From positions 1 to 64,000 of the forward strand of contig CALSTX010000002.1 in the NCBI GenBank assembly GCA_943789375.1: 64,000 bases of DNA. The letters run 5' to 3'. Position numbers and translations under genes: made by a program. Positions 1 through 64,000 of the stretch are shown here, one piece after another (the stretch's first letter is position 1; each line of letters starts with the position of its first letter). The notes under the pieces are model-generated. The model made no database searches and was not told the DNA's origin. It saw only the letters and a list, made by a program, of their open reading frames with translations. Source of the stretch: an uncultured Opitutales bacterium (GTDB taxonomy: Bacteria > Verrucomicrobiota > Verrucomicrobiia > Opitutales > Seribacteraceae).

Positions 1-3000
1 CTTGTGGGTTATTGGAAATTTGATGAGACTTCGGGGACAACTGCCCAACGATGCATCAGGCAATGACTATCATGCCGAACTCTTTAATGGTGGAGACGGT
101 TCTGCTTCCTGGACAGAGGGAAAGTAAACGGTGCCATCGAATTAGATGGGGTTGATGACTATCTTGCCATTCAAACTTTGAATTATACCCAGGCTGGTGA
201 GATTCCGGCGGTCACAGTGGTTGCCTGGGTAAAGACCTTAATGACAAATCAATCATATGTGATTAGTTATGATCGTTCGGAGAACTGGCGGTTTACGGTT
301 GGTGGTGATTTAAGCAATGGCAGGTTGTTTTTTGCGTCAACAGATTCTTCCGGAACTCTCTCGGATGATTATGGCAGTACCGAGTTGAACGACGGGAATT
401 GGCACTTGGTGGTTGTATCCTACGATTCATCGACCAGTTTGAAGAAATTTTATCTGGATGGAAATCCGGATGGTACCATCACCACCCACTCAAACAATGC
501 ACTGGGAAATGGATCAATGACAAGATTCGGTACGATTGGTGCAGTGAACGAAGATATTGCATACAATACTTTGGAGGAGGGTGGTCGTGGTGGATTCTTT
601 GAGGGATCTATCGACGAGATCAGACTTTACGATCGTGCACTGACGGATGCGGAAGTAAACCACCTCTATTTTCAGGCCACCACGGATAGTGACTCCGATG
701 GGTTGACCAATGCGGAAGAGGACAGCCTGGGGACCAGTTCAAGCAATACCGATACCGACGGGGATGGCATTTCAGATTGGGATGAAATTAATGGGTATCA
801 TACCTACGCTCAGATTAGTGGAGTTATGAGTTGGACAGCAGCCAAAGCAGATGCGGAAAGTCGCGGTGGGTACTTGGCCACAATTACCAGTGCGGAGGAA
901 AATAGTAGAGTCGTTGCGGCAGCTTCTTTGGATTATCTTTGGCTTGGAGGAAGTGATGCTAGTTCAGAAGGTACCTGGACATGGCTGAGTGGAGAGGCTA
1001 TGGATTACAGTAACTGGGGTAGTGGCGAGCCCAATGATTCCAGTGGAGAGGATTATCTCACTTTGACTGCTGCCAGGCAATGGAATGATACGACCAACAC
1101 TTATGCAACGATAAACGGCTACATTCTGGAAACCGAATATGCTCCCACCAACCCCCTTCAATCCGATTCCGACGGGGACGGGGTGGATGATTTAAGCGAA
1201 ATTAATCAGGGCAGGAATCCGAATCTTGTCGAACTTGCTGACTGGTCCTCTGTTGGTGCAGGAATATGGACTTTGTCAAATGCGGATTTGACAATACGGC
1301 AAACTGAAAATCAACCCGATCTTTATTATTTAACGCCATATGAAATATTGAACAAAAGCGTTACCTTTTCGATGGGGGTTTCAGGAGATACGGATAACGA
1401 TTATATTGGCTTTGTCATGGGATATGAAGACTCCTCGAATTATTATTATTTTTCATGGACTAAATCGGAGTCAAGTGAAGGTACTTCCCCCACAGATGGT
1501 TGGAATCTTTACAGGAAGGAAGACGGAGTAGTCAGCACTCTTGCAACTGACCAATCCGATTATACCAAAGGCTGGGAAATAGATGTGGATTATGATGTGA
1601 CTGTTTCTTACAGCTCAGGCAAAATGAGTATTCATTTACAAGGAGGGTCTCAGGCTTTTAGCATTGGCGCGACAATCACAACGATCGAGGATGACTTACC
1701 CAGTGGAAAATTCGGATTTTTTGGAAGTTCGCAAGCAGGTATGAATTTTAGTTCCTTAAAGTTCGAGCACTTATACACACCTGAGATTTCCCTTTCCGGA
1801 GAAGCTACGGTTTCGGTAGAAGGAGCGACATCATTTTCTGACCCCGGGGCAACTGCCACTGACTTTGAAGATGGAAGTCTGAGCTCAGCTATAACGACCA
1901 CTGGCACTGTAAACCTACAAGTAGTCGGATCTTATCAGTTGGTTTATACAGCTACCGATTCATCTGGTATTGATGTGCAGGTAAGCCGAACCGTCAATGT
2001 GGTGGACACGACGATCCCGGTGATCACTTTGACTGGCGATGCAACGATTACCCATGAAGCGGCGACTGTGTACACCGATGCAGGGAGCAGGCTGGGCGGA
2101 TACGGTGGACGGGAGTGGTACTTTGACGGCGAGTGGTACAGTGGATGTAAACACGGTGGGCACTTATGTTTTAACCTACGATTACACGGATGCTGCGGGT
2201 AACGCGGCGGTGCAAGTCAGCCGGACTGTCAATGTGGTGGACACGACGATCCCGGTGATCACTTCGATTGGCGATGCAACGATTACCCATGAAGCGGCGA
2301 CTGTGTACACCGATGCAGGGAGCAGCCTGGACCGATACCTTGGACGGCACCGGGACAGTAACGGCGGATGGCACGGTGGATGTAAACACGGTGGGTATTT
2401 ATGTTTTAAGCTATGATTACGCGGATGCTGCGGGTAACGCTGCTGTGCAAGTCAGCCGGACTGTCAATGTGGTGGACACAACGATCCCGGTGATTATCCT
2501 AAACGGAGAGGAGACTGTGATACAGGAAGCATCGACAGCGTACACGGATGCGGGAGCAGACTGGGCGGATACCGTGGACGGAAATGGTACACTGACTGCG
2601 AGTGGCACGGTGGATGTAAACACGGTGGGTAGTTATGTTTTAACCTATGATTTTACGGATGCTGCGGGTAACGCTGCTGTGCAAGTCAGCCGAACGGTCC
2701 ATGTCTTGGACACGACAGCCCCGGTGATTACTTTAAATGGGGAAGCTGAAGTGAGCCACGAAGCATCGACAGCGTACACGGATGCGGGAGCAGACTGGGC
2801 GGATACCGTGGACGGAAATGGTACCCTGACTGCGAGTGGCACGGTGGATGTAAACACGGTGGGTAGTTATGTTTTAACCTATGATTATACGGATGCTGCG
2901 GGTAACGCAGCGGTACAAGTCAGCCAAACAGTCCATGTGGTGGACACAACAATTCCAGTGATTACTTTAACTGGAGAGGAGACTGTGACTCACGAAGCAG

Positions 3001-4356
3001 CGACAGCGTACACGGATGCGGGAGCAGACTGGACAGATACCGTGGACGGAAATGGTACCCTGACCGCGAGTGGGACGGTGGATGTAAACACGTTGGGCAC
3101 TTATGTTTTAACCTATGATTACACGGATGCTGCGGGTAACGCAGCGGTACAAGTCAGCCGTACAGTCCATGTGGTGGACACAACAGCTCCAGTGATTACT
3201 TTAACTGGAGAAGTTGAAGTGAGCCATCAGGTATGGGTGGAATACGAGGATGCGGGAGCAGAAGCAAGCGACAGTATGGATGGTAACCTGACGGCAAGCC
3301 TGCAGGTTACCAACACGGTGGATATAAAGCAACCGGGGGTGTACAGCGTACTTTATGAACTAACGGATGCGTCCGGGAACGCGGCGGTTTCTCTGACCCG
3401 AACCGTAACAGTCATCAATGAGGATCCGACCGGATTGGAGCTTTCAGGGCTGGAAGTAGGGGAGAACCTGCCCATAGGAACAGAGGTGGGAGTGTTTTCG
3501 ACGGATGACCCGGATGATCCAGAAGGGAATCGTACTTACAGTTATTCAATTGTAGGTGGAAGCGGGGAGGCATCTTTTCGTATGAATGCTGGAGGGGTGC
3601 TCCAGACTGCAGAAGTTTTTGATTACGAGAATCAGACGGAGTATGAACTTCGGATTCGGACAACAGATGCCTTTGGAGGGGTATTGGAACAAAATGTGAG
3701 CATTGGAATCGTGGACTGCTTTCACGCGATAGTAGATACGGCAGCGGTGAGTGGAGTGAGCGAGAGTACCGCCTTTTTAAGCGGAGAGGTGTTGGATGAG
3801 GGTGGACTGTCTGGGGTTTCGGAAAGGGGATTTTTAGTTTCAACCCGGCCTGATGTAATATACGGGGAAAGTGAAGTGTTTGCAAGTTTACGGAGGTACG
3901 GGAAGCGGAACTTTTAGTGAAGAGGTGAAAAATTTAAAGTCGGGCGAAAAATACTTTGCCCGAGCCTATGCGTTGAATGCGGAGGGGATTGCTTATGGGG
4001 CTAGTGAGAGATTTGTGACAGGAGATGCGGAGGAACCATTATTTATTGAAGGGGCCGAAGCTTTGGATGGATCCCAGGGGTGGTGGCAGAGTGCCTGGCT
4101 TGGATCATTTTATGAAAGCCAGCATGATGGCTGGTTGTTGCACGAAAGACTGGGCTGGTTGTTTGCGGTGCCTGACCCCGAAGAGGGGGTATGGTTCTGG
4201 AAAGAGGGATTAGAGTGGATCTGGACCGATAATGGAGTGTACCCGTATTTTCATGCGGAGGAATCAGCCGGGTGGCTGTTTTTCCATGGGGAAGATGACG
4301 ATAACTGCCTGTTGTACAACTATGAGGCCGAGAAATGGATAATAATTGGGAAGTAA
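1..4356 (+). CDS. Large modular surface/adhesin-like protein, 5' end outside window, frameshifted
   Basis: C-terminal part of a very large secreted protein. Domains in order: LamG/concanavalin-like (1-660, begins LVGYWKFDETSGT), thrombospondin type-3 Ca-binding repeats (about 685-790), C-type lectin-like (about 800-1135, WLGGSD...WNDT), another TSP3 stretch (1147-1230), a TSP C-terminal-like beta-sandwich (1230-1770), about seven Ig-like DUF5011 repeats (1780-3410), a cadherin-like domain (3420-3710), an FN3-like domain (3720-4020) and a Trp-rich C-terminal module (4050-4350). Reading is interrupted by single-base changes near 48, 120, 2090, 2327 and 3880; the last three are all +1 and together restore the original frame. 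The FecR-domain gene follows after 3 bp, suggesting cotranscription. Glycan or cell binding at the surface is inferred from the domains; the ligand is unknown. Domain calls are by motif recognition only. Confidence 0.8.
2002..3173 (+). repeat. Tandem 234-235 bp repeats encoding 78-residue Ig-like (DUF5011) units
   Basis: Five consecutive highly similar units begin at the recurring GTGGACAC... segment at 2002, 2237, 2472, 2706 and 2940, ending where it recurs at 3174. Spacings are 235, 235, 234, 234 and 234 bp. Each unit encodes a TDAG..WADTVDG...GTVDVNTVG...YDYTDAAGN pattern. More divergent units lie before (1780-2001) and after (3174-3410). The two 235-bp units each carry one extra G in the GCAGGGAGCAG context and are the points where the frame shifts. 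The near-identity points to recent unit duplication or recombination; such arrays also assemble poorly. Confidence 0.9.
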
Positions 4357-4359
4357 GCG

Positions 4360-6618
4360 ATGGAGGGTAAAAGCACAGGGATCATCTTTTTAGCCATTAC
4401 ACTTTTCTGTACCGCACTGCTTCATGGACAGGAAGAGGATGCGGCGATGGTGGCGGGTGCATTGATCGTGGTGGAGCGTGAAGATCCGGTGGCATTTCTA
4501 AATGCAGATGGTCAGGCACTGGAAGAAGAGATTGAGATTGGTTCGGTTTTAGCACCGGGGAACTGGGCGATTGCGGAGAAGGGGGGGAAGCTCACCCTGT
4601 TGCTTTCCAATGGAACCTTGGTGACTCTGCTCTCAAATACCAAGATGAAGGCGGGCGATTTTAGTCAGGCTCCCTTTGATCCGGGAGACCGGAAGATGTC
4701 AGATTTGACGGGAGAACCTAGCAGTTCACAAGTGGGACTGGACCTGGATTTTGGATCTTTGGTGGTGAAGACCAAAAAGTTGGACAAGAAATCGAGCTTT
4801 GATATCCATTCACCGATCGGGACCGCGGGGATTCGCGGGACGGAGTTTCAGATGGACTTTGATCCGGGGCAGGGTATGCAATTGGATGTGACTGAGTCGA
4901 CGGTGGCATTTACGCCTTCGGGTGGAGCGAGTGCCACACCGGTGAGTCAGGGGAGCGGATTGGATTTTTCCGGTTCCGGAAGTGTTGCTACCCGGGCGGT
5001 GAACCCGGTGGTAGCTCAAAGCATTGCTCGGGTTACGAGTTCAGCGGTATCGGCATCGAATAACATATCTTTGAGTGCAGTGACCTCGGCGATGAAGCAA
5101 ACAGCCGTGGCCGGATCTGAGGGTGGATCAGACGATTCGGGGGATGAAGAGGGAGACGGGGAAGGTGACGATGGCTCGGGCGGAGACGATAGTAGCGAGG
5201 GAGAGGGTAGCAGTGACGGGGCAGGCGAGTCATCCAGTGCACCTACAGGAGATACATCCCCTGGTTCAATGATTGACTCACTTTTGGAAAGTGATCCTGA
5301 TGCCAAGCAAACCCGGGAGACCGGCAAGGTAAGTTTGAATTCAAAAAAATTAGCAGGGCTTCCCTTTTCCAAGTCCCAATTGGATAGGTTTTTTCAGCTT
5401 TCAGATTCTTTACAGGATGAACTGCTGGAGATCGAGGTGGAGGATGCGATGAGGTTGCTTGACACTAAGGGGTTTTACCAGTCCCAGGCAGAGACTTTCT
5501 TTGAGTACTCAGATGACACCCAAGACTTACTTTTATTGTTGGAGGATATTCCGTTGGTGAGTTTGTTGGAGGGTAAAATTGAAGAGGAATTTATTGAGTC
5601 AACCCTGAGTGTTCATTCCATTGATTCCGGGAGTTCCGCAAATATACCCGCAGATAAGTCCGCCTCTAATTTGGAGGAAGAAGTGTTGGCACTGGGAGAT
5701 GCGATGCGCTCTTCGGGAACCGGTGCAGTGTTTGCGAAGGTGGAAGAGATGAATGGAGGGGACTGGAGTGAAGCTTGGCTTGAGACTGCCCGGGTGGGAA
5801 GTCAGTTGGTTCAAGATTATAGCTTTTCATCCGATGTGGAGAACCTAGCCATTCTTAGCTCGGAGCAGGTAATGGATAATCCCTTTTATAGTACGGTTTC
5901 CACACTTTATGATCAGTTAATCTTTGACTTTATGGATTTGGGAATGTCTCCGGTGGTTATTGGGGGAAGCCGCCTGACTGTGGGTGACGGTAGCTATAAT
6001 TTTACCGAGATGCTGGGAGACAAGGCCGTTTTGCTGATTGGAGCGACCGAGCAATTAAACCTGAGCGGGACGATTAACTTTGGTGGCGATGCCGGGCTTA
6101 GTGCAATGCTTGCCAGTGGCGCGGTCATCGTGGTGAGTGCCGGGACAAGTATCAAAGGAGCCTTGGCGGATTTGGTGATCTCAGCGAGGCAGGATGTGTT
6201 ACTTAGGGATTCGATAATGGAAAGTTCCCGGGATGTGGCCATCCGGAGCTTGCGGGATTTGCAACTTAATCAGGTAACGATTACCGCAGCTGATCTGGTA
6301 CATCTACGGGCCAGCCGGAACTTGGATGTAGATGGCTTACAACTTAGCCAGTCCTTGCCAAGCCTGATTATGGAAGCCACCACCATTCGCCTGAGCAATG
6401 TTGACTTCCCCAGTGCCACCGAAGTACAGTTAAACAGCCTGAAGGGCCCCATCGATGGAAGATACCCTAACTTTGGTACCGGGGTATCGTTGGAGCAGCA
6501 ATTGGGTCGGGTAAACTTCATTGAGAATGTTCGCTCAGGTGGCAACCTGATGAATGACCGCCCCAGTTTCGACCAGTTCGGTGGTAATATTTCGATCGGC
6601 AAACTGACCAAGCCTTGA
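4360..6618 (+). CDS. Secreted FecR-domain protein with acidic linker and beta-helix-like C-terminus
   Basis: 752 residues with an N-terminal signal peptide (residues 1-24, ...LLHGQ). Residues about 55-180 match the FecR domain: a GNW..AEKGGKLTLLLSNGT start and an SPIGTAGIRGTEF segment, the family hallmark. A Gly/Ser/Asp/Glu-rich low-complexity linker follows at about 250-300. The C-terminal part (about 545-700) has short hydrophobic repeats (LVISARQDVLLRDS-like) suggesting a parallel beta-helix as in filamentous-haemagglutinin-type proteins. There is no transmembrane helix, unlike classical FecR anti-sigma regulators, so a structural or surface role is more likely than signalling (inference). 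It lies 3 bp after the modular surface protein and 23 bp before the beta-barrel gene, apparently one operon. The frame is intact. Confidence 0.75.
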   Translation: MEGKSTGIIFLAITLFCTALLHGQEEDAAMVAGALIVVEREDPVAFLNADGQALEEEIEIGSVLAPGNWAIAEKGGKLTLLLSNGTLVTLLSNTKMKAGDFSQAPFDPGDRKMSDLTGEPSSSQVGLDLDFGSLVVKTKKLDKKSSFDIHSPIGTAGIRGTEFQMDFDPGQGMQLDVTESTVAFTPSGGASATPVSQGSGLDFSGSGSVATRAVNPVVAQSIARVTSSAVSASNNISLSAVTSAMKQTAVAGSEGGSDDSGDEEGDGEGDDGSGGDDSSEGEGSSDGAGESSSAPTGDTSPGSMIDSLLESDPDAKQTRETGKVSLNSKKLAGLPFSKSQLDRFFQLSDSLQDELLEIEVEDAMRLLDTKGFYQSQAETFFEYSDDTQDLLLLLEDIPLVSLLEGKIEEEFIESTLSVHSIDSGSSANIPADKSASNLEEEVLALGDAMRSSGTGAVFAKVEEMNGGDWSEAWLETARVGSQLVQDYSFSSDVENLAILSSEQVMDNPFYSTVSTLYDQLIFDFMDLGMSPVVIGGSRLTVGDGSYNFTEMLGDKAVLLIGATEQLNLSGTINFGGDAGLSAMLASGAVIVVSAGTSIKGALADLVISARQDVLLRDSIMESSRDVAIRSLRDLQLNQVTITAADLVHLRASRNLDVDGLQLSQSLPSLIMEATTIRLSNVDFPSATEVQLNSLKGPIDGRYPNFGTGVSLEQQLGRVNFIENVRSGGNLMNDRPSFDQFGGNISIGKLTKP

Positions 6619-6641
6619 TTTTATAATTGATAAGAAGACCT

Positions 6642-7721
6642 ATGAATTCACTTTTTACGAGATTCCAATTGATCAAGTATTTTCTTTTTGTAACCTCTGG
6701 CACTTTTGTCTTATGGACAGGCGATAAAGGTTCCGAAACCTTCTTTACCAGGATATGCAGGTTTTCACTCAAATCTCGGTATTCAGGAAATTGTTGAGGT
6801 TGGTGTGCCGTTGTCAAAAAAAAGAACGGTTCTTACCACTCCACCGTCTCAAGCAGTAGAGATATCTGCAGATTCTCCTGTAGTGATCGCCCCTACATCT
6901 TCCTGCATTACCGGAAGTTGCTCCTGAAACTAACCCAAAAGACTCTCTTTCTGTTACGCCTCAATTGGGCTTACGTTTCTACCGGACATCCAATGTTTTG
7001 AGGGCTGAAAGTGGAAGCGAGCAGGGTTCGAGGGTTTTTGAATCAAACATTGGTATTGGGATTTCCCGACCGGCTATGGAGCTCAGTCCTTATGTTACTT
7101 TAATTCCCCGTCTTGATTTGATGATGCAATGGGCAAATTATGGAAAATATTCTGAATTGTTGGATTATCGGTTTGGTTTGGTTAAGGGTGGGTTGGCCTT
7201 TGGCTTTTCTGATGGTTGGAGTGCAGGGGTAACTTTGGACTATAATGTACTTCATAACCAAAAGACAGGAGACCGCACTTTTGATTCCTGGTCCCCCGCA
7301 ATATCCTTGCAGAAGATTCATTCCCTCTCGGACTCCTCTTTTGTAATGGCAGATATCATGCTCAGACAATCCTCGACTGAGCAAACGGTTACCTTTCCTG
7401 CCGCCGGAGTTTTTGCAGACAGCGGAGATAATCGGCAATACACCGCCTCATTGACTTATATCAAACAACTTGGCGAAAATGGAAAATGGACCTTTATGCC
7501 AAGAATGTCATACACCCTCACTGAATACTTGAAGAGCCCGAGCACTGGCCGAGAAGATGACCGATCTGTTTTCCATCGGAGCCAGTCTTGATGTACCAGT
7601 GGACGGATTGGTTGAACGCTCAGACTTTCCTAACCAATTCTTCGATGAATCGTCTGATGCTATCCCTAGCTTCAGTGCCACTGATTTTGGCCTTTCCCTG
7701 TCGGCCAGTCATCAGTTTTAG
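6642..7721 (+). CDS. Outer-membrane beta-barrel protein, frameshifted
   Basis: Starts at ATG 6642 with a signal peptide (MNSLFTRFQLIKYFLFVTS...). Reading moves to another frame near 6700 (LSYGQAIKVPKPSLPGYAGF), again near 6910 (PALPEVAPETNP...) and again near 7565, where LFSIGASLDVPVDGL leads to ...LSLSASHQF and a TAG at 7719-7721. The body has alternating amphipathic strands (LDLMMQWANYG, GLAFGFSDGWSAGVTLDYN, QYTASLTYIKQLG), and the last residue is Phe, the usual C-terminal aromatic signal for BAM-dependent insertion. The family is not recognised. Position directly after the surface protein and FecR genes suggests a role in exporting or anchoring those proteins (inference). Three single-base lesions in 1.1 kb imply either assembly errors or a recent pseudogene. 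Confidence 0.6.
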
Positions 7722-7730
7722 GCAATTTGA

Positions 7731-9310
7731 TCAGTTTATTCGAGGGAGCTTCCCCACCAGTCTTTGTTTGGTTTGTAACTGGGACTCAGGAATCGTGCAT
7801 GCTGTTTTTCTAGGCCCGCTTTTTGCTGTGTCTTGATCTGCTTCCATCGATACTGATCTTTTGGATGCATCAAATGCAGGGTCTTCGGTAGGAAATTTGG
7901 CATTGGTTTGCCTGAGCCATTGGTCGAGCCGAACTCTCATCTGCTTGGCTCTTGTGCTTTCGCTTGAGGAAAGTTCATTTTGTTCACCAACATCCTCCAA
8001 CAGATTATAGAGTTCATCCCGACCATCCTCGTGGTAGTGAATCAGTTTCCAGTTTCCTTCCATAATGATAGAGCTCGGTTCTCCTCCTTGGTTGCCGTAA
8101 TGAGGATAATGCCAAAAGAGGGGTCGAGCCTTAATTTTTTCACCTTGGAGTAAAGGGACAAGGCTTACTCCGTCAATGGCTTGCTCTTGGGGTAAAGTAA
8201 TATTACAGAGCTCTAATAGAGTAGGGTACCAGTCGATACCGCTCACAGGAGTCGAACTTGTCGAACCATCTTTGATAACGCCAGGTGCTTTTATATAAAA
8301 GGGTTCCCGTGATACCACCTTCCCATTGGCGTCCTTTTCCGCCGCGCAGGGGGAGGTTGGATGTGGCATAAGCATCGCCCGAGGAAACTCCGCCATTGTC
8401 TGAGGTAAAGCAGACGATGGTGTCTTTTATCCAGTCCGAGCTCTTCCAGTTTTCGCAGAACGATTCCGATGGACTTGATCCAAGTAATGCTCAATCATGC
8501 CGGCATAGACCGGGCAGTCCTGGGCTTGACGAACATTCAGCCGGCGATCGAAAAGAAAACGATTTTGTTCTTTGATAAGGCCCATCTTTTCTGCCTTCTC
8601 GCGGTATTTGCTCCAGAGTTTTTCGGTGGTTTGAATCGGTGCATGAACCGTGTAAAATGAGAGGTAGGCCAGGAAAGGTTGGTCCTTGTGCTTTTCGATG
8701 AACTTGGCTGTCTCCTGCCCAAGGCGCCGGGTCAGGGATTCTCCTTTGGGTCCAGAATTCTAGGTTGGGGTTGGTGGTAGGGGGAAAAGAATCCGCCCCG
8801 AGGTCCGCCCACATCCCATCCTCCACGATTAATTTTAAACCCATGATCCGTGGGCCACGAGCCCCTACCTCCTAAGTGCCATTTTCCTGCAAAAAATGTA
8901 TGATACCCTGCATCCTGCATCGCTTCTGCAAGTGTAATCTCAGAAGCTTTCAGGTTTCCCTCATAGTCAGGGGGGAGGTGACTGTCATAACGACCCCTTT
9001 TTCGATGGTGTGCACCTACTGGGCCCCCTATATATTCAGTGATTCCATGATTGGTTGGGTATTTTCCCGTGAGAATGCTGGCACGAGACGGACTGCAGAC
9101 CTGACAGGTTGCATAGCCCCGAGTAAATTTCATGCCCTCCTGGGCAATTCGGTCAATATTTGGGGTCTCATAAAAGGTGGAGCCCTCATTGCTAAGATCT
9201 CGGGCACCCAGATCATCTACAAGAATAAATAAAACATTCGGTTTTGTTGAGGCTGAGGATAAACAGAAAAACGAAAACCATAGAAATACAAGAACGCATG
9301 ACTTTTGCAT
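7731..9310 (-). CDS. Sulfatase (S1 family), frameshifted
   Basis: Secreted arylsulfatase-type enzyme that cleaves sulfate esters, probably on algal polysaccharides. Signal peptide MQKSCVLVFLWFSFFCLSS is followed by the metal-binding LVDDLG, the formylglycine signature CSPSR in VCSPSRASILTG, and GKWHLG. From the start to about 8750 the frame is intact. It then shifts near 8750 (continuing GESLTRRLGQETAKFIEKH), near 8470 (KSIGIVLRKLEELGLD), near 8435 (KDTIVCFTSDNGGVSSGDAY) and near 8320 (REPFYIKAPGVIKDGS), and runs on to a C-terminus at 7731. I chose ATG 9310 because the signal peptide starts there; a TTG at 9346 would add 12 non-signal residues. It converges on the beta-barrel gene with a 9-bp gap. 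The four frame changes make an intact product doubtful unless they are errors. Confidence 0.75.
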
Positions 9311-9393
9311 GGTTAATGTAAAACCCCGAATCTTTGTTCCAAGCAATACTTAAAGGCGGAGAGAAACCTTAAAAACGATTCCCTCCGATTTTA

Positions 9394-11622
<2,229 letters not shown>

Positions 11623-11787
11623 AGTGTTAATTGGATTCGAAGTGAATTAGCTATAAAGTTTACTCTCTTGTCCTGCAATCATCTTCCCTCGTACATTTTG
11701 ATTTCCATCTTGGTTGTGATTAAAGTATTCACTTTTCCGTATAGTTTTTTAATAGAATTATTATCACGGAATTTATACTTTCCAATA

Positions 11788-12924
11788 TTGACCGAAGGGA
11801 AAAATGTTTTAAAAAGTATTCTATTGTCCTTAACCAAAAATAATCAAATTGAAGAAATATCTTCTCACTTTTGTATAGCCGGAGAGCCAGAAAGTAGTGG
11901 GCAGTTTGGAAACGGAAATGTCAATGACACCTACCTGATTACCTGCTCAGATAAGGATGGAAAAAATGTCTACACCTTGCAGCGGATTAATCATTTTGTT
12001 TTTAAAGATCCGGTTGCGTTGATGAATAATTTTGAAAGGGTAACTTCCCATTTACTTTCAAAATCGATCGAGCAAAATCATGGCAAGGATGTTCTGACTC
12101 TTATCCCTACGCGCGATGGTAAATCTTTTCACCTGGATGTGGATGGCCATTATTGGCGTATGACCAAATTTATTGCGGGCGGGAAATCTTTTGATGTGCC
12201 CGAGCATGATGGTCATGCCTTTGAGGCAGCCAAGGCATTTGGTCAATTTCAGGCAAATTTAAATGATTTGGGAGAGCCTGCTTTGGTTGAGACTATCCCC
12301 GCTTTTCACAATACAAGAAAGAGGTTTGACCGTTTCACTGAAATGGTTAGCCGTAATCCCAAAAACCGCTTGAATGAAGTTGAGGATTTGGTGGAATTAT
12401 TTTTGAAACATGAGAAATTAGCAGATGCTATCAAAAGACCTGAATTTCCCAGACGAGTCGTTCATAATGATACCAAGTTAAATAATGTGTTGCTTCATCA
12501 GACAACTGGCAAAGCAATATGTGTGGTAGACCTTGATACAGTGATGCCCGGTTGCGCTCTTCATGACTTTGGGGATTTGGTCCGGACGGCAGCAAATGCC
12601 GCGGACGAGGATGAGACTGACCTTAGCAAGGTACAGTTTTTGCCTTCCCGATTTGAGGCGATTATGGATGGTTACTTGTTAGGGTGCCAGGGAATGCTGA
12701 TAGAAAAAGAAATCAAAAAATTAGCCATCGCTCCGATTGCGATTACTTATGAGTTGGCCCTGCGCTTTCTGACCGATTTTTTAGAAGGAGATCTATATTT
12801 TAAAACCCACCGGGAAGGTCACAATATAGAACGAGCCAAATCGCAATTTACACTGATGAAGTCTATGCTAACATTTAGGGAAGAAATGGAAGAGCTTATC
12901 CGAACTAAACGGGATCTTTTTTAA
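11788..12924 (+). CDS. Aminoglycoside-phosphotransferase-fold sugar kinase, NahK-like
   Basis: Kinase of the APH/choline-kinase fold resembling N-acetylhexosamine 1-kinase, which phosphorylates GlcNAc/GalNAc at C1 with ATP. Supporting segments: nucleotide-binding FGNGNVNDTYLI, the catalytic loop HNDTKLNNVLL, and the Mg-binding VVDLDTVMPG followed by HDFGDLVR. The open frame extends upstream to 11563, overlapping icd, but that extension has no homologous character. The likely start is TTG 11788 or TTG 11824; no in-frame ATG exists near the conserved N-terminus, so the start is uncertain. About 165 bp separate it from the divergent icd. Amino-sugar salvage is inferred from family resemblance; the exact substrate is not determinable here. 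Confidence 0.75.
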   Translation: MTEGKNVLKSILLSLTKNNQIEEISSHFCIAGEPESSGQFGNGNVNDTYLITCSDKDGKNVYTLQRINHFVFKDPVALMNNFERVTSHLLSKSIEQNHGKDVLTLIPTRDGKSFHLDVDGHYWRMTKFIAGGKSFDVPEHDGHAFEAAKAFGQFQANLNDLGEPALVETIPAFHNTRKRFDRFTEMVSRNPKNRLNEVEDLVELFLKHEKLADAIKRPEFPRRVVHNDTKLNNVLLHQTTGKAICVVDLDTVMPGCALHDFGDLVRTAANAADEDETDLSKVQFLPSRFEAIMDGYLLGCQGMLIEKEIKKLAIAPIAITYELALRFLTDFLEGDLYFKTHREGHNIERAKSQFTLMKSMLTFREEMEELIRTKRDLF

Positions 12925-12930
12925 TCTTTT

Positions 12931-13147
12931 CTAAGATAGGAAAAATTCTGTGGGTAGCACCCAATCGTCTCCATTCCATTTGATGCCGTACTGGCTCTCC
13001 AGAGCCCTAAGCTTTTTTTTGCCTACGATCATATAGTTACATGTCATAAGGAATCCGTTCACCCTTAGTATTTTCAAAAAACCAAATCTCCGTATTCCCT
13101 TTATCTAACTCAGTTGGATTGTTATCTGTGTGTTGATTGTTGGTCAT
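12931..13147 (-). CDS. Small hypothetical protein, one frameshift
   Basis: Reads MTNNQHTDNNPTELDKGNTE then IWFFENTKGERIPYDM to a stop at 13037. One base further the coherent sequence continues as YMIVGKKKLRALESQYGI and KWNGDDWVLPTEFFLS, with a stop at 12931-12933. Inserting one base near 13035 joins both into a protein of about 70 residues. The second half cannot be chance noise with confidence, but its Trp/charged composition resembles a folded small domain. ATG 13147 is chosen as the start; an ATG at 13249 directly abutting the porin stop codon would add 34 residues. Function unknown; no motif recognised. Confidence 0.4.
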
Positions 13148-13249
13148 GAGAAATTCAGAATTATTTTGGATATATTGTTCAGTTAATATTATCCTTAGCT
13201 TACTTTTTTCATAAAAAGCCAAATTAAGTCTAATATTAAATGGGAACAT

Positions 13250-14492
13250 TTACCAAAACCAAAGCCGAATACTTGAAGCTACCGTCCAACCACGAAACTG
13301 AGTTTCACCCTCTGACTTAAGTTCATCATGTTGGATACCACTAATAAGCTTAAGCTTTTCGCCGCATGAATAGTAATTTAGCCCAAGGTAGAAAGCTTGT
13401 TGTTCATCACCCCGACCATTATTTAAATCAATGCTGTTATCTCGTCTGTCCGAAAGGGGAATGTAACGGCTGTTTAATTTGAGTCCCTCTGGCTGGTCGG
13501 CTTGTTGATATAAATATCTTGCTACTATCTTTAGTTTTTTATCGTTAATCCAATACATCGGCATAAGCACAACGCCACTAAAAGATCCTTCTCGGTTAGG
13601 TGTCGCCTGTTCTCCATTGTCTCCCCACGCAACCGTGCTGTGTAGTGCCCAAGGACCATTGCCGATTCGATTTACCAAGGATAATGCCCATTCATTTCCA
13701 CCAGCCAGCCGTTCCACAGTACTCGCCCCGTCTTGTTTGTAGTAGGAAAGCCAATATTCGAGAAGTTCATAAGAGCTTCCTTTCGAGTAGTCTTCAAGCC
13801 AAGAGCCATAATAAGTTGTACTGTCTTACCAGCCCCCGATGTAATCATCATAAGTTCCAGAAAAGATAGCGGTGCCCAAGCTGTGCTTTCCAACAGTCCA
13901 CTTCACCCATGCCGCTAATGGATTTCCTTTTTCCCTGTCGTAAAGCCATAATTTATTTGAGAAGGAAGAGCGTTCCAGGCAATTAATCAGGGTCGATGAC
14001 CGTTGCCATTCATCCGCCATCCGTCCCGTTCGTCGACCATAGCCAAAGCTCATTGAGTCAATGCCTTCCCATTCCCAAAACTGATCGGCATCAAAGGTGA
14101 TATTGGCGGCCCGGAAAGTTTCATGTCCCCACTGTCTGTAATCATGAGGGTAGGCATTGCGGTCATTGGAGATTTGGCTGACTACTTTAAACTTCCAATA
14201 GTTGGCAAATTTTCCTGTCACTCCAACCGAGACCCGCCGGTATTCTTCAAATGAATCATCAAAGGCTTTCCCTGTCTTATCCGTACCATCAATATGTCCA
14301 ACTTGATGTTGGTAGGAGAGGAAAAGCTTTGTGCTTTGAAGACCTCGGGACTCTTGGTTCTCATAAAATTTACCTAAGTCATTGAGCTTTTCACAAAATG
14401 TGCTGGTAGTTTGGCCAACAAGGGAGGGAAGGAAAATAAAAAAGTAATAAGATAAAAATCAAATATCGCTCAAGCCCTTGCCTCAGGATCAT
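13250..14492 (-). CDS. Outer-membrane porin-like beta-barrel protein, frameshifted
   Basis: Signal peptide from ATG 14492 (MILRQGLERYLIFILLLFYF; ATG 14510 is also possible). A frame change near 14415 leads into SLVGQTTSTFCEKLNDLGKF and then a long porin-like body with strands such as YWKFKVVSQISND, FRAANITFDAD and MSFGYGRRTGRM. A second frame change near 13828 continues as STTYYGSWLEDYSKGSSYEL. The C-terminal half has FYLGLNYYSCGEKLKLISGI and ends WTVASSIRLWFW, an aromatic C-terminus expected for a BAM substrate. The pattern resembles phosphate-selective-porin O/P-like barrels of gram-negative bacteria; substrate cannot be inferred. The FG-GAP repeat gene lies immediately upstream on the same strand. 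Confidence 0.6.
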
Positions 14493-14538
14493 TAATAATG
14501 TGCAAGACATTGCCTTGCAGTGCAGGGGAGGCTAGCGA

Positions 14539-15636
14539 CTAACCAAGTTGGTGAGGAATAAAGGTTTCAGAACCTTTGTTTTCAATCCAAGTTCGGTGGT
14601 CGGATGTTGAGGAAGCACCGACAATATCAAGATCATTGTCATTGTCTAAATCAGCCACTTCAATTTGGTCAACCTCCGTAAGTCCTGTCGCAATCGTGCT
14701 TGCCGGGATAAATCCATCGGAGCCATCATTTTTCATCCAACCAACGAGTGAAGATGAATCCGATGAGTATACCAGATCATTTTTACCATCAGCATCAAGA
14801 TCTGCAATTTCAAGATCAGAAATCCCAGAAACATTGGTATTGAGGTTTTGAACGCTAAATCCTTCAGTGCCTTGACTAGTCGCAAAACCAACTAAAGTGG
14901 ATCCAGGAGATGAGTAATAAATATCGTCCTGGCCATCTTCGTCGAAGTCATCTACTTCCAAGGCATCAACGCCACTGAGACCACTAGAAATTGGACTTTG
15001 GACCGTAAAGCCTTCTGTTCCATTATTTTTAGCCCAGCCCACCGCATTAGGGGTTGAGTAAACAATATCGTTTTCACCATCACTGTTTATATCTGACAGG
15101 AAAGCTTGATTTACTTCAGAGCCGAAAGAAGAGGCATTTAGAGGAGCAAAGTTTTCAGAGCCATTGTTATCAATAACCTGCACTGCACCAGTGGATTGAT
15201 CGATTACCACAATATCTTTATCTCCGTCTTGATCGACATCCGCAACCGCAACAAGATCTGTGTCAAAATTAGGAGAGTGCAGTAATTCTCTAGAAAAATT
15301 TAAACCTGTATTTCGAAGAAGGTACAATTTACCGCTTTGCTCATCTGCATCTAGGATGTCAACATCTCCGTCTTGATCGATATCAAAAGGGACAGAAGAT
15401 TTGAGTTCGACTGCTTGCTCGGCCTTGAGACTTTCAGGGCTACTAATTAAAGCCAAAAGAGGCATACCGCATAAAATTGCGAGTTTAGTAAGTTTAATTA
15501 AAGCGTCAGAAAGTAGATTTAAGAGGAATTTTTGGAAACTTAAAGAATGTTTTTTTCTTCTGTAAGCTCCCAATACAAAAATCAAGCACTTTAAGTACTT
15601 GTCCTTGGTTTCATTTATTACTTTTTGTGAAGGCAT
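14539..15636 (-). CDS. FG-GAP/VCBS repeat protein, secreted
   Basis: 365 residues. A basic, hydrophobic N-terminal region (LTKLAILCGMPLLALISS at about 49-66) is probably a signal peptide. Six Ca-binding repeats of the DxDxDGxxDI type follow: DIDQDGDVDILDAD, DVDQDGDKDIVVID, DINSDGENDIVYS, DFDEDGQDDIYYSS, DLDADGKNDLVYSS and DLDNDNDLDIVGAS, spaced about 45 residues. This is the pattern of FG-GAP/VCBS beta-propeller blades, usually found in extracellular adhesive or enzyme-associated proteins. The frame is intact. It is divergent from the giant glycosyltransferase (111-bp gap) and could be an exported substrate of that locus (inference only). Confidence 0.8.
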   Translation of the reverse strand: MPSQKVINETKDKYLKCLIFVLGAYRRKKHSLSFQKFLLNLLSDALIKLTKLAILCGMPLLALISSPESLKAEQAVELKSSVPFDIDQDGDVDILDADEQSGKLYLLRNTGLNFSRELLHSPNFDTDLVAVADVDQDGDKDIVVIDQSTGAVQVIDNNGSENFAPLNASSFGSEVNQAFLSDINSDGENDIVYSTPNAVGWAKNNGTEGFTVQSPISSGLSGVDALEVDDFDEDGQDDIYYSSPGSTLVGFATSQGTEGFSVQNLNTNVSGISDLEIADLDADGKNDLVYSSDSSSLVGWMKNDGSDGFIPASTIATGLTEVDQIEVADLDNDNDLDIVGASSTSDHRTWIENKGSETFIPHQLG

Positions 15637-15747
15637 TGTTTAATAAAAAAATAATAAGGGACGAGAGTCAAGACATCGATTTTATTTTCGAACGATCTTT
15701 GGTTGTAAAACAATCAGGGTCTTAGTAAGCATGTAATCTTTTACACA

Positions 15748-18700
15748 ATGAAAATGAAAATTTGTATCATTACATCAGTCCGTAATTGTCTTACAGAGAC
15801 CAAGGCTTACTTGGATTCTTTACGGCAACATGCTCCGAGTAACTTGGATCAAGTAATTATGATTGATGATGGAAGTGACAAAGAAACCCAAGAGTTTTTA
15901 CATTCGCAACGATCTTCATTTGATTTGTATCGGAATTCGACAAGTAAGGGTTTTGCTTTTTCCAATAATCTTGGAGCTGCCAAAGCAAACGCAGAATGGC
16001 TGCTTTTTTTAAATAATGACTTGGTCCTACAAAAAAATTGGTCTGTTGGGTATGACTGTGTAGTAGAAGGAAACCAAAAACTTGCCAATATTGGGTGTGT
16101 TGGAAATGTACAACTGGATCCGTTTTCAGGGAAAATTGATCACGCCGGTGTTATTTTTAGTAACGGTATACCGGAGCATTTTCTTAAGGGTGAAAAACTT
16201 TCTCCCCAAAGTGGTTACACAGAGTTTCTTGCAGTAACCGGAGCATGTTTCATGATTCGCCGGGATTTATTTCTGGCAGCTGGAGGGTTTGACGAAACTT
16301 ACAAAACTGGCTTCGAAGATATCGATCTTTGTTTAAGGTTATCGATGTTAGGCCACAAGAATTATGTGCTGAACTCAAGCATTGTGCTGCATAAAAGAAG
16401 TAGCACCCCGGAGAGAAACCAGCATCAGGACCATAACTCAAGAGTTTTTTACAGTAGGTGGGGCCGGGTTATTACCCGTTTCCAGGAATGGGAAGTTGCT
16501 CAAAGAAAACAGGAAGTAAGTAAAAGAAATTTACCGAAAGAATATGATTATGTTTTAAAGAAGAAAGAAAACTTTCTTTTTTCGGATAAGAAAATATTGC
16601 ATGAATATTTCTCTATTTTCCTTCATCAAAGAAATTTAAAATTTGCAAAGCATATTCTTTCAATTCTTATGGAAAAGTTTGGTCATGAAGAGCAAACGCA
16701 GATAAAATTAGCCCGATTCCATGGTGCTTCCGGGGAATTAAAACAAGCCAAGGCAACCCTTTCCGATGTACTGCACGAAAACCCTCGCCAGCTTGAAGCC
16801 TCTCTACTCAAGCAAAAGCTTTGCTGCCGAGAAGGTGATATCAAATCGGCTCTTAGCATCCTTAGGGAAACCAAGGGATATCACCCTGCATCTGCCCGAG
16901 TTTATCTTGCCATAAGCAAGTGCTTGCAGGAGAGCACTAAGTGGAAGGAAGCAGAAAAAAATGCCAGAGTATCAACCTTGCTTGATTCTAGTTTTAAACC
17001 CGGGTGGAGAGCTCTATCATTCATTTTCCGGAAACAAGGGAAAATAAAAGATGAAGTTCAGGTTCTTCAAGTTCTACTTCAACAAGACCCCAGAGACTCA
17101 AAAGTTCTTGACCAATTAATTACTGCACTTGCCTCCCTTCATTCGAATAGAAAAATTTGGTTATTATGTAAGCAGTATGAAGGAAAGATTTTTTCTGCGA
17201 GTAGCGTGATGCACGGTGCCCATGCTTGTTATGAAATAGGAGATTTTAAAAGATCTGTACACTTTGTAGAAAAGTTACTGGATGGCGATCCTGCCAATGC
17301 AAATGCATTAATGCTTAGAGGAAATATTGCGGTTGCCGGTAAACAGTTTGCAAAGGCAATTGCAGATTATGAAAAAGTCTTAGAGATTATGCCTAATTCT
17401 TTGGAGGCATTAAGTAACCTTTCAAATTCAAAATCTTTTCTTTGCGATTGGGCAGATCGAGAAACTGAAGTTAATCAATTGAATACTGTAAGTAAAAAGG
17501 CTCCCGGTAAATTAGGACTCTTTGAGGTTTCTGGTTTGCAACTTGATGAGGCGAGTGAATTTCATAATGCTTTGGCAAAATCAAAGATATTTAATACTCG
17601 AGTGAAATTGCTTCGAGAAAAGCTAATGTTTTACATATTCTCAAAACGAGAATGTTCGAAAAAAGGTTGGTTTTTTATCTTCCGACTTCCGAAATCATGC
17701 GGTTGGCCATCAATTCATTGGACTGCTGAATAATCTAGGCTCTGAAAAATATGAAATATTTCTTTTTGCATCCAATCCCAGTGAGGATAGCGACATTAGA
17801 AGGAGATATGAGGATCTTGGTGATAACTTTCAGGATATTAGTGGATTGTCCTTAACGGGTAAAGCAATTGCCATAAACCAAGCTAATTTAGATTTACTGA
17901 TCGATCTGGGTGGGTTTTCAAGAGGGCATAACGCAGAGCTCTTAGCTCTACGACCTTCTCCCCGCCAAGCCCATTTTTTGGGCTATGCATCAACGATGGG
18001 AAAAGACCTTGTCGATTACATGATCGCAGACCGAGTCGTCATTCCTTCGAGTTCATCCAAGTTCTATGGGGAGCAAGTGATTCGCATGGATGGCTGCTTT
18101 TTCCCACCGGGCGAATTTCAGGGATTTGCTTCACGGGTAAAACGTAAAGATGCCGGTCTTCCCCCAAGAGGATTTGTTTTTTGTGCTTTCCATGCGGCCT
18201 ACAAGTTGGATCCTGAAATTTGGGCGAGTTGGATGCGGATTCTTCGGGCTGTGCCTGAAAGTATTTTATGGCTAAAGTGTAAACCAGCTGTTGAGGCTCT
18301 TATAAACTTAAAAGCGGAAGCAGTCAGGCAAGGCGTGTCCTCCAAGAGAATTATCATGGCAGAGGATTTGCCTGACCGCGCTGCTCATTTATCAAGAATG
18401 ACGGTTGCTGATCTTTACTTGGATTGCCCTTTATACAATGGACACGCCAGTGCTATGGATGCATTACATGCAAAATTACCGATCCTTACTCTTGAAGGGA
18501 AGCGATTTTGCAGTCGGGTAGGGGAGTCCTTGATGAAACATTTTGGCTTGCCGGAAATGGTTACTAAAAACCTTGAGCAATATGAACGAAAAGCCATCGA
18601 ACTAGGCAAAAGACCATCGAAGTTGCTGCCGTTGCGAAAAAAGATTTCTAAAAATGCGGATGCGGTACTTTCACCGGCAGTCCATGCAGAAAGATTTCAA

Positions 18701-21334
18701 ACTACGATCGAAGCCATTTTGACCAAGAAGCCAAAAGCCCAAAAAATTCCGCAAGGGAAAAAGTCGAAAGCTTCAATGAAACTATCCAGGACTTCTTCGC
18801 TTAAAGATTTTACACTGGTTATGATTCGCCCAAAGAGAATCACCAACTGGGCTTACAATGTAAATATGCTCGCCCAAGAATTGCGAAAAGAAGGTGGGCA
18901 AACAATCATAATCGAACCAGCGCATGCGGAGCATAAAAGATCTGACTTTTCCAGCTTTGTAAAACGGGTACCCCAGCTTGGGCAAAGTTATGCCGAGATA
19001 TTAAATTTTGCCCTTAGTAAAGTCTCCACGAAATATGCATTTTATCTAGATGACCCTCTGCGTACTTTACCTGCCAGTCATTTTATTGAATGTTTGACTC
19101 AAAGTATAAAAACCTTGCAGGACTCCAAAATTGGCTTTCTGGGAGTTGGTTCAAAAATGGAGCCCAATACTGGAGTGTTGGTGACAACTACCAAGGATTC
19201 TTCTGGGGCATCAAAAGTAGCTGGTCTTTTTGCCCCCTTCTTTGCCCTTAGTATGGATGCTTTAATTTACACAGGAGGCTTTCGTCCGTATGATAAATCA
19301 CTCGCATTATCTTGTTTAGATTTGTCTTTGAGAATGGAGCAGCAAGGAGATCGAAGTGCGTTGGTGGAACTGGATAAAATCACCTGCCCTGCTTACACAG
19401 GTAATGACTATTTAAAATCTGCTGGTGAAAAAATGCTTTCCCATTTCAGAGAGCGATGGAATCGCAAACCTGTTTCCTTAAAACCTAAATACCCAGCCAA
19501 AGAAGAGCAGGTAGGAGAGACCGCAGATTATCAGGAATGGATAAGGCTGTGCGATACCATTACCAAGGGTGACATACTTGCATTTAGGGCGGAGGCAGAC
19601 AAACTTCAAAACACGCCTTTGATTTCAGTGATTATGCCAGTCTTCGATCCTCCGAAGAAGTTTTTGGTAAAGGCCATTGAATCTGTCCTAACCCAAGCCT
19701 ATGAAAATTGGGAACTTTGTATCGCAGACGATGCTTCGAAAAAAAAATATATCCGTCCCTTACTCGAGACTTATGCCCGCAAGGATTCTCGAATCAAGGT
19801 CACATTCAGAAAAACCAATGGTCGCATTTCGGTGGCTTCCAATTCGGCATTAAAATTAGCAACGGGTGAGTTTGTTGCTTTTTTGGATCATGACGATGAA
19901 CTGCGTCCCCATTCACTGCTCGAAGTTGCGAAAGTAATAAATCGTAATCCGAATGCTCAATTGATTTATTCAGACGAAGACAATGTGGATGAGCAAGGCG
20001 GGAGATATAACCCATACTTCAAGCCCGATTGGAATCCTGACTTATTATTGGGGCAAAACTACATTTGTCATCTCAGCACATTTAAAACTTTACTGGTTAA
20101 GGAACTTAAAGGACTGAGGAAAGGTTTCGAAGGAGCCCAGGATTGGGATTTGATCTTACGTATCACTGAAAAACTATCCAAGGAATCGATCATTCATATC
20201 CCTAAAATTCTTTATCATTGGAGAGCAATTAAAGGTTCTACCGCTCTTGGAGTATGCAAAAGAAAAATATTTTTGAAGCTACAGCTCTCACCATTAACCA
20301 AGCCTTAGAAAGACGAGGGTTGAATGCAAGTTTAAGTTTTCCTGATAGAAGGTACAACTATCCTAAGATCGGCTTCAAAATCGATAAAAGGCAAAATCCC
20401 AAAGTATCGATTCTAATTCCTACCAAAGACCGAGTAGATTTGATGAAGAAATGTCTCTCATCGATTCTAAAAAATATTTCATACGATAATTATGAAGTCA
20501 TTATTATAGACAACGAAAGCGTGGAGAGCCAAAGCATCAGTTTTTTCTCATCTATCAAAAAAGACAGAAGAGTCTCTGTAATTCGGGTGGAAGGTGATTT
20601 TAATTATTCAAGACTAAATAATATAGCTGCATCCAAGGCAAATGGTGAAATCTTACTCCTTCTAAATAATGATATCGAAAGCATTAAAGTTGGTTGGTTT
20701 GAAGAAATGCTCGTTCATGCACTGCGTCCTGAAATTGGATGTGTCGGAGCCAAGTTGTTATATCCGGATGGTAGGTTGCAGCACGGAGGAGTCATTGTCG
20801 GATTAGGTGGGGGTGCGGGGCATTCGCATAAATATGCTCAAGGAGGAAGTCTGGGTTACGCTGGTCAACTCTCAGTTGCCCGCAATTCAACGGCTGTGAC
20901 TGCCGCTTGCATTATGGTTCGGAAACAGGTCTTACATGGCTGCAGGCGGACTTGATGAGTCGCACCTGAAGGTAGCCTTTAATGATGTCGATTTTTGCCT
21001 GCGAGTAGAAAAAATTGGATACCTTAATTTCTGGACTCCTTTTGCTGAACTATATCACCATGAATCAGCATCTCGTGGGAGTGATGAAGCAACAACTCAA
21101 AAGAAAAAAAGATCAAGCAGAGAAATTCTAGGATTGAGAAATAGGTGGAATCTCAGATCTTTCAGCGATAACAACTATAATTCAAACCTAACCAACTGGT
21201 CAGAGCAATTTTGGTTTGGAATAAGTAAAAAATCTTCTGCATATCCTGCAGATTTGGAGGATTTTAAAATGGTTGAAGAAATCGATGATACAGCCAATTC
21301 TAAAAGCAAAAATTCCAGACGGATCACTTCATAA
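15748..21334 (+). CDS. Giant multi-domain glycosyltransferase: GT2-TPR-GT41-GT2-GT2, frameshifted
   Basis: About 1,850 residues if the frames are joined. Domains: GT2 (15755-16450; IDDGSD, FLNNDL, GFEDIDLCLR); a TPR helical array (about 16620-17560); a GT41/SPINDLY-type O-GlcNAc transferase catalytic domain (about 17650-18740; VGFLSSDFRNHAVGHQFIG, LVDLGG-equivalent LIDLGGFSRGHNAEL, YNGHASAMDALHAKLPIL); a degenerate GT2-like stretch (18790-19480); GT2 (19610-20250; ISVIMPVFDPP, FLDHDDELRP); and GT2 (20390-21080; VSILIPTKDRVD, LLLNNDIE, FNDVDFCLRV). Frame changes lie near 17650, 20250 and 20938; the last is an extra T (VRKQVYMAAGGLDES when removed). It would transfer several sugars, at least one possibly O-GlcNAc-like onto protein. 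Acceptor and sugars are unknown. No signal peptide, so cytoplasmic. Confidence 0.75.
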
Positions 21335-22927
21335 AAGAAATGCTTCTTCAAGCTTAGGCAAAAAACTAGTAAAGCAAGGGCACCTAAAATTAGAATCGGG
21401 TTTGAGGTGCAATAAGGAAAAAAAGATCCCCCTAATATTTCCTCTGCTAAAGAAGCAATTCCAGGGGCGATGGAGGGAATACTTTTACGATTGTATGCCT
21501 CAGAATGCAGATAATCTGCACGGCGTGGTTGAAACGGAGAATATCTCTAAGCATGAGTATGACGGTCATGCAATGAACATTATCAATACAGTCGGTGGAA
21601 ATGGGATGATTTTGGACTGTGGATCAGGACAACGTCCCACTTACTACTCGAATGTTGTGAATTTTGATCCTGTTGCATATGGTAGTACGGATGTAGTTGG
21701 TGTTGGTGAGCATCTTCCCTTCAATGATATCAGTTTTGATGCAGTTTTTTCACTAAATGTTTTGGAACATGTTCGCGATCCATTTGCTTGTGCAAAAGAA
21801 ATCATAAGAGTTTTAAAGCCAGGTGGACAGCTTTACTGCGTAGCACCTTTATTGACCCCCCTTATCATGGCTATCCCGATCATTATTACAACATGACAAA
21901 GGCAGGTTTACGAAACTTGTTTGAGGAAAATTTAGTTATTAAAAAGCAAGATGTTTCTGGATAGCGGTCATCCTATTTATTCTTTAAACTTGGATTTTAA
22001 ATAGTTGGATTCAAGGGCTGAAACCTAACGCCAAAAAAGCTTTTCTTAGAACTTCGGTAAGTGAGTTACTAGGAGATCCTGCATCATATTTTGATAAAGC
22101 GTATGTAAATAGTTTGAATCTTGAAAAGAAATTTGAATTGGGAGCCACTACTGCGCTATGGGCTGAGAAAAAAAATAGTGATATGGCTTGTTCGGGTGAT
22201 CTGTTTCTTCAGATTAGAAGTAAGGTTTATCAAACCCTTTCAGGTAAAGGGCTCGAAATCGGAGCTTTTGAACACCCCGCTGAATTGCCAAGTTCATGTG
22301 AAGTGAAATACTTTGATAGAATTTCTACTGATCAGGCTAGAGAGTTCTTTTCCCTGAAATATCGCATAAGAAATTACCAAAGGTTGATATAATAGGAGAC
22401 TTAGATGAGAAGGGCTTAGTCCAAATACCAAGCGAAAGCTTTCGAATTTGTAATTATGAATCATGTTCTAGAGCATTTGTTCGATCCCATTCAGGCAATA
22501 AATGAAAGTCTAAGAATTCTCAAGCCCGGGGGGTCTTTGGTTATGTCTGTGCCGGATAAGCGGTTCACCTTTGATCTTGAACGAAAATTAACCAAATGGG
22601 ACTTACTTCTAAAGAGATACCAAAAAGAGGTAAAAAAGCCTGAGTTGGAAAACTACGAGGAAATTTATCAAGGTTCATCCGAACTTAAAGGGTAAAACTC
22701 TATCTAAAAAGGAAAAAATTTCTTTCCTGAAAGAATGTACCGAAAGACGGGAGCATTTGAATGTGTGGGATTCCACTAATTTCAAGAAATTTCTAACGAG
22801 AACACTCAAATTCATAGAAGTTGAGGTTAATTTTGAAAAAGAGGTGTCTGGAGATGAATCACACTTCGAATATCTCGTGCATCTCAAGAAGATCGCTTTC
22901 TCGTGCCCCAACCTTAATTTAACATAA
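21273..22927 (+). CDS. Tandem SAM-dependent methyltransferase protein, heavily frameshifted
   Basis: Two class I methyltransferase domains read in pieces. The first (about 21360-21990) has ILDCGSGQRPTYYSNVVNFD (SAM-binding motif I), FNDISFDAVFSLNVLEHVRD and VLKPGGQLYCVAP. The second (about 22200-22927) has KGLEIGAFEHPAELPSSCEV, FVIMNHVLEHLFDPIQAIN and ILKPGGSLVMSVPDKRFTFD, ending ...AFSCPNLNLT before TAA 22925-22927. Frame changes occur near 21852, 21962, 21990, 22340, 22440 and 22670. The start is placed at TTG 21273, which overlaps the glycosyltransferase end by 62 bp; because a frame change is also possible there, it might instead be the C-terminal part of that protein. A role in methylating glycans made by the neighbouring enzyme is inferred. 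Confidence 0.6.
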
Positions 22928-22940
22928 TTTCAAATCTTCT

Positions 22941-23557
22941 TTGGAGATTTTTAGTCTTCATGTTCCAAAGACGGGTGGAACTTCCTTCAGGAAATGCCTA
23001 ATGGAAATTTATGGAAGATAGCTTTTATTCCTCACTACCCAGAATTAGGACAAACAAGGCAGCGAATCACTCGATGCTTTGATAGATGGGTAAAGTGCGT
23101 TCATGGGCATCTCATCTTGGATCGTTACCAAGAGCTTTGCGAAGGTGCAGACATTGTGACTTGGTTGCGAAATCCCGTAGACCGAACTCTTTCGCTATAT
23201 CATCACATTTTATCGAATCCGGATTCTAGTAATGAATTTCATCAAAGAGTTTACAGGCAAAAACCTTCAATTATTGAATTTTGTGAAATGCCAGAAAACC
23301 AAAATCAATTATTTTATTGGATCGGAGATCGAAATCCCGAAGATTTCAAATTTATCGGTTTTTTGGAAACTGCACAGGCATCAATTGTCAAATGTGCTGC
23401 CGCCTTAGGATGGTCTTATGTACCCCAATTTCCTTGGGACAATAAAACTAAAAAAAGAGATCAGCTGAAGGTTTCTAGTAAGGATCGAGAATTCATCAAA
23501 GCGAAAAATCAGGGCGAGATGAGTTGGATTGAGAATGCGAAAAAATTATTTGGGTAG
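22941..23557 (+). CDS. Sulfotransferase family protein, one frameshift
   Basis: N-terminal FSLHVPKTGGTSFRKCLMEI contains the PAPS 5'-phosphosulfate-binding loop (VPKTGGTSFR) typical of carbohydrate sulfotransferases. One frame change near 23010 leads into KIAFIPHYPELGQTRQRI. The second family motif, VTWLRNPVDRTLSLYHHIL (3'-phosphate-binding RNPVDR.LS.Y), lies at about 23157-23213. It would move sulfate from PAPS to a sugar hydroxyl, so it fits the glycan-decoration locus and is mirrored by a sulfatase encoded 3 bp downstream on the other strand. The start is uncertain; TTG 22941 is the best in-frame candidate and no ATG is available before the PAPS loop. Confidence 0.7.
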
Positions 23558-23560
23558 TGT

Positions 23561-24910
23561 TTATTCCTTACCAAGGTGATAGTCAAAATATTCTACCCAA
23601 AGTTCAGGTAATTCTCCATTTTTAAGGCCAGGAGGATTTAATCCTTGGGCCCAATTCAAAAGCTTTTTCTCAAGATCCACTGATACCAAAGGGAATTGGT
23701 GAATCAGGTTCTCTCTTTCCGAAAGATCTTCCTCAAGATTGAACAGGTATTCCCTATCTTCACATTTTAGGAACTTCCATTTACCCGCTCTAATCGCAGC
23801 CTGAGCGATCCATCGCCAGCAAAGGAATGCATGAGGTGGTCCCTCCTTCTCACCTCGAAGATAAGGAAGCAAATTAATCCCATCTAGACCTTCTTTCTCG
23901 ATTCCAACCTGTTCAAGAATAGTTGGTGCGATGTCCAAGGAAGTGACAGGATGATCATAGGATGACCCAGGTGGGATTTTGCCTGGCCAACTGATGGCAA
24001 AGGGGACCCGTATTCCGCCTTCGGTCAACATCCCTTTCTCTCCGTTAAGTGGTGCGTTATAAGATCCATTCCATCCCAATGCAGGATGAGTGGCGTTCTT
24101 CGCTTCAAGTTTCAAGGGAGCTCCGTTGTCGCTGAGATAAAAGATACAGGTTTCCTTAGTTAAATTAAGTCTACGCAACTCTTCCTGAATCAATCCTATT
24201 CCATCATCGATGGCAGCAAACATACCCAAAGCTTGCCTGCGAGCCTCTGGTAATTTTTTAGGGAACCTATCGGAATATTTATGTGGTGCATCAAGAGGTA
24301 CATGAGGAGCACGTAACGACAAAAAAAGAAGGAAAGGTGCTTGAGCAAATTCCCTAATGAATGTGACCGCAGTTTCGGAACAGCCTTCAATGTGATACTT
24401 GGAAGAGTTTATTTTCTGATTGTCAGTAAGAGCACCTTGATCCGAGAAATTTGCCCAGAAAGGAGCTGTGGAAATATGGTTATAAAAAAAACGGAAACCA
24501 TGGTCTGGAATTTCCTTTGGCGGGCCCAAATGCCATTTTCCAATTAGTGCACTAGTATACCCTTTATCCGAAAGTAACTCTGCAATATTCTGCTTTTCCG
24601 CAAACCTTTCTAGTGAATCGCCGTTTTTTTCTATTTCAAGTTTGTTTTGTACTTTACCTAAAAGTAAACCCGCTCTTGTAGGAACGCATTGGGGTGCACT
24701 CGTGTAAGCGTTGGTGAAATTAGCTCCAGCCCGAACCAGTTTATCAAGGTTCGGAGTTTGAAGGTTGCTGTTTGGGGAGTTGGCCGAAAAATCTGCCCAC
24801 CCTTGGTCATCAGTTAGGATAATTATGAAATTTGGCTTTTCGGGGGGTGCTCCTAAGAGCATCGCATTCTTGAAAAGAAGAAAGAATATGACTGCAAAGA
24901 ATCGATACAT
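23561..24910 (-). CDS. Sulfatase (S1 family)
   Basis: 449 residues, intact. Signal peptide (MYRFFAVIFFLLFKNAMLLG), the metal-binding ILTDDQGWADF, the formylglycine signature CVPTR in PQCVPTRAGLLLGK, GKWHLG, and FYLSDNGAP. All are hallmarks of type I sulfatases matured by formylglycine-generating enzyme from Cys. It acts in the periplasm or outside the cell on sulfated carbohydrate, with the specific substrate unknown. It is convergent with the sulfotransferase gene (3-bp gap), so one pair of adjacent genes adds sulfate and the other removes it. ATG 24910 is directly before the signal peptide. Confidence 0.9.
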   Translation of the reverse strand: MYRFFAVIFFLLFKNAMLLGAPPEKPNFIIILTDDQGWADFSANSPNSNLQTPNLDKLVRAGANFTNAYTSAPQCVPTRAGLLLGKVQNKLEIEKNGDSLERFAEKQNIAELLSDKGYTSALIGKWHLGPPKEIPDHGFRFFYNHISTAPFWANFSDQGALTDNQKINSSKYHIEGCSETAVTFIREFAQAPFLLFLSLRAPHVPLDAPHKYSDRFPKKLPEARRQALGMFAAIDDGIGLIQEELRRLNLTKETCIFYLSDNGAPLKLEAKNATHPALGWNGSYNAPLNGEKGMLTEGGIRVPFAISWPGKIPPGSSYDHPVTSLDIAPTILEQVGIEKEGLDGINLLPYLRGEKEGPPHAFLCWRWIAQAAIRAGKWKFLKCEDREYLFNLEEDLSERENLIHQFPLVSVDLEKKLLNWAQGLNPPGLKNGELPELWVEYFDYHLGKE

Positions 24911-24940
24911 GAAAGCTTAATTCATGAGAGTTGTTATTGC

Positions 24941-26263
24941 TTAAACATGTATGACGCCGAGCCCAAATCCCTCTTGATGGGATTCCGTTTTGTAATTTTT
25001 TGAAATTTCTTTCCAGAATTCTTTTACGCCAAAGTCTTCTCTTTCTACCAAAATGTCATGAAGGAGAATCATTCCACCTTTTTTAATTTTGGGGAGCCAG
25101 TTCCCAAAATCGTTTCGCACACTCTGATACTCATGGCTCCCGTCGATGTGAAGGAGATCAATAGAGGAAGTTTCAAATGATTTTAGGGCTTCTGTGAAAT
25201 CTATCCTCAGGAAAGTTGAGTTTTGGGAATGAAACTCTTGGTTGTATTCATTGACCTCCTGAAAAACATCATCTCCATAAAACCCTGCTTGCTTGTCTCC
25301 TTGCCAATGATCAACGCCATAAAGTTGGGTATTGAGTTCGAGTTCATCGCAGGCTTGGCAGAAAGTGAAATACGAATCACCGTAATGAACACCAAGTTCT
25401 ACTATAATTTCTGGTCTAAATTTCTTAACTAAGTTGTAGGCAAAGTCTCGATGAGGGTGCCAAGAAGTTATTGTGGACTCAAATCGAGGGCAAAAACTAG
25501 ATGGAAGTTGGGATTTTAGCTGCTTAATTGGGGCTAGAACAGAAAGGCATTCCTTTTTTTGTTTTGTAGTAATTATATGATCTTTTAATCGAGGGAAACT
25601 AAAAAGATGGAATATGTCATGAAACAATTGATCCATGTTATTTTGAATAATAGGTTCCATTTCCGTTAGAATCATTTGGACAGACTTTTCAACATCACAA
25701 CTGTCATAAGGACCGGTCAATTCAAGGTTGTGCACCCCCAGTTTTTGGTCGTAGGAGATAGTCATTCCATAGAGGGGCACTTTCGCCAGCTTTGCCAACC
25801 TGGCAGGGGCTGTTTGTAGTAAAATGTCATTGTATAAAAATGTAAAAGGATGAAATTTATGCTTCTTCCCTATCTCAGCAACGTCAAGAGCAGCTCCAAC
25901 GAAACTGCCTTTTTTTAGGGAAGCAAGTATTTCAGAGGATTTTGTATGGTTAGAGAGAAACATTTTTTCGGAGTACAACCGGTTCGAAATTTTGTGTACC
26001 TCCTTCCAGAACTTACTTTCCTCTCTATCCATTACCTTAAAGTTCTCAGTCGAAGCAATGGCAGTGTATTTTATTCCGAGTTGAGCAATTAATGAAACTC
26101 CCGAGAGAAAAAAACTTCCAAAGTGTAAAAATAAGAAAACTCCACCCTTTGATTTATCTAGTTTAGTTGCTCCTGTAATCGATACATGATGGGTTGCATA
26201 TTCCTTGCTGTAGCAAGCAAATTCTTCACGCATGAAAGTTGAAAAATTAAAAGGTTTAGTCAT
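24941..26263 (-). CDS. LpxL-like acyltransferase domain fused to class I SAM methyltransferase
   Basis: Residues about 1-235 resemble the lysophospholipid/LpxL-type acyltransferase fold: GGVFLFLHFGSFFLSGVSLI, KKGSFVGAALDV and TAPARLAKLAKVPLYGMTIS. The catalytic HX4(D/E) of that family is here H-F-G-S-F-F, so the acidic residue is missing. Residues about 270-440 are a methyltransferase of the Methyltransf_24 type: IIVELGVHYGDSYF (motif I), YGVDHWQGDKQAGF, SIDLLHIDGSHEYQSVRNDF and GGMILLHDI. The start is ATG 26263; a GTG at 26311 would add 16 residues. It sits at the edge of the glycan locus. The fusion suggests a cytoplasmic enzyme or scaffold acting on a lipid-linked or glycan substrate (inference). 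Confidence 0.7.
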   Translation of the reverse strand: MTKPFNFSTFMREEFACYSKEYATHHVSITGATKLDKSKGGVFLFLHFGSFFLSGVSLIAQLGIKYTAIASTENFKVMDREESKFWKEVHKISNRLYSEKMFLSNHTKSSEILASLKKGSFVGAALDVAEIGKKHKFHPFTFLYNDILLQTAPARLAKLAKVPLYGMTISYDQKLGVHNLELTGPYDSCDVEKSVQMILTEMEPIIQNNMDQLFHDIFHLFSFPRLKDHIITTKQKKECLSVLAPIKQLKSQLPSSFCPRFESTITSWHPHRDFAYNLVKKFRPEIIVELGVHYGDSYFTFCQACDELELNTQLYGVDHWQGDKQAGFYGDDVFQEVNEYNQEFHSQNSTFLRIDFTEALKSFETSSIDLLHIDGSHEYQSVRNDFGNWLPKIKKGGMILLHDILVEREDFGVKEFWKEISKNYKTESHQEGFGLGVIHV

Positions 26264-26494
26264 GAAAGATAAATTTTTAAAAGTTTTATTCGGAAATAAA
26301 AAAATGCACACTATTTTCTAATCCTGCAAATGGTGAATATTTAAATCTTTAAGAGACATTTTGACGGGTGTTTTACATTTAATTTCACAATTTGTGTATA
26401 CTGTGGCTTTTTAACTAAGTTCACAATGGTAACAGATATAGTTGCTTGAAAAGAAAGAAAAGTTGATACATTCCATATTGTTATTGAAATTGCA

Positions 26495-29365
26495 ATGAAA
26501 CTAAGGATGATTGCCTCTATGTTAAGGATTTCTTTGTTTGCGACGCTAGCATTATTCACTGCTTTTAAGATTTTTTCGAGTCAAGCACCTACAGGAATTC
26601 TATTTTCCTCAAGTATTGCAAATGCTTCCAATATTTCTTCTACGAAGTCATTAAACTTGGTTGATCTTGATGGAGATGGAGACCTCGATCTTTTATCGGA
26701 AACATCATCAGGAGAATTCTTTTTAGATGCCAACCTGGATGGTGCTTTTTCAACATCACAAAAGCTTTACCCGCAGGGTGAAACCATCATTAAGATTTTC
26801 AACCCGGAAGAAAGTATAGGCGTTTTCCATGCCTACGATCCTGATGACCCCACATCCCAAGGGAGTTATGATTTTGAACTCGTAACTGGAACCGGTGATA
26901 TCTCTAACGATCATTTCAATCTTTCTTCCAATGGTGATCTCGAAACCAATGCCAACCTTCCTGCGGGAGAATATTCCTTGCGGGTTCGTGTTACTGATTC
27001 CACCGGTTTGTTTTTAGAGCGATCATTCAAAATCCTCAAGGAAGACGAACTGCATGGTCTCGTGCTGACCCCTTATATCCCGCTAAGCATTTCACCCCCC
27101 GGATATCAAAGTTCCAACTTGAGCGGAACGGAATCTATGTTCTTGGTAGATTTGGATAAAGATGGAGATTTAGATCTGATTGCTGAAGACCTGGTTGGTC
27201 GCTTCTTCCTAAATCACAATCATATGGGAAGCTTTTCAAGAAATTTACTGTTGTTCCCTAACCCGACAATCTCATTTGAAATAAATGCCACAATTGGCTC
27301 TTCTATTGCTTCAGCTTTGGCAATCGCATCCGACAATCTTGATTCCTCCCCAAAGACTTCTTTCGCATTAACGAATGATACTGCTTATCCCGATAATCAA
27401 TACTTCACCATCAATTCTGATGGTACGCTTCTACTTCAAGGGGCCCCATCACCAGGTATGCTATTGATTAAGATTCAAGCAACGAATAGTGCAGGTCAGT
27501 CTGTATCTTCCATCTTTAAGCTAGAAGCATTGGAACCTGAGAGATTCGCCCCGTCATTAATAAAGATCACCAATGCATCCATAGTGGAGAATTCAAGTGT
27601 GGGAACCATTGTCGGGAAATTACAGGCTGAGGATCCCAATCCTGGGGCAACTCATGTTTTTTCCCTCGTGGATACAGATAGGAATTTTGAAGTTTCTGAA
27701 ACGGGCGAGGTCACATCCCTGAAGGTTTTTGATTATGAATACCAGGGGAAATACACAATATGGGTAAAAGCTACGAATCAATATGGTAAATCTATTGAGC
27801 AGGATATCGAAATCGATATTGCCGATGTAAAGGAAGACTTTGATCAGGACGGTATAGAAGATCACATCGATACGGATGACGATAATGATGGATTTACAGA
27901 CCTTCAGGAAACAGAACTTGGTAAAGACCCATTTAATCTCAAAGACTTCCCTCAATTTCCACCTAGTGGAATTTTAATTAGCGTTAAAACTGTGGAAGAA
28001 AATAAACTCATTGGATCAGTGATTGGATACCTGGAGGCTTCAGGTTTGAATATTGGAGTTTCTCACGATTTTAAATTAATTTTGGAAGCAGAAAATACTT
28101 TACCTATCAAAGTAGAAACCAACGGAAGTCTTGTGATCTCTGACCTCATTGATTACGAGAAACGAGAGTTGTTATCTTTTAAAGTCCGTGCAACCAATGA
28201 ATTTGGGCTTTATTTGGATCAGGATTTTGAAATTGAAGTCTTAGATGTGGATGAAGTGAAGAGAGCGATGCCCCGAACTTCTCATGTCTCCGTTTTACCT
28301 GATGGGAAAGTTGAATTGTATGGAGAATTACTGTCGGATGGGAATAGTGATGAGGTGGAAACTGGGTTTTTGATTGGTTCAAGATTGTCGCTGTCTATTG
28401 AAGATCCTGCTACGACCAAATTAACTGCCACTTTTGATCCTGCAATGTCTACATTTACTTATTCCTACGAGCCCCAAGTTACTGGGAAAATGTATTTCAG
28501 AAGTTATGCCTTAAATGAAAAAGGCTTAGTTTTGGGGTCAGTTCGAAGGTTTAGCGTGGAAAAACAGCCCAGTTACGAGGAAGAGCAGTATGGTATCTGG
28601 GGTGGTTTCCTTGATCCTGAAAATGGTTGGCTTGTATCTGATTGGTTCGGGGCAGTGAAAGTCTATCCAAATGGATGGATTTTTCATCATGAGCTGGGTT
28701 GGATTTTCTCTTCAAAAGCATCCAATGGGGTTTGGTTATGGCGGGAGCAAAATGGTTGGCTTTGGACGGGAGAAGGAATCTTTCCTTTCTTCTATAAAAA
28801 TCAGGTGCAGAACTGGCTGTACTATTTTGCCGGAGGTAATGAAAATCGTTATTTTTATGATTACCATCTGGAAACCCTATTTGATTACAACGCCGTTCAT
28901 TATGAAGTTTCTTCAACGGAGGAGGTTTCTGATGCAATCCTTACCACCCAGACAGGTAAGGTTGTGGTTGAGGAAATAGGAGGGAGCTATCGTTACAAAA
29001 ACCTCGATGGCACCACCACCTGGACTGTTTTACAAAATGAAACTGGTGGATGGCAGATAAGAACAGGGTTTCATGAAAATGGACAAACATACGGTACAGA
29101 GGGAGCCTTTGAGAAACTTCCTGATGCCGATTACATGGTACATGGTTATGAAATTGATGGAGATGGAGTTTATATTTATCAATACAAGTGGTTAGATGAT
29201 ATTTACTCTACATACTACAAAATAGAATCTGTAGAAAATGGCGTAGTGACTTCCAATTACGGACCATCTAGAGACCAGTTATCTAGACAAAGTTACTTTT
29301 TTACTGATAAGGCTACAGCTGAAGAATTTTATAAATCCAAGCATCAACTGGTGGAGTCTAACTAG
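26495..29365 (+). CDS. Modular surface protein with cadherin-like domains and Trp-rich C-terminal module
   Basis: 956 residues, intact. Signal peptide (MIASMLRISLFATLALFTAF). FG-GAP/VCBS-like Ca sites at about 56-66 (LVDLDGDGDLDLL) and 215-226 (LVDLDKDGDLDLI), each followed by cadherin-like stretches; a cadherin-like domain at about 355-445 (NASIVENSSVGTIVGKLQAE); a TSP3 segment at 447-476 (DFDQDGIEDHIDTDDDNDGF); another cadherin-like domain at about 488-585; an FN3-like domain at about 590-690; then a Trp-rich module at about 697-800 (GWIFHHELGWIFSS, GVWLWREQNGWLWTGEG). The last three elements match the end of the protein at 1-4356. A further C-terminal 150 residues are unlike anything I recognise. 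Probably exported and surface-attached. Confidence 0.85.
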   Translation: MKLRMIASMLRISLFATLALFTAFKIFSSQAPTGILFSSSIANASNISSTKSLNLVDLDGDGDLDLLSETSSGEFFLDANLDGAFSTSQKLYPQGETIIKIFNPEESIGVFHAYDPDDPTSQGSYDFELVTGTGDISNDHFNLSSNGDLETNANLPAGEYSLRVRVTDSTGLFLERSFKILKEDELHGLVLTPYIPLSISPPGYQSSNLSGTESMFLVDLDKDGDLDLIAEDLVGRFFLNHNHMGSFSRNLLLFPNPTISFEINATIGSSIASALAIASDNLDSSPKTSFALTNDTAYPDNQYFTINSDGTLLLQGAPSPGMLLIKIQATNSAGQSVSSIFKLEALEPERFAPSLIKITNASIVENSSVGTIVGKLQAEDPNPGATHVFSLVDTDRNFEVSETGEVTSLKVFDYEYQGKYTIWVKATNQYGKSIEQDIEIDIADVKEDFDQDGIEDHIDTDDDNDGFTDLQETELGKDPFNLKDFPQFPPSGILISVKTVEENKLIGSVIGYLEASGLNIGVSHDFKLILEAENTLPIKVETNGSLVISDLIDYEKRELLSFKVRATNEFGLYLDQDFEIEVLDVDEVKRAMPRTSHVSVLPDGKVELYGELLSDGNSDEVETGFLIGSRLSLSIEDPATTKLTATFDPAMSTFTYSYEPQVTGKMYFRSYALNEKGLVLGSVRRFSVEKQPSYEEEQYGIWGGFLDPENGWLVSDWFGAVKVYPNGWIFHHELGWIFSSKASNGVWLWREQNGWLWTGEGIFPFFYKNQVQNWLYYFAGGNENRYFYDYHLETLFDYNAVHYEVSSTEEVSDAILTTQTGKVVVEEIGGSYRYKNLDGTTTWTVLQNETGGWQIRTGFHENGQTYGTEGAFEKLPDADYMVHGYEIDGDGVYIYQYKWLDDIYSTYYKIESVENGVVTSNYGPSRDQLSRQSYFFTDKATAEEFYKSKHQLVESN

Positions 29366-29405
29366 TTTGCCTGAACACAAACATTTATGTTACTAGAGAA
29401 AATTA

Positions 29406-29678
29406 CTAAGATGCTTCTCTAATTTTTTCTTTTTCTGCTTCTGCTTTGGCTTCAAGTTTAGCAACTTCCTGGGCCAGTATTGTCCGGGCTTCTTCCGCTT
29501 CACTTAGATCACTTTTGGCGAGCGCATCCTGTACGCTTTTTTCTAAAAATATTTTCCGTTCGGCAATCTTAGCTTGATACTTCGATTCAATTTCAGAAAT
29601 TTTTTGCTTTTGCTCGTCGGTTAATGGATTTTCATCTCCACCCATTCTTTCCATTGCTAATTCATATGAACTTTTCAT
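29406..29678 (-). CDS. Small coiled-coil protein
   Basis: 90 residues, charged and almost entirely helical by composition. There is a heptad-like run from NPLTDEQKQKISEIESKYQA through the C-terminal AKLEAKAEAEKEKIREAS, so a coiled coil is likely. No signal peptide and no membrane segment; presumably cytoplasmic. The family is not recognised by name. It lies 33 bp downstream (same strand) of the lipase-maturation-factor gene and converges with the surface-protein gene. The ATG at 29676-29678 is the only sensible start. Function unknown. Confidence 0.7.
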   Translation of the reverse strand: MKSSYELAMERMGGDENPLTDEQKQKISEIESKYQAKIAERKIFLEKSVQDALAKSDLSEAEEARTILAQEVAKLEAKAEAEKEKIREAS

Positions 29679-29711
29679 GCTTATAGTGTAGTGAAGGAAA
29701 ACGAGAATTGC

Positions 29712-31511
29712 TCAAGGTTTTTCTTGGGTTGCTTCTTCTTGAATATCTAAGGTTAAAGTATAAGTTGCCCCAGGAATCATGGAAATTTCCCATTGCATAT
29801 CTTCTGCTTCTGAAAATTTAAAATGGGAAAGTGACACCCGTAGATAACTAGGTTTGTAGTCAATTGGGTTGGTTGGTGATAGTTGTTTGAGCACATTTTG
29901 TTTGCCTTCTGCCAGTGCTTTTAGAAATAAACTAAACCATTTCGACCGTGACCGAAAGGATTGAATGAGGTGATTGTAATTGGCGATTACTTGATTTTGT
30001 ACCGCTGGAGGGGATTGTTGGAGAGCCTGGAATTCTCTGACTCCCAATACTTCCCGCAGGTTTGAAAATACAGAATCAGAATGACCCCTTACCATGATCT
30101 GTAAAAACCGACCATAGAGAAATCGCGGGAATGGGTGCTGGGCATAGTTTTCAAAGTTGAGTCCTTCAAACCACATTTGCCAATCAATACGGGGCATATG
30201 TGGACCCGTGAAACCTAAAGATTGATTTTTATGACTGGGCTTCCATTTGAATTCATAGGTCTGCCAGCTTGTACCATCTCGGCTTGCTTCGATAATAATC
30301 TCGGGCCTTGTTGTAGTCATGACCCGAAAGAGGCCATAAGAGTTAAAACAGTGGAAGGGTCTCACCTTCGCTTGTAAGCTTTGTATCCACTCAGGAACCA
30401 CAAGGGATTTATTCGAAGAAGTTTGATTGCCCTGTATATCTTTTATGAGATGAGCAAATGTGGTAGCGATCATGACAAAAGCGAAAATGCAGGCAATGCC
30501 CGTTCGTAGGGTTGGAGTAAATATTGCATTTCGCTTTTTGTACTGATTCTTTGTTTTGAACAAGGAGGAGGGGAGAAGTTGGTCATCGATTAAGGGAATG
30601 CATAAGCAAAGAGTAAGCAGGTTAAAGAATCCATAATTTCCCGATAAAAGAATAACGACTTGTAGGATAATTTGACCGATGACACCTATTCTTCTCCAAT
30701 TGCCCGGTAAAAAAAGAAAGAAAGGCAAAACCAGTTCGGTTAGGTACATCAGGAAAAGTGAAAGCTGATCAAACCAATCAGGTAAAGTATGTATCCAAGG
30801 GCTCAATGTATGAGGAATCGGTTGGGTCCAGTAATGAAAATTGAGGGCGGTTAATTCCCGCCAAGTATTGGAGCCATCCCCGTCAAAAAATGTAAATTTA
30901 ACAAGGCCGGATTCAAGCATTAGCTTGGCCAAAAGAGTGATAAGTAAAAAGCGTCCAATGATTGGGGCTACCTGTGAATCCGAAAGTTTATGAATCCGTG
31001 AAATCGGTAAAAAAGGGAGGGAGATAAGCAAGGTCTCCAGTAATAAAATATCCCATTGGAAGCTAAGGAAAGGCCCTCCCACAACCATAAGAGAAAGATA
31101 AGTGATGTAAGCAACGAGGGCACTAAGGGCAGGAATAAATCCAATTGTAAGCAACCCAGCCGAAAGTGTACCTATGGCAAAGAGTAGATCATGGTTGCTC
31201 AGAAGCGGAAGCCATAGCAGAGTCGGGCGCAGTATCCATTTGTTAGCTATTTGCTCTTGGACAGCAGGAAGGTTCTCTATGAAATCAAGATCATTTTCCC
31301 AGGCATTGATCCCTGAAGGACCGATCAGTGCGTCTGCCTGAATCCAATAAGATATAAAAGCGAAAAAACAGACTAACCCGAGGCCACGCCCAAACAACCA
31401 ATGAGCAAAGCCATAGGTGTACTTAGATTTTTCTGTAGTCTTCTTGGAGGTAGGCTTTGAACTGAATAAGGTAAGAAGGGATGCAAGTATGCTTTTCGGA
31501 ATTCGGAGCAT
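29712..31511 (-). CDS. Lipase maturation factor (LMF) family membrane protein
   Basis: About 600 residues with many hydrophobic helices in the first 400 residues (LFGRGLGLVCFFAFISYWIQ, LLFAIGTLSAGLLTIGFIPA, LSALVAYITYLSLMVV and others). Family hallmarks: GPSGINAW, RPTLLWLPLLS, GGPFLSFQWDILLLETLLI, LTELVLPFFLFLPGNWRRIG and, near the C-terminus, RIDWQMWFEGLNFENYAQHP and FLYGRFLQIMVRG. Vertebrate LMF1 helps fold lipases in the ER; the bacterial role is not established. The start is ATG 31511; a TTG at 31580 would overlap the upstream small gene by 32 bp. It probably forms an operon with the small gene upstream and the coiled-coil gene downstream. Confidence 0.85.
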   Translation of the reverse strand: MLRIPKSILASLLTLFSSKPTSKKTTEKSKYTYGFAHWLFGRGLGLVCFFAFISYWIQADALIGPSGINAWENDLDFIENLPAVQEQIANKWILRPTLLWLPLLSNHDLLFAIGTLSAGLLTIGFIPALSALVAYITYLSLMVVGGPFLSFQWDILLLETLLISLPFLPISRIHKLSDSQVAPIIGRFLLITLLAKLMLESGLVKFTFFDGDGSNTWRELTALNFHYWTQPIPHTLSPWIHTLPDWFDQLSLFLMYLTELVLPFFLFLPGNWRRIGVIGQIILQVVILLSGNYGFFNLLTLCLCIPLIDDQLLPSSLFKTKNQYKKRNAIFTPTLRTGIACIFAFVMIATTFAHLIKDIQGNQTSSNKSLVVPEWIQSLQAKVRPFHCFNSYGLFRVMTTTRPEIIIEASRDGTSWQTYEFKWKPSHKNQSLGFTGPHMPRIDWQMWFEGLNFENYAQHPFPRFLYGRFLQIMVRGHSDSVFSNLREVLGVREFQALQQSPPAVQNQVIANYNHLIQSFRSRSKWFSLFLKALAEGKQNVLKQLSPTNPIDYKPSYLRVSLSHFKFSEAEDMQWEISMIPGATYTLTLDIQEEATQEKP

Positions 31512-31548
31512 TCCGAAGAATCTAAGAATCTTAAATTGATGGCAAGGA

Positions 31549-31767
31549 TCACTTCTTTCTTTTGCGATGGAGGGATTCAACTTCTTTCATCAAGGAAGCG
31601 TAGTAATCAGGATCAAGGGCAAAAGACTCAACGGCAACAGGCTGTTGACTTTTAGCTTCCTTGGGTCGGGCTAAAGTGAAAGACTTTCTGCTATGAGGGG
31701 TGGAATAAGTGACCTTTGCACCGTCCAATAAATTCTCTGGTTCGTGGACTTGGATTAACTTAGTCAT
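31549..31767 (-). CDS. Small hypothetical protein
   Basis: 72 residues beginning MTKLIQVHEPENLLDGAKVT and ending in a basic tail (LHRKRKK). No signal peptide, no transmembrane segment, no recognised motif. The composition is ordinary coding (balanced charged and hydrophobic residues), and it sits directly upstream of, and in the same direction as, the lipase-maturation-factor gene, with 37 bp between its stop and ATG 31511. It begins just downstream of the terminator at 31813-31848. Could be a real small cytosolic protein; function unknown. Confidence 0.5.
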   Translation of the reverse strand: MTKLIQVHEPENLLDGAKVTYSTPHSRKSFTLARPKEAKSQQPVAVESFALDPDYYASLMKEVESLHRKRKK

Positions 31768-31812
31768 AAGTTATTTATATAGATTGACGGGTAAGCAGGC
31801 AAAATAACCCAC

Positions 31813-31848
31813 AAAAAAAGCCCTTACCGTAAAACGATAAGGGCTTTT
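31813..31848 (-). terminator. Rho-independent terminator
   Basis: On the - strand, AAAGCCCTTA pairs perfectly with TAAGGGCTTT across an 11-base loop and ends in a run of T. It lies 20 bp downstream of the small lipoprotein stop codon, so it ends that transcript and separates it from the operon at 31767-29406. Confidence 0.9.
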
Positions 31849-31867
31849 ATAAAGAAAGTATCGAAAC

Positions 31868-32017
31868 TTATTCGGAAGCGTTACCTTCGTGGTCGTGGGC
31901 ACCTTCTTTGCAGCATTCGCCGTCTGCTCCGCAGCACTCTGCTTCAGCAGCACCGCCGCCACAGGAGGCAAATAATCCGATGGAAAGTAATCCGAGAATG
32001 AAAAGCAAGTTTTTCAT
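31868..32017 (-). CDS. Tiny Cys/His-rich lipoprotein
   Basis: 49 residues, read from ATG 32017 to TAA 31868-31870. It starts with a lipoprotein-type signal (MKNLLFILGLLSIGLFASC) with a Cys at position 19 as the likely lipidation site, so the mature peptide is about 31 residues. The mature part has CC, CC and HDH groups (AECCGADGECCKEGAHDHEG), suggesting metal or thiol chemistry. It has its own terminator 20 bp downstream and its own 131-bp upstream region, so it is probably transcribed alone. The exact role is unknown. The alternative frame here (31771-31971) reads through the terminator and is rejected. Confidence 0.7.
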   Translation of the reverse strand: MKNLLFILGLLSIGLFASCGGGAAEAECCGADGECCKEGAHDHEGNASE

Positions 32018-32148
32018 GATAGTATCAATTTATTATGTATATTAATTATAGTTCAAAGGGTCGCGTTAACGACTTCTCCAAGGCTTTCATATCAGCCGTT
32101 TAAGTCAAGTTGAAATTCGGGGGGTAAAAAAAGGGTAGAGTCTTACTG

Positions 32149-32829
32149 TTACCGTAAAAAGTTTTGAGAGGAAGGTAAGGCTATGATTTTCTGGCCATTG
32201 GTGAGAAAAATTTGTTCGTCGCTTTCCGGTTTAATATTTTTAAGCCCGGTAAATGAGCCAAAAGCTGGAAAAATGATATGATTCTTGCCCATTAGAAAAC
32301 AGGCACTTCGTAGCCGATCCCTCCCTTTACCTTGTATAGAATAGCCCGGATGTAAGTGTCCGGCGAAATATGGTGCCGAAAAATGTGGTGCAGGATGATG
32401 CCTGCATTCCCAGCTGTATCCAGTCCATGGCTCATCGTGGCATTGGATGTTAAGCTCTGGCCATGGGTCTCCTGAGTTGAGGTCATGATTTCCCCGGATT
32501 AGATGAAGGTCTAAGGAGGAGAATTCTTCCCTCCATAGAAAAAGTAGATTTCTAAGGACCTGGGTTTTGGATTGTCTGGCATGAATGAAATCGCCGAGAA
32601 AAATAATTCTAAGTGAACCAGTTTCGTGAATGAGTCCGGATAATCTATGGATATCATCTTCTGTCGTTTGTTCGGTAATGGGAATACCGACTTTCCGAAA
32701 AGCCGCAGATTTTCCAAAATGTGGATCTGCAATAAAAAGGGTTTCTTCTTTTTCCCAATAAATTGCTTTTTCCGGGAGCAGGTGAAACCTCTCATTTTGC
32801 CAAATAACCTCGAGTGAGTTAGTCATCAT
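32149..32829 (-). CDS. pdeM: Ligase-associated DNA damage response endonuclease PdeM
   Basis: About 226 residues of the calcineurin-type metallophosphoesterase fold with all metal motifs: IADPHFGKSAAFR (DxH), FLGDFIHAR (GDxxH), IRGNHD (GNHD) and YFAGHLHPG (GHxH). This matches PdeM, a nuclease that co-occurs with an Lhr-type helicase in bacterial DNA repair clusters. The start overlaps the helicase stop as ATGATGA (ATG 32829 or 32826), indicating translational coupling. No signal peptide; cytoplasmic. The DNA ligase and exonuclease that usually complete the cluster are not in the window. Confidence 0.9.
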   Translation of the reverse strand: MMTNSLEVIWQNERFHLLPEKAIYWEKEETLFIADPHFGKSAAFRKVGIPITEQTTEDDIHRLSGLIHETGSLRIIFLGDFIHARQSKTQVLRNLLFLWREEFSSLDLHLIRGNHDLNSGDPWPELNIQCHDEPWTGYSWECRHHPAPHFSAPYFAGHLHPGYSIQGKGRDRLRSACFLMGKNHIIFPAFGSFTGLKNIKPESDEQIFLTNGQKIIALPSSQNFLR

Positions 32830-35282
32830 TTGTCCAAGCTTTCCAAGTCTTTGGCCATTTGAGTAACTCGATCGCTCCATGATTCGGTGCTTACTTGGGT
32901 ACGCTGTGATTCCGCCCACAAGGGAAAAGCAAAAGGGGTAAGGCTCTGGGGGTAATTCAATACAAATTTCTGTTTTTCAATTTCTTGTAGTTTGTCGGTG
33001 ATTCTTGCGACTTCAAGCTGTCTTTCCAAAACCTCCCGCCGAGACTGGATAAGGAGTAGGTTGCCGGGGTCATATTTTGTGAAAACATCAAAAAATAACC
33101 CGCCGGACGCTTGTACTTGGCGAGCTGACTTTTGAGCACCAGGATATCCTTGAAAGATTAAACCGGCCACTCGGGCAACTTCCCGGAATTGTCTTTTCGA
33201 CATTTCGCTCAAGTTCATACAATCAAGCAGTTCATCCACCACCCGATCCGGGCTGAACAACTCAACCCATTGCTCGAGGTCAAGGTCTATGTCGGCATTC
33301 GAGCAAAGATGGAAACCGTAATCATTGAATGACATGGACAAAGTCATGGGTTTTATTTTCGATAAGCGGAAACTCACAAGGGCTGCCAAGCCCTCGTTGG
33401 CCAATCTTCCTGCAAAAGGATAAAGAAACCAATTTCTGCCTTCCCGCGTATCAGTAGATTCAATCAGGAACTGGTCTGCAGAGGGAAGAGTAGACCCTGT
33501 TTCCTGCAACCGAAGGGTAGGAGCAATCGCTTTCATCTCTTGATTTTCGTACAGTCCTTTCTTGGCCTTTTCTAATTGATTCTGAACCGCGTTTGCGAGT
33601 TCAGAAGACAGGGGCGACTTTCCTCCGCCCCAAACAGGAAAGGCACCTTTGCCTGACTTTGCCTGACTTACAAGTGCGGTTAGGTCACGAATCCTTTCAA
33701 GTCTAAGTAGTCTTCCCGCAAAGAAAAAGTTTGATTTTGGTTTGATCCTCGAAATGAAGGATTCTTCGATCGTTCCCAAATGTTTGCCTGTTTTAAACTT
33801 TACCGAAATCGCTGAATCACTGGTAATGGTACCTATAGACATGCGGTGAAAACGACCAATAATTTTGGATTCAACATGATGAAGCCCTTTGGTCACCATC
33901 ACTCGTTTAAATTGATCATAAGCCCGGAGTGTTTTTCCTCCCCGAATTATAAAATCAATTGTCCAGGACCACTCCTCATCAGTAAGGTGCCGGTAAGACC
34001 AAGCAGAACGAATTTCTTCTAGGGTTTCTTTCTCTCGAAATCCACCGGCCAGAGCGAGGGTGATAAGGTGCTGAGCCAATAGGTCCAAGGGAGCCTGTAA
34101 GGGAATACGGTCTTCAATTTTTCTTTTCTCCATGGCATCCCTCGCGGCTGCATATTCAACTAATTCCATGGCCTGAGTGGGTACGCAAATTACCTTACTT
34201 ACGGCTCCAGGTTGGTGCCCGCATCTTCCCGCTCTCTGAAGTAATCGAGCAACTCCCTTCGGGCCACCAATTTGAATGACTTGTTCCACAGGGGAAAAAT
34301 CCACCCCTAAGTCTAAGCTGCTGGTGCACACCACGGCTTTAATCGATCCAGCCCGTAATCGATTTTCCACTTCGGTACGATCCTTTCGGTCGAGAGAGCC
34401 ATGGTGTATACCTATTTGTTCTCTCCACTTGGGTCGGATGGAAAGAAGGGCATGATACCAGTACTCAGTTTGAGAACGTACATTGGTAAAGATCAAGGTA
34501 GTCTTAGCTTGTTCAACTTGGCAGGCCACCTCCTCCACCAATCGACCCCCTAAGTGCCCAGCCCAAGGAAACTTTTCCATATCTTTGGGGATAATTGTTT
34601 GGACTACAAATTTTTTCTTAAGATCGCCGTTGATGAGGACTCCCTTTTCTTTCGTACCCGTCAGGGTGGTCAGGGCAGTGTCCAGATTTCCCAAGGTTGC
34701 AGATAACCCCCAACTTTTAAGTGCTGGGTTCCACTTTCGTAAACGGGCAAGACAAAGTTCGGTCTGCGTTCCCCGTTTACTGGATAAGAGTTCGTGCCAT
34801 TCATCTACAATAATAGTTCGTAAATCACTGAAAGCTTCCTGGGTTTCAGGGTAGGAAAGCAGAAGGGAAAGGCTTTCCGGTGTGGTCACTAAACAGCTAG
34901 GAAACTTTTTTCGCTGGGTAGCCTTCATTGAACTTTTTGTATCCCCCGTGCGTGATTGAATACTCCAAGGTATTTTAATGCCCTCTGCCAATTCTTGTAG
35001 GGACCGGGTGGTGTCCTCTACCAGTGCCCGTAGCGGAGTAATCCAAAGAACCCGTAAATTAGGTGCTCTCTTCGGTATCCGGTTTCCTTGCTGTTCATTC
35101 ATCCACTCAATTAAAGCAGGGGCCCATGCGGCATAGGTCTTACCAGTTCCGGTAGGGGCATGTATTAGTCCACTTTTTCCTTCCTTGTAGGCCCTCCATG
35201 TTTTTTTTTGGAAAGGAAAGGGTTTCCAATTCTGAGCCTTGAAAAACGCTTCCACTTGCTTTTGGCCATCGTTGGCTTTCAT
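32826..35282 (-). CDS. Ligase-associated DNA damage response DEXH-box helicase (Lhr-type)
   Basis: 818 residues. Motifs: Walker A HAPTGTGKTYAAW, motif Ib-like TPLRALVED, DEWH in VDEWHELLSSKRGTQTELCL, SATLGN (motif III), SSLDLGVDFSPVEQVIQIGG, and motif VI LLQRAGRCGHQPG. The C-terminal third is the winged-helix/beta-barrel region typical of Lhr-core proteins. ATP-driven translocation on DNA, acting with PdeM in repair. ATG 35282 is chosen because the sequence upstream of it is not conserved-looking and the SRAP stop lies 20 bp before. It is cotranscribed with the SRAP gene upstream and pdeM downstream. Confidence 0.93.
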   Translation of the reverse strand: MKANDGQKQVEAFFKAQNWKPFPFQKKTWRAYKEGKSGLIHAPTGTGKTYAAWAPALIEWMNEQQGNRIPKRAPNLRVLWITPLRALVEDTTRSLQELAEGIKIPWSIQSRTGDTKSSMKATQRKKFPSCLVTTPESLSLLLSYPETQEAFSDLRTIIVDEWHELLSSKRGTQTELCLARLRKWNPALKSWGLSATLGNLDTALTTLTGTKEKGVLINGDLKKKFVVQTIIPKDMEKFPWAGHLGGRLVEEVACQVEQAKTTLIFTNVRSQTEYWYHALLSIRPKWREQIGIHHGSLDRKDRTEVENRLRAGSIKAVVCTSSLDLGVDFSPVEQVIQIGGPKGVARLLQRAGRCGHQPGAVSKVICVPTQAMELVEYAAARDAMEKRKIEDRIPLQAPLDLLAQHLITLALAGGFREKETLEEIRSAWSYRHLTDEEWSWTIDFIIRGGKTLRAYDQFKRVMVTKGLHHVESKIIGRFHRMSIGTITSDSAISVKFKTGKHLGTIEESFISRIKPKSNFFFAGRLLRLERIRDLTALVSQAKSGKGAFPVWGGGKSPLSSELANAVQNQLEKAKKGLYENQEMKAIAPTLRLQETGSTLPSADQFLIESTDTREGRNWFLYPFAGRLANEGLAALVSFRLSKIKPMTLSMSFNDYGFHLCSNADIDLDLEQWVELFSPDRVVDELLDCMNLSEMSKRQFREVARVAGLIFQGYPGAQKSARQVQASGGLFFDVFTKYDPGNLLLIQSRREVLERQLEVARITDKLQEIEKQKFVLNYPQSLTPFAFPLWAESQRTQVSTESWSDRVTQMAKDLESLDK

Positions 35283-35301
35283 GCTTGTAAGTGGCAACTT
35301 A

Positions 35302-35976
35302 TTAGAAGAGCAAGGACTGCCTGCCGTGTTCTGGTTCCAATAAATCTGGGCCATCATTGCTTGTGGAATTCACCTTGGGTCCTACCTGGAAAAAGGTAAT
35401 TGGAGGTTGTTTAGAGCCAAGGATTTTCAGAAGTTCCTGTTCAGGTAAATCGGATTTTAGCCATATATCCCAGAGCCCAATGGGTAAAACCAAGGGGGCA
35501 CGATGATGGATATGAAGGATTTCGGGGGAAGCGGAACGAGTGAGAATGGAAAAGGCAGAGTCCTTACGGTTGGGGTCGGTACCTTGGGACCATATGCCAG
35601 CAATGGCAAAGGCAGTATGGTTTGAAAGTTGGTGGTAGAATGGGTACTTTTGGGTTTCAATCAGCTGCCATTCATACCACCCATCTGCTGGTACTAAGCA
35701 TCTGCGTTTATGAATAGATTCTTCAAATACCTTTTTTTGAGTGACAGTTTCTGATCGGGCATTGATGGGAAAGAAGGGTTGGTCGTGCCTGGACCTTCCC
35801 GGGAAGCTTCCCCAGTTCATAGATGTCCAAATGTGCTGCTTCTTCCGATCGATAATAATCGGGTGGGCTTGCCCAGGTGCCCGGTTATATCTTGGCAGGT
35901 TTAGCCCATCAAAAGCGCCGTATTTGGTAATGAATTCCTTCGGTGTTGTATCTTTGAGTGAATATCGCCCGCACAT
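35302..35976 (-). CDS. SRAP (HMCES/YedK) family abasic-site processing protein
   Basis: 224 residues. Catalytic Cys2 is present (MCGRYSLKD), as are the signature PINARSETV, RRCLVPADGWYEWQ and the active-site His region LHIHHRAPLVLP. The last usually reads HxRMP in the family, so Met is replaced by Ala. SRAP proteins form a thiazolidine crosslink with abasic sites in single-stranded DNA through Cys2, protecting replication forks. It is placed 20 bp upstream of the Lhr-type helicase and pdeM on the same strand, so this looks like a three-gene DNA-repair operon. The frame is intact. Confidence 0.95.
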   Translation of the reverse strand: MCGRYSLKDTTPKEFITKYGAFDGLNLPRYNRAPGQAHPIIIDRKKQHIWTSMNWGSFPGRSRHDQPFFPINARSETVTQKKVFEESIHKRRCLVPADGWYEWQLIETQKYPFYHQLSNHTAFAIAGIWSQGTDPNRKDSAFSILTRSASPEILHIHHRAPLVLPIGLWDIWLKSDLPEQELLKILGSKQPPITFFQVGPKVNSTSNDGPDLLEPEHGRQSLLF

Positions 35977-35997
35977 ATAAGAACCTAGGTTATCGGC

Positions 35998-36675
35998 TTA
36001 AGAATCTTCTGGCAAATGGCTCAGGCTTGCTTCTGGCTTACTCCTTTTATCTTCCTGATCTGATTTAAAAATTTTGTGCAGTTGGAAACCAGCTCGAAAA
36101 GGAAATCCGTTTTCTTTTACCCATTCATTTATCGAGTGTAAAACCATTGGGTTTTTACTCTGTGACCATTCCGGGTGCAGCCACACAGGAGTGTCCATAT
36201 TCTTGAGAGGAAGTACTTCACACCACTTGGCGATGCTATGTTCATCTTCCACGATAATCTTCCACTCATCTGCCCTTTCTAGGTTCTCCTCGATGGGCGG
36301 AGCCGCCCATTTGGGGCTGATCGTAATCCAGTCCATTTCTCCCATGATTGGATAGGCTCCACAGGTTTCGATGTGGACGGGTAAATTACGGCTTCGTAAT
36401 TGATAGGCTAAGCCTATTAAGTCATGTATGGCAGGTTCTCCTCCCGTGATAACTACAATTTCAGGGCATGCGAGAAAGGCTTCATCTGCAAGATCATGTG
36501 CGGGCATTCGCTTAATGGATTGGGGTTTATGATCTGGGTGCCAGGTACCAGCTGAATCGCACCATGGGCAATGAACGGGGCACCCATGCAAACGTATAAA
36601 AAACGCAGACTTCCCCATGTGATAGCCCTCGCCCTGCCAGGAATGAAAGCGTTCATAGACAGGTAGTTCACTCAT
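35998..36675 (-). CDS. queE: 7-carboxy-7-deazaguanine synthase
   Basis: 225 residues of the radical SAM enzyme that rearranges 6-carboxytetrahydropterin to 7-carboxy-7-deazaguanine in queuosine (preQ0) synthesis. The 4Fe-4S CX3CX2C motif is in LHGCPVHCPWCDSAGTWHP, with ITGGEPAIH and HIETCGAYPI further on. It overlaps queD by 4 bp (ATGA) and follows queC on the same strand: the order queC-queD-queE matches the pathway partners. The stop is 21 bp upstream of the SRAP start, so queCDE and the repair genes may be one transcript. Confidence 0.95.
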   Translation of the reverse strand: MSELPVYERFHSWQGEGYHMGKSAFFIRLHGCPVHCPWCDSAGTWHPDHKPQSIKRMPAHDLADEAFLACPEIVVITGGEPAIHDLIGLAYQLRSRNLPVHIETCGAYPIMGEMDWITISPKWAAPPIEENLERADEWKIIVEDEHSIAKWCEVLPLKNMDTPVWLHPEWSQSKNPMVLHSINEWVKENGFPFRAGFQLHKIFKSDQEDKRSKPEASLSHLPEDS

Positions 36676-37115
36676 GATAGGGGAGGAGAGTAGAGAGCAG
36701 AATTTTTACTATCCTCTTCCAAGTGCAAAGATTGAATACGAGCCCGCCCTTGCGTTTTTGTTTCAACCATCGATTGAAAAGTTTCAAACAGAAATTGAGC
36801 AATTCCTTCACAGGAAGCAGATGATACCCAGGTGATTTGAAATAGGCCATCTGTAGCGAGCTTTTCTAGTTTCCCTTTTTCCGGGTCATTGGAGCAAAGG
36901 ACGATCCCATGGTCTAAGTGCTGATCAATCCAGTCTTCAATGAAATGAAGGTCGCCAAAATCGATCACAAAGCCATTGGTGTCCAGGCTTTCCGCCTCAA
37001 AAGTTATGGTAATCGACCAACTGTGACCATGGATCCGAGAACACCTTCCCGAGTGAAAAGGTTGGCGGTGGGATAGGGGGATATCGCGATAGGTTTTACT
37101 GCAAGTAATCATCAA
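36672..37115 (-). CDS. queD: 6-carboxytetrahydropterin synthase
   Basis: 147 residues. Zn-binding His residues and catalytic Cys are in FHSGRCSRIHGHSWSITITF (CxxxHGH). DFGDLHFIEDWIDQHLDHGI gives the DH site, and SASCEGIAQFLFETF is the conserved C-terminal Ser/Glu region. It converts dihydroneopterin triphosphate to 6-carboxytetrahydropterin, the QueE substrate. Translationally coupled to queE (ATGA overlap) and 5 bp downstream of queC. GTP cyclohydrolase and the preQ0 reductase QueF are not in the window. Confidence 0.95.
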   Translation of the reverse strand: MMITCSKTYRDIPLSHRQPFHSGRCSRIHGHSWSITITFEAESLDTNGFVIDFGDLHFIEDWIDQHLDHGIVLCSNDPEKGKLEKLATDGLFQITWVSSASCEGIAQFLFETFQSMVETKTQGRARIQSLHLEEDSKNSALYSPPLS

Positions 37116-37120
37116 AAAAA

Positions 37121-37777
37121 TTAAGTCTCATATTTTGTGGGGTCTGGGATATTTGCGAGAGAAAAGGCCTCTTTTCTTTCCACACAGGTTCCGCATTTCC
37201 CACAATGTAAGTCACGACCTGCATAGCAAGACCAGGTTTCATTTAGAGGTGCTCCCATCTTATGTCCAAGTTTAACCAGGTCTTGCTTCTTCAAGTTCAC
37301 AAACGGACGGTGCAACCGCAAGGGTGCCCAGTCTGCTAGATTAAGCACGGTTTCCATGGCATTGGCAAATTCCGGTCGGCAGTCAGGGTAGATGGTATGA
37401 TCCCCGGCATGGGCAGCATACGCAATCGTATCAAACCCGATGGAAAGTGCATGCCCGCCAGCTAAGGAAAGCAGGATCATGTTGCGATTGGGAACAACCG
37501 TGGATTTCATTGATTCCTCCGCATAGTGGCCTTCGGGAAGAGAGACGGTATCATCGGTCAGTGAGCTACCACTGAGCAGCTTTCCCAAGCTTGAGAAATC
37601 TAGAATTTGGTGAGGCAGTCCAAGAAGTTGAGCAATGCGCGTACTGTGTTGTAATTCTTTGTGGTGCCTTTGCCCGTAGTGGATGGAAAGAAGGCGGACA
37701 TCTGCCTTTTCTTGAACCAATTGTTGTGCCAGAACCGTGGAATCCAAGCCACCTGAAAAAAGAATCACTGCTTTCAT
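37121..37777 (-). CDS. queC: 7-cyano-7-deazaguanine synthase
   Basis: 218 residues. It amidates and dehydrates 7-carboxy-7-deazaguanine to preQ0 with ATP and ammonia. The PP-loop SGGLDSTVLAQQL is at the N-terminus, PNRNMILLSLA and AAHAGDHTIYPDCRPEF in the middle, and the Zn-binding cysteines in CYAGRDLHCGKCGTCVERK near the C-terminus. The start is ATG 37777 immediately before the PP-loop strand (MKAVILFSGG); the 11 residues upstream in frame are non-conserved. First gene of the queC-queD-queE operon. Confidence 0.96.
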   Translation of the reverse strand: MKAVILFSGGLDSTVLAQQLVQEKADVRLLSIHYGQRHHKELQHSTRIAQLLGLPHQILDFSSLGKLLSGSSLTDDTVSLPEGHYAEESMKSTVVPNRNMILLSLAGGHALSIGFDTIAYAAHAGDHTIYPDCRPEFANAMETVLNLADWAPLRLHRPFVNLKKQDLVKLGHKMGAPLNETWSCYAGRDLHCGKCGTCVERKEAFSLANIPDPTKYET

Positions 37778-37843
37778 GGGAATTGTACTTTTGATTTCAT
37801 CGTTACTCAAAATGGAACATTATTCCAAACTAGAGGTCTAACC

Positions 37844-38563
37844 TCAATCTAACTTTTTATCAGGTCTGGGAAAAGTGCTTCGGTGGATCTTATAAATCCT
37901 TTCCAGTTCCTTAATAGGTTCTGGATGGTCATCTACCCGAAGGTCCCGAAACCGATCGTTGAAACCGCCATACCCCCATCCCTTTCTTACGACAAGGAGG
38001 GCTGCAGACTGTCTGCCTCTTTTATCCCCTCCGGCATTTTGCCCCGCATGGAGGGATTCAATCATTCGCTCTGCGAGGCTGCCAGTGGTTTTTTCGAAAG
38101 CGGTGCTCATGGCGAGTATGACTTCTTCGCCCGTGAGAATATTACCTTGCACTGCATAGTTTAATGCTGTTTTGCCACCCGCCCAAGGAAAGCATTGATT
38201 TCCTGTATGGAGAGATGCGTTTCCATCTTTCCCAAGGATGGCAAGTTGCCTGTGATCCCGTTGGGGGTCTTTGGAAGTTAGTGCAAGAATGACTTCTTTA
38301 GGTCTTATCCCCTGGGCTAAAAGTCGGAGTCCTTGTGGTCCATAACTTGGATTTCCCCAGGCTTGGGACGCGATTGCTCCTACATTGGCCTGAGCGAATG
38401 AAACAACGGCTCCCACCGCCACAAGCTTTGATTGAACGGCTACGCCCAATTCTCCCGTTGACGAGTCTCGGGCAACGATAGAAAAAGTGCCAATCGGTGG
38501 TGGTGGAGCAGCATAGGCGACAACAAAACAAAAGAGGCTGAGAGAGGGAATTTTGAAATTCAT
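37844..38563 (-). CDS. DUF1028 domain protein (Ntn-hydrolase-like), secreted
   Basis: About 239 residues with a signal peptide (MNFKIPSLSLFCFVVAYA). The mature part starts GTFSIVARDSSTGELGVAVQ, the DUF1028 hallmark, followed by VGAVVSFAQANVGAIASQAW, HTGNQCFPWAGG, and AGGDKRGRQSAALLVVR. DUF1028 proteins have the Ntn-hydrolase fold but no established substrate; a hydrolytic role outside the cytoplasm is the usual suggestion. ATG 38563 is chosen for the signal peptide; the frame extends to 38599. It lies 66 bp upstream of queC on the same strand. Confidence 0.9.
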   Translation of the reverse strand: MNFKIPSLSLFCFVVAYAAPPPPIGTFSIVARDSSTGELGVAVQSKLVAVGAVVSFAQANVGAIASQAWGNPSYGPQGLRLLAQGIRPKEVILALTSKDPQRDHRQLAILGKDGNASLHTGNQCFPWAGGKTALNYAVQGNILTGEEVILAMSTAFEKTTGSLAERMIESLHAGQNAGGDKRGRQSAALLVVRKGWGYGGFNDRFRDLRVDDHPEPIKELERIYKIHRSTFPRPDKKLD

Positions 38564-39024
38564 TCGCTTTGAACCTAATGTGAAATCACTTCCTTTCAAA
38601 CCTTACTTTTTGCCAGGTTAGTTCAATTGGTTAAGCAGTTTAATCTTTTTGTTAGTACAATCCGCTTGTTGACTGTGTCTCGGAAAAAAAGAGAGACATA
38701 AGAAGACAGAGGGTAATAAGAATCGTCATTTTCTGATAACTCGAGAGCCGTAGAGTCATTCTATTAAAATTGATTTCCTCGCCCTACTCTTACTGGTAGG
38801 CGTACACAAAAAAGTAACAATCAACTTTCTTGTCTGGTTTAGTTGCTGGATTTTCCCACACAATCGTGAAGAGGGTATGATTAATGTACTCGGACTCTGA
38901 TCATGAACGGAAGGTTTATGAAAAAAATTTAGACAATTGAAAACTGGCCTCGCCTCTTCCAGTTAAGGGGAGATTAACTCAAGAGTGGTGACAACGAATT
39001 GATTGCCGAATAGGGAAGTTGCAA
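38564..39024. other. Intergenic region, no confident gene
   Basis: 461 bp between the DUF1028 gene and tRNA-Lys. It is AT-rich. The only candidate coding stretch is a 25-codon frame on the - strand (38652-38729) with a hydrophobic signal-like sequence (MTILITLCLLMSLFFSETQS); too short to call. A short D-arm-like sequence at about 38617-38638 has no matching anticodon or T arm. It presumably holds the DUF1028 promoter and the tRNA 3' end processing region. Confidence 0.6.
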
Positions 39025-39100
39025 TGGTAGGGGCGGAGGGGCTCGAACCCTCGACAAACGGATTAAGAGTCCGCTACTCTACCAACTGAGTTACACCCCC
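39025..39100 (-). tRNA. tRNA-Lys (anticodon CTT)
   Basis: 76 nt including an encoded CCA end. Reading the - strand: acceptor GGGGGTG pairs with CGCCCCT (two G-T pairs), D arm with AACTCAGTTGGTAGAGT, anticodon loop CTCTTAA giving anticodon CTT (39065-39067 on the + strand), T arm GAGGG-TTCGAGC-CCCTC, discriminator A. A promoter-like pair precedes it. Confidence 0.95.
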
Positions 39101-39112
39101 GAAAGAATATAG

Positions 39113-39140
39113 ACTATAGAAGTCACACTTTTTGAATCAA
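39113..39140 (-). promoter_or_regulatory. Probable promoter of tRNA-Lys
   Basis: On the - strand, TTGATT (39135-39140) and TATAGT (39113-39118) are 16 bp apart and end 12 bp before the tRNA 5' end, matching a vegetative -35/-10 arrangement. The rest of 39141-39433 holds no convincing gene. Confidence 0.5.
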
Positions 39141-39433
39141 TGATAAAAAAATATTCCTTGAAGAAGTACCAGGCATATTCAAGTGGAGCTCTTTCTTTAT
39201 CGCCTCTGACTAAGGCCCGGTAATGCTGGTCAATTACTGCAGGAAAATTCACCGCCCACTTCTCAAGTTCGTACTTAATGTATAGTTGGTTCGGGACTCG
39301 ATTCACTGGCTCGATACCAAGAACCTAAATAGTTTTTTACTTTAAAAAACTTTTTTCTCTAAAGTTGTGATCTGATCTTGCCTTAATCTTTCGCTCTCTT
39401 GTATCTTCGTGCCCTTACTCCAATCCTTGTCTT

Positions 39434-41215
39434 GTGAAGATATTCTTCCCATTCCTAGTCCTTCTCTTATTATCTTTCGGTTTATGTTCCGCCAATGTTT
39501 ACCCGTGGACTGATTTGAACGGCAGAACTTTACAGGCAAAATTTTTACAAGCGAGTGGAACGGCGGTCACCATTGAAGTAAATGGGCAACCCTTTGATAT
39601 CCCAATCAATACTTTAAGCCAAGAATCCAAGGCATTGGCCACCCTGTTACAGGCTCAACAAAAAAAGCCTACGATGAAGCAGTATGATTGGACCGATACA
39701 TCCGGCCGAACCATCAAGGCAGGTTTTGTGAAAGCCACCCTCAAAAGCATAACTTTGGATGTGAATGGGAATCAAACAACTTTACCCCTCTCTATGTTTA
39801 ATGATGCTTCCCAGGCTTTGGCGGAAAAATTAGGCGGGCAGGCCATGAGCACTCAAGCACAGGTGCCGCAGCCTTCCTCCACCACCAACTCCTCGCCAAA
39901 GATAGATCTCTCAGGGAAACTTGACCTTTCTATTGTCTATCCCTGGTCGAATCAAAAAGGGCAGGTAGTGGAGGGTACATTCATTGAACTATCTAAAGAA
40001 AGCCTAAAGATTGCCACAAGTGCAGGCCGGAGGGAAATCGCGATTCTTTTGGGTAGTTTATCCCAAGAATCTTTAGCACTGGCCAAAAAGCTAAAAGCAT
40101 TATCCCTCGCAGAGGCCAAAAAGCTTCTTGTTCTGACTAAGAGAAGAAAATCTATGAAGGTTCCAACTCTTCAGGAAACTGATCTTGAGGCCGAGCACAG
40201 CCTGACCAACACCAAAGGGCAAACTGTGAAAGCTAAATTTATCGAATCCAATGATAAGGAAGTCTCTCTCCTTTTGGGCGGAAGATCCAATGCCATTGAA
40301 TTACCGTGGAATACATTTTCCGATGAATCAGTTGGGATCTTGGAAGCACTTCGACGCCTCAGAGCACAAGTGGATGCGCGGAAGCCCAAATTTGTACCGG
40401 GAAAAAAGAACAGCCTTTCTTCCTATTCAAGTGGGAAATACAAGGGCTATCATGCCATCATTGAAGAAGAAGGATTTATTGTAGCGGTACGAAGGTCTGG
40501 GAGTGGCTTGGAGGTTTTTAGAAATGTGGGTGAAAAAAGTTCCAGCTCTTTAGGTTATGCCCGGATCGCTGTTAGTTTTGGCACTTATTACAGGGATAAA
40601 TCAGACCCTGATCCCAAACGCCACCGCACGCGATCCAGGGGTATTAAAAGTTTTAATACTTACCGGGATCCCTCCATGGAGCCTCAATTACTTGAACTGT
40701 CCGGCACCTACACCAACGGTGGTACTTTTGAGTACAATATTGAGTTAAAAAAGACAGGGGTATCCTTATGGTCGAAAATGAAAGACCCTTCGGGTGAGAA
40801 ATGGCCATCCTACCATCGCATTAATATTGGTGTTCGAGGGGTTGTGGCCAACGCGATTAATATGACGATGCCTCAAATCAATACGGCCGTGGGTAATGGC
40901 ACTTTTGAGTTTCATTCTCTGGGAGGGAAAGCGACCAAGGTTCCCATGAATATGAAATGGACAGATGTGCGTAAGAAGATGAAGATCAATACAAGCAATC
41001 TTCAATCCTTTTCAGTCTATGGAAAACCTTATGATCCCTTTAAGGCAACTATTACATCAGCCAGCATTAAAGGCATGAGGTTAGATATGGACAAGGCCTA
41101 TGCTAAGACTTTCCCCTTACAAGGAGTAAGTTATGAGTACAGATCAGTTGAGGAAAGAAACCGCAAGCAAATCCCCAAAAGAAACGCCCTCAAAATTATT
41201 CTGTCTTCCGAATAG
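39434..41215 (+). CDS. Secreted protein with SHD1-type repeats
   Basis: 593 residues from GTG 39434. Signal peptide MKIFFPFLVLLLLSFGLCSA. Four related SHD1-like segments (YPWTDLNGRTLQAKFLQASG; YDWTDTSGRTIKAGFVKAT; YPWSNQKGQVVEGTFIELS; HSLTNTKGQTVKAKFIESN) at about residues 23-70, 82-128, 165-215 and 255-305, each ending in a xxLSQES-like segment. The SHD1 domain is common in exported proteins of the Planctomycetes-Verrucomicrobia group. The C-terminal half (about 330-593) is a separate beta-rich region not recognised. No enzyme motif seen. Function unknown. Convergent with the isomerase gene (10-bp gap). Confidence 0.7.
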   Translation: MKIFFPFLVLLLLSFGLCSANVYPWTDLNGRTLQAKFLQASGTAVTIEVNGQPFDIPINTLSQESKALATLLQAQQKKPTMKQYDWTDTSGRTIKAGFVKATLKSITLDVNGNQTTLPLSMFNDASQALAEKLGGQAMSTQAQVPQPSSTTNSSPKIDLSGKLDLSIVYPWSNQKGQVVEGTFIELSKESLKIATSAGRREIAILLGSLSQESLALAKKLKALSLAEAKKLLVLTKRRKSMKVPTLQETDLEAEHSLTNTKGQTVKAKFIESNDKEVSLLLGGRSNAIELPWNTFSDESVGILEALRRLRAQVDARKPKFVPGKKNSLSSYSSGKYKGYHAIIEEEGFIVAVRRSGSGLEVFRNVGEKSSSSLGYARIAVSFGTYYRDKSDPDPKRHRTRSRGIKSFNTYRDPSMEPQLLELSGTYTNGGTFEYNIELKKTGVSLWSKMKDPSGEKWPSYHRINIGVRGVVANAINMTMPQINTAVGNGTFEFHSLGGKATKVPMNMKWTDVRKKMKINTSNLQSFSVYGKPYDPFKATITSASIKGMRLDMDKAYAKTFPLQGVSYEYRSVEERNRKQIPKRNALKIILSSE

Positions 41216-41225
41216 GTAGACAAAT

Positions 41226-42041
41226 TTACAGTTCAAAGCTTGCCTTTAAGTTCTTCAAGCTGATACGGGCACAGTCTTCGGGGGTGGGGTGGTAGTCAAA
41301 GGGTTCAACTGATACCCATCCTTGGTATTCGATGTCTTCTAGGGCTTGGGCCACAGCCTTGAGGTCGGTTGGGCCTTGTCCGGGGCCTCGGTGGTTGACA
41401 TCATTACCATGAAAGTGGGCCACTTCCCAGCGGTGGTCGTAGATCGTGGCGAGGGTGCCGGCGGGTTCATGGGCCATTGCTTTCATATCCAAATGCATGC
41501 GACAGGCAGGGCGGTTAACTGCGGCAATAAAACGGCGGGCTTCCTGACAAGAGGCAAGAAAACTTGTTTCGACTGGGGAAAGAGGTTCCATGGCAAGAGT
41601 GACTCCAAGTTCGCGAGCCAGGTCGCAAACTTCACGAATGACCGTTACCGCCCTGGCAAAGGCATCTTCATAGACGGTGCCTGGTTCAAGGTTCCGTTGT
41701 TGAGGGCTGCCTAGTACCATAACAGTTCCCCCCATTTGAGCGGTCAGTTTGGTTAGTTTTTTGAGGTACTCTGTGGCTGCTCTCCGCATGTCCTGGTTGG
41801 GGTGGGTCAAATGTAATCCTTCAGTTTTGGCCATAAGCCAGTGAAGACCGACAATTTCAATGTCGGCAGATTTTGCCGCATTTATACATCTCTCGGCATC
41901 ATCTTCATTAATTTCGAGGGGGTTTTCCTGGAGAGTGAAAGGGGCAATTTCAACACCCTCATATCCAATCTCCTTAATTTTTGAAAAGCTGTCCTCGATG
42001 GAAAGGTTTTGGAGGACTTCATTACAGAGGGCGAATTTCAT
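41226..42041 (-). CDS. Sugar phosphate isomerase/epimerase family TIM-barrel protein
   Basis: 271 residues of the xylose-isomerase-like TIM barrel (AP endonuclease family 2 fold). Segments: GYEGVEIAPFTLQ, VGLHWLMAKTEGLHLTHP, MGGTVMVLGSPQQRNLEPG, ELGVTLAMEPLSPVETSFLA, CRMHLDMKAMAHE, VAHFHGNDVNHRGPGQGPTD and WVSVEPFDYHPTPE, where Glu, His and Asp typical of the metal site are visible. No signal peptide. It is last of a three-gene operon with the propeller-PmoA and cytochrome genes, so it likely isomerises a sugar or keto-sugar made by those exported proteins (inference); the substrate is unknown. Confidence 0.85.
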   Translation of the reverse strand: MKFALCNEVLQNLSIEDSFSKIKEIGYEGVEIAPFTLQENPLEINEDDAERCINAAKSADIEIVGLHWLMAKTEGLHLTHPNQDMRRAATEYLKKLTKLTAQMGGTVMVLGSPQQRNLEPGTVYEDAFARAVTVIREVCDLARELGVTLAMEPLSPVETSFLASCQEARRFIAAVNRPACRMHLDMKAMAHEPAGTLATIYDHRWEVAHFHGNDVNHRGPGQGPTDLKAVAQALEDIEYQGWVSVEPFDYHPTPEDCARISLKNLKASFEL

Positions 42042-42059
42042 AAGTAAGGAGGTAAGAAA

Positions 42060-44489
42060 TTATTTTGATTTTTGGGAGAGATAATCTTCGGGGTATCCAG
42101 GGTGGGGGGGCATGATGGAAGTGGGAGAAAGGGGTTCCTTGGCATATTCTGCATAACGTTGTTCAATGTTAACATCCTCGACGGATCCTTTATGAAATAC
42201 AAAACGGTATCGCAGGGTCAAGGTTTGCCCTTTCTTTACGGTGTATTTTCCATCTCCTCCTAACTTTTTGGGAGCAAAAGGGTTGGCGGCAATGAGGCCA
42301 TAGTCCCGTGCATGCCACCAGGCTTTTTCCTTTTTGGCAGTGATATTTTTTGGGTGACTGAAAAATGCTATGCCTGCTTTCTTATCATCAATGGTGCCGT
42401 AGTAATGAACCCAGTCTGCTCTTTTACCCCAGACACTTTTCCCTTGGATCCCTTCGCTGTTGCGAGATTGGCCAAATACTTTTTTAACTCCCAGTTTGGG
42501 TTTCGCTGTAAGGCGCAGGTCAGGGTGGGTACGGATGCCTATGAAGCCATCCTTAAATTCATTGAAAACTAGATCTTGATTGGTGGCATGCATATTTATC
42601 TCTATGTCCAAAAAGCGTGCAATCTCATCTCCCCCAAAGGTCATGGTTCGGGTATCAGCACCAATGGTCTTTCCTTGGCTGTTTTTCCAGGCATTCAAGG
42701 TTTTAATTAAAGCTCGGTCTTCTCCAGATCGAGATTCAATCACTTTTATGTGTTCCACAGTACCAGAATTTTTGTGCTGGTAGTGCCAGAAATCAGCCCG
42801 ACTCATTTCCTGATGGCCAATAAAAATACCCCGGTGGTGGGGGTGATCGTTGGCTTCGCCAGGCGTGTTCTGCTTCAGGGGGTAATCCCGAAGCATTGAA
42901 ATTCCACCAGGTGCCTGTATTGGCCAAATGATAGGCTGTCCTAGCTTGGAAAAGTGGTACTGAGCAAATGACTTTCCAGCAATTTTAATTTCAATTTTTT
43001 CTCCGGTTTCCGTAAGGGTGGCAGGGAATTTAGCGGGCGGGCGTTGAAGACGGTTGACAGTGTAATGGAGCAATCCATTGTTCATGGATTCTCCTCTACT
43101 GGACAGTAAGTCCGAGCTGAAATTGATCTCATATATGCGGCCAGCTTCTAAGTGATCAAGGTGAAATTCGAACGAGCTGCTTCCTGTGACTTTTGAGATT
43201 TTGTGGTTCTTTTTGTCTTTCTCGCTCGAACCATATCGATACCCGTATTCATACCGGTAACTACTTATTGTGGTTTTTTGTCCAATATTTGTAGGGTTCT
43301 TCAGCGCCTCAGTGAAGGTTAGCTTGAACCCGTCGGGGGTGAGCGTGCAGGCTTTCACGTGAAAGGGAACTTTTCCATTAAAAGTGATGCGTTGGATTCC
43401 TTCATCTGGTCTCTGCCAACCTCTGGCTGTTGAGGCGTAGTAAAGAGACTTACTGGCTGCTTCCATTGCGATACGTACTCCAGCTGCCCGCAATTTATTG
43501 CTGCTGAGGAAGACAGTGGAGGCTCCCTGCCAGGCACCATCTACTTTTTCGAGCATGACCCGGTTGATACGACGGCCATTTTCATCAGGCACCAGCATCT
43601 GTCCAAGGAAAGGACCAAAGTTTTCGCTTTGGATAATAAAGGGTTCACCACATGAGTACATGGTTTTCCTGGAAATCTGCACGGCTGGCTGGTTATGGAG
43701 GTCATCGAGAAGAATGCGGGGAAGAAAAAGGGGCGTACCAAATTGCTTCATGTCAGAATCCCATTCCAGGCTGGAAGGGTGACCGTTGAATGAGTTGGCC
43801 CGAACATTGTAGATAGGAGAGCCTCCGCGCCAATCGCCTTGGTTGTCACCACACCAAAGCTCTCCATCGGGTGATGTCGAGATGCCGTTATGCATACGAA
43901 AACCACTGGCAAATGGGGTGAGCTTTCCATTCTTATCAACATGGACAACCCAACCCCGAAGGAGGTTGGATGAAAAGTTGCGGCCACGGCGACCATCCTT
44001 TGAGTATGTAGCCCGGGTATTGAAAAAAGTGGGCCCATTATGAGAAGCTGTTCCCAAAGCCATGTAGTAACCACCTTTCCCATCCTGACAAAGAGCATTG
44101 GTTTCGTGGTAATTTCCACTGATACCAAACTGAGTGGATATGTTGTTGTACTGGTCTGCTTTACCGTCCTTGTCCGAGTCGATAATTTCGGTCAATTCTG
44201 CCATTTGGGAAACCAGAATATGTCCAGGAGCGAGAAGGATCATGCCCATCGGATTGTGTAAACCGGTGGCAAATACTTTCCATTTGGTTGACTCAGGGTC
44301 CTGCCCAGGTTTTGTCACCACTACATCGCCCCGGCGTAAACAGGCGTAGAGATAGCCCTGTTTGTCAAAAGCTAGCCCTCCAACCTCTGCAGGCATATCT
44401 TTGGGAAAGGCAATGTTTTCGATGGTGTAACTGGCAGCTGAAGCAAGAGATGCAGTAAGAGTTATGGAAAGATAGAGTAGGGTCTTCAT
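42060..44489 (-). CDS. Beta-propeller (sorbosone/PQQ-dehydrogenase-like) fused to PmoA-family domain, secreted
   Basis: 809 residues with a signal peptide (MKTLLYLSITLTASLASA). The N-terminal half (about 20-380) is a six-bladed propeller like sugar dehydrogenases (GLAFDKQGYLYACLRRGDVV, FATGLHNPMGMI, GFRMHNGISTSPDGELWCGD). A middle region (about 380-490) is beta-rich. The C-terminal half (about 500-800) matches the PmoA-type domain (DHPHHRGIFIGHQEMSRADF, GGISMLRDYPLKQNTPGEAN, WVHYYGTIDDKKAGIAFFSH). The cytochrome c gene lies 15 bp upstream on the same strand. Together they suggest periplasmic oxidation of a carbohydrate with electrons passed to cytochrome c (inference). A PQQ site is not demonstrable from the sequence. 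Confidence 0.8.
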   Translation of the reverse strand: MKTLLYLSITLTASLASAASYTIENIAFPKDMPAEVGGLAFDKQGYLYACLRRGDVVVTKPGQDPESTKWKVFATGLHNPMGMILLAPGHILVSQMAELTEIIDSDKDGKADQYNNISTQFGISGNYHETNALCQDGKGGYYMALGTASHNGPTFFNTRATYSKDGRRGRNFSSNLLRGWVVHVDKNGKLTPFASGFRMHNGISTSPDGELWCGDNQGDWRGGSPIYNVRANSFNGHPSSLEWDSDMKQFGTPLFLPRILLDDLHNQPAVQISRKTMYSCGEPFIIQSENFGPFLGQMLVPDENGRRINRVMLEKVDGAWQGASTVFLSSNKLRAAGVRIAMEAASKSLYYASTARGWQRPDEGIQRITFNGKVPFHVKACTLTPDGFKLTFTEALKNPTNIGQKTTISSYRYEYGYRYGSSEKDKKNHKISKVTGSSSFEFHLDHLEAGRIYEINFSSDLLSSRGESMNNGLLHYTVNRLQRPPAKFPATLTETGEKIEIKIAGKSFAQYHFSKLGQPIIWPIQAPGGISMLRDYPLKQNTPGEANDHPHHRGIFIGHQEMSRADFWHYQHKNSGTVEHIKVIESRSGEDRALIKTLNAWKNSQGKTIGADTRTMTFGGDEIARFLDIEINMHATNQDLVFNEFKDGFIGIRTHPDLRLTAKPKLGVKKVFGQSRNSEGIQGKSVWGKRADWVHYYGTIDDKKAGIAFFSHPKNITAKKEKAWWHARDYGLIAANPFAPKKLGGDGKYTVKKGQTLTLRYRFVFHKGSVEDVNIEQRYAEYAKEPLSPTSIMPPHPGYPEDYLSQKSK

Positions 44490-44504
44490 AGGTAGATTCT
44501 AAGC

Positions 44505-45587
44505 TTAGCGGACAGATTTGATGAAGAGAATAAGGGAATCATATTCTGCTTTTTGCAGTTGGTAAGGTGGCATCATGCCACTGGTATATCCTTTAACCGT
44601 TTTGGCCATGGGTTTCTCGATGGATTCCCGGATGTAGTCTTCATCCACCACAAGGGGCTCGGCCTGTTGGAATTCTCTTTTTGCACCGTAGGAACCTTTC
44701 AGAGTGGGGCCATGGTTTTTACCCCCGTCCAATGAGTGGCAGGCAATGCACCCAAGTGTGGTGTAAAGACCTTCTCCAATGTCTTTGGTTGGCTTTTTAA
44801 TCTCAACTTTCTTCTCTTCTGATAAAAAGTTTTCTCCCGCATTGGGGCGAATGACAAGGTGAAGTAAACCGGGTGAACTCTTCAAAACCTGTACTTGGGT
44901 ATTGGGGGATTTAAAACCCAACTTTTCCTGCTCTGTGGAGGCAAAACTGAGTTTTAAGGTTTGAGTAGAAGGCCCGGGTTCTACCTTGATTGTGATCTGA
45001 CTGTTTCCAGCTTTATATTTGTAAGTTGGGATACGGTCATGTCCCAGAGTGAAACCAAGATAAGCGGGAGTTCCGAGACTGGAAAGAGATTGCCCGTTTA
45101 TTTCTACAGGATGGGGGCCCACGGCTTTGTAGAAAACAAAACCATAGAGATTGGGCACATAACCGAAGCCTCTCCTACGACCACTGGTGGGATCTCCCCA
45201 ATAATTTTTCATGTTTAGGAAACCATCTCTCCAGGCATAAAGAAGGCGGCATTCTGTTGTATCCCAAACATAAGATAAGGTTTTTCCCATGTTCACAGCA
45301 ATCGCAGCAGGGATTCCATGAATGGGAGGCGTTTGCTTACTCGCTTCCTTACCGGAGCGAGCACTGTATTTAGGAGATGCTGCACCGGTAGAATGGTTCG
45401 GGAGTACATCACTAGCCGATAGACCAATCGTCGGCACAAAAGTTCGTAAAACCAAAGGCTTTTCCTCACTGCCCATGGGTAGGTTATCAAAGGTAAGATA
45501 TCCTTTGGAGGGATAGTCTTTCCCCGGCACATTTACAGCAAGAAAGCCAAATAAAACGCATAAATGCGGTAAAGCTAAGCACTTCAT
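44505..45587 (-). CDS. Secreted c-type cytochrome domain protein
   Basis: About 360 residues. Signal peptide MKCLALPHLCVLFGFLAVNV. The first 240 residues form an unrecognised beta-rich domain. The C-terminal part (about 270-360) is a monohaem cytochrome c: CIACHSLDG gives the CxxCH haem attachment and the Met in TSGMMPPYQLQ is the likely axial ligand. First gene of the operon with the propeller-PmoA protein and the TIM-barrel isomerase, so it is the probable electron acceptor for the propeller dehydrogenase (inference). ATG 45587 chosen before the signal peptide; the frame opens to 45662. It is divergent from the response regulator. Confidence 0.85.
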   Translation of the reverse strand: MKCLALPHLCVLFGFLAVNVPGKDYPSKGYLTFDNLPMGSEEKPLVLRTFVPTIGLSASDVLPNHSTGAASPKYSARSGKEASKQTPPIHGIPAAIAVNMGKTLSYVWDTTECRLLYAWRDGFLNMKNYWGDPTSGRRRGFGYVPNLYGFVFYKAVGPHPVEINGQSLSSLGTPAYLGFTLGHDRIPTYKYKAGNSQITIKVEPGPSTQTLKLSFASTEQEKLGFKSPNTQVQVLKSSPGLLHLVIRPNAGENFLSEEKKVEIKKPTKDIGEGLYTTLGCIACHSLDGGKNHGPTLKGSYGAKREFQQAEPLVVDEDYIRESIEKPMAKTVKGYTSGMMPPYQLQKAEYDSLILFIKSVR

Positions 45588-45757
45588 AATAAAAATGGTG
45601 GTATCGGAATGATTGGAAGTTCGCAGGTAAGAAGACTTGATCGTGTTACAGGTGTAAAGCACTAAATGCCAAAGTGTTTAAAATAAGACAGTAAGGGTTG
45701 TGGTATCATATATTATTATAATTTGACTTCTTCTTTATTCCTGTATCAGCTTGAAAA

Positions 45758-46930
45758 ATGACATCTTCCTCCCAAAGTGAAAAAATTCTCTTTGTGGATG
45801 ATGAAGGTTCAATTCTCCGTGCTTTCAAGCTTACATTAGGGAGGGAGTTTACCTTATTCTTTGCATCTTCTGGAATGGAGGGGTTGGATGTTTTTCAAAA
45901 AGAAGGCCCATTTGCCGTGGTTGTGTTTGATTTTATGATGCCGCAAATGAATGGAGCCGAATTTTTATCCGAGATCCGTAAGTTGGATCAGGAAGTGGTT
46001 GCGATGTTACTCACAGGTGCGGCCAATTTCGATTCTGCATCCCAAGCCATTCGAAACGGGAATATTTTTCGGCTTTTGTCTAAACCATGTAATGGTAATG
46101 AACTCAAGGAACATTTGGTTGAAGCCTTGAGGCACTATCACACCATAAGGGCTGAAAAAGACATGCTTGCCCAAACTATGAATGGTGCAGTTCGGGCGAT
46201 TACATCCATTCTTTCAGCGTCTAAGCCCCTGTATTTTGGTCGGGCTCTTCGGGTAAAACGTCTTGCTTTTCAACTTGCAAAGGAATTGGGAGCCCAGGAA
46301 TCCTGGAGATTGGAGCTGGCGGTTACTTTTTATTATCTCGGGTATTTATCTCTTCCCGAAGAAGTGCAGGAGCAAGTATATCATAAACAGGATGTGGCTC
46401 CGGGTTTACAGGATATCATTCGGGGTATCCCAACTTTCATGGAATCGATGCTTCAAGATATCCCGCGTTTGGATGAAGTGATTGAAGTGGTTAAGTATGT
46501 GGACCACAATTTTGATCCATCTACTATGGAAGAACAAGAAACACTTAAGTTGGCTTCGATCATTCGATTATCCAAGCACTATGACGAAGTGGCGAGTGCA
46601 GGGCATGCAAGGCCTATGATCTTTGAATGGTTATTGAAAAACCGAACCATTTATTTACCCGGTGGTCTGGAAGCCTTGAGTCGTGTTCGTCCTTATGCAG
46701 ATGGTGGACCTCAAGTCCAATCGGTTGATCTAAAAGACCTTTGCCAAGGAATGCGTTTGAAGGATGATTTACGAATGTCTAATGGCTATCTCATTGCCCC
46801 GAAGGGAACGGTGGTTACAGACCGATTTTTAGGGGTTCTACAAAATTATCGTCTTTGTTATGCGGGTGACCCCTTTCCTCCACGAATTGAAGTGACCATG
46901 GGTACAAGTTATCTGGGTACTTCTGACTAA
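45758..46930 (+). CDS. RpfG-type response regulator with degenerate HD-GYP-like output domain
   Basis: 390 residues. Receiver domain at about 9-125: acidic pocket FVDDEG, phospho-acceptor Asp in VVVFDFMMPQMNG, TG in LLTGAANF, Lys in LSKPCNG. Residues about 150-290 align with the helical HD/HD-GYP core, but the metal-binding LHDIGK position reads YYLGYLSLP and no GYP loop is visible, so phosphodiesterase activity is unlikely. The last 90 residues (VDLKDLCQGMRLKDDLRMSN) are a small C-terminal domain of this group. No sensor kinase is adjacent. Preceded by a 170-bp region divergent from the cytochrome operon. Confidence 0.75.
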   Translation: MTSSSQSEKILFVDDEGSILRAFKLTLGREFTLFFASSGMEGLDVFQKEGPFAVVVFDFMMPQMNGAEFLSEIRKLDQEVVAMLLTGAANFDSASQAIRNGNIFRLLSKPCNGNELKEHLVEALRHYHTIRAEKDMLAQTMNGAVRAITSILSASKPLYFGRALRVKRLAFQLAKELGAQESWRLELAVTFYYLGYLSLPEEVQEQVYHKQDVAPGLQDIIRGIPTFMESMLQDIPRLDEVIEVVKYVDHNFDPSTMEEQETLKLASIIRLSKHYDEVASAGHARPMIFEWLLKNRTIYLPGGLEALSRVRPYADGGPQVQSVDLKDLCQGMRLKDDLRMSNGYLIAPKGTVVTDRFLGVLQNYRLCYAGDPFPPRIEVTMGTSYLGTSD

Positions 46931-46985
46931 CTTTTAATTTTTTCGTCGAGTTGCCATAGAAAAGTTTTTCTGTTTATAAATTGGG

Positions 46986-48881
46986 ATGACTCTTAGTATC
47001 CGTTCCCTGTTTTTTTGTCTAACCTCGATTTTCACCCTCTTTACTTTAATGGGGGAGAATGATATTGTTGCTGAGACTTTACCTATCTCGGTGGGGAGTA
47101 AGGTGCCACTGACCTATGATGAAATGTGGCAGGGATTTGATCCGCGAAAAGAACCCCTTGAAATTGAAGTGCTTCATCGCTGGGAAAAAGATGGGGTGGT
47201 ACTACAAGTACTGCGTTACCGCATTGGAATCTTTAAAGGACGAAAAGCGATGATGGCTGGTGTCTATGGATATCCAAAGGGTGCGGGGAAGCTACCGGGC
47301 TTACTTCAGATTCACGGGGGTGGTCAATATGCGGACAGTAATGCCGCCCTGACCAATGCAAAACGTGGTTATGCTACTCTTTCGATCGCCTGGGCCGGTC
47401 GTGTCTCAGCTCCTCAGTATCGGGTGACTCCGAATGAGGTGAAACTTTTTTGGGATGGAAAAACCCAAGACCCCAAGTATAAACTCACCACGGATTGGGG
47501 GGCGTTGGATGCTTACCATGCACCAAGCCGGTATGGTAAAGATGCTTTTCCTTCGATTCCGGTAGGGGACTGGTGTCTTGACCCGGTTGCGTCTCCACGG
47601 AATAACGCATGGTTCCTGGTTACGCTGGCAGCCAGAAGAGGACTTACTTTCCTGGAAAGACAATCCGAGGTGGACGGCTCCAGACTTGGGGTGTATGGGC
47701 ATTCCATGGGCGGGAAACTTACGGTTGCAACCGCAGGCTCAGATAAGCGGGTAAAAGCGGCTGCTCCCTCTTGTGGAGGTATTAGTGACCGTTACTCTAA
47801 TGACTCTTTACACCTTGCAACCGTAAGTGATCCACCCAGTTTAAAAAAGATTACCTGCCCCACAATTTTTCTGAGTCCAGCCAATGATTCTCATGGACGT
47901 ATAAATGACCTGCCTTCGGCTATTAAAGAAATTAAAACCAATGAATGGAGAGTAACCTGTTCACCCCATCACAATCATCAGGATTCACCACCCTATGAAG
48001 TTGCCACCCAAATCTGGTTTGATCAATATTTAAAGGGAGGATGTAAACTGCCCCAAAGTCCAAAGATTTCGGTCAAATTAGAGGAAGGTAAATCTCCTTT
48101 GGTGATGGTTGATGTGAACGCCTCCCGCAAAATTTCTTTTATCGATGTTTTCTACACGCAACACGGACAGGTCGATGGTATGAAAGATAATTCAACGAAT
48201 ACTAAAAATCGTTTTTGGCATTATGCTCCAGTTACTAATGATCGAGGTGAGTGGAAGGCCCACCTACCTCTTCACTCTTCAGAAAAACCACTTTGGGTCT
48301 ATGCCAATGTAAGCTATGAACTTGCTGATCCTATTAAAGGTGCGGGGTATTACTATGGGACTTATGAGGCAAACACATTTAATCTTTCCTCCCTTCCTGC
48401 CTTGATTAAACCCGAGAAGTTACGAAATGCAAAGGTAAGCACACATCTTGGGTCAAGGCTTATAATCGAGGATTTTCAAGGTGAATGGCAAAAGGAGTGG
48501 TTTTCATACAAGCCGGCACAATGGGGGATTAAAACCCACAAAATATACGACCCCGTATGGAGGGCACCAAAGGGTGCGAAACTGGGTCTCGATGTGCAGG
48601 CAGAACAGCCAAATCAAATGATTCTTGGGCTGGATAACTATGCCACCGAATTTGAAATCAAGGGGGGAGGAGCTTGGACATCGATCCTTTTACCGTGTCT
48701 GGTCTTTAAAAATGCAGAGGGGCAGGCTTTAGAATCCTGGCAGGGATGTAGGGAATTACAACTGGATGCTAAGGTAAGGCTCAACCCGGGTCGAGATTCT
48801 CCGGCAAAACCCTTACATCTCGGAGCTAACTGGAAGGGCACAGCCCCAGCATTCCGTAACTTACGCTGGGTGAGGAATTGA
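46986..48881 (+). CDS. Secreted alpha/beta hydrolase with C-terminal beta domain
   Basis: 631 residues. N-terminal signal (MTLSIRSLFFCLTSIFTLFT). The hydrolase domain spans about 60-340: PGLLQIHGGGQYADSNAALTNA (oxyanion HGGG), SRLGVYGHSMGGKLTVATAG (GxSxG nucleophile), and PHHNHQDSPPYE for the catalytic His region. Acetyl-xylan-esterase/dienelactone-hydrolase-like. The C-terminal region (about 350-630) is beta-rich, possibly a carbohydrate-associated module. Likely a periplasmic esterase on carbohydrate acyl groups, in keeping with the sulfatase genes around it. Convergent with the sulfatase gene (1-bp gap). Confidence 0.8.
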   Translation: MTLSIRSLFFCLTSIFTLFTLMGENDIVAETLPISVGSKVPLTYDEMWQGFDPRKEPLEIEVLHRWEKDGVVLQVLRYRIGIFKGRKAMMAGVYGYPKGAGKLPGLLQIHGGGQYADSNAALTNAKRGYATLSIAWAGRVSAPQYRVTPNEVKLFWDGKTQDPKYKLTTDWGALDAYHAPSRYGKDAFPSIPVGDWCLDPVASPRNNAWFLVTLAARRGLTFLERQSEVDGSRLGVYGHSMGGKLTVATAGSDKRVKAAAPSCGGISDRYSNDSLHLATVSDPPSLKKITCPTIFLSPANDSHGRINDLPSAIKEIKTNEWRVTCSPHHNHQDSPPYEVATQIWFDQYLKGGCKLPQSPKISVKLEEGKSPLVMVDVNASRKISFIDVFYTQHGQVDGMKDNSTNTKNRFWHYAPVTNDRGEWKAHLPLHSSEKPLWVYANVSYELADPIKGAGYYYGTYEANTFNLSSLPALIKPEKLRNAKVSTHLGSRLIIEDFQGEWQKEWFSYKPAQWGIKTHKIYDPVWRAPKGAKLGLDVQAEQPNQMILGLDNYATEFEIKGGGAWTSILLPCLVFKNAEGQALESWQGCRELQLDAKVRLNPGRDSPAKPLHLGANWKGTAPAFRNLRWVRN

Positions 48882-48882
48882 T

Positions 48883-50397
48883 TTAGGGAGCATTGGCTTC
48901 TTTTTTAGCTTTCCATTCCTTGTCTCGTACGGAAGCTCTTCTTCCCTGGTTGGGATCCCCGAGATCCCCACCTTTAGCAATCATCTCTGGGTAGGTTGAC
49001 TCCCACCACTGCTCGTAGGATGCGGAGAGCTTGGCGATAAGTTCTGGTTTTTTTTCGGATAAATCATGGCGACAACCCGGGTCCTTTTTGACATCAAAAA
49101 GGACCCATTTATCCCGAGGGCTCACGCCCCAGTGAAACTGAGCAGTTCCGCGAGCATAAACCTGATTTTTCCCCCCTCTTTCAATAATGCGCAAAGCTTG
49201 GCATTGGCTCATGAATTTGAGGCAACCCTGGTTTCCACAGTGGTAGCTTCGAAGCATTAAATGGTTCCCTTGCCTGACTCCGGCCATGGTATATTTATGA
49301 ACCTTGGCAAAGCCACTCGGCCATCGGGCGACATGATGGTAAAGAATTCGGTTCTTCTGCCAAGTGTCGACTGGCTTGGTACTCCGTAAAAGGGGGAGTA
49401 AGCTAAACCCCTCAAGTTTGGGCCTTGTTTTCTCGGGGATGTTAGCTCCTGCCAATTTGCAAAGTGTGGGTAAAACATCCAAGTGAGAGGTAAGGTTGTC
49501 GACGACTTTGGCTTTCCATTTACCCGGCCACCTCCAGAATGAAAAAGCACGGGTGCCACCTTCCCAGACGGTGCATTTTGGCCCTCGCATATTGGCGTTG
49601 TAAACATCGAGCCCTTCCGTGACCCCATTATCGTTCACCATTATGACGATGGTGTCCTGGTCCCGTTGGGTTTCTTGTAGGAACTTCATCAGCCTGCCCA
49701 AGTTGTAGTCAATGTTTTCAATCATTGCCAAGTATGTGGCATGGGTATCATTGAGTCCGGCATCCCGAAAGGGTTTGATGAATTTTTCTGGAGCGTCCAG
49801 AGGGGTATGAGGTGAATAGGTGGCAAGATAGCAAAAGAAGGGCTGCTCTTTGGCTTCCTCAATAAATGTCATGGCTTCATCAAAAAATACATCTTCCCTG
49901 TAGCCTTTAGACTGAAACCTTTTTTTGTTTCTCACAAAGGGGGCATCAAAATGCTTCAGGGGCCCAGCTTGGTTGGTGGAGCACCAATTGAATCCTCTTT
50001 TTTCTGGACCCGGGTTAGAACCGAGGTGCCACTTTCCAATGAAAGCGGAAGTGTACCCGGCGGTGTTTAAAAGTTCTGGGAGTAAAATCGCGTCCTTGTG
50101 CAGTTGTTGACGAGGTACAATGGTGTGGGTGACCCCATTGCGGAACTCGTGCATACCTGTGAGTAACGCGGCCCGGGTGGGAGAACAGGAAGGGCTGACA
50201 TAAAAATTATCAAAACTTACACTTTCGGTACGCAGCTGATTCATGTGGGGCGTCTTTAAATATGGGTGGCCGTGGGCGTTGACATCGCCATAGCCTTGAT
50301 CATCCGTCAGAATAAATATGATATTTGGTTTCTTAGCTTGAAGAAACAGAGAGAGACAAAATGCGACGAGAGGGAGGGAGATATATTTTAACATCAT
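48883..50397 (-). CDS. Sulfatase (S1 family)
   Basis: 504 residues, intact. Signal peptide MMLKYISLPLVAFCLSLFLQ, metal site FILTDDQGYGDVNAHGHP, formylglycine signature CSPTR in SPSCSPTRAALLTGMHEF, GKWHLG, and IVMVNDNGVTEGLDVYN. ATG 50397 is chosen because the 27 residues upstream in the same frame do not look like a signal or domain. Divergent from the next sulfatase gene, whose start lies about 140 bp away, so both may share a control region. The substrate is unknown. Confidence 0.93.
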   Translation of the reverse strand: MMLKYISLPLVAFCLSLFLQAKKPNIIFILTDDQGYGDVNAHGHPYLKTPHMNQLRTESVSFDNFYVSPSCSPTRAALLTGMHEFRNGVTHTIVPRQQLHKDAILLPELLNTAGYTSAFIGKWHLGSNPGPEKRGFNWCSTNQAGPLKHFDAPFVRNKKRFQSKGYREDVFFDEAMTFIEEAKEQPFFCYLATYSPHTPLDAPEKFIKPFRDAGLNDTHATYLAMIENIDYNLGRLMKFLQETQRDQDTIVIMVNDNGVTEGLDVYNANMRGPKCTVWEGGTRAFSFWRWPGKWKAKVVDNLTSHLDVLPTLCKLAGANIPEKTRPKLEGFSLLPLLRSTKPVDTWQKNRILYHHVARWPSGFAKVHKYTMAGVRQGNHLMLRSYHCGNQGCLKFMSQCQALRIIERGGKNQVYARGTAQFHWGVSPRDKWVLFDVKKDPGCRHDLSEKKPELIAKLSASYEQWWESTYPEMIAKGGDLGDPNQGRRASVRDKEWKAKKEANAP

Positions 50398-50537
50398 AGT
50401 TGTTAATCTTCTCGTCTCTGTGGAAATGGTTGGCAATGGAAAAAGAAAGAATATAAATTGTTTTGAGATTGCAGCCAAGTGATGGCATGAAGGATATTCA
50501 CCTCTTTAAAATTGTAATGCCTTCAATCCACCCTCTC

Positions 50538-52411
50538 ATGAACCGTTCCTTTCCTTACACTCTGCATTTCTTTTTGCGCTTGCCTTGGGCTATGGCAAAT
50601 GAGCGACCTGAAAAGCCAAATATTGTATTAATCTTGGCTGACGACCTGGGTTGGCAGGATGTGGGCTGTTATGACCTAGACGAGCCCACTCCTATGGAAA
50701 CTCCCCATATTGATTTACTTGCAAAACAAGGGGTGCAATTTTGGCAGGGCTATTCCCCAGCCCCCACCTGTGCCCCCACTCGTTGTGCGATAATGAGTGG
50801 GCGTCATCCGGCCGTTTTACAAAAAACTCATGTGGTCGGTGGAAACCCGCCAACACCCTACAACAAAACAGCCCATCCGATCATGGACCCGTGGTTTAGT
50901 GGGCGGATGAAGTTGCAGGAAGTTACGATTGCGGAAGCGTTGAAGACCAATGGGTATATTTCGGGCCACACTGGCAAGTGGCACATGGCAATTGACCACA
51001 ATGCTTTTCCCCAACCGCAAGATCAAGGGTTTGACTTCACCCGTCATCATCTGGGTGCAAGTGCGGCAATGCGTCCTCACCGTCTGACCGGGTTTGCCAC
51101 CAAGGCCAAGGGGGATGCTTATCAACTTGATCAAGACGGGTTCCCTAAAGATCAGACTACACTCGATGCACTCAATTTTATGGAAGAGTCGAAAAAAAGC
51201 CTTTCTTTCTCTATTATGCCGCTTGGCTAGTGCATACTCCCATTCATAGTCGGAGCGAGGAATTACTGGCTAAATATTGTAAGAAGCTTGGCGTAGATTT
51301 CCCCGAAGATCCAAGTAGTTGGACCCTTGAGGGGCAGAAAAACCCATACTACTGTGCCATGGTGGAAATGTTTGATCATTATGTGGGGCAGCTTATTCAA
51401 TACCTGGAGGAAACCCCTGATCCCCGCTGGCCGGGACATAAACTCATCGAAAATACCTATGTCATTCTTACTTCTGATAATGGAGGAATGGAGAAAGTAC
51501 CCAATGAAATTATCACTGATAATTTTCCTTTAGATCGAGGGAAAATTAATGCCCGTGAGGGTGGCGTTCGGGTGCCCTTGATTGTTTCGGGTCCAGGCAT
51601 TCCAGCGGGGCAGCAAAGTAATGTGATGATCAATGGGATTGATTTTTACCCCACAATCTTAAGTTGGACCGGTACACAAAAGCCCCAGTCTCAAATATTG
51701 GATGGTTGTGATATAAGCACTTTACTTCGTCAAAACCCCAAGACTGGAACCTTGGTGAAAGAAAAAGGAGGGAAAGCCAGAAACTCTATGGTTTGGCATT
51801 TCCCTCATGGTGTAGCCCAGCAATCAACACTTCGAAGGGGTGGATGGAAATTAATCTACAATTATATGCCCAACCGCCCGCAGTTGGAACTTTTTAAGCT
51901 CTATGAAAAATACCCAAATCCATCTGAGCGGGTCGATATTGAGGAAGCAAAAAACCTGGTAAATCAATTTCCCAAAAAAGCGGAATCAATGAAAAAAGAA
52001 TTATTTGCTCGATTAGATGCTATGAATGCATCCTATCCTTATTTAAACCCTAGCTACAAGGGTACTCTCGCAGGTAAGGGGCAGGTTTGTTCAGTGGTAA
52101 AAAATGGCAAGAATGGATCCAGTATATGGGTGCAGTTTAAGGAAAATGGAAACCAAGTAGCAAGGGGGCAAATTGTTTACACTCTAAATGGTAATGAGAA
52201 AAGTGAAGAATGGTATGTTACACCTGGCAAGATCAAGGGAAACCGACTCTCTGGATCTTTGCCTCAGGGGGCGACCCATTATTTCTTCAACCTAATCGAT
52301 GAGAAAAACTTTTTGGTCTCTTACCCTGTTCCTATGGATATGCAGTCCGCAGGTAAGACCAAACCAAAAGGTCTTTATTCGCTCAACGCCCTGCGGGTGA
52401 ATAAGTACTGA
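50538..52411 (+). CDS. Sulfatase (S1 family), one frameshift
   Basis: Short signal-like N-terminus (MNRSFPYTLHFFLRLPWAMA; upstream ATG at 50487 or 50517 are alternatives). Metal site ILADDLGWQDVG, formylglycine signature CAPTR in APTCAPTRCAIMSGRHPA, and GKWHMA. At 51192-51198 a run of seven A breaks the frame; with one more A, ESKKKPFFLYYAAWLVHTPI continues in the frame starting 51230. The second part has VILTSDNGG and the C-terminal sulfatase region, then an extra domain (from about 52030) that is not recognised. A terminator follows at 52430-52459. The A7 run is a classic place for an assembly or sequencing indel and also for phase variation. Confidence 0.85.
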
Positions 52412-52429
52412 TTCTTGTATTTTATCCAA

Positions 52430-52459
52430 AAAAAACGCCTCATTACTGAGGCGTCTTTT
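52430..52459 (+). terminator. Rho-independent terminator, probably bidirectional
   Basis: ACGCCTCA (52435-52442) pairs perfectly with TGAGGCGT (52447-52454) around a four-base loop, with A residues before and T residues after. It lies 20 bp past the sulfatase stop codon and 110 bp past the nadA stop codon on the opposite strand. Confidence 0.9.
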
Positions 52460-52568
52460 GGGGCTTTTAAAAACAAACTAAACTGAAACAAATAATTGTT
52501 ACTATTAATATAGACGGGAGAAGTTCAGAAATCGTTCAAAAAAATTAAAATCTTTTCGAACTTTTCTA

Positions 52569-53549
52569 CTAACTCCAGTCTAACATTCGTCGAATGGGTG
52601 CTTTGGACTGAGTAATCAAGTCACTATCCATGGTGATTTCGGGAGCACCGGATTGAAGACAGTCGAGAAGCTTGGGCAAAGTATTCATTTTCATGAAACG
52701 GCAATCATTACAGGCACAATTCCCAGTGGGGCCTGCTACGAAAGATTTTTCAGGAAGTTCACGGGTGAGACGGTGCATCATGCCAGTCTCGGTCAAAATG
52801 ATAAAAGTATCGGCTGGATTGTTTTGGCAAAAAGAGACCATTTTCTCCGTGCTGCAGACTTCATCAGCCATTTCTCGAACAGAGTCAATGCATTCAGGGT
52901 GGGCAACGACAGGAGCATGAGGATATTCCAAGCGGCATCGTTCGATAGATTCTTTTGTGAATAATACATGGGCGTAACAACTGCCGGGCCAGAGTTGCAT
53001 CTTTCGTCCTGTCTGTCCAATCACCCATTGGCCAAGGTTTTGATCGGGTACGAAAAGAATTTCTCGGTCCTGTGGTACTTGTTCCACAATTTTGACCGCA
53101 TTCCCACTGGTACAGATGACATCGCTGAGGGCTTTGACGGCAGCAGAACAATTAACATAGGCCACAATGTAAAGGTCTGGGTTTTTCTGTTTGTAAGCAG
53201 CGAGTTGTTCGGCAGGGCAGGAATCGGAAAGGGAGCAGCCTGCATCCAGATCGGGAAGGAGGACAGTTTTTCCTGGGTTGAGGATCTTGGCAGTTTCAGC
53301 CATGAAGTGTACCCCGCAGAATATGATTATTTCCGCATCAGTTTCGGCGGCTTTTCGGGCTAAACCAAGGGAGTCACCAACATAGTCCGCAACTTGCTGA
53401 ATCGGATCAATTTGGTAATTATGGCAGAGGATAATTGCATTCTTTTCTTCTTTAAGCCGAATGATTTCTTCTTGTTGTTTGGTTAAGGATGATGAGCTTT
53501 GGTGACGGAAAACCTGAAGGGAAGGGGGGGCAGCGAGAGTGTCTGGCAT
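52569..53549 (-). CDS. nadA: Quinolinate synthase A
   Basis: 326 residues. NadA condenses iminoaspartate with dihydroxyacetone phosphate to quinolinate in NAD synthesis, using a 4Fe-4S cluster. Segments: AIILCHNYQIDPIQQVADYV, GDSLGLARKAAE, GVHFMAETAKILNP, DAGCSLSDSCPAEQL, YVNCSAAVKALSDVICTSGN, HPEC, and the C-terminal Cys-containing GPTGNCACNDCRFMKMNTL. ATG 53549 is chosen because the 10 residues before it run into the Fur-family stop. The Fur-family gene lies directly upstream on the same strand. NadB and NadC are not in the window. Confidence 0.96.
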   Translation of the reverse strand: MPDTLAAPPSLQVFRHQSSSSLTKQQEEIIRLKEEKNAIILCHNYQIDPIQQVADYVGDSLGLARKAAETDAEIIIFCGVHFMAETAKILNPGKTVLLPDLDAGCSLSDSCPAEQLAAYKQKNPDLYIVAYVNCSAAVKALSDVICTSGNAVKIVEQVPQDREILFVPDQNLGQWVIGQTGRKMQLWPGSCYAHVLFTKESIERCRLEYPHAPVVAHPECIDSVREMADEVCSTEKMVSFCQNNPADTFIILTETGMMHRLTRELPEKSFVAGPTGNCACNDCRFMKMNTLPKLLDCLQSGAPEITMDSDLITQSKAPIRRMLDWS

Positions 53550-53557
53550 CGGATAGA

Positions 53558-54046
53558 TTAGTTGATAGAGCGCGAGCAATTACCTTGTTTTCGAAATTGG
53601 GGGCATTCAGCATGGACTTGAAGCCGTTGATCTTTTACATCGAGTCCTAGCTTGGCGGATACATTTTTTCCGTACCACTCCATAAAAGGAGCATCGATGT
53701 CAAAAATCTTATCACAATCTATGCAAACAACCTGAGCTTTAAAGGTTTCTGAACTTCCATTGAGGGCATAATACTTATTGTCTTGTCCCACATCGATTTT
53801 TCGAATCACTCCACTTTCCACCAAAAGAGGAAGGCAACGATAAACGGTAGCTCTTGATACTGTGTCGTCCAGGCTTTGTGCATCTTGGAGAAGTTGCTCG
53901 GCGGTGAAGTGACCAGGTTGTTTAAAGAGTGCTTCAAATACTCCTTTTCTTTGACCGGTCATTCGCAAGCCTTTGCTTACTAGAAAGTCAGAAAAGCTTT
54001 CTAAATTCTCGTTGCATATAGAAACCATTTCCAAATTCTTAACCAT
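53558..54046 (-). CDS. Fur-family transcriptional regulator without the usual His cluster
   Basis: 162 residues. Winged-helix DNA-binding part MTGQRKGVFEALFKQPGHFT, ATVYRCLPLLVESGVIRKI is clear Fur family. A CxxC structural Zn site is present (VVCIDCDKIF), with a second Cys pair CPQFRKQGNC spaced more widely than normal. The His-rich segment before CxxC that forms the regulatory metal site in Fur/Zur/PerR reads NGSSETFKAQVVC, with no His. It may therefore sense something else or depend only on Zn. Located just upstream of nadA, possibly cotranscribed. Divergent from the parvulin gene across a region with three TTGAGA repeats. Confidence 0.85.
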   Translation of the reverse strand: MVKNLEMVSICNENLESFSDFLVSKGLRMTGQRKGVFEALFKQPGHFTAEQLLQDAQSLDDTVSRATVYRCLPLLVESGVIRKIDVGQDNKYYALNGSSETFKAQVVCIDCDKIFDIDAPFMEWYGKNVSAKLGLDVKDQRLQVHAECPQFRKQGNCSRSIN

Positions 54047-54069
54047 TCAGAAATCGACGGTCAACCTTA

Positions 54070-54114
54070 TTGAGACTCTCTTGAGATTAAATGGTTTGTT
54101 TACAAGAATTGAGA
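54070..54114. promoter_or_regulatory. Three TTGAGA repeats between Fur-family gene and parvulin gene
   Basis: TTGAGA occurs at 54070-54075, 54081-54086 and 54109-54114 in the 88-bp divergent gap; the first two lie in TTGAGACTCTCTTGAGAT. The same hexamer forms the inverted repeat upstream of the TonB operon. A regulator operator is possible, but the function is inferred from the repeated hexamer only. Confidence 0.35.
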
Positions 54115-54134
54115 ATCCATTAAAATATTTAGCT

Positions 54135-55004
54135 ATGGCAATTAAGGTAAATGATCATGTAATTCCGGATTGGGCAATTGAAGGGCAAGCCCAATCCTTA
54201 TATCAAAGTGTAGCCGAGAAAATGGCTGGTAAACCACAGGAGGTTATCCAAATGGCCGCAATTGATATGGCCAAAGATCGCTTGATCGATCAGACCTTAA
54301 TGTCTCAGGAAAGCCAACGAAGAAAATATAAGGTGGATTCGGGAGAAGTGAACCAGCAAATGAAGCAGTGGATTCGTCAAAATGGGGGGAAGAAAGCATT
54401 TGAGTCTGGAAAGCATCCGGTGATTAAAGACAAGGAGAGTCTGCGTAAGGAAGTAAGCAACCAGATACAGTTCAATTTGCTATTGGAAGAGGAATCAAAA
54501 TGTGTCCCTGCTTCTGAAGAGGATGCCAAAAAATATTATGATTCACGCCCGGACCTGTTTACTTCGGAGGAGACGGTAACCGCTGCTCATCTTCTCAAAA
54601 AAGCATCAAGCGAAGAAGAGTTTACCCGTGCAGAAGAAGCAATTTTTGCAATCCGAGAAAAGATAGAAGCGGGTGCTGATTTTACTGAACTTGTCAGACA
54701 GGAATCAGATGATGGAGGCAATGATGGGGATTTAGGGGCATTTGCCCGGGGGCGTATGGTTCCAGAATTTGAAAAAGCAGCTTTTTCTATGAATGCTGGC
54801 GAACTCAGTAAGCCAGTCCGCACGCAATTTGGCTGGCATTTAATTTTGGTTAGAGAGAGAAGTGATGGAAAGCTGACTCCCTACGAAAGTTTGAAGGAAA
54901 AAATTGTGGAATACCTAACGGAGCGAAAAAAAGATGCTACTTTTGATGCTTTTCTCGATCGGCTAAAAGCCGCCTCAACCATTGAAGAAGTGACTGGAAT
55001 CTAG
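54135..55004 (+). CDS. Parvulin-type peptidyl-prolyl isomerase
   Basis: About 289 residues. The N-terminal part (about 1-150) is helical, SurA/PrsA-like (MAIKVNDHVIPDWAIEGQAQ). The C-terminal rotamase domain (about 150-260) has TVTAAHLLKKASSEEEFTRA, FTELVRQESDDGGNDGDLGA, FARGRMVPEFEKAAFSMNAG and GELSKPVRTQFGWHLILV, the parvulin pattern. No signal peptide is present, so it is either cytoplasmic or lacks its true N-terminus; the frame stays open upstream to 53973, overlapping the Fur-family gene. ATG 54135 gives a compact start. Convergent with metF (4-bp overlap). Confidence 0.85.
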   Translation: MAIKVNDHVIPDWAIEGQAQSLYQSVAEKMAGKPQEVIQMAAIDMAKDRLIDQTLMSQESQRRKYKVDSGEVNQQMKQWIRQNGGKKAFESGKHPVIKDKESLRKEVSNQIQFNLLLEEESKCVPASEEDAKKYYDSRPDLFTSEETVTAAHLLKKASSEEEFTRAEEAIFAIREKIEAGADFTELVRQESDDGGNDGDLGAFARGRMVPEFEKAAFSMNAGELSKPVRTQFGWHLILVRERSDGKLTPYESLKEKIVEYLTERKKDATFDAFLDRLKAASTIEEVTGI

Positions 55005-55888
55005 TTTTTTACCCGGTCCAAGCCATCAAGAATTCTCAGCGTGCTTTGAGATTTATTTAAAGCATACAGGTGAAAGCCAGGGCTGCCACCCTCGAGTAAT
55101 TCCTCTACTTGGCCAAGGGCCCAATCGGCGCCAACTTTGGCTTGGTCGGACTCTTCAGATTCATTGAGGGCATGTTCTAATTCTGATGGAAAAGCGGCTT
55201 CGCACATCGTACAAAATCTTTGCACCTGACCAAGTGATAAGACAGGGAGCAAACCGGGGAGGACTGGTACCGAGATTCCTGCATGCTGGCAGTCGTTTAC
55301 AAACTTAAAAAAGGCCTGGTTGTCAAAAAATAATTGGGTGGTGATAAAGTCTGCACCTGCATCGACTTTAGTTTTTAAGTTTCGTAAATCGGTGGCGTGA
55401 TCTGAAGCCTCAGGGTGTTTTTCTGGGTAACCACCTACACCGATACCAAACGCAGGAAAATTTTCTCGAATCAAAGCAACTAAGTCTGATGCGTAAGAGA
55501 ACCCACCCTCCATTGCTTGAAATTGGGTTTCTCCTTTGGGGGGGTCTCCACGCAGGGCCATAATGTTACAAAATCCAGCGTTGGCAAAATCTTCAAGGAT
55601 TGTAAGGAGTTCATCTCGGGTGTGTCCTACGCAGGTTAGGTGGGGCATAACCTCAAATCCATGCTCTTCTTTGAGTAACTTGGCGTAGTGCATGGTTGTT
55701 TCCCGGGTTCCTCCACCAGCACCATAGGTGATGGATACAAAATCGGGATTGTGGGGCTGGATTTCAGCAGCAGTTGCGAGCATCCTTTTACCGGCTGCAT
55801 CGTCTTTGGGTGGAAAAAACTCCACGGAAAATAGCTTCTTTCCGTCCTCTAGAATCTTTCTGATTGATATCCCGTTACTCATGAACAT
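55001..55888 (-). CDS. metF: Methylenetetrahydrofolate reductase
   Basis: 295 residues. FAD-dependent reduction of 5,10-methylene-THF to 5-methyl-THF for methionine synthesis. Segments: FSVEFFPPKDDAAGKRML (including the catalytic Glu), VSITYGAGGGTRETTMHYAK, HLTCVGHTRDELLTILEDF, NIMALRGDPPKGE, FGIGVGGYPEKHPEASD, KVDAGADFITTQLFFDNQAF, and VPVLPGLLPVLS. Starts at ATG 55888 or ATG 55882; both lie at the edge of the large palindrome at 55883-55918, so translation or transcription may be controlled there. The TPR-protein gene lies upstream on the same strand (48 bp between). Confidence 0.95.
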   Translation of the reverse strand: MFMSNGISIRKILEDGKKLFSVEFFPPKDDAAGKRMLATAAEIQPHNPDFVSITYGAGGGTRETTMHYAKLLKEEHGFEVMPHLTCVGHTRDELLTILEDFANAGFCNIMALRGDPPKGETQFQAMEGGFSYASDLVALIRENFPAFGIGVGGYPEKHPEASDHATDLRNLKTKVDAGADFITTQLFFDNQAFFKFVNDCQHAGISVPVLPGLLPVLSLGQVQRFCTMCEAAFPSELEHALNESEESDQAKVGADWALGQVEELLEGGSPGFHLYALNKSQSTLRILDGLDRVKN

Positions 55889-55918
55889 ATCAACATATCA
55901 TGATGCGTTGATATGTTC
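55883..55918. promoter_or_regulatory. 36-bp palindrome over the metF start
   Basis: GAACATATCAAC (55883-55894) is the exact reverse complement of GTTGATATGTTC (55907-55918). The 12-base centre contains ATCATGAT (55897-55904), a palindrome with the same centre, leaving only two mismatched pairs in 36 bp. The ATATCAA/TTGATAT half-sites look like an operator for a dimeric regulator such as the ArsR-type SahR repressors of methionine-cycle genes (inference). It covers ATG 55888 and adjoins ATG 55882. Confidence 0.6.
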
Positions 55919-55936
55919 AAGGAAAATACCCGTTGC

Positions 55937-57301
55937 TTAAAACCGTATGCGGGAACTGATCAAGAGGTTGTTGATCGAGCCGAGGTATTTTTCCACTCTC
56001 TTTTGAGGCTCATGGGCTTGGGCTTCCTCGAGTAATTCAATGGCTTTTTTATATTTCTGATTAGATACCAGCATCCTGGCATGTTCCAGTAGGGCAGGTG
56101 TTTTATAGTCCGGATCTTGGGCTGCCCGATCGAAACGGATACCTGCTTCGATGAATTCCTGTTTGTTCAATGCGAGTTGGCCGAGAATAAGGTGAGCTTT
56201 TCCTTCGAGCGGATGTTGAGTGACAAGAGTTGTTAAGATTTTGTGGGCGTCTTCATCTTTTCCAGTCGCTCTCATGACCTCTGCCTGAAGCAGGCGAATT
56301 TCCTTTTCATCTTCGTCAGAATATCCTTTGCCAAAGATTTTTTCGATCTTTTCCAAATAAGAAAATCCGTCTTGGTAAGAACCTCGGCTTATAAGTATGC
56401 GGGCCACCCGAACATAACTACGCAGGGGGAGTTTATTTTTTTTGGTAATCGCTTCCTCATAAATTCGGAGGGATTGATCAAAGAGTTCAAGATTATGATA
56501 GAGGTCACCGAGCACCATATAATCCGCTAGTTTTAACTTACCCATCCGTTTCAATGTTTCGAGGGAAACAACTGCTTTCTTTTCTTTTTTAAGTGCTTGT
56601 AAAACTTCAGCACGAGCACGGTGGCAGAAAGTATCCTGTGGGTCTTGGTGAAGCAATTCATCGAGTAATGCCAAAGCCTCAGGGAAACGTTCGGTGTAGA
56701 GGAAACAGTTTACCAATCCATTGCGTGCATCTTTACTGTCAGGGAGTAAGAGCATACCCATCCTGTAAGCATTTTCTGCTGACAAGTAACGCTCGAGGCT
56801 CAAGTGGCAATAACCCAAGGCAATGTAGGTAATACCATCCCCATCTCCCAAGCTAATGGCTTTGGTTAGACTTTTCGATGCTTGATCTAAGTTTCCCAGG
56901 TTTAGGAGAACCAGACCCAGGTTTTTATGGGCTCGTAAAAAAGTGGGGAATTTATCAATCGCTTTTTTGTAAGCGCCTTGGGCGGCGCTAAGCCGACTGA
57001 TCTGGTAATACATGGTACCGAGTGCATAATCAAGAGCTGGGCTACTTTTTTCATCCAGTTTTTTTTCTAGGTAAGTGATGGCTTCTTCAAGTTGGTTTTC
57101 TGCTTTGGCAATCACTTCACCCAAGACATTTTGTTCTGACTTACTAACTCTGGGCTCAATGTCACTCCTAAATCCATAGTCTCCCATAAAGCTCCGAACA
57201 AAGGATGGGTTATTCCAAAAGTCTTGGGTAAGTTCCGGTTTTGGTGCCTGACCATGTAAGGAAATGAAAACAGAGAAAAAGAAAAAAGTGTAAACTTTCA
57301 T
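55937..57301 (-). CDS. Secreted TPR-repeat protein of the TonB operon
   Basis: 454 residues. Signal peptide MKVYTFFFFSVFISLHGQ. From about residue 60 onwards it is a series of TPR helical pairs (ALDYALGTMYYQISRLSAAQ, AHKNLGLVLLNLGNLDQASK, YIALGYCHLSLERYLSAENA, AYRMGMLLLPDSKDARNGLV, and so on to the end). Last gene of the operon, overlapping the TonB gene by 1 bp. In TonB2-type clusters of other bacteria a TPR protein holds the same place, so a periplasmic partner of the energy-transduction complex is likely (inference). Confidence 0.88.
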   Translation of the reverse strand: MKVYTFFFFSVFISLHGQAPKPELTQDFWNNPSFVRSFMGDYGFRSDIEPRVSKSEQNVLGEVIAKAENQLEEAITYLEKKLDEKSSPALDYALGTMYYQISRLSAAQGAYKKAIDKFPTFLRAHKNLGLVLLNLGNLDQASKSLTKAISLGDGDGITYIALGYCHLSLERYLSAENAYRMGMLLLPDSKDARNGLVNCFLYTERFPEALALLDELLHQDPQDTFCHRARAEVLQALKKEKKAVVSLETLKRMGKLKLADYMVLGDLYHNLELFDQSLRIYEEAITKKNKLPLRSYVRVARILISRGSYQDGFSYLEKIEKIFGKGYSDEDEKEIRLLQAEVMRATGKDEDAHKILTTLVTQHPLEGKAHLILGQLALNKQEFIEAGIRFDRAAQDPDYKTPALLEHARMLVSNQKYKKAIELLEEAQAHEPQKRVEKYLGSINNLLISSRIRF

Positions 57302-57987
57302 TATTTTAAAAGGGAGAAACGTACGGGGAGGAAAAACTGAACTTTTACCGCCTCTCCATTTCTTCTGGGTGGTTCATAAATTGAGTTTTGGGCGGCTTCG
57401 CGGGAAGGTTTGACGAAGTCTGGGTGGGTACTGGAAACCACTTCGAGAACTTCAACTTTTCCCACTTCATTAATTTGGATGAGTAATTTCACTTCCCCTT
57501 CAAGTCCTTTTCTTTTGAGATTGGATGGATAACGTAAAGCTCCACGTTTTAATACTGAGGGGTTCCGGTCAAGATCATGAATATCGAATATCAGTTCTTG
57601 GCCGAAACCGCTGGGCACAGGGTTGAAACTTGCGAGAGAAAATGCGGCTTTAAAATCACCTGGACCGACATCAAGGCTTACCTCTACCGGGCTGGTATCA
57701 AGCTTCTTCACGGACTTGGAAAGAACCGGTTCTTGGGTTTGTTTCTCGGCCTGTTTTTCTACCGTTTGTTCCATTCGGGTTTTAGGTGGAGGGGGGGGAG
57801 CAAACCTGGGGGCATCCACTTGGCGAACAAGCCATTCTTCAGTCCGAATAAATTCGGACAGGGGGAGTAAGCCAAAAAGTAGCAAAGAGGTAAGAATGGA
57901 AAGAATAATACTGAGCTTAGAGGAACCCGGGATTTTTTCCGATTCCACCCCTGGAATACCCTCAAATATTTCATCTTTTGGTTTCAT
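57301..57987 (-). CDS. tonB: TonB family energy transducer
   Basis: 228 residues. One N-terminal membrane helix (KLSIILSILTSLLLFGLLPL at about 23-42), a Pro-rich periplasmic linker (RFAPPPPPKTR), and a C-terminal TonB domain with LKRKGLEGEVKLLIQINEVG, EVLEVVSSTHPDFVKPSREA, and a final beta-strand. Couples inner-membrane proton flow, through ExbB/ExbD, to outer-membrane TonB-dependent receptors. Overlaps the ExbD gene by 4 bp. No TonB-dependent receptor gene is in the window. Confidence 0.9.
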   Translation of the reverse strand: MKPKDEIFEGIPGVESEKIPGSSKLSIILSILTSLLLFGLLPLSEFIRTEEWLVRQVDAPRFAPPPPPKTRMEQTVEKQAEKQTQEPVLSKSVKKLDTSPVEVSLDVGPGDFKAAFSLASFNPVPSGFGQELIFDIHDLDRNPSVLKRGALRYPSNLKRKGLEGEVKLLIQINEVGKVEVLEVVSSTHPDFVKPSREAAQNSIYEPPRRNGEAVKVQFFLPVRFSLLK

Positions 57988-58385
57988 TTCGGTAAAGGGC
58001 TCATTTTGATGGCTTTGGCTCCCCCACGCATTGCTTGGTCCATGACTTCAGTAGCTAGGCCAGCCTTGGAACCTGGAGATACCCGGACAATGATTGATGC
58101 CTTTGATTCCTCGTGGGCATTGCGGACAAGAGGGGCAACTTCTTCGAGACCAATGGCCGCACCATTTTGTAAAATTTGACCGGAGGGAGAGAGTTCAAAG
58201 GTTAACGGAGTCCTTTTCTGGTCTGTGGGGCTTGCACTATCTTTGTATTTCGAGGTAATGCCTACCTCGTTGACGAAGGATGTCGCGACAATAAAGAAAA
58301 TAAGAAGAATAAAAACCATGTCGATCAAGGGAGATACATTGATCTCCGCTTGGTCTGCGTGAAGTGAATGAGTTCTCCTTCTCAT
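57984..58385 (-). CDS. exbD: ExbD/TolR biopolymer transport protein (second copy)
   Basis: 133 residues. One transmembrane helix right after the N-terminus with the essential Asp: INVSPLIDMVFILLIFFIVA. The C-terminal periplasmic domain follows. Part of the proton-driven motor with ExbB. Overlaps both neighbours by 4 bp (ATGA), showing translational coupling. This is the second of two different ExbD genes in the operon. Confidence 0.93.
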   Translation of the reverse strand: MRRRTHSLHADQAEINVSPLIDMVFILLIFFIVATSFVNEVGITSKYKDSASPTDQKRTPLTFELSPSGQILQNGAAIGLEEVAPLVRNAHEESKASIIVRVSPGSKAGLATEVMDQAMRGGAKAIKMSPLPK

Positions 58386-58792
58386 CTTGGCTTGCGAGTG
58401 GCGATGGAGACGGCGGGCGCTTTTTTTCGAGCTTGGGCGATCACTTTTGCAAGAAGTGCGGCATCAGCCCACTGGTCGGTCTGGATAACCACAGGCTTAT
58501 TCCGATCTTTACTCGCGGCATCAATGAGGCTGGGAACCTCAGATAGTTGGACTTCGGTACCACCATAAAAGATTTGGTTCTCACCGGAGACAGCAAACAG
58601 AATGGAGTTTTTCTGCAAAGAATTGGAAGTTTGTGCGTTGGGCCGTGAGATTTCTACTCCAGGAAGGCTGACAAAAGTGGCGGATACAATAAAAAAAATC
58701 AGGAGGATGAAGACCACATCAATTAAAGGAGATACATTAATGGATCCATCTTCCTGATCTTCTAAAGATCTTGATCTTCCGTAGAGTCTCAT
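58382..58792 (-). CDS. exbD: ExbD/TolR biopolymer transport protein (first copy)
   Basis: 136 residues. Transmembrane helix with the conserved Asp: INVSPLIDVVFILLIFFIVS. The periplasmic domain ends SIATRKPR. Only about the first third is close to the other ExbD; the periplasmic parts differ, as expected for a heteromeric pair rather than a recent duplication. Overlaps the ExbB gene and the second ExbD gene by 4 bp each. Confidence 0.93.
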   Translation of the reverse strand: MRLYGRSRSLEDQEDGSINVSPLIDVVFILLIFFIVSATFVSLPGVEISRPNAQTSNSLQKNSILFAVSGENQIFYGGTEVQLSEVPSLIDAASKDRNKPVVIQTDQWADAALLAKVIAQARKKAPAVSIATRKPR

Positions 58793-59409
58793 CCTTGAAC
58801 TGTGGTATTACGTACCTGCCTAATAGAAAGGCTTTCCAACCGGTTAATACAATGGAGCCAGTCTTTTTTTTGTCTTTGGAGAATGTGTATGATCGCAAGT
58901 GCAGGGATGGCCACGAGCAGTCCGGCTTGGGTTGTAATCAAGGCTTGCGAGATACCGCTGGCGACCAGATCCATTTTGTAACTATCCTGCATACTGAGGC
59001 CGCTAAAGGTTTGAAGCATGCCAATCACTGTACCCAATAATCCAACCAGGGGAGAAGCGCTGGCCAATACCAGTAAAAACTTAATTCTCCGGCCCAAGTA
59101 AGAGGAGTCCGCATCCCTGACTTGTTCAAATCGCCGACGTGTTTCCTTACGGTCATTATGGTCACCGATGCAATATCTGATGATACGGTCCACTTTCCCT
59201 CCCCCTTGAAAAGCACCCCATCGCTCCCGAGGGAAGGCTTTAAGGTCCTTTGGAATAACGGTACGTAACCTCCACCACAGGTCAAACGCGACATAGTAAG
59301 TGTACAGGGATAGAACTCCAATGACCGGCATTAAAGAGCCACCTTTTTTCCAGACATTATTTGCGTCCGTGAAAAATTCAACCAGTGGGTTCATTTCTTG
59401 AGCTTTCAT
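58789..59409 (-). CDS. exbB: ExbB/MotA/TolQ proton channel protein
   Basis: About 206 residues. Membrane segments at GGSLMPVIGVLSLYTYYVAF, FLLVLASASPLVGLLGTVIG (the family signature) and ISQALITTQAGLLVAIPALA. Forms the proton channel with ExbD. The start is ATG 59409 or ATG 59394, both inside the end of the upstream ExbB-like gene, so the two genes overlap by 17-32 bp. The frame opens to 59517, but that part is outside the channel family. Confidence 0.9.
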   Translation of the reverse strand: MKAQEMNPLVEFFTDANNVWKKGGSLMPVIGVLSLYTYYVAFDLWWRLRTVIPKDLKAFPRERWGAFQGGGKVDRIIRYCIGDHNDRKETRRRFEQVRDADSSYLGRRIKFLLVLASASPLVGLLGTVIGMLQTFSGLSMQDSYKMDLVASGISQALITTQAGLLVAIPALAIIHILQRQKKDWLHCINRLESLSIRQVRNTTVQG

Positions 59410-60803
59410 TTTCAGCTTGGTTGGATTCCTCCCTCTTGAGGTGAACCAGCCGGGCGGCAAAGCTTTCAAGCTTGGATATAACACCCTGAAGTCTGCGGGA
59501 AAGAAGAGCATGAGCAATAAGAGAGGGAATTGCCGTGATTAAACCAAATTTGGTTGTCACTAAAGCTTCTGAAATACCCCGAGCTAATTCACTGTTTTCC
59601 GGATTGGCGAAATTGGTGATTTGGCGGAAAACATCAATCATCCCGGTCACGGTACCAAGAAGTCCGAGCAGAGGAGCCGTAGCTGCGGTTACCGCAATTA
59701 AAGGAAGAGCTTTTTCCAGACGAACCTGAAAGTCGATTATACCCTCATATAAAATTTCTTCGAGAATTTCAGGCTTATTTCCTTGGTAGCTGTCTAGCAG
59801 TTTTGCGCAATAATTCAAATGGGCCCCGGTAAGATCCATCCAAAGAGGCAAGTTTCTGGGGTGTGGGAACACCCAAAATCTGAAAAGCTTTGTAGACTGC
59901 AATGAGTAAGGAAATAGTCGCAAAGAAAAGAATGGGAAATATCCAGATGCCCCCTTTTTGTAATTCTTCGATCATGGTAAGCTCTCCACCTTCCATGACA
60001 AATGCTTTGCCTAAGCTTGGGTCAAGTGGGATCGTAGAAAGTGAACCTGGGGCAGCAGACAGTGCTTGTTTGATAGATGTGGATGAGTCCTCAGATGCTT
60101 GTAAAAGTCTTGAGGGCTCAAGGCGTTTGACCGATTCCGCTGATAAATCAATCGATGAAAATTGATCGGAATGAAAGGATTTTTCGATAAAACCTGCACT
60201 CCCATCAGAACCGGAGAAAAAAGAAACCGGACCCATTGCCCAAAAAACGCCCTCTTCCCGCATGCCTTCAGGCGGAACGATGGCATCTCCCGTAAAAGAG
60301 AGTCCGCCAGCTTGTTCTTTTGTGGCTTGGATGGAAAGCTGAAGAATATCTAAATACGCTTGAATCGATTGATCGATAGGGCCTTGATCTTTAGTCAGAT
60401 ACAGCCCAAGCTTTGCGCTCCACAAGGCTTGCTCAGCAGGTGGAGTTCCCTGCCTCCAGCTTCTGGCATAGTCCTTAAGAAGTCGAAGAGAAGATTTAAG
60501 TTCACGTTCATTCTTTTGAACTTCTTCTTTGAGTTGCAATAGGTTTGCATCGCGGTTGTCACGCAGACGAAGCCTACGGTCTAATTCTTTTCTTCTTTCA
60601 GCCGCTTCTCTTTCCTGCTTTGCCACTTTTTGTGCGAGAGGAATTTTTTCTTTTTCTATATCCTCACGCAGGACCGAAAGTCTTTGCGTGGCATTTTGTA
60701 AATCAGTTCTCGCTGTTGCCCGAACCTGTTGAATGCCCTGGGCTCCCAGAATCCATGGGAAGATGGGCAAAAGTAATAGTAGTACCCTTAGGAATGTATT
60801 CAT
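59378..60803 (-). CDS. TtpC-like ExbB/MotA family protein with long N-terminal coiled coil, one frameshift
   Basis: About 470 residues. Signal peptide (MNTFLRVLLLLLPIFPWILG), a periplasmic coiled-coil region (about 30-110; EKIPLAQKVAKQEREAAERR) and a globular part to about residue 270, then a transmembrane helix (GGIWIFPILFFATISLLIAV). At 59801-59804 a run of four T (A on the - strand) breaks the frame; removing one A gives LLRKLLDSYQGNKPEILEEI and the channel domain with ATAPLLGLLGTVTGMIDVFR and LVTTKFGLITAIPSLIAHAL. This architecture is that of TtpC, the extra ExbB-like component of TonB2 systems. Coupled to DUF3450 by a 4-bp overlap. Confidence 0.8.
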
Positions 60804-61573
60804 TGGGCAAATCCTCCGGGTGCAGGCATTGGAAGGTCGAGAAAGCGAGGCATGGCCCGGTTGTTCACCATTTGAACTCCGGTGGTGACCTCACGCGCAA
60901 TTTCATCCTTTCGCACCCACTTCCACCCGGACGGGGATGGCAGACCATATCCGGAAACCGTACCTGATTCATTGACAAAATACGCGACTCCAAGCCCGAA
61001 GTATAGAACCATGAATTCTCTGGACTGGTCGTCATTTAGGGTGAACTCCTGTCTTTCTAAGGTGACAGTCCGGTGAAAGAGGTGAACCGCTTGCATCAGT
61101 GAAATCAGAGTTTCTACTCTCTGCCGCAAGGTAAGGCGGGCTTTTTGGGGACCTGCATCTAACTTTTCGCGAAAAGGAGAAAGGCGCTCGGATAAGGGAG
61201 TGGGAAGCAGAGCAAAAACGTCGTCCACCTTTTTTTCCACTTTTTGTAGACCACGAAAAAGAGCCTCTGTGGCATCCTTAGCTTTTTCTTCTCTTTCCAT
61301 CAGGTCACTTCGCTGCTTGTCTGCCCCAGATGCCTCCTCTTCCGAACGTTTAAGTTTGTCATGCAGGGTCGATAATTCTTCTGCTAAGGCAGATTGAAGA
61401 TCAAAGAGGGCAGCTTGTTCCGATTTCCAGAGGGAAGACTCCTTTGAAATTAAATGTTCGGTATCAATCCATTCTTCAATAATTTGCTGCGTTTCTTTTA
61501 TCTCAGAAAAGATCGAGCTCGGTAGATACAAGAGACCAATTAAGAGGAAAGGGATGGGGTGAAATATTGTCAT
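60800..61573 (-). CDS. DUF3450 family periplasmic protein of the TonB operon
   Basis: 257 residues. Signal peptide (MTIFHPIPFLLIGLLYLPSS), a long coiled coil (about 25-120; EELSTLHDKLKRSEEEASGA), then the DUF3450 hallmark region VDDVFALLPTPLSERLSPFR, LRQRVETLISLMQAVHLFHR and FMVLYFGLGVAYFVNESGTV. In other bacteria this family is encoded just before the TtpC/ExbB/ExbD/TonB genes, as here. First gene of the seven-gene operon; ATG 61573 is followed by a signal sequence. The Fur-box-like site at 61624-61640 lies 51 bp upstream. Confidence 0.88.
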   Translation of the reverse strand: MTIFHPIPFLLIGLLYLPSSIFSEIKETQQIIEEWIDTEHLISKESSLWKSEQAALFDLQSALAEELSTLHDKLKRSEEEASGADKQRSDLMEREEKAKDATEALFRGLQKVEKKVDDVFALLPTPLSERLSPFREKLDAGPQKARLTLRQRVETLISLMQAVHLFHRTVTLERQEFTLNDDQSREFMVLYFGLGVAYFVNESGTVSGYGLPSPSGWKWVRKDEIAREVTTGVQMVNNRAMPRFLDLPMPAPGGFAQ

Positions 61574-61623
61574 AAAATATATGCAGTCGAGCTTACAGGG
61601 TTTGCAGATAAAGGAAAGTTTAT

Positions 61624-61640
61624 TTGAGACTGAATCTCAA
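61624..61640. promoter_or_regulatory. Fur-box-like inverted repeat upstream of the TonB operon
   Basis: TTGAGA (61624-61629) and TCTCAA (61635-61640) form an inverted repeat around CTGAA, close to the 7-1-7 Fur-box shape TGAnAnT-n-AnTnTCA. Position 51 bp before the start of the operon fits a repressor site. The same hexamer is repeated near the Fur-family gene at 54070-54114. Binding is not shown. Confidence 0.5.
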
Positions 61641-61682
61641 TAGGGGTTTATCGGGGGGTAAGAAAAAATTTATGGGACTATA

Positions 61683-63155
61683 TTAAGACGAAAGAAGGCG
61701 ACGAAGAGTTTCGTCCACAAGCTTGGGATTTGCCTGCCCGCGTGTTGCTTTCATGACCGCACCTTTCAGTGCATTGATTGCACCTTCTTTCCCACCGCGA
61801 AATTTTTCTGCAGCATCTGGGTCTTTTGCAATCGCCTCAGCGCAGAGACTATCAATTTCATCTCCATCTGATTTCATTTCCAACCCTTTGGATGCAACTA
61901 ATTCCTTCGCTGACTTTCCGGAACAAAACATTTCAGGAAAAAGTTCCTTGGCTACATTATTAGAAATGGTTCCATCCTCAATAAGGCATATGAGTTCCGC
62001 GAGTGCTTGGGGAGAAATTTTACAATTATCTAGGGTAACTGTTTCCGCCGAGGGATCATTGTGATCGTTATTTTGTCCAAGTTCACGGAGCAAGTCGTTG
62101 ACCACCCAGTTTGCCACTTTGGCAGGAACTTTTGTAAGAGCCGCCGCTTTCTCAAAATATTCACATAATGGACGGTCTCCGCAAAGAGCGGATGTGGAAG
62201 AGTAGGGCAGCCTCATCTCGGATTGATACCTTCTTTGTTTATCAAATGGCTTTTCCGGCAGTTCCTTTTTGATCCGGTCTATCCATTGCTGGTCAATTTT
62301 TACAGGCATTAAATCGGGGTCAGGGAAATAGCGATAATCATGAGCCATTTCTTTGGTCCGCATAGGAGTGGTATATTTCTGGTCAGGGTTCCACCTTCGG
62401 GTTTCCTGAATAATTGTTTCTCCTTCTAGCATGGCCTTGGTTTGGCGCTTGATCTCATATTCCACACCATTGCGAACTCCGGAAATAGTGTTTAGGTTTT
62501 TAATTTCAACTTTCGTACCCAAGGCTTCGGTGCCCACGGGGCGAACACTTATATTAGCATCGCACCTGAGCTGTCCCTTTTCCATGTCGCAATCTGAAAT
62601 TTCTGCAGATACGAGAGAATTTCGGAGCGAAGTTAAATAGGCAAAAACTTCGTCGGGAGAAAATAAATCGGGTTCGCTGACAATCTCAAGCAAAGGGCAA
62701 CCTGCTCGGTTATAATCGACCAAACTGTCTGACTCGTAGTGGGTAAGTTTCCCCACATCCTCCTCCAGGTGGATCCTTGTAAGTTCTACTTTCCTGTGGG
62801 ATCCCATGACTGCTGGAGATTCTCCGGGCATTTCAATTTCAACTTCTCCTCCCTCGCAGATGGGCTGATCAAATTGCGAGATTTGATAGTTCTTGGGCAT
62901 GTCCGGGTAAAAGTAATTTTTACGGTCCCACTTGCAGATGGGAGCAATTTTGCACCCAAGTAATAAGCCCACCTTGATTGATTTTTCAATCGCGGCCAGA
63001 TTCATAACAGGAAGGGCGCCAGGAAGACCCAGGACCACAGGGTTGGTAAGAGTATTGGGAGGCTGCCCAAAGCCAGTGCCAACCCGGGTGAACATCTTTG
63101 ACTTGGTGTCCAATTGAACATGCACTTCTAAACCAATGACCGCTTCGTATTTCAT
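61683..63155 (-). CDS. gatB: Aspartyl/glutamyl-tRNA(Asn/Gln) amidotransferase subunit B
   Basis: 490 residues, full length. N-terminal MKYEAVIGLEVHVQLDTKSK and MFTRVGTGFGQPPNTLTNPV are the family start; KNYFYPDMPKNYQISQFDQP, ELTRIHLEEDVGKLTHYESD, VDYNRAGCPLLEIVSEPDLF, and MAHDYRYFPDPDLMPVKI follow. The C-terminal GatB/YqeY tRNA-binding domain is at about 345-490. It transamidates mischarged Glu-tRNA(Gln)/Asp-tRNA(Asn) with GatA and GatC. 21 bp downstream of gatA on the same strand. Confidence 0.97.
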   Translation of the reverse strand: MKYEAVIGLEVHVQLDTKSKMFTRVGTGFGQPPNTLTNPVVLGLPGALPVMNLAAIEKSIKVGLLLGCKIAPICKWDRKNYFYPDMPKNYQISQFDQPICEGGEVEIEMPGESPAVMGSHRKVELTRIHLEEDVGKLTHYESDSLVDYNRAGCPLLEIVSEPDLFSPDEVFAYLTSLRNSLVSAEISDCDMEKGQLRCDANISVRPVGTEALGTKVEIKNLNTISGVRNGVEYEIKRQTKAMLEGETIIQETRRWNPDQKYTTPMRTKEMAHDYRYFPDPDLMPVKIDQQWIDRIKKELPEKPFDKQRRYQSEMRLPYSSTSALCGDRPLCEYFEKAAALTKVPAKVANWVVNDLLRELGQNNDHNDPSAETVTLDNCKISPQALAELICLIEDGTISNNVAKELFPEMFCSGKSAKELVASKGLEMKSDGDEIDSLCAEAIAKDPDAAEKFRGGKEGAINALKGAVMKATRGQANPKLVDETLRRLLSS

Positions 63156-63176
63156 CTTTTGAATATCCTGTTAAGG

Positions 63177-64000
63177 TCAGAGGCTTGGAGCTTTTCGACC
63201 ATAGTTATGTTCTTGGTCGTAGACATGGGCAATCGATAATAATTTACTTTCGTTCAACGCCTGCCCGATGAGTTGCATACCAATAGGCAGACCAGACTGT
63301 GAAAATCCGCACGGTACAGAAATCCCGGGTAATCCAGCCAAGTTTGTTGAGATGGTGTAAATATCACTTAGATACATGGAAATTGGATTGTCACTCTTTT
63401 CCCCAAACCGAAAGGCGGGGGTCGGGGAAGTAGGGGTGAGAATAGCATCGACCTGTTCAAACGCTTGATCAAAATCCTGGCGAATGAGAGTACGGGTCTT
63501 CTGGGCTCGCAGGTAATAGGCATCGTAGTAACCACTGCTGAGAGCATAGGCACCAAGAATGCATCTTCTTTTCACTTCCTCGCCAAAGCCTTCTCCTCGA
63601 CTTTTAGCGTAGACATCGATGGCGTTGCTAGCTTTTTCGCTTCTGGAGGTGTATCGAATTCCATCATAGCGGGCGAGGTTGGATGATGCTTCGGCGGTTG
63701 CGATAACATAGTAAACTGGAATTGATAAATCTGTACTGGGCAAAGAAAGCTCTACCATCTCGAAACCCTTTGATTTGTAAAACTCAATGACCAGATCAAT
63801 GGATTTTCGAACCTCTTCATCCATACCTTCCCCGAAAAATTCCTGGGGAAGTCCAAGTTTACAGGGTTCAAGGGGTGCCTTTAGTTCACGGGAATAAGAG
63901 GGAACATGAGAAGGATAACTGGTTGAGTCCAACGGGTCATGGCCTGAAATTATTTCCAGTAGAAGTGCTGCATCTTCCACGGTTTGGGCGAAGGGACCAA
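63177..64000 (-). CDS. gatA: Aspartyl/glutamyl-tRNA amidotransferase subunit A, C-terminal part
   Basis: The C-terminal 273 residues or so; the N-terminus, with the Ser-cisSer-Lys catalytic part, lies beyond the window edge. Visible: GPFAQTVEDAALLLEIISGH at the edge, SIPVYYVIATAEASSNLARY, DGIRYTSRSE, RRCILGAYALSSGYYDAYYL, ILTPTSPTPAFRFGEK, and GLPGISVPCGFSQSGLPIGM, all typical GatA. Liberates ammonia from glutamine for GatB. Operon with gatB. Confidence 0.96.
   Translation of the reverse strand, partial: GPFAQTVEDAALLLEIISGHDPLDSTSYPSHVPSYSRELKAPLEPCKLGLPQEFFGEGMDEEVRKSIDLVIEFYKSKGFEMVELSLPSTDLSIPVYYVIATAEASSNLARYDGIRYTSRSEKASNAIDVYAKSRGEGFGEEVKRRCILGAYALSSGYYDAYYLRAQKTRTLIRQDFDQAFEQVDAILTPTSPTPAFRFGEKSDNPISMYLSDIYTISTNLAGLPGISVPCGFSQSGLPIGMQLIGQALNESKLLSIAHVYDQEHNYGRKAPSL

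Follow-up and report, generated by a model that had tools for sequence, protein, structure and literature searches.

A GT2-TPR-GT41 glycosyltransferase fusion gene paired with an FG-GAP protein gene on a genomic island of an Opitutales bacterium

The window analysed here, the whole 64,000-nucleotide stretch at the start of contig CALSTX010000002.1 from an uncultured Opitutales bacterium, carries a glycosyltransferase gene that joins GT2, TPR and OGT-type GT41 domains to a double GT2 and that diverges from a gene for an FG-GAP repeat protein. We read its product as a cytoplasmic protein glycosyltransferase of OGT type with a dedicated exported FG-GAP acceptor and built-in elongating modules, by a logic like that of HMW1C and HMW1A, and assign this reading a probability of about 0.5. 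Among the literature matches listed, whose titles and abstract openings were covered, we found no description of a GT2-TPR-GT41 fusion. The island, the co-occurrence with the FG-GAP gene and an independent GT2/TPR/GT41 protein in Nostoc all go beyond an earlier sequence-only reading of this DNA.

Results

Domain architecture of the fusion

The domain order over 15748-21334 is GT2, TPR, GT41 (OGT/SPINDLY type), a possible degenerate GT2-like domain, GT2 and GT2, spread over four frames.

15748..21334, + strand: multi-domain glycosyltransferase gene; four frames in the window, open frames in relatives
15748..16497, + strand: N-terminal GT2 domain; PF00535; DDGS, NND and EDID motifs conserved in 3/3 carriers (alignment)
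16645..17421, + strand: TPR array; Pfam TPR models, residues 300-558; helical repeats in the model of the G037 protein
17630..18733, + strand: GT41 (OGT/SPINDLY-type) domain; PF13844, PDB alignments, fold of the G037 protein
18800..19498, + strand: possible degenerate GT2-like domain; weak PF13712 and hhalign matches, poor model
19625..20253, + strand: GT2 domain, first half of the double GT2; PF00535; 78% identity to G037 contig C33 over 19718-20266
20254..21080, + strand: GT2 domain, second half of the double GT2; PF00535 at 20407-20760; frame break near 20940; 49% identity to G037 over 20398-20928

Pfam searches matched a GT2 domain (PF00535, E 1.5e-11) and many TPR models in 15748-17733, GT41 (PF13844, E 1.2e-66) and GT2 (E 1.3e-25) in 17630-20308, and GT2 (E 2.5e-15) in 20254-20955; 20936-21334, searched alone, gave zero Pfam matches. 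All three GT2 domains match PF00535, the first two at 15763-16272 and 19625-20038, with the family motifs aligned for the first and read by eye in the other two. PF13844 covers both halves of GT41 in two stretches, 17630-18106 and 18140-18655. Together with the alignments to relatives, these matches confirm the layout proposed in the sequence-only reading, continuous save for frame changes. Against PDB profiles, the first GT2 matched chondroitin synthase, GalNAc-T2 and GmaR (E 0.00082 for GmaR), among others. The segment between GT41 and the next GT2 (18800-19498) is a candidate for a fourth GT2-like domain, in degenerate form: its best Pfam match is PF13712 at E 0.019, its colinear hhalign match to the first GT2 has an E of 0.077 and a probability of only 0.7%, and its structure model is poor (pLDDT 45.5).

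Sequence and fold agree in supporting a GT41 domain with a predicted OGT-like TPR superhelix, as had been claimed. Searched against PDB sequences, the GT41 piece matched XcOGT at E 5.9e-58 and human OGT at E 2.2e-56, and all 19 sequences matched at E 0.001 were OGT, XcOGT, O-glycosyltransferase, SPINDLY or a TPR_2 repeat protein (5djs), none of them HMW1C; Pfam places TPR models in the enzyme instead of the AAD domain of the HMW1C type. The catalytic His23 and Lys192 of the piece, together with Asp277, align with His218, Lys388 and the Asp of the NAHTTASD motif in XcOGT, and the three positions are likewise kept in the alignment to human OGT. By Foldseek, the TPR and GT41 part of the G037 model superposes on XcOGT with TM scores, by target length, of 0.85 (2vsn_A) and 0.82 (2jlb_A).

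Open frames in relatives

Two genomes of the same genus, G023 and G037, read the fusion gene as open frames. In G023, GT2-TPR-GT41 stays open until the contig ends inside GT41. G037 encodes GT2-TPR-GT41 in 1106 aa on one contig and GT2-GT2-GT4 in 945 aa on C33, and because C33 continues those domains in one frame and reaches the right flank of the window, the gap between the two contigs falls inside the fusion gene. The frames of these relatives support a single polypeptide, as the sequence-only reading had it, pieced together from contigs since none of the carriers holds the whole intact gene on one. Separate adjoining genes, which the distinct open reading frames (ORFs) with possible starts in the assembly would allow, are highly improbable: nothing is lost at the first break when the single ORFs of the relatives are aligned to the window (G037 residue 642 corresponds to window 17631/17630), and GT2-TPR-GT41 is one frame in two other genomes, as is GT2-GT2-GT4 in G037. 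GT41 and GT2 encoded as separate proteins in relatives, the outcome named earlier as refuting a fusion, was not found in the genus; stand-alone GT41 proteins are ordinary in other families.

Nature of the frame breaks

The window copy runs through frames 1, 2, 1 and 2, with breaks near 17630, 20260 and 20940, that is, three in the 5.6 kb of the fusion gene, and by eye there are more in the next 1.6 kb. This density exceeds that of the other genes tested, as would be expected if the copy were a recently decayed pseudogene with real breaks. Excluding two alignments of the fusion gene itself from 20, the remaining 18 alignments of window-genome genes to relatives' ORFs (16 distinct genes) contained 1 switch, apart from rpoB; relatives aligned to relatives gave 0 switches in 9. 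Against decay, the essential rpoB of the window genome is frame-broken as well, and for this reason we read the fusion breaks best as sequence errors. A sulfatase gene intact in G032, the nearest relative, has eight single-base insertions, a two-base insertion and a single-base gap between 7850 and 8777 of the window, a cluster that looks like a patch of sequence error. That patch was the only part used of 44 frame-shifting gaps in the blastn comparison with G032, in which the mixed-size gap clusters at 6679-6910, 37806-38536 and 42042-42626 were set aside as alignment artefacts. Past the first and second breaks, the protein also keeps 49-78% identity to relatives; beyond the third, the one match found is short, at 36%. 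ORF coverage over 176 kb of the window genome is 0.895, within the relatives' range of 0.88-0.94, so breakage across the genome is mild and patchy. On this evidence we regard recent decay as unlikely and sequence error as the better reading.

A patchily distributed island with an FG-GAP partner

The fusion gene sits on a patchily distributed island.

14443..29420, no strand: genomic island, missing at the same site in G032
14539..15636, - strand: FG-GAP repeat protein, 365 aa; PF13517, E 1.3e-26; divergent neighbour of the fusion gene and candidate acceptor
21273..21896, + strand: methyltransferase fragment, separate or fused; third frame, directly downstream of the fusion; PF08241, E 4.3e-14
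22938..23557, + strand: sulfotransferase-like gene, frame-broken; counterpart in the G037 island (tblastn with L115:9293-11269)
24941..26311, - strand: acyltransferase-like and Methyltransf_24 protein; PF13578, PF03279; Methyltransf_24 part matches the G037 island (tblastn, 60.8%)
26495..29365, + strand: cadherin-type protein; PF00028

In blastn, window blocks 13241-14442 (90.5%) and 29421-39257 (84%) align to contig C60 of G032, where only about 1 kb lies between them. The same site is island-free in 3 of the 4 non-carriers examined, the fourth (G018) being uninformative. GC content in 2-kb bins is 0.39-0.44 in the island, 0.42-0.53 to its left and 0.43-0.47 to its right.

Among the 42 family genomes, close orthologues of the FG-GAP protein outside the window genome occur only in G023 and G037. 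The orthologue is thus present in 3/3 fusion carriers, two of them about 60% complete, and in 0/39 non-carriers, and the two genes stand head-to-head in 3/3 carriers. By rpoC, G032 is 98% identical to the window genome and lacks both genes, and the other carriers, at 94% (partial) and 92%, have both; the pair is therefore gained or lost together. The FG-GAP protein is probably exported, its signal being read by eye, and the leaders of the linked proteins are only loosely alike in alignment. As in adhesin-glycosyltransferase pairs, the enzyme gene is linked to one gene for an exported protein, export resting on that reading, and shares its distribution. Of the neighbouring acceptors suggested earlier, the FG-GAP protein has gained from this co-occurrence and from similar pairs in other phyla; the cadherin-type protein matches none of the G037 and G023 ORFs compared, which makes it the weaker candidate. 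The three linked FG-GAP proteins contain the motif G[ST][DE]xF 5, 4 and 10 times, and the longest ORFs of six other FG-GAP loci lack it (at a seventh, L154, the longest ORF is not FG-GAP), but it was set aside as an acceptor motif because the Nostoc partner described below has 0 copies and the three linked proteins are homologous.

The sulfotransferase-like gene presumably deserves that name from its HVPKTGGTS motif; 22994-23557 gave no Pfam match. This gene, the methyltransferases, and the MBOAT and GT4 genes recognised in the G037 island would also suit a builder of surface polysaccharide or lipid-linked glycan in which GT41 had been recruited as a saccharide-directed transferase. Multi-glycosyltransferase proteins do make such chains, as described for WsaE of S-layer glycans, whose glycan chain is transferred to protein after export through an ABC transporter (PMC2943079). 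WsaE resembles the window protein in combining two glycosyltransferase domains in one soluble chain-building protein and differs in having a methyltransferase instead of TPR and GT41. We think a surface-glycan role unlikely: the GT41 domain retains the OGT catalytic positions and the TPR fold, the gene is strictly paired with the FG-GAP gene, and a scan of a subset of the larger island ORFs, with a gap in the G037 island, turned up no recognisable flippase, polymerase or ABC exporter.

Related loci elsewhere

A plasmid protein of Nostoc sp. C057 (WP_179076668.1, 1512 aa, annotated as TIGR03032 family) has the order DUF4915-GNAT-GT2-TPR-GT41 and adjoins an FG-GAP/cadherin/RTX gene. Like the window fusion, it holds GT2-TPR-GT41 in one protein next to an FG-GAP gene; unlike it, it carries DUF4915 and GNAT ahead of these domains, lacks the double GT2 after them and has a GT2 of another subtype. 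Its GT2 resembles the window GT2 at 19625-20253 and not the N-terminal one, so the shared layout is apparently convergent and of independent origin. In Acaryochloris, a DUF4915-GT41-TPR-GT41 gene is divergent from that of a giant protein annotated FG-GAP-like. GT41 commonly stands without an FG-GAP neighbour: an FG-GAP ORF lies no more than about 1.5 kb from a GT41 ORF at 3 of 37 other loci, the other 34 giving no FG-GAP match, and an annotated FG-GAP neighbour is present at 0 of 4 plasmid GT41 loci lacking DUF4915 (one stretch ends at the record end). The architecture count comprised 136 GT41-bearing ORFs, 115 after duplicate removal, scored by custom GT2, GT4 and GT41 profiles only, and may miss fusions because many loci ended 1.5 kb from the match.

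Discussion

The window protein combines features of several known systems. XcOGT and human OGT, the best sequence and fold matches of its GT41 domain, share with it a TPR superhelix joined to a GT-B part, as does FlmG; in the window protein, unlike OGT and FlmG, GT41 is embedded between GT2 modules, with the possible degenerate GT2-like domain behind it. FlmG is described as glycosylating flagellins, with its TPR part binding the acceptor (PMC7591256), and in a Clostridium strain flagellin glycosyltransferases were predicted from the combination of GT2 with TPR repeats (PMC13317340). Flagellin could then be the acceptor in place of the FG-GAP protein. The GmaR match of the first GT2 fits this idea, GmaR and the predicted Clostridium enzymes resembling the window protein in joining GT2 to TPR repeats and differing in that their acceptor is flagellin. 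A flagellin-like gene in G023 ends 4.7 kb upstream of the fusion (Flagellin_N E 3.2e-5, below the cut-off), a link that we demoted to a rival explanation: flagellin matches occur in 41 of the 42 family genomes against the GT41 fusion in 3, and the window genome has its two on contigs 5 and 14, away from contig 2, which carries the fusion. No flagellin was recognised by eye among the ORFs in the first 20 kb of G037 contig C13. Flagellin is accordingly an even less likely answer than a surface glycan. To our knowledge, GT41 is not part of the GT2-TPR flagellin glycosyltransferases.

The FG-GAP protein as acceptor has a parallel in HMW1C, a GT41 enzyme reported to glycosylate its genetic neighbour HMW1, which carries an extended signal sequence, in the cytoplasm (PMC3983070). 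In that two-partner secretion system, as in our proposal, the GT41 enzyme is encoded beside its exported acceptor and glycosylation precedes export; HMW1C differs in having an AAD fold where the window protein has TPR, in attaching one or two hexoses by an N-linkage, and in having the HMW1 adhesin, not an FG-GAP protein, as its partner. We propose that the fusion is one large soluble glycosyltransferase acting on protein in the cytoplasm. The acceptor captured by its TPR superhelix would most likely be the exported FG-GAP protein of the head-to-head gene; the GT41 domain would add the first sugar to Ser/Thr, and the GT2 domains, joined in G037 by GT4, would extend the glycan on the same polypeptide, so that one enzyme may both initiate and extend a protein glycan. 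The glycoprotein would then be exported via its own signal sequence, with possible capping of the glycan by the nearby methyl- and sulfotransferase-like enzymes. In this scheme we infer the acceptor, the linkage, the sugars, the order of action and the timing before export. The fuller proposal, of an island-borne, lipid-carrier-free O-glycan assembly line on a single polypeptide that has its own FG-GAP acceptor and arose independently in Verrucomicrobiota and Cyanobacteriota, is more tentative, and we lean against it while holding it likelier than the rivals above.

Lipid carriers are the assembly site of many longer bacterial protein glycans, and for many bacterial OGT-like GT41 enzymes we know of no substrate. 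If the proposed mechanism is correct, acceptor, initiating enzyme and elongating enzyme would be combined in one cassette, so that two genes would suffice to test acceptor choice by TPR and elongation without a lipid carrier. In other phyla, the exported FG-GAP proteins encoded next to GT41 and DUF4915 genes would likewise gain a role that can be tested.

Architecture of the glycosyltransferase

The analysis centers on two genes, whose pairing and, for the first, domain architecture are well supported:

15748-21334, + strand: gene for a GT2-TPR-GT41-GT2-GT2 protein, in four pieces (frames 1, 2, 1, 2)
14539-15636, − strand: FG-GAP gene, head-to-head with the glycosyltransferase gene in 3/3 carriers

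The sequence-only reading had placed GT2, TPR, and GT41 domains on one polypeptide, and this is borne out by open frames in relatives of the same genus. GT41 matches occur in 3 of the 42 family genomes (the window genome, G023, and G037), a count to be read with the fact that two carriers are ~60% complete and some non-carriers are also incomplete, so that some absences are uncertain. G023 encodes GT2-TPR-GT41 in a single 912-aa frame that runs to the contig end within GT41. In G037, contig C13 carries a single 1106-aa frame comprising GT2-TPR-GT41 and the start of a GT2-like domain up to the contig end, and contig C33 begins inside the GT2 equivalent to window 19625-20253 (77% identity) and encodes GT2-GT2-GT4 in a single 945-aa frame. 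Because genes of the window right flank lie farther along C33 (matches at window 29763-31427 and 32152-32814) and those of the left flank lie on C13, the two contigs are opposed across a gap within the glycosyltransferase gene; the complete intact gene is present on no single contig. Window 18800-19498, which separates GT41 from the GT2 that follows it, encodes ~230 residues that gave no Pfam match at 0.01 and resemble GT2 domains weakly but colinearly (PF13712, E 0.019; hhalign E 0.077, probability 0.7%); we tentatively read them as a putative degenerate GT2-like domain.

We take the breaks in the window copy as probable patches of sequence error, since the G023 and G037 ORFs align straight across the first break with no residues lost, and since rpoB of the same genome is also broken (PF00562 in two abutting pieces, with coordinates in different frames). 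Compared with its intact 534-aa counterpart in G032, a sulfatase gene of the window has eight single-base insertions, one two-base insertion, and one single-base deletion within 7850-8777; this patch would be either a probable error in the sequence or a sign that the gene has decayed. A live rival is that the window copy decayed recently and the breaks are real, in favor of which breaks were rarer in other genes than in this one: frame switches occurred in 3/20 alignments of relatives' ORFs to the window genome, two of them involving relatives' copies of the glycosyltransferase gene, leaving 1/18 for other genes (16 distinct), and in 0/9 alignments between relatives. 

The FG-GAP partner and the island

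Orthologues of the FG-GAP protein are present in G023 (E 4e-122) and G037 (E 5e-76); the next-best of the 42 genomes gave E 5e-16, within a 3165-aa frame. The carriers are not mutual nearest relatives by rpoC, for which identity to the window genome is 98% in G032 (without either gene), 94% in G023 (partial match), and 92% in G037. In both the window and G023, the FG-GAP protein contains a hydrophobic stretch ~50 residues from its predicted start; inspection by eye suggests a signal sequence bearing a lengthy leader, which recalls the extended signal of HMW1 (PMC3983070).

Comparison with G032, the nearest relative by rpoC, delimits an island. Blocks at 6142-13087, 13241-14442, 29421-39257, and 39278-42896 align at 82-91% identity, and window 14443-29420 has no match at the corresponding site, where G032 has instead ~1 kb with a gene we take to be DoxX-like. 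G017 and G021 show the same empty arrangement; the site in G018 is uninformative. In G023 and G037, the DoxX-like gene is followed by the FG-GAP and glycosyltransferase genes, with one extra ORF between in G037. These DoxX-like ORFs have no match anywhere in the window, and thus the gene seems to have been lost in the window genome. Island GC is mostly 0.39-0.41 (0.435 at 18-20 kb), against 0.416 in the left adjoining bin, 0.44-0.53 farther left, and 0.43-0.47 on the right. The G037 island also encodes an MBOAT acyltransferase and, directly after it, a 561-aa protein that matches no Pfam model (L115:5056-8213); the two may acetylate the island glycan.

Flagellin paralogues are expanded in many of the 42 genomes; one genome reaches 33 Flagellin_N matches, and some matches lie in open frames of ~1000 aa. 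An 854-aa flagellin-like protein of G023 (L008:447-3011) has an insert similar to the C-type-lectin region of the protein encoded at window 178-2202 (39% across positions 799-1026).

Related loci in other organisms

GT41 stood by itself in 100 of the 115 distinct ORFs that carry it, occurred in tandem in 10, and belonged to a mixed type in 5, three of the last being the genus carriers. G053, of the same order, encodes a 1447-aa GT2-TPR-GT4-GT41 protein, and G103 a GT41-GT4 fusion. Four GT41 domains occur in single frames in Magnetococcales (L061, 2550 aa) and Rhodoferax (L088, 2687 aa). An FG-GAP ORF lay near GT41 in 3 of 37 non-genus loci (L067, L069, and L072; 36 loci with a GT41 ORF, 543 kb) and none was present in 317 kb of control stretches from family genomes, a comparison that is indicative only because the controls come from other organisms than the scanned loci.

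A tblastn search of the window GT41-GT2 piece against 72,556 plasmid records matched 658, with no single site in any of them taking in 80% of the query. The top match, on Nostoc sp. C057 plasmid p057_H (WP_179076668.1, 1512 aa), is DUF4915-GNAT-GT2-TPR-GT41; the neighboring gene encodes a protein of FG-GAP, cadherin, and RTX type, and cysC comes next. The GT2 of the Nostoc protein corresponds to the window GT2 at 19625-20253 rather than to the N-terminal one, indicating that such fusions arose more than once. In Acaryochloris sp. 'Moss Beach', the gene for a 1892-aa DUF4915-GT41-TPR-GT41 protein is divergent from that of a giant protein annotated as FG-GAP-like. Three more cyanobacterial plasmid loci have a DUF4915 gene, without GT41 by Pfam, and an adjoining FG-GAP gene (one small gene between in Nostoc C052). 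An FG-GAP gene thus adjoins the DUF4915 (TIGR03032) gene, or lies one small gene away, with or without GT41, in 5/5 loci inspected (L207 to L211; five of the best six among the matches listed), and an annotated FG-GAP neighbor was found in 0/4 GT41 plasmid loci without DUF4915. In one of these four, on a Pseudomonas plasmid (L214), a TPR-GT41-type gene directly follows that of a giant protein in which the ALTTAQ repeat is matched 70 times, possibly another acceptor pair.

Proposed mechanism

In a predicted model of the G037 protein (pLDDT 71.7, pTM 0.51, nine sequences), the TPR and GT41 parts fold like XcOGT (TM 0.82-0.85 by target length). Alignment with XcOGT shows catalytic positions conserved in the GT41 piece: His23 corresponds to His218, Lys192 to Lys388, and Asp277 to the aspartate of the XcOGT NAHTTASD motif. 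Two studies describe FlmG as choosing its acceptor by its TPR part (PMC7591256) and the GT41 enzyme HMW1C as glycosylating its genetic neighbor in the cytoplasm, before export (PMC3983070). From the fold, these residues, both analogies, and the FG-GAP leader, we infer that the acceptor would be captured by the TPR, the first sugar added by GT41, and the glycan lengthened by the GT2 modules, with export following extension. The methyltransferases and sulfotransferase-like gene of the island could cap the glycan, and cysC beside the Nostoc C057 pair would fit with sulfation.
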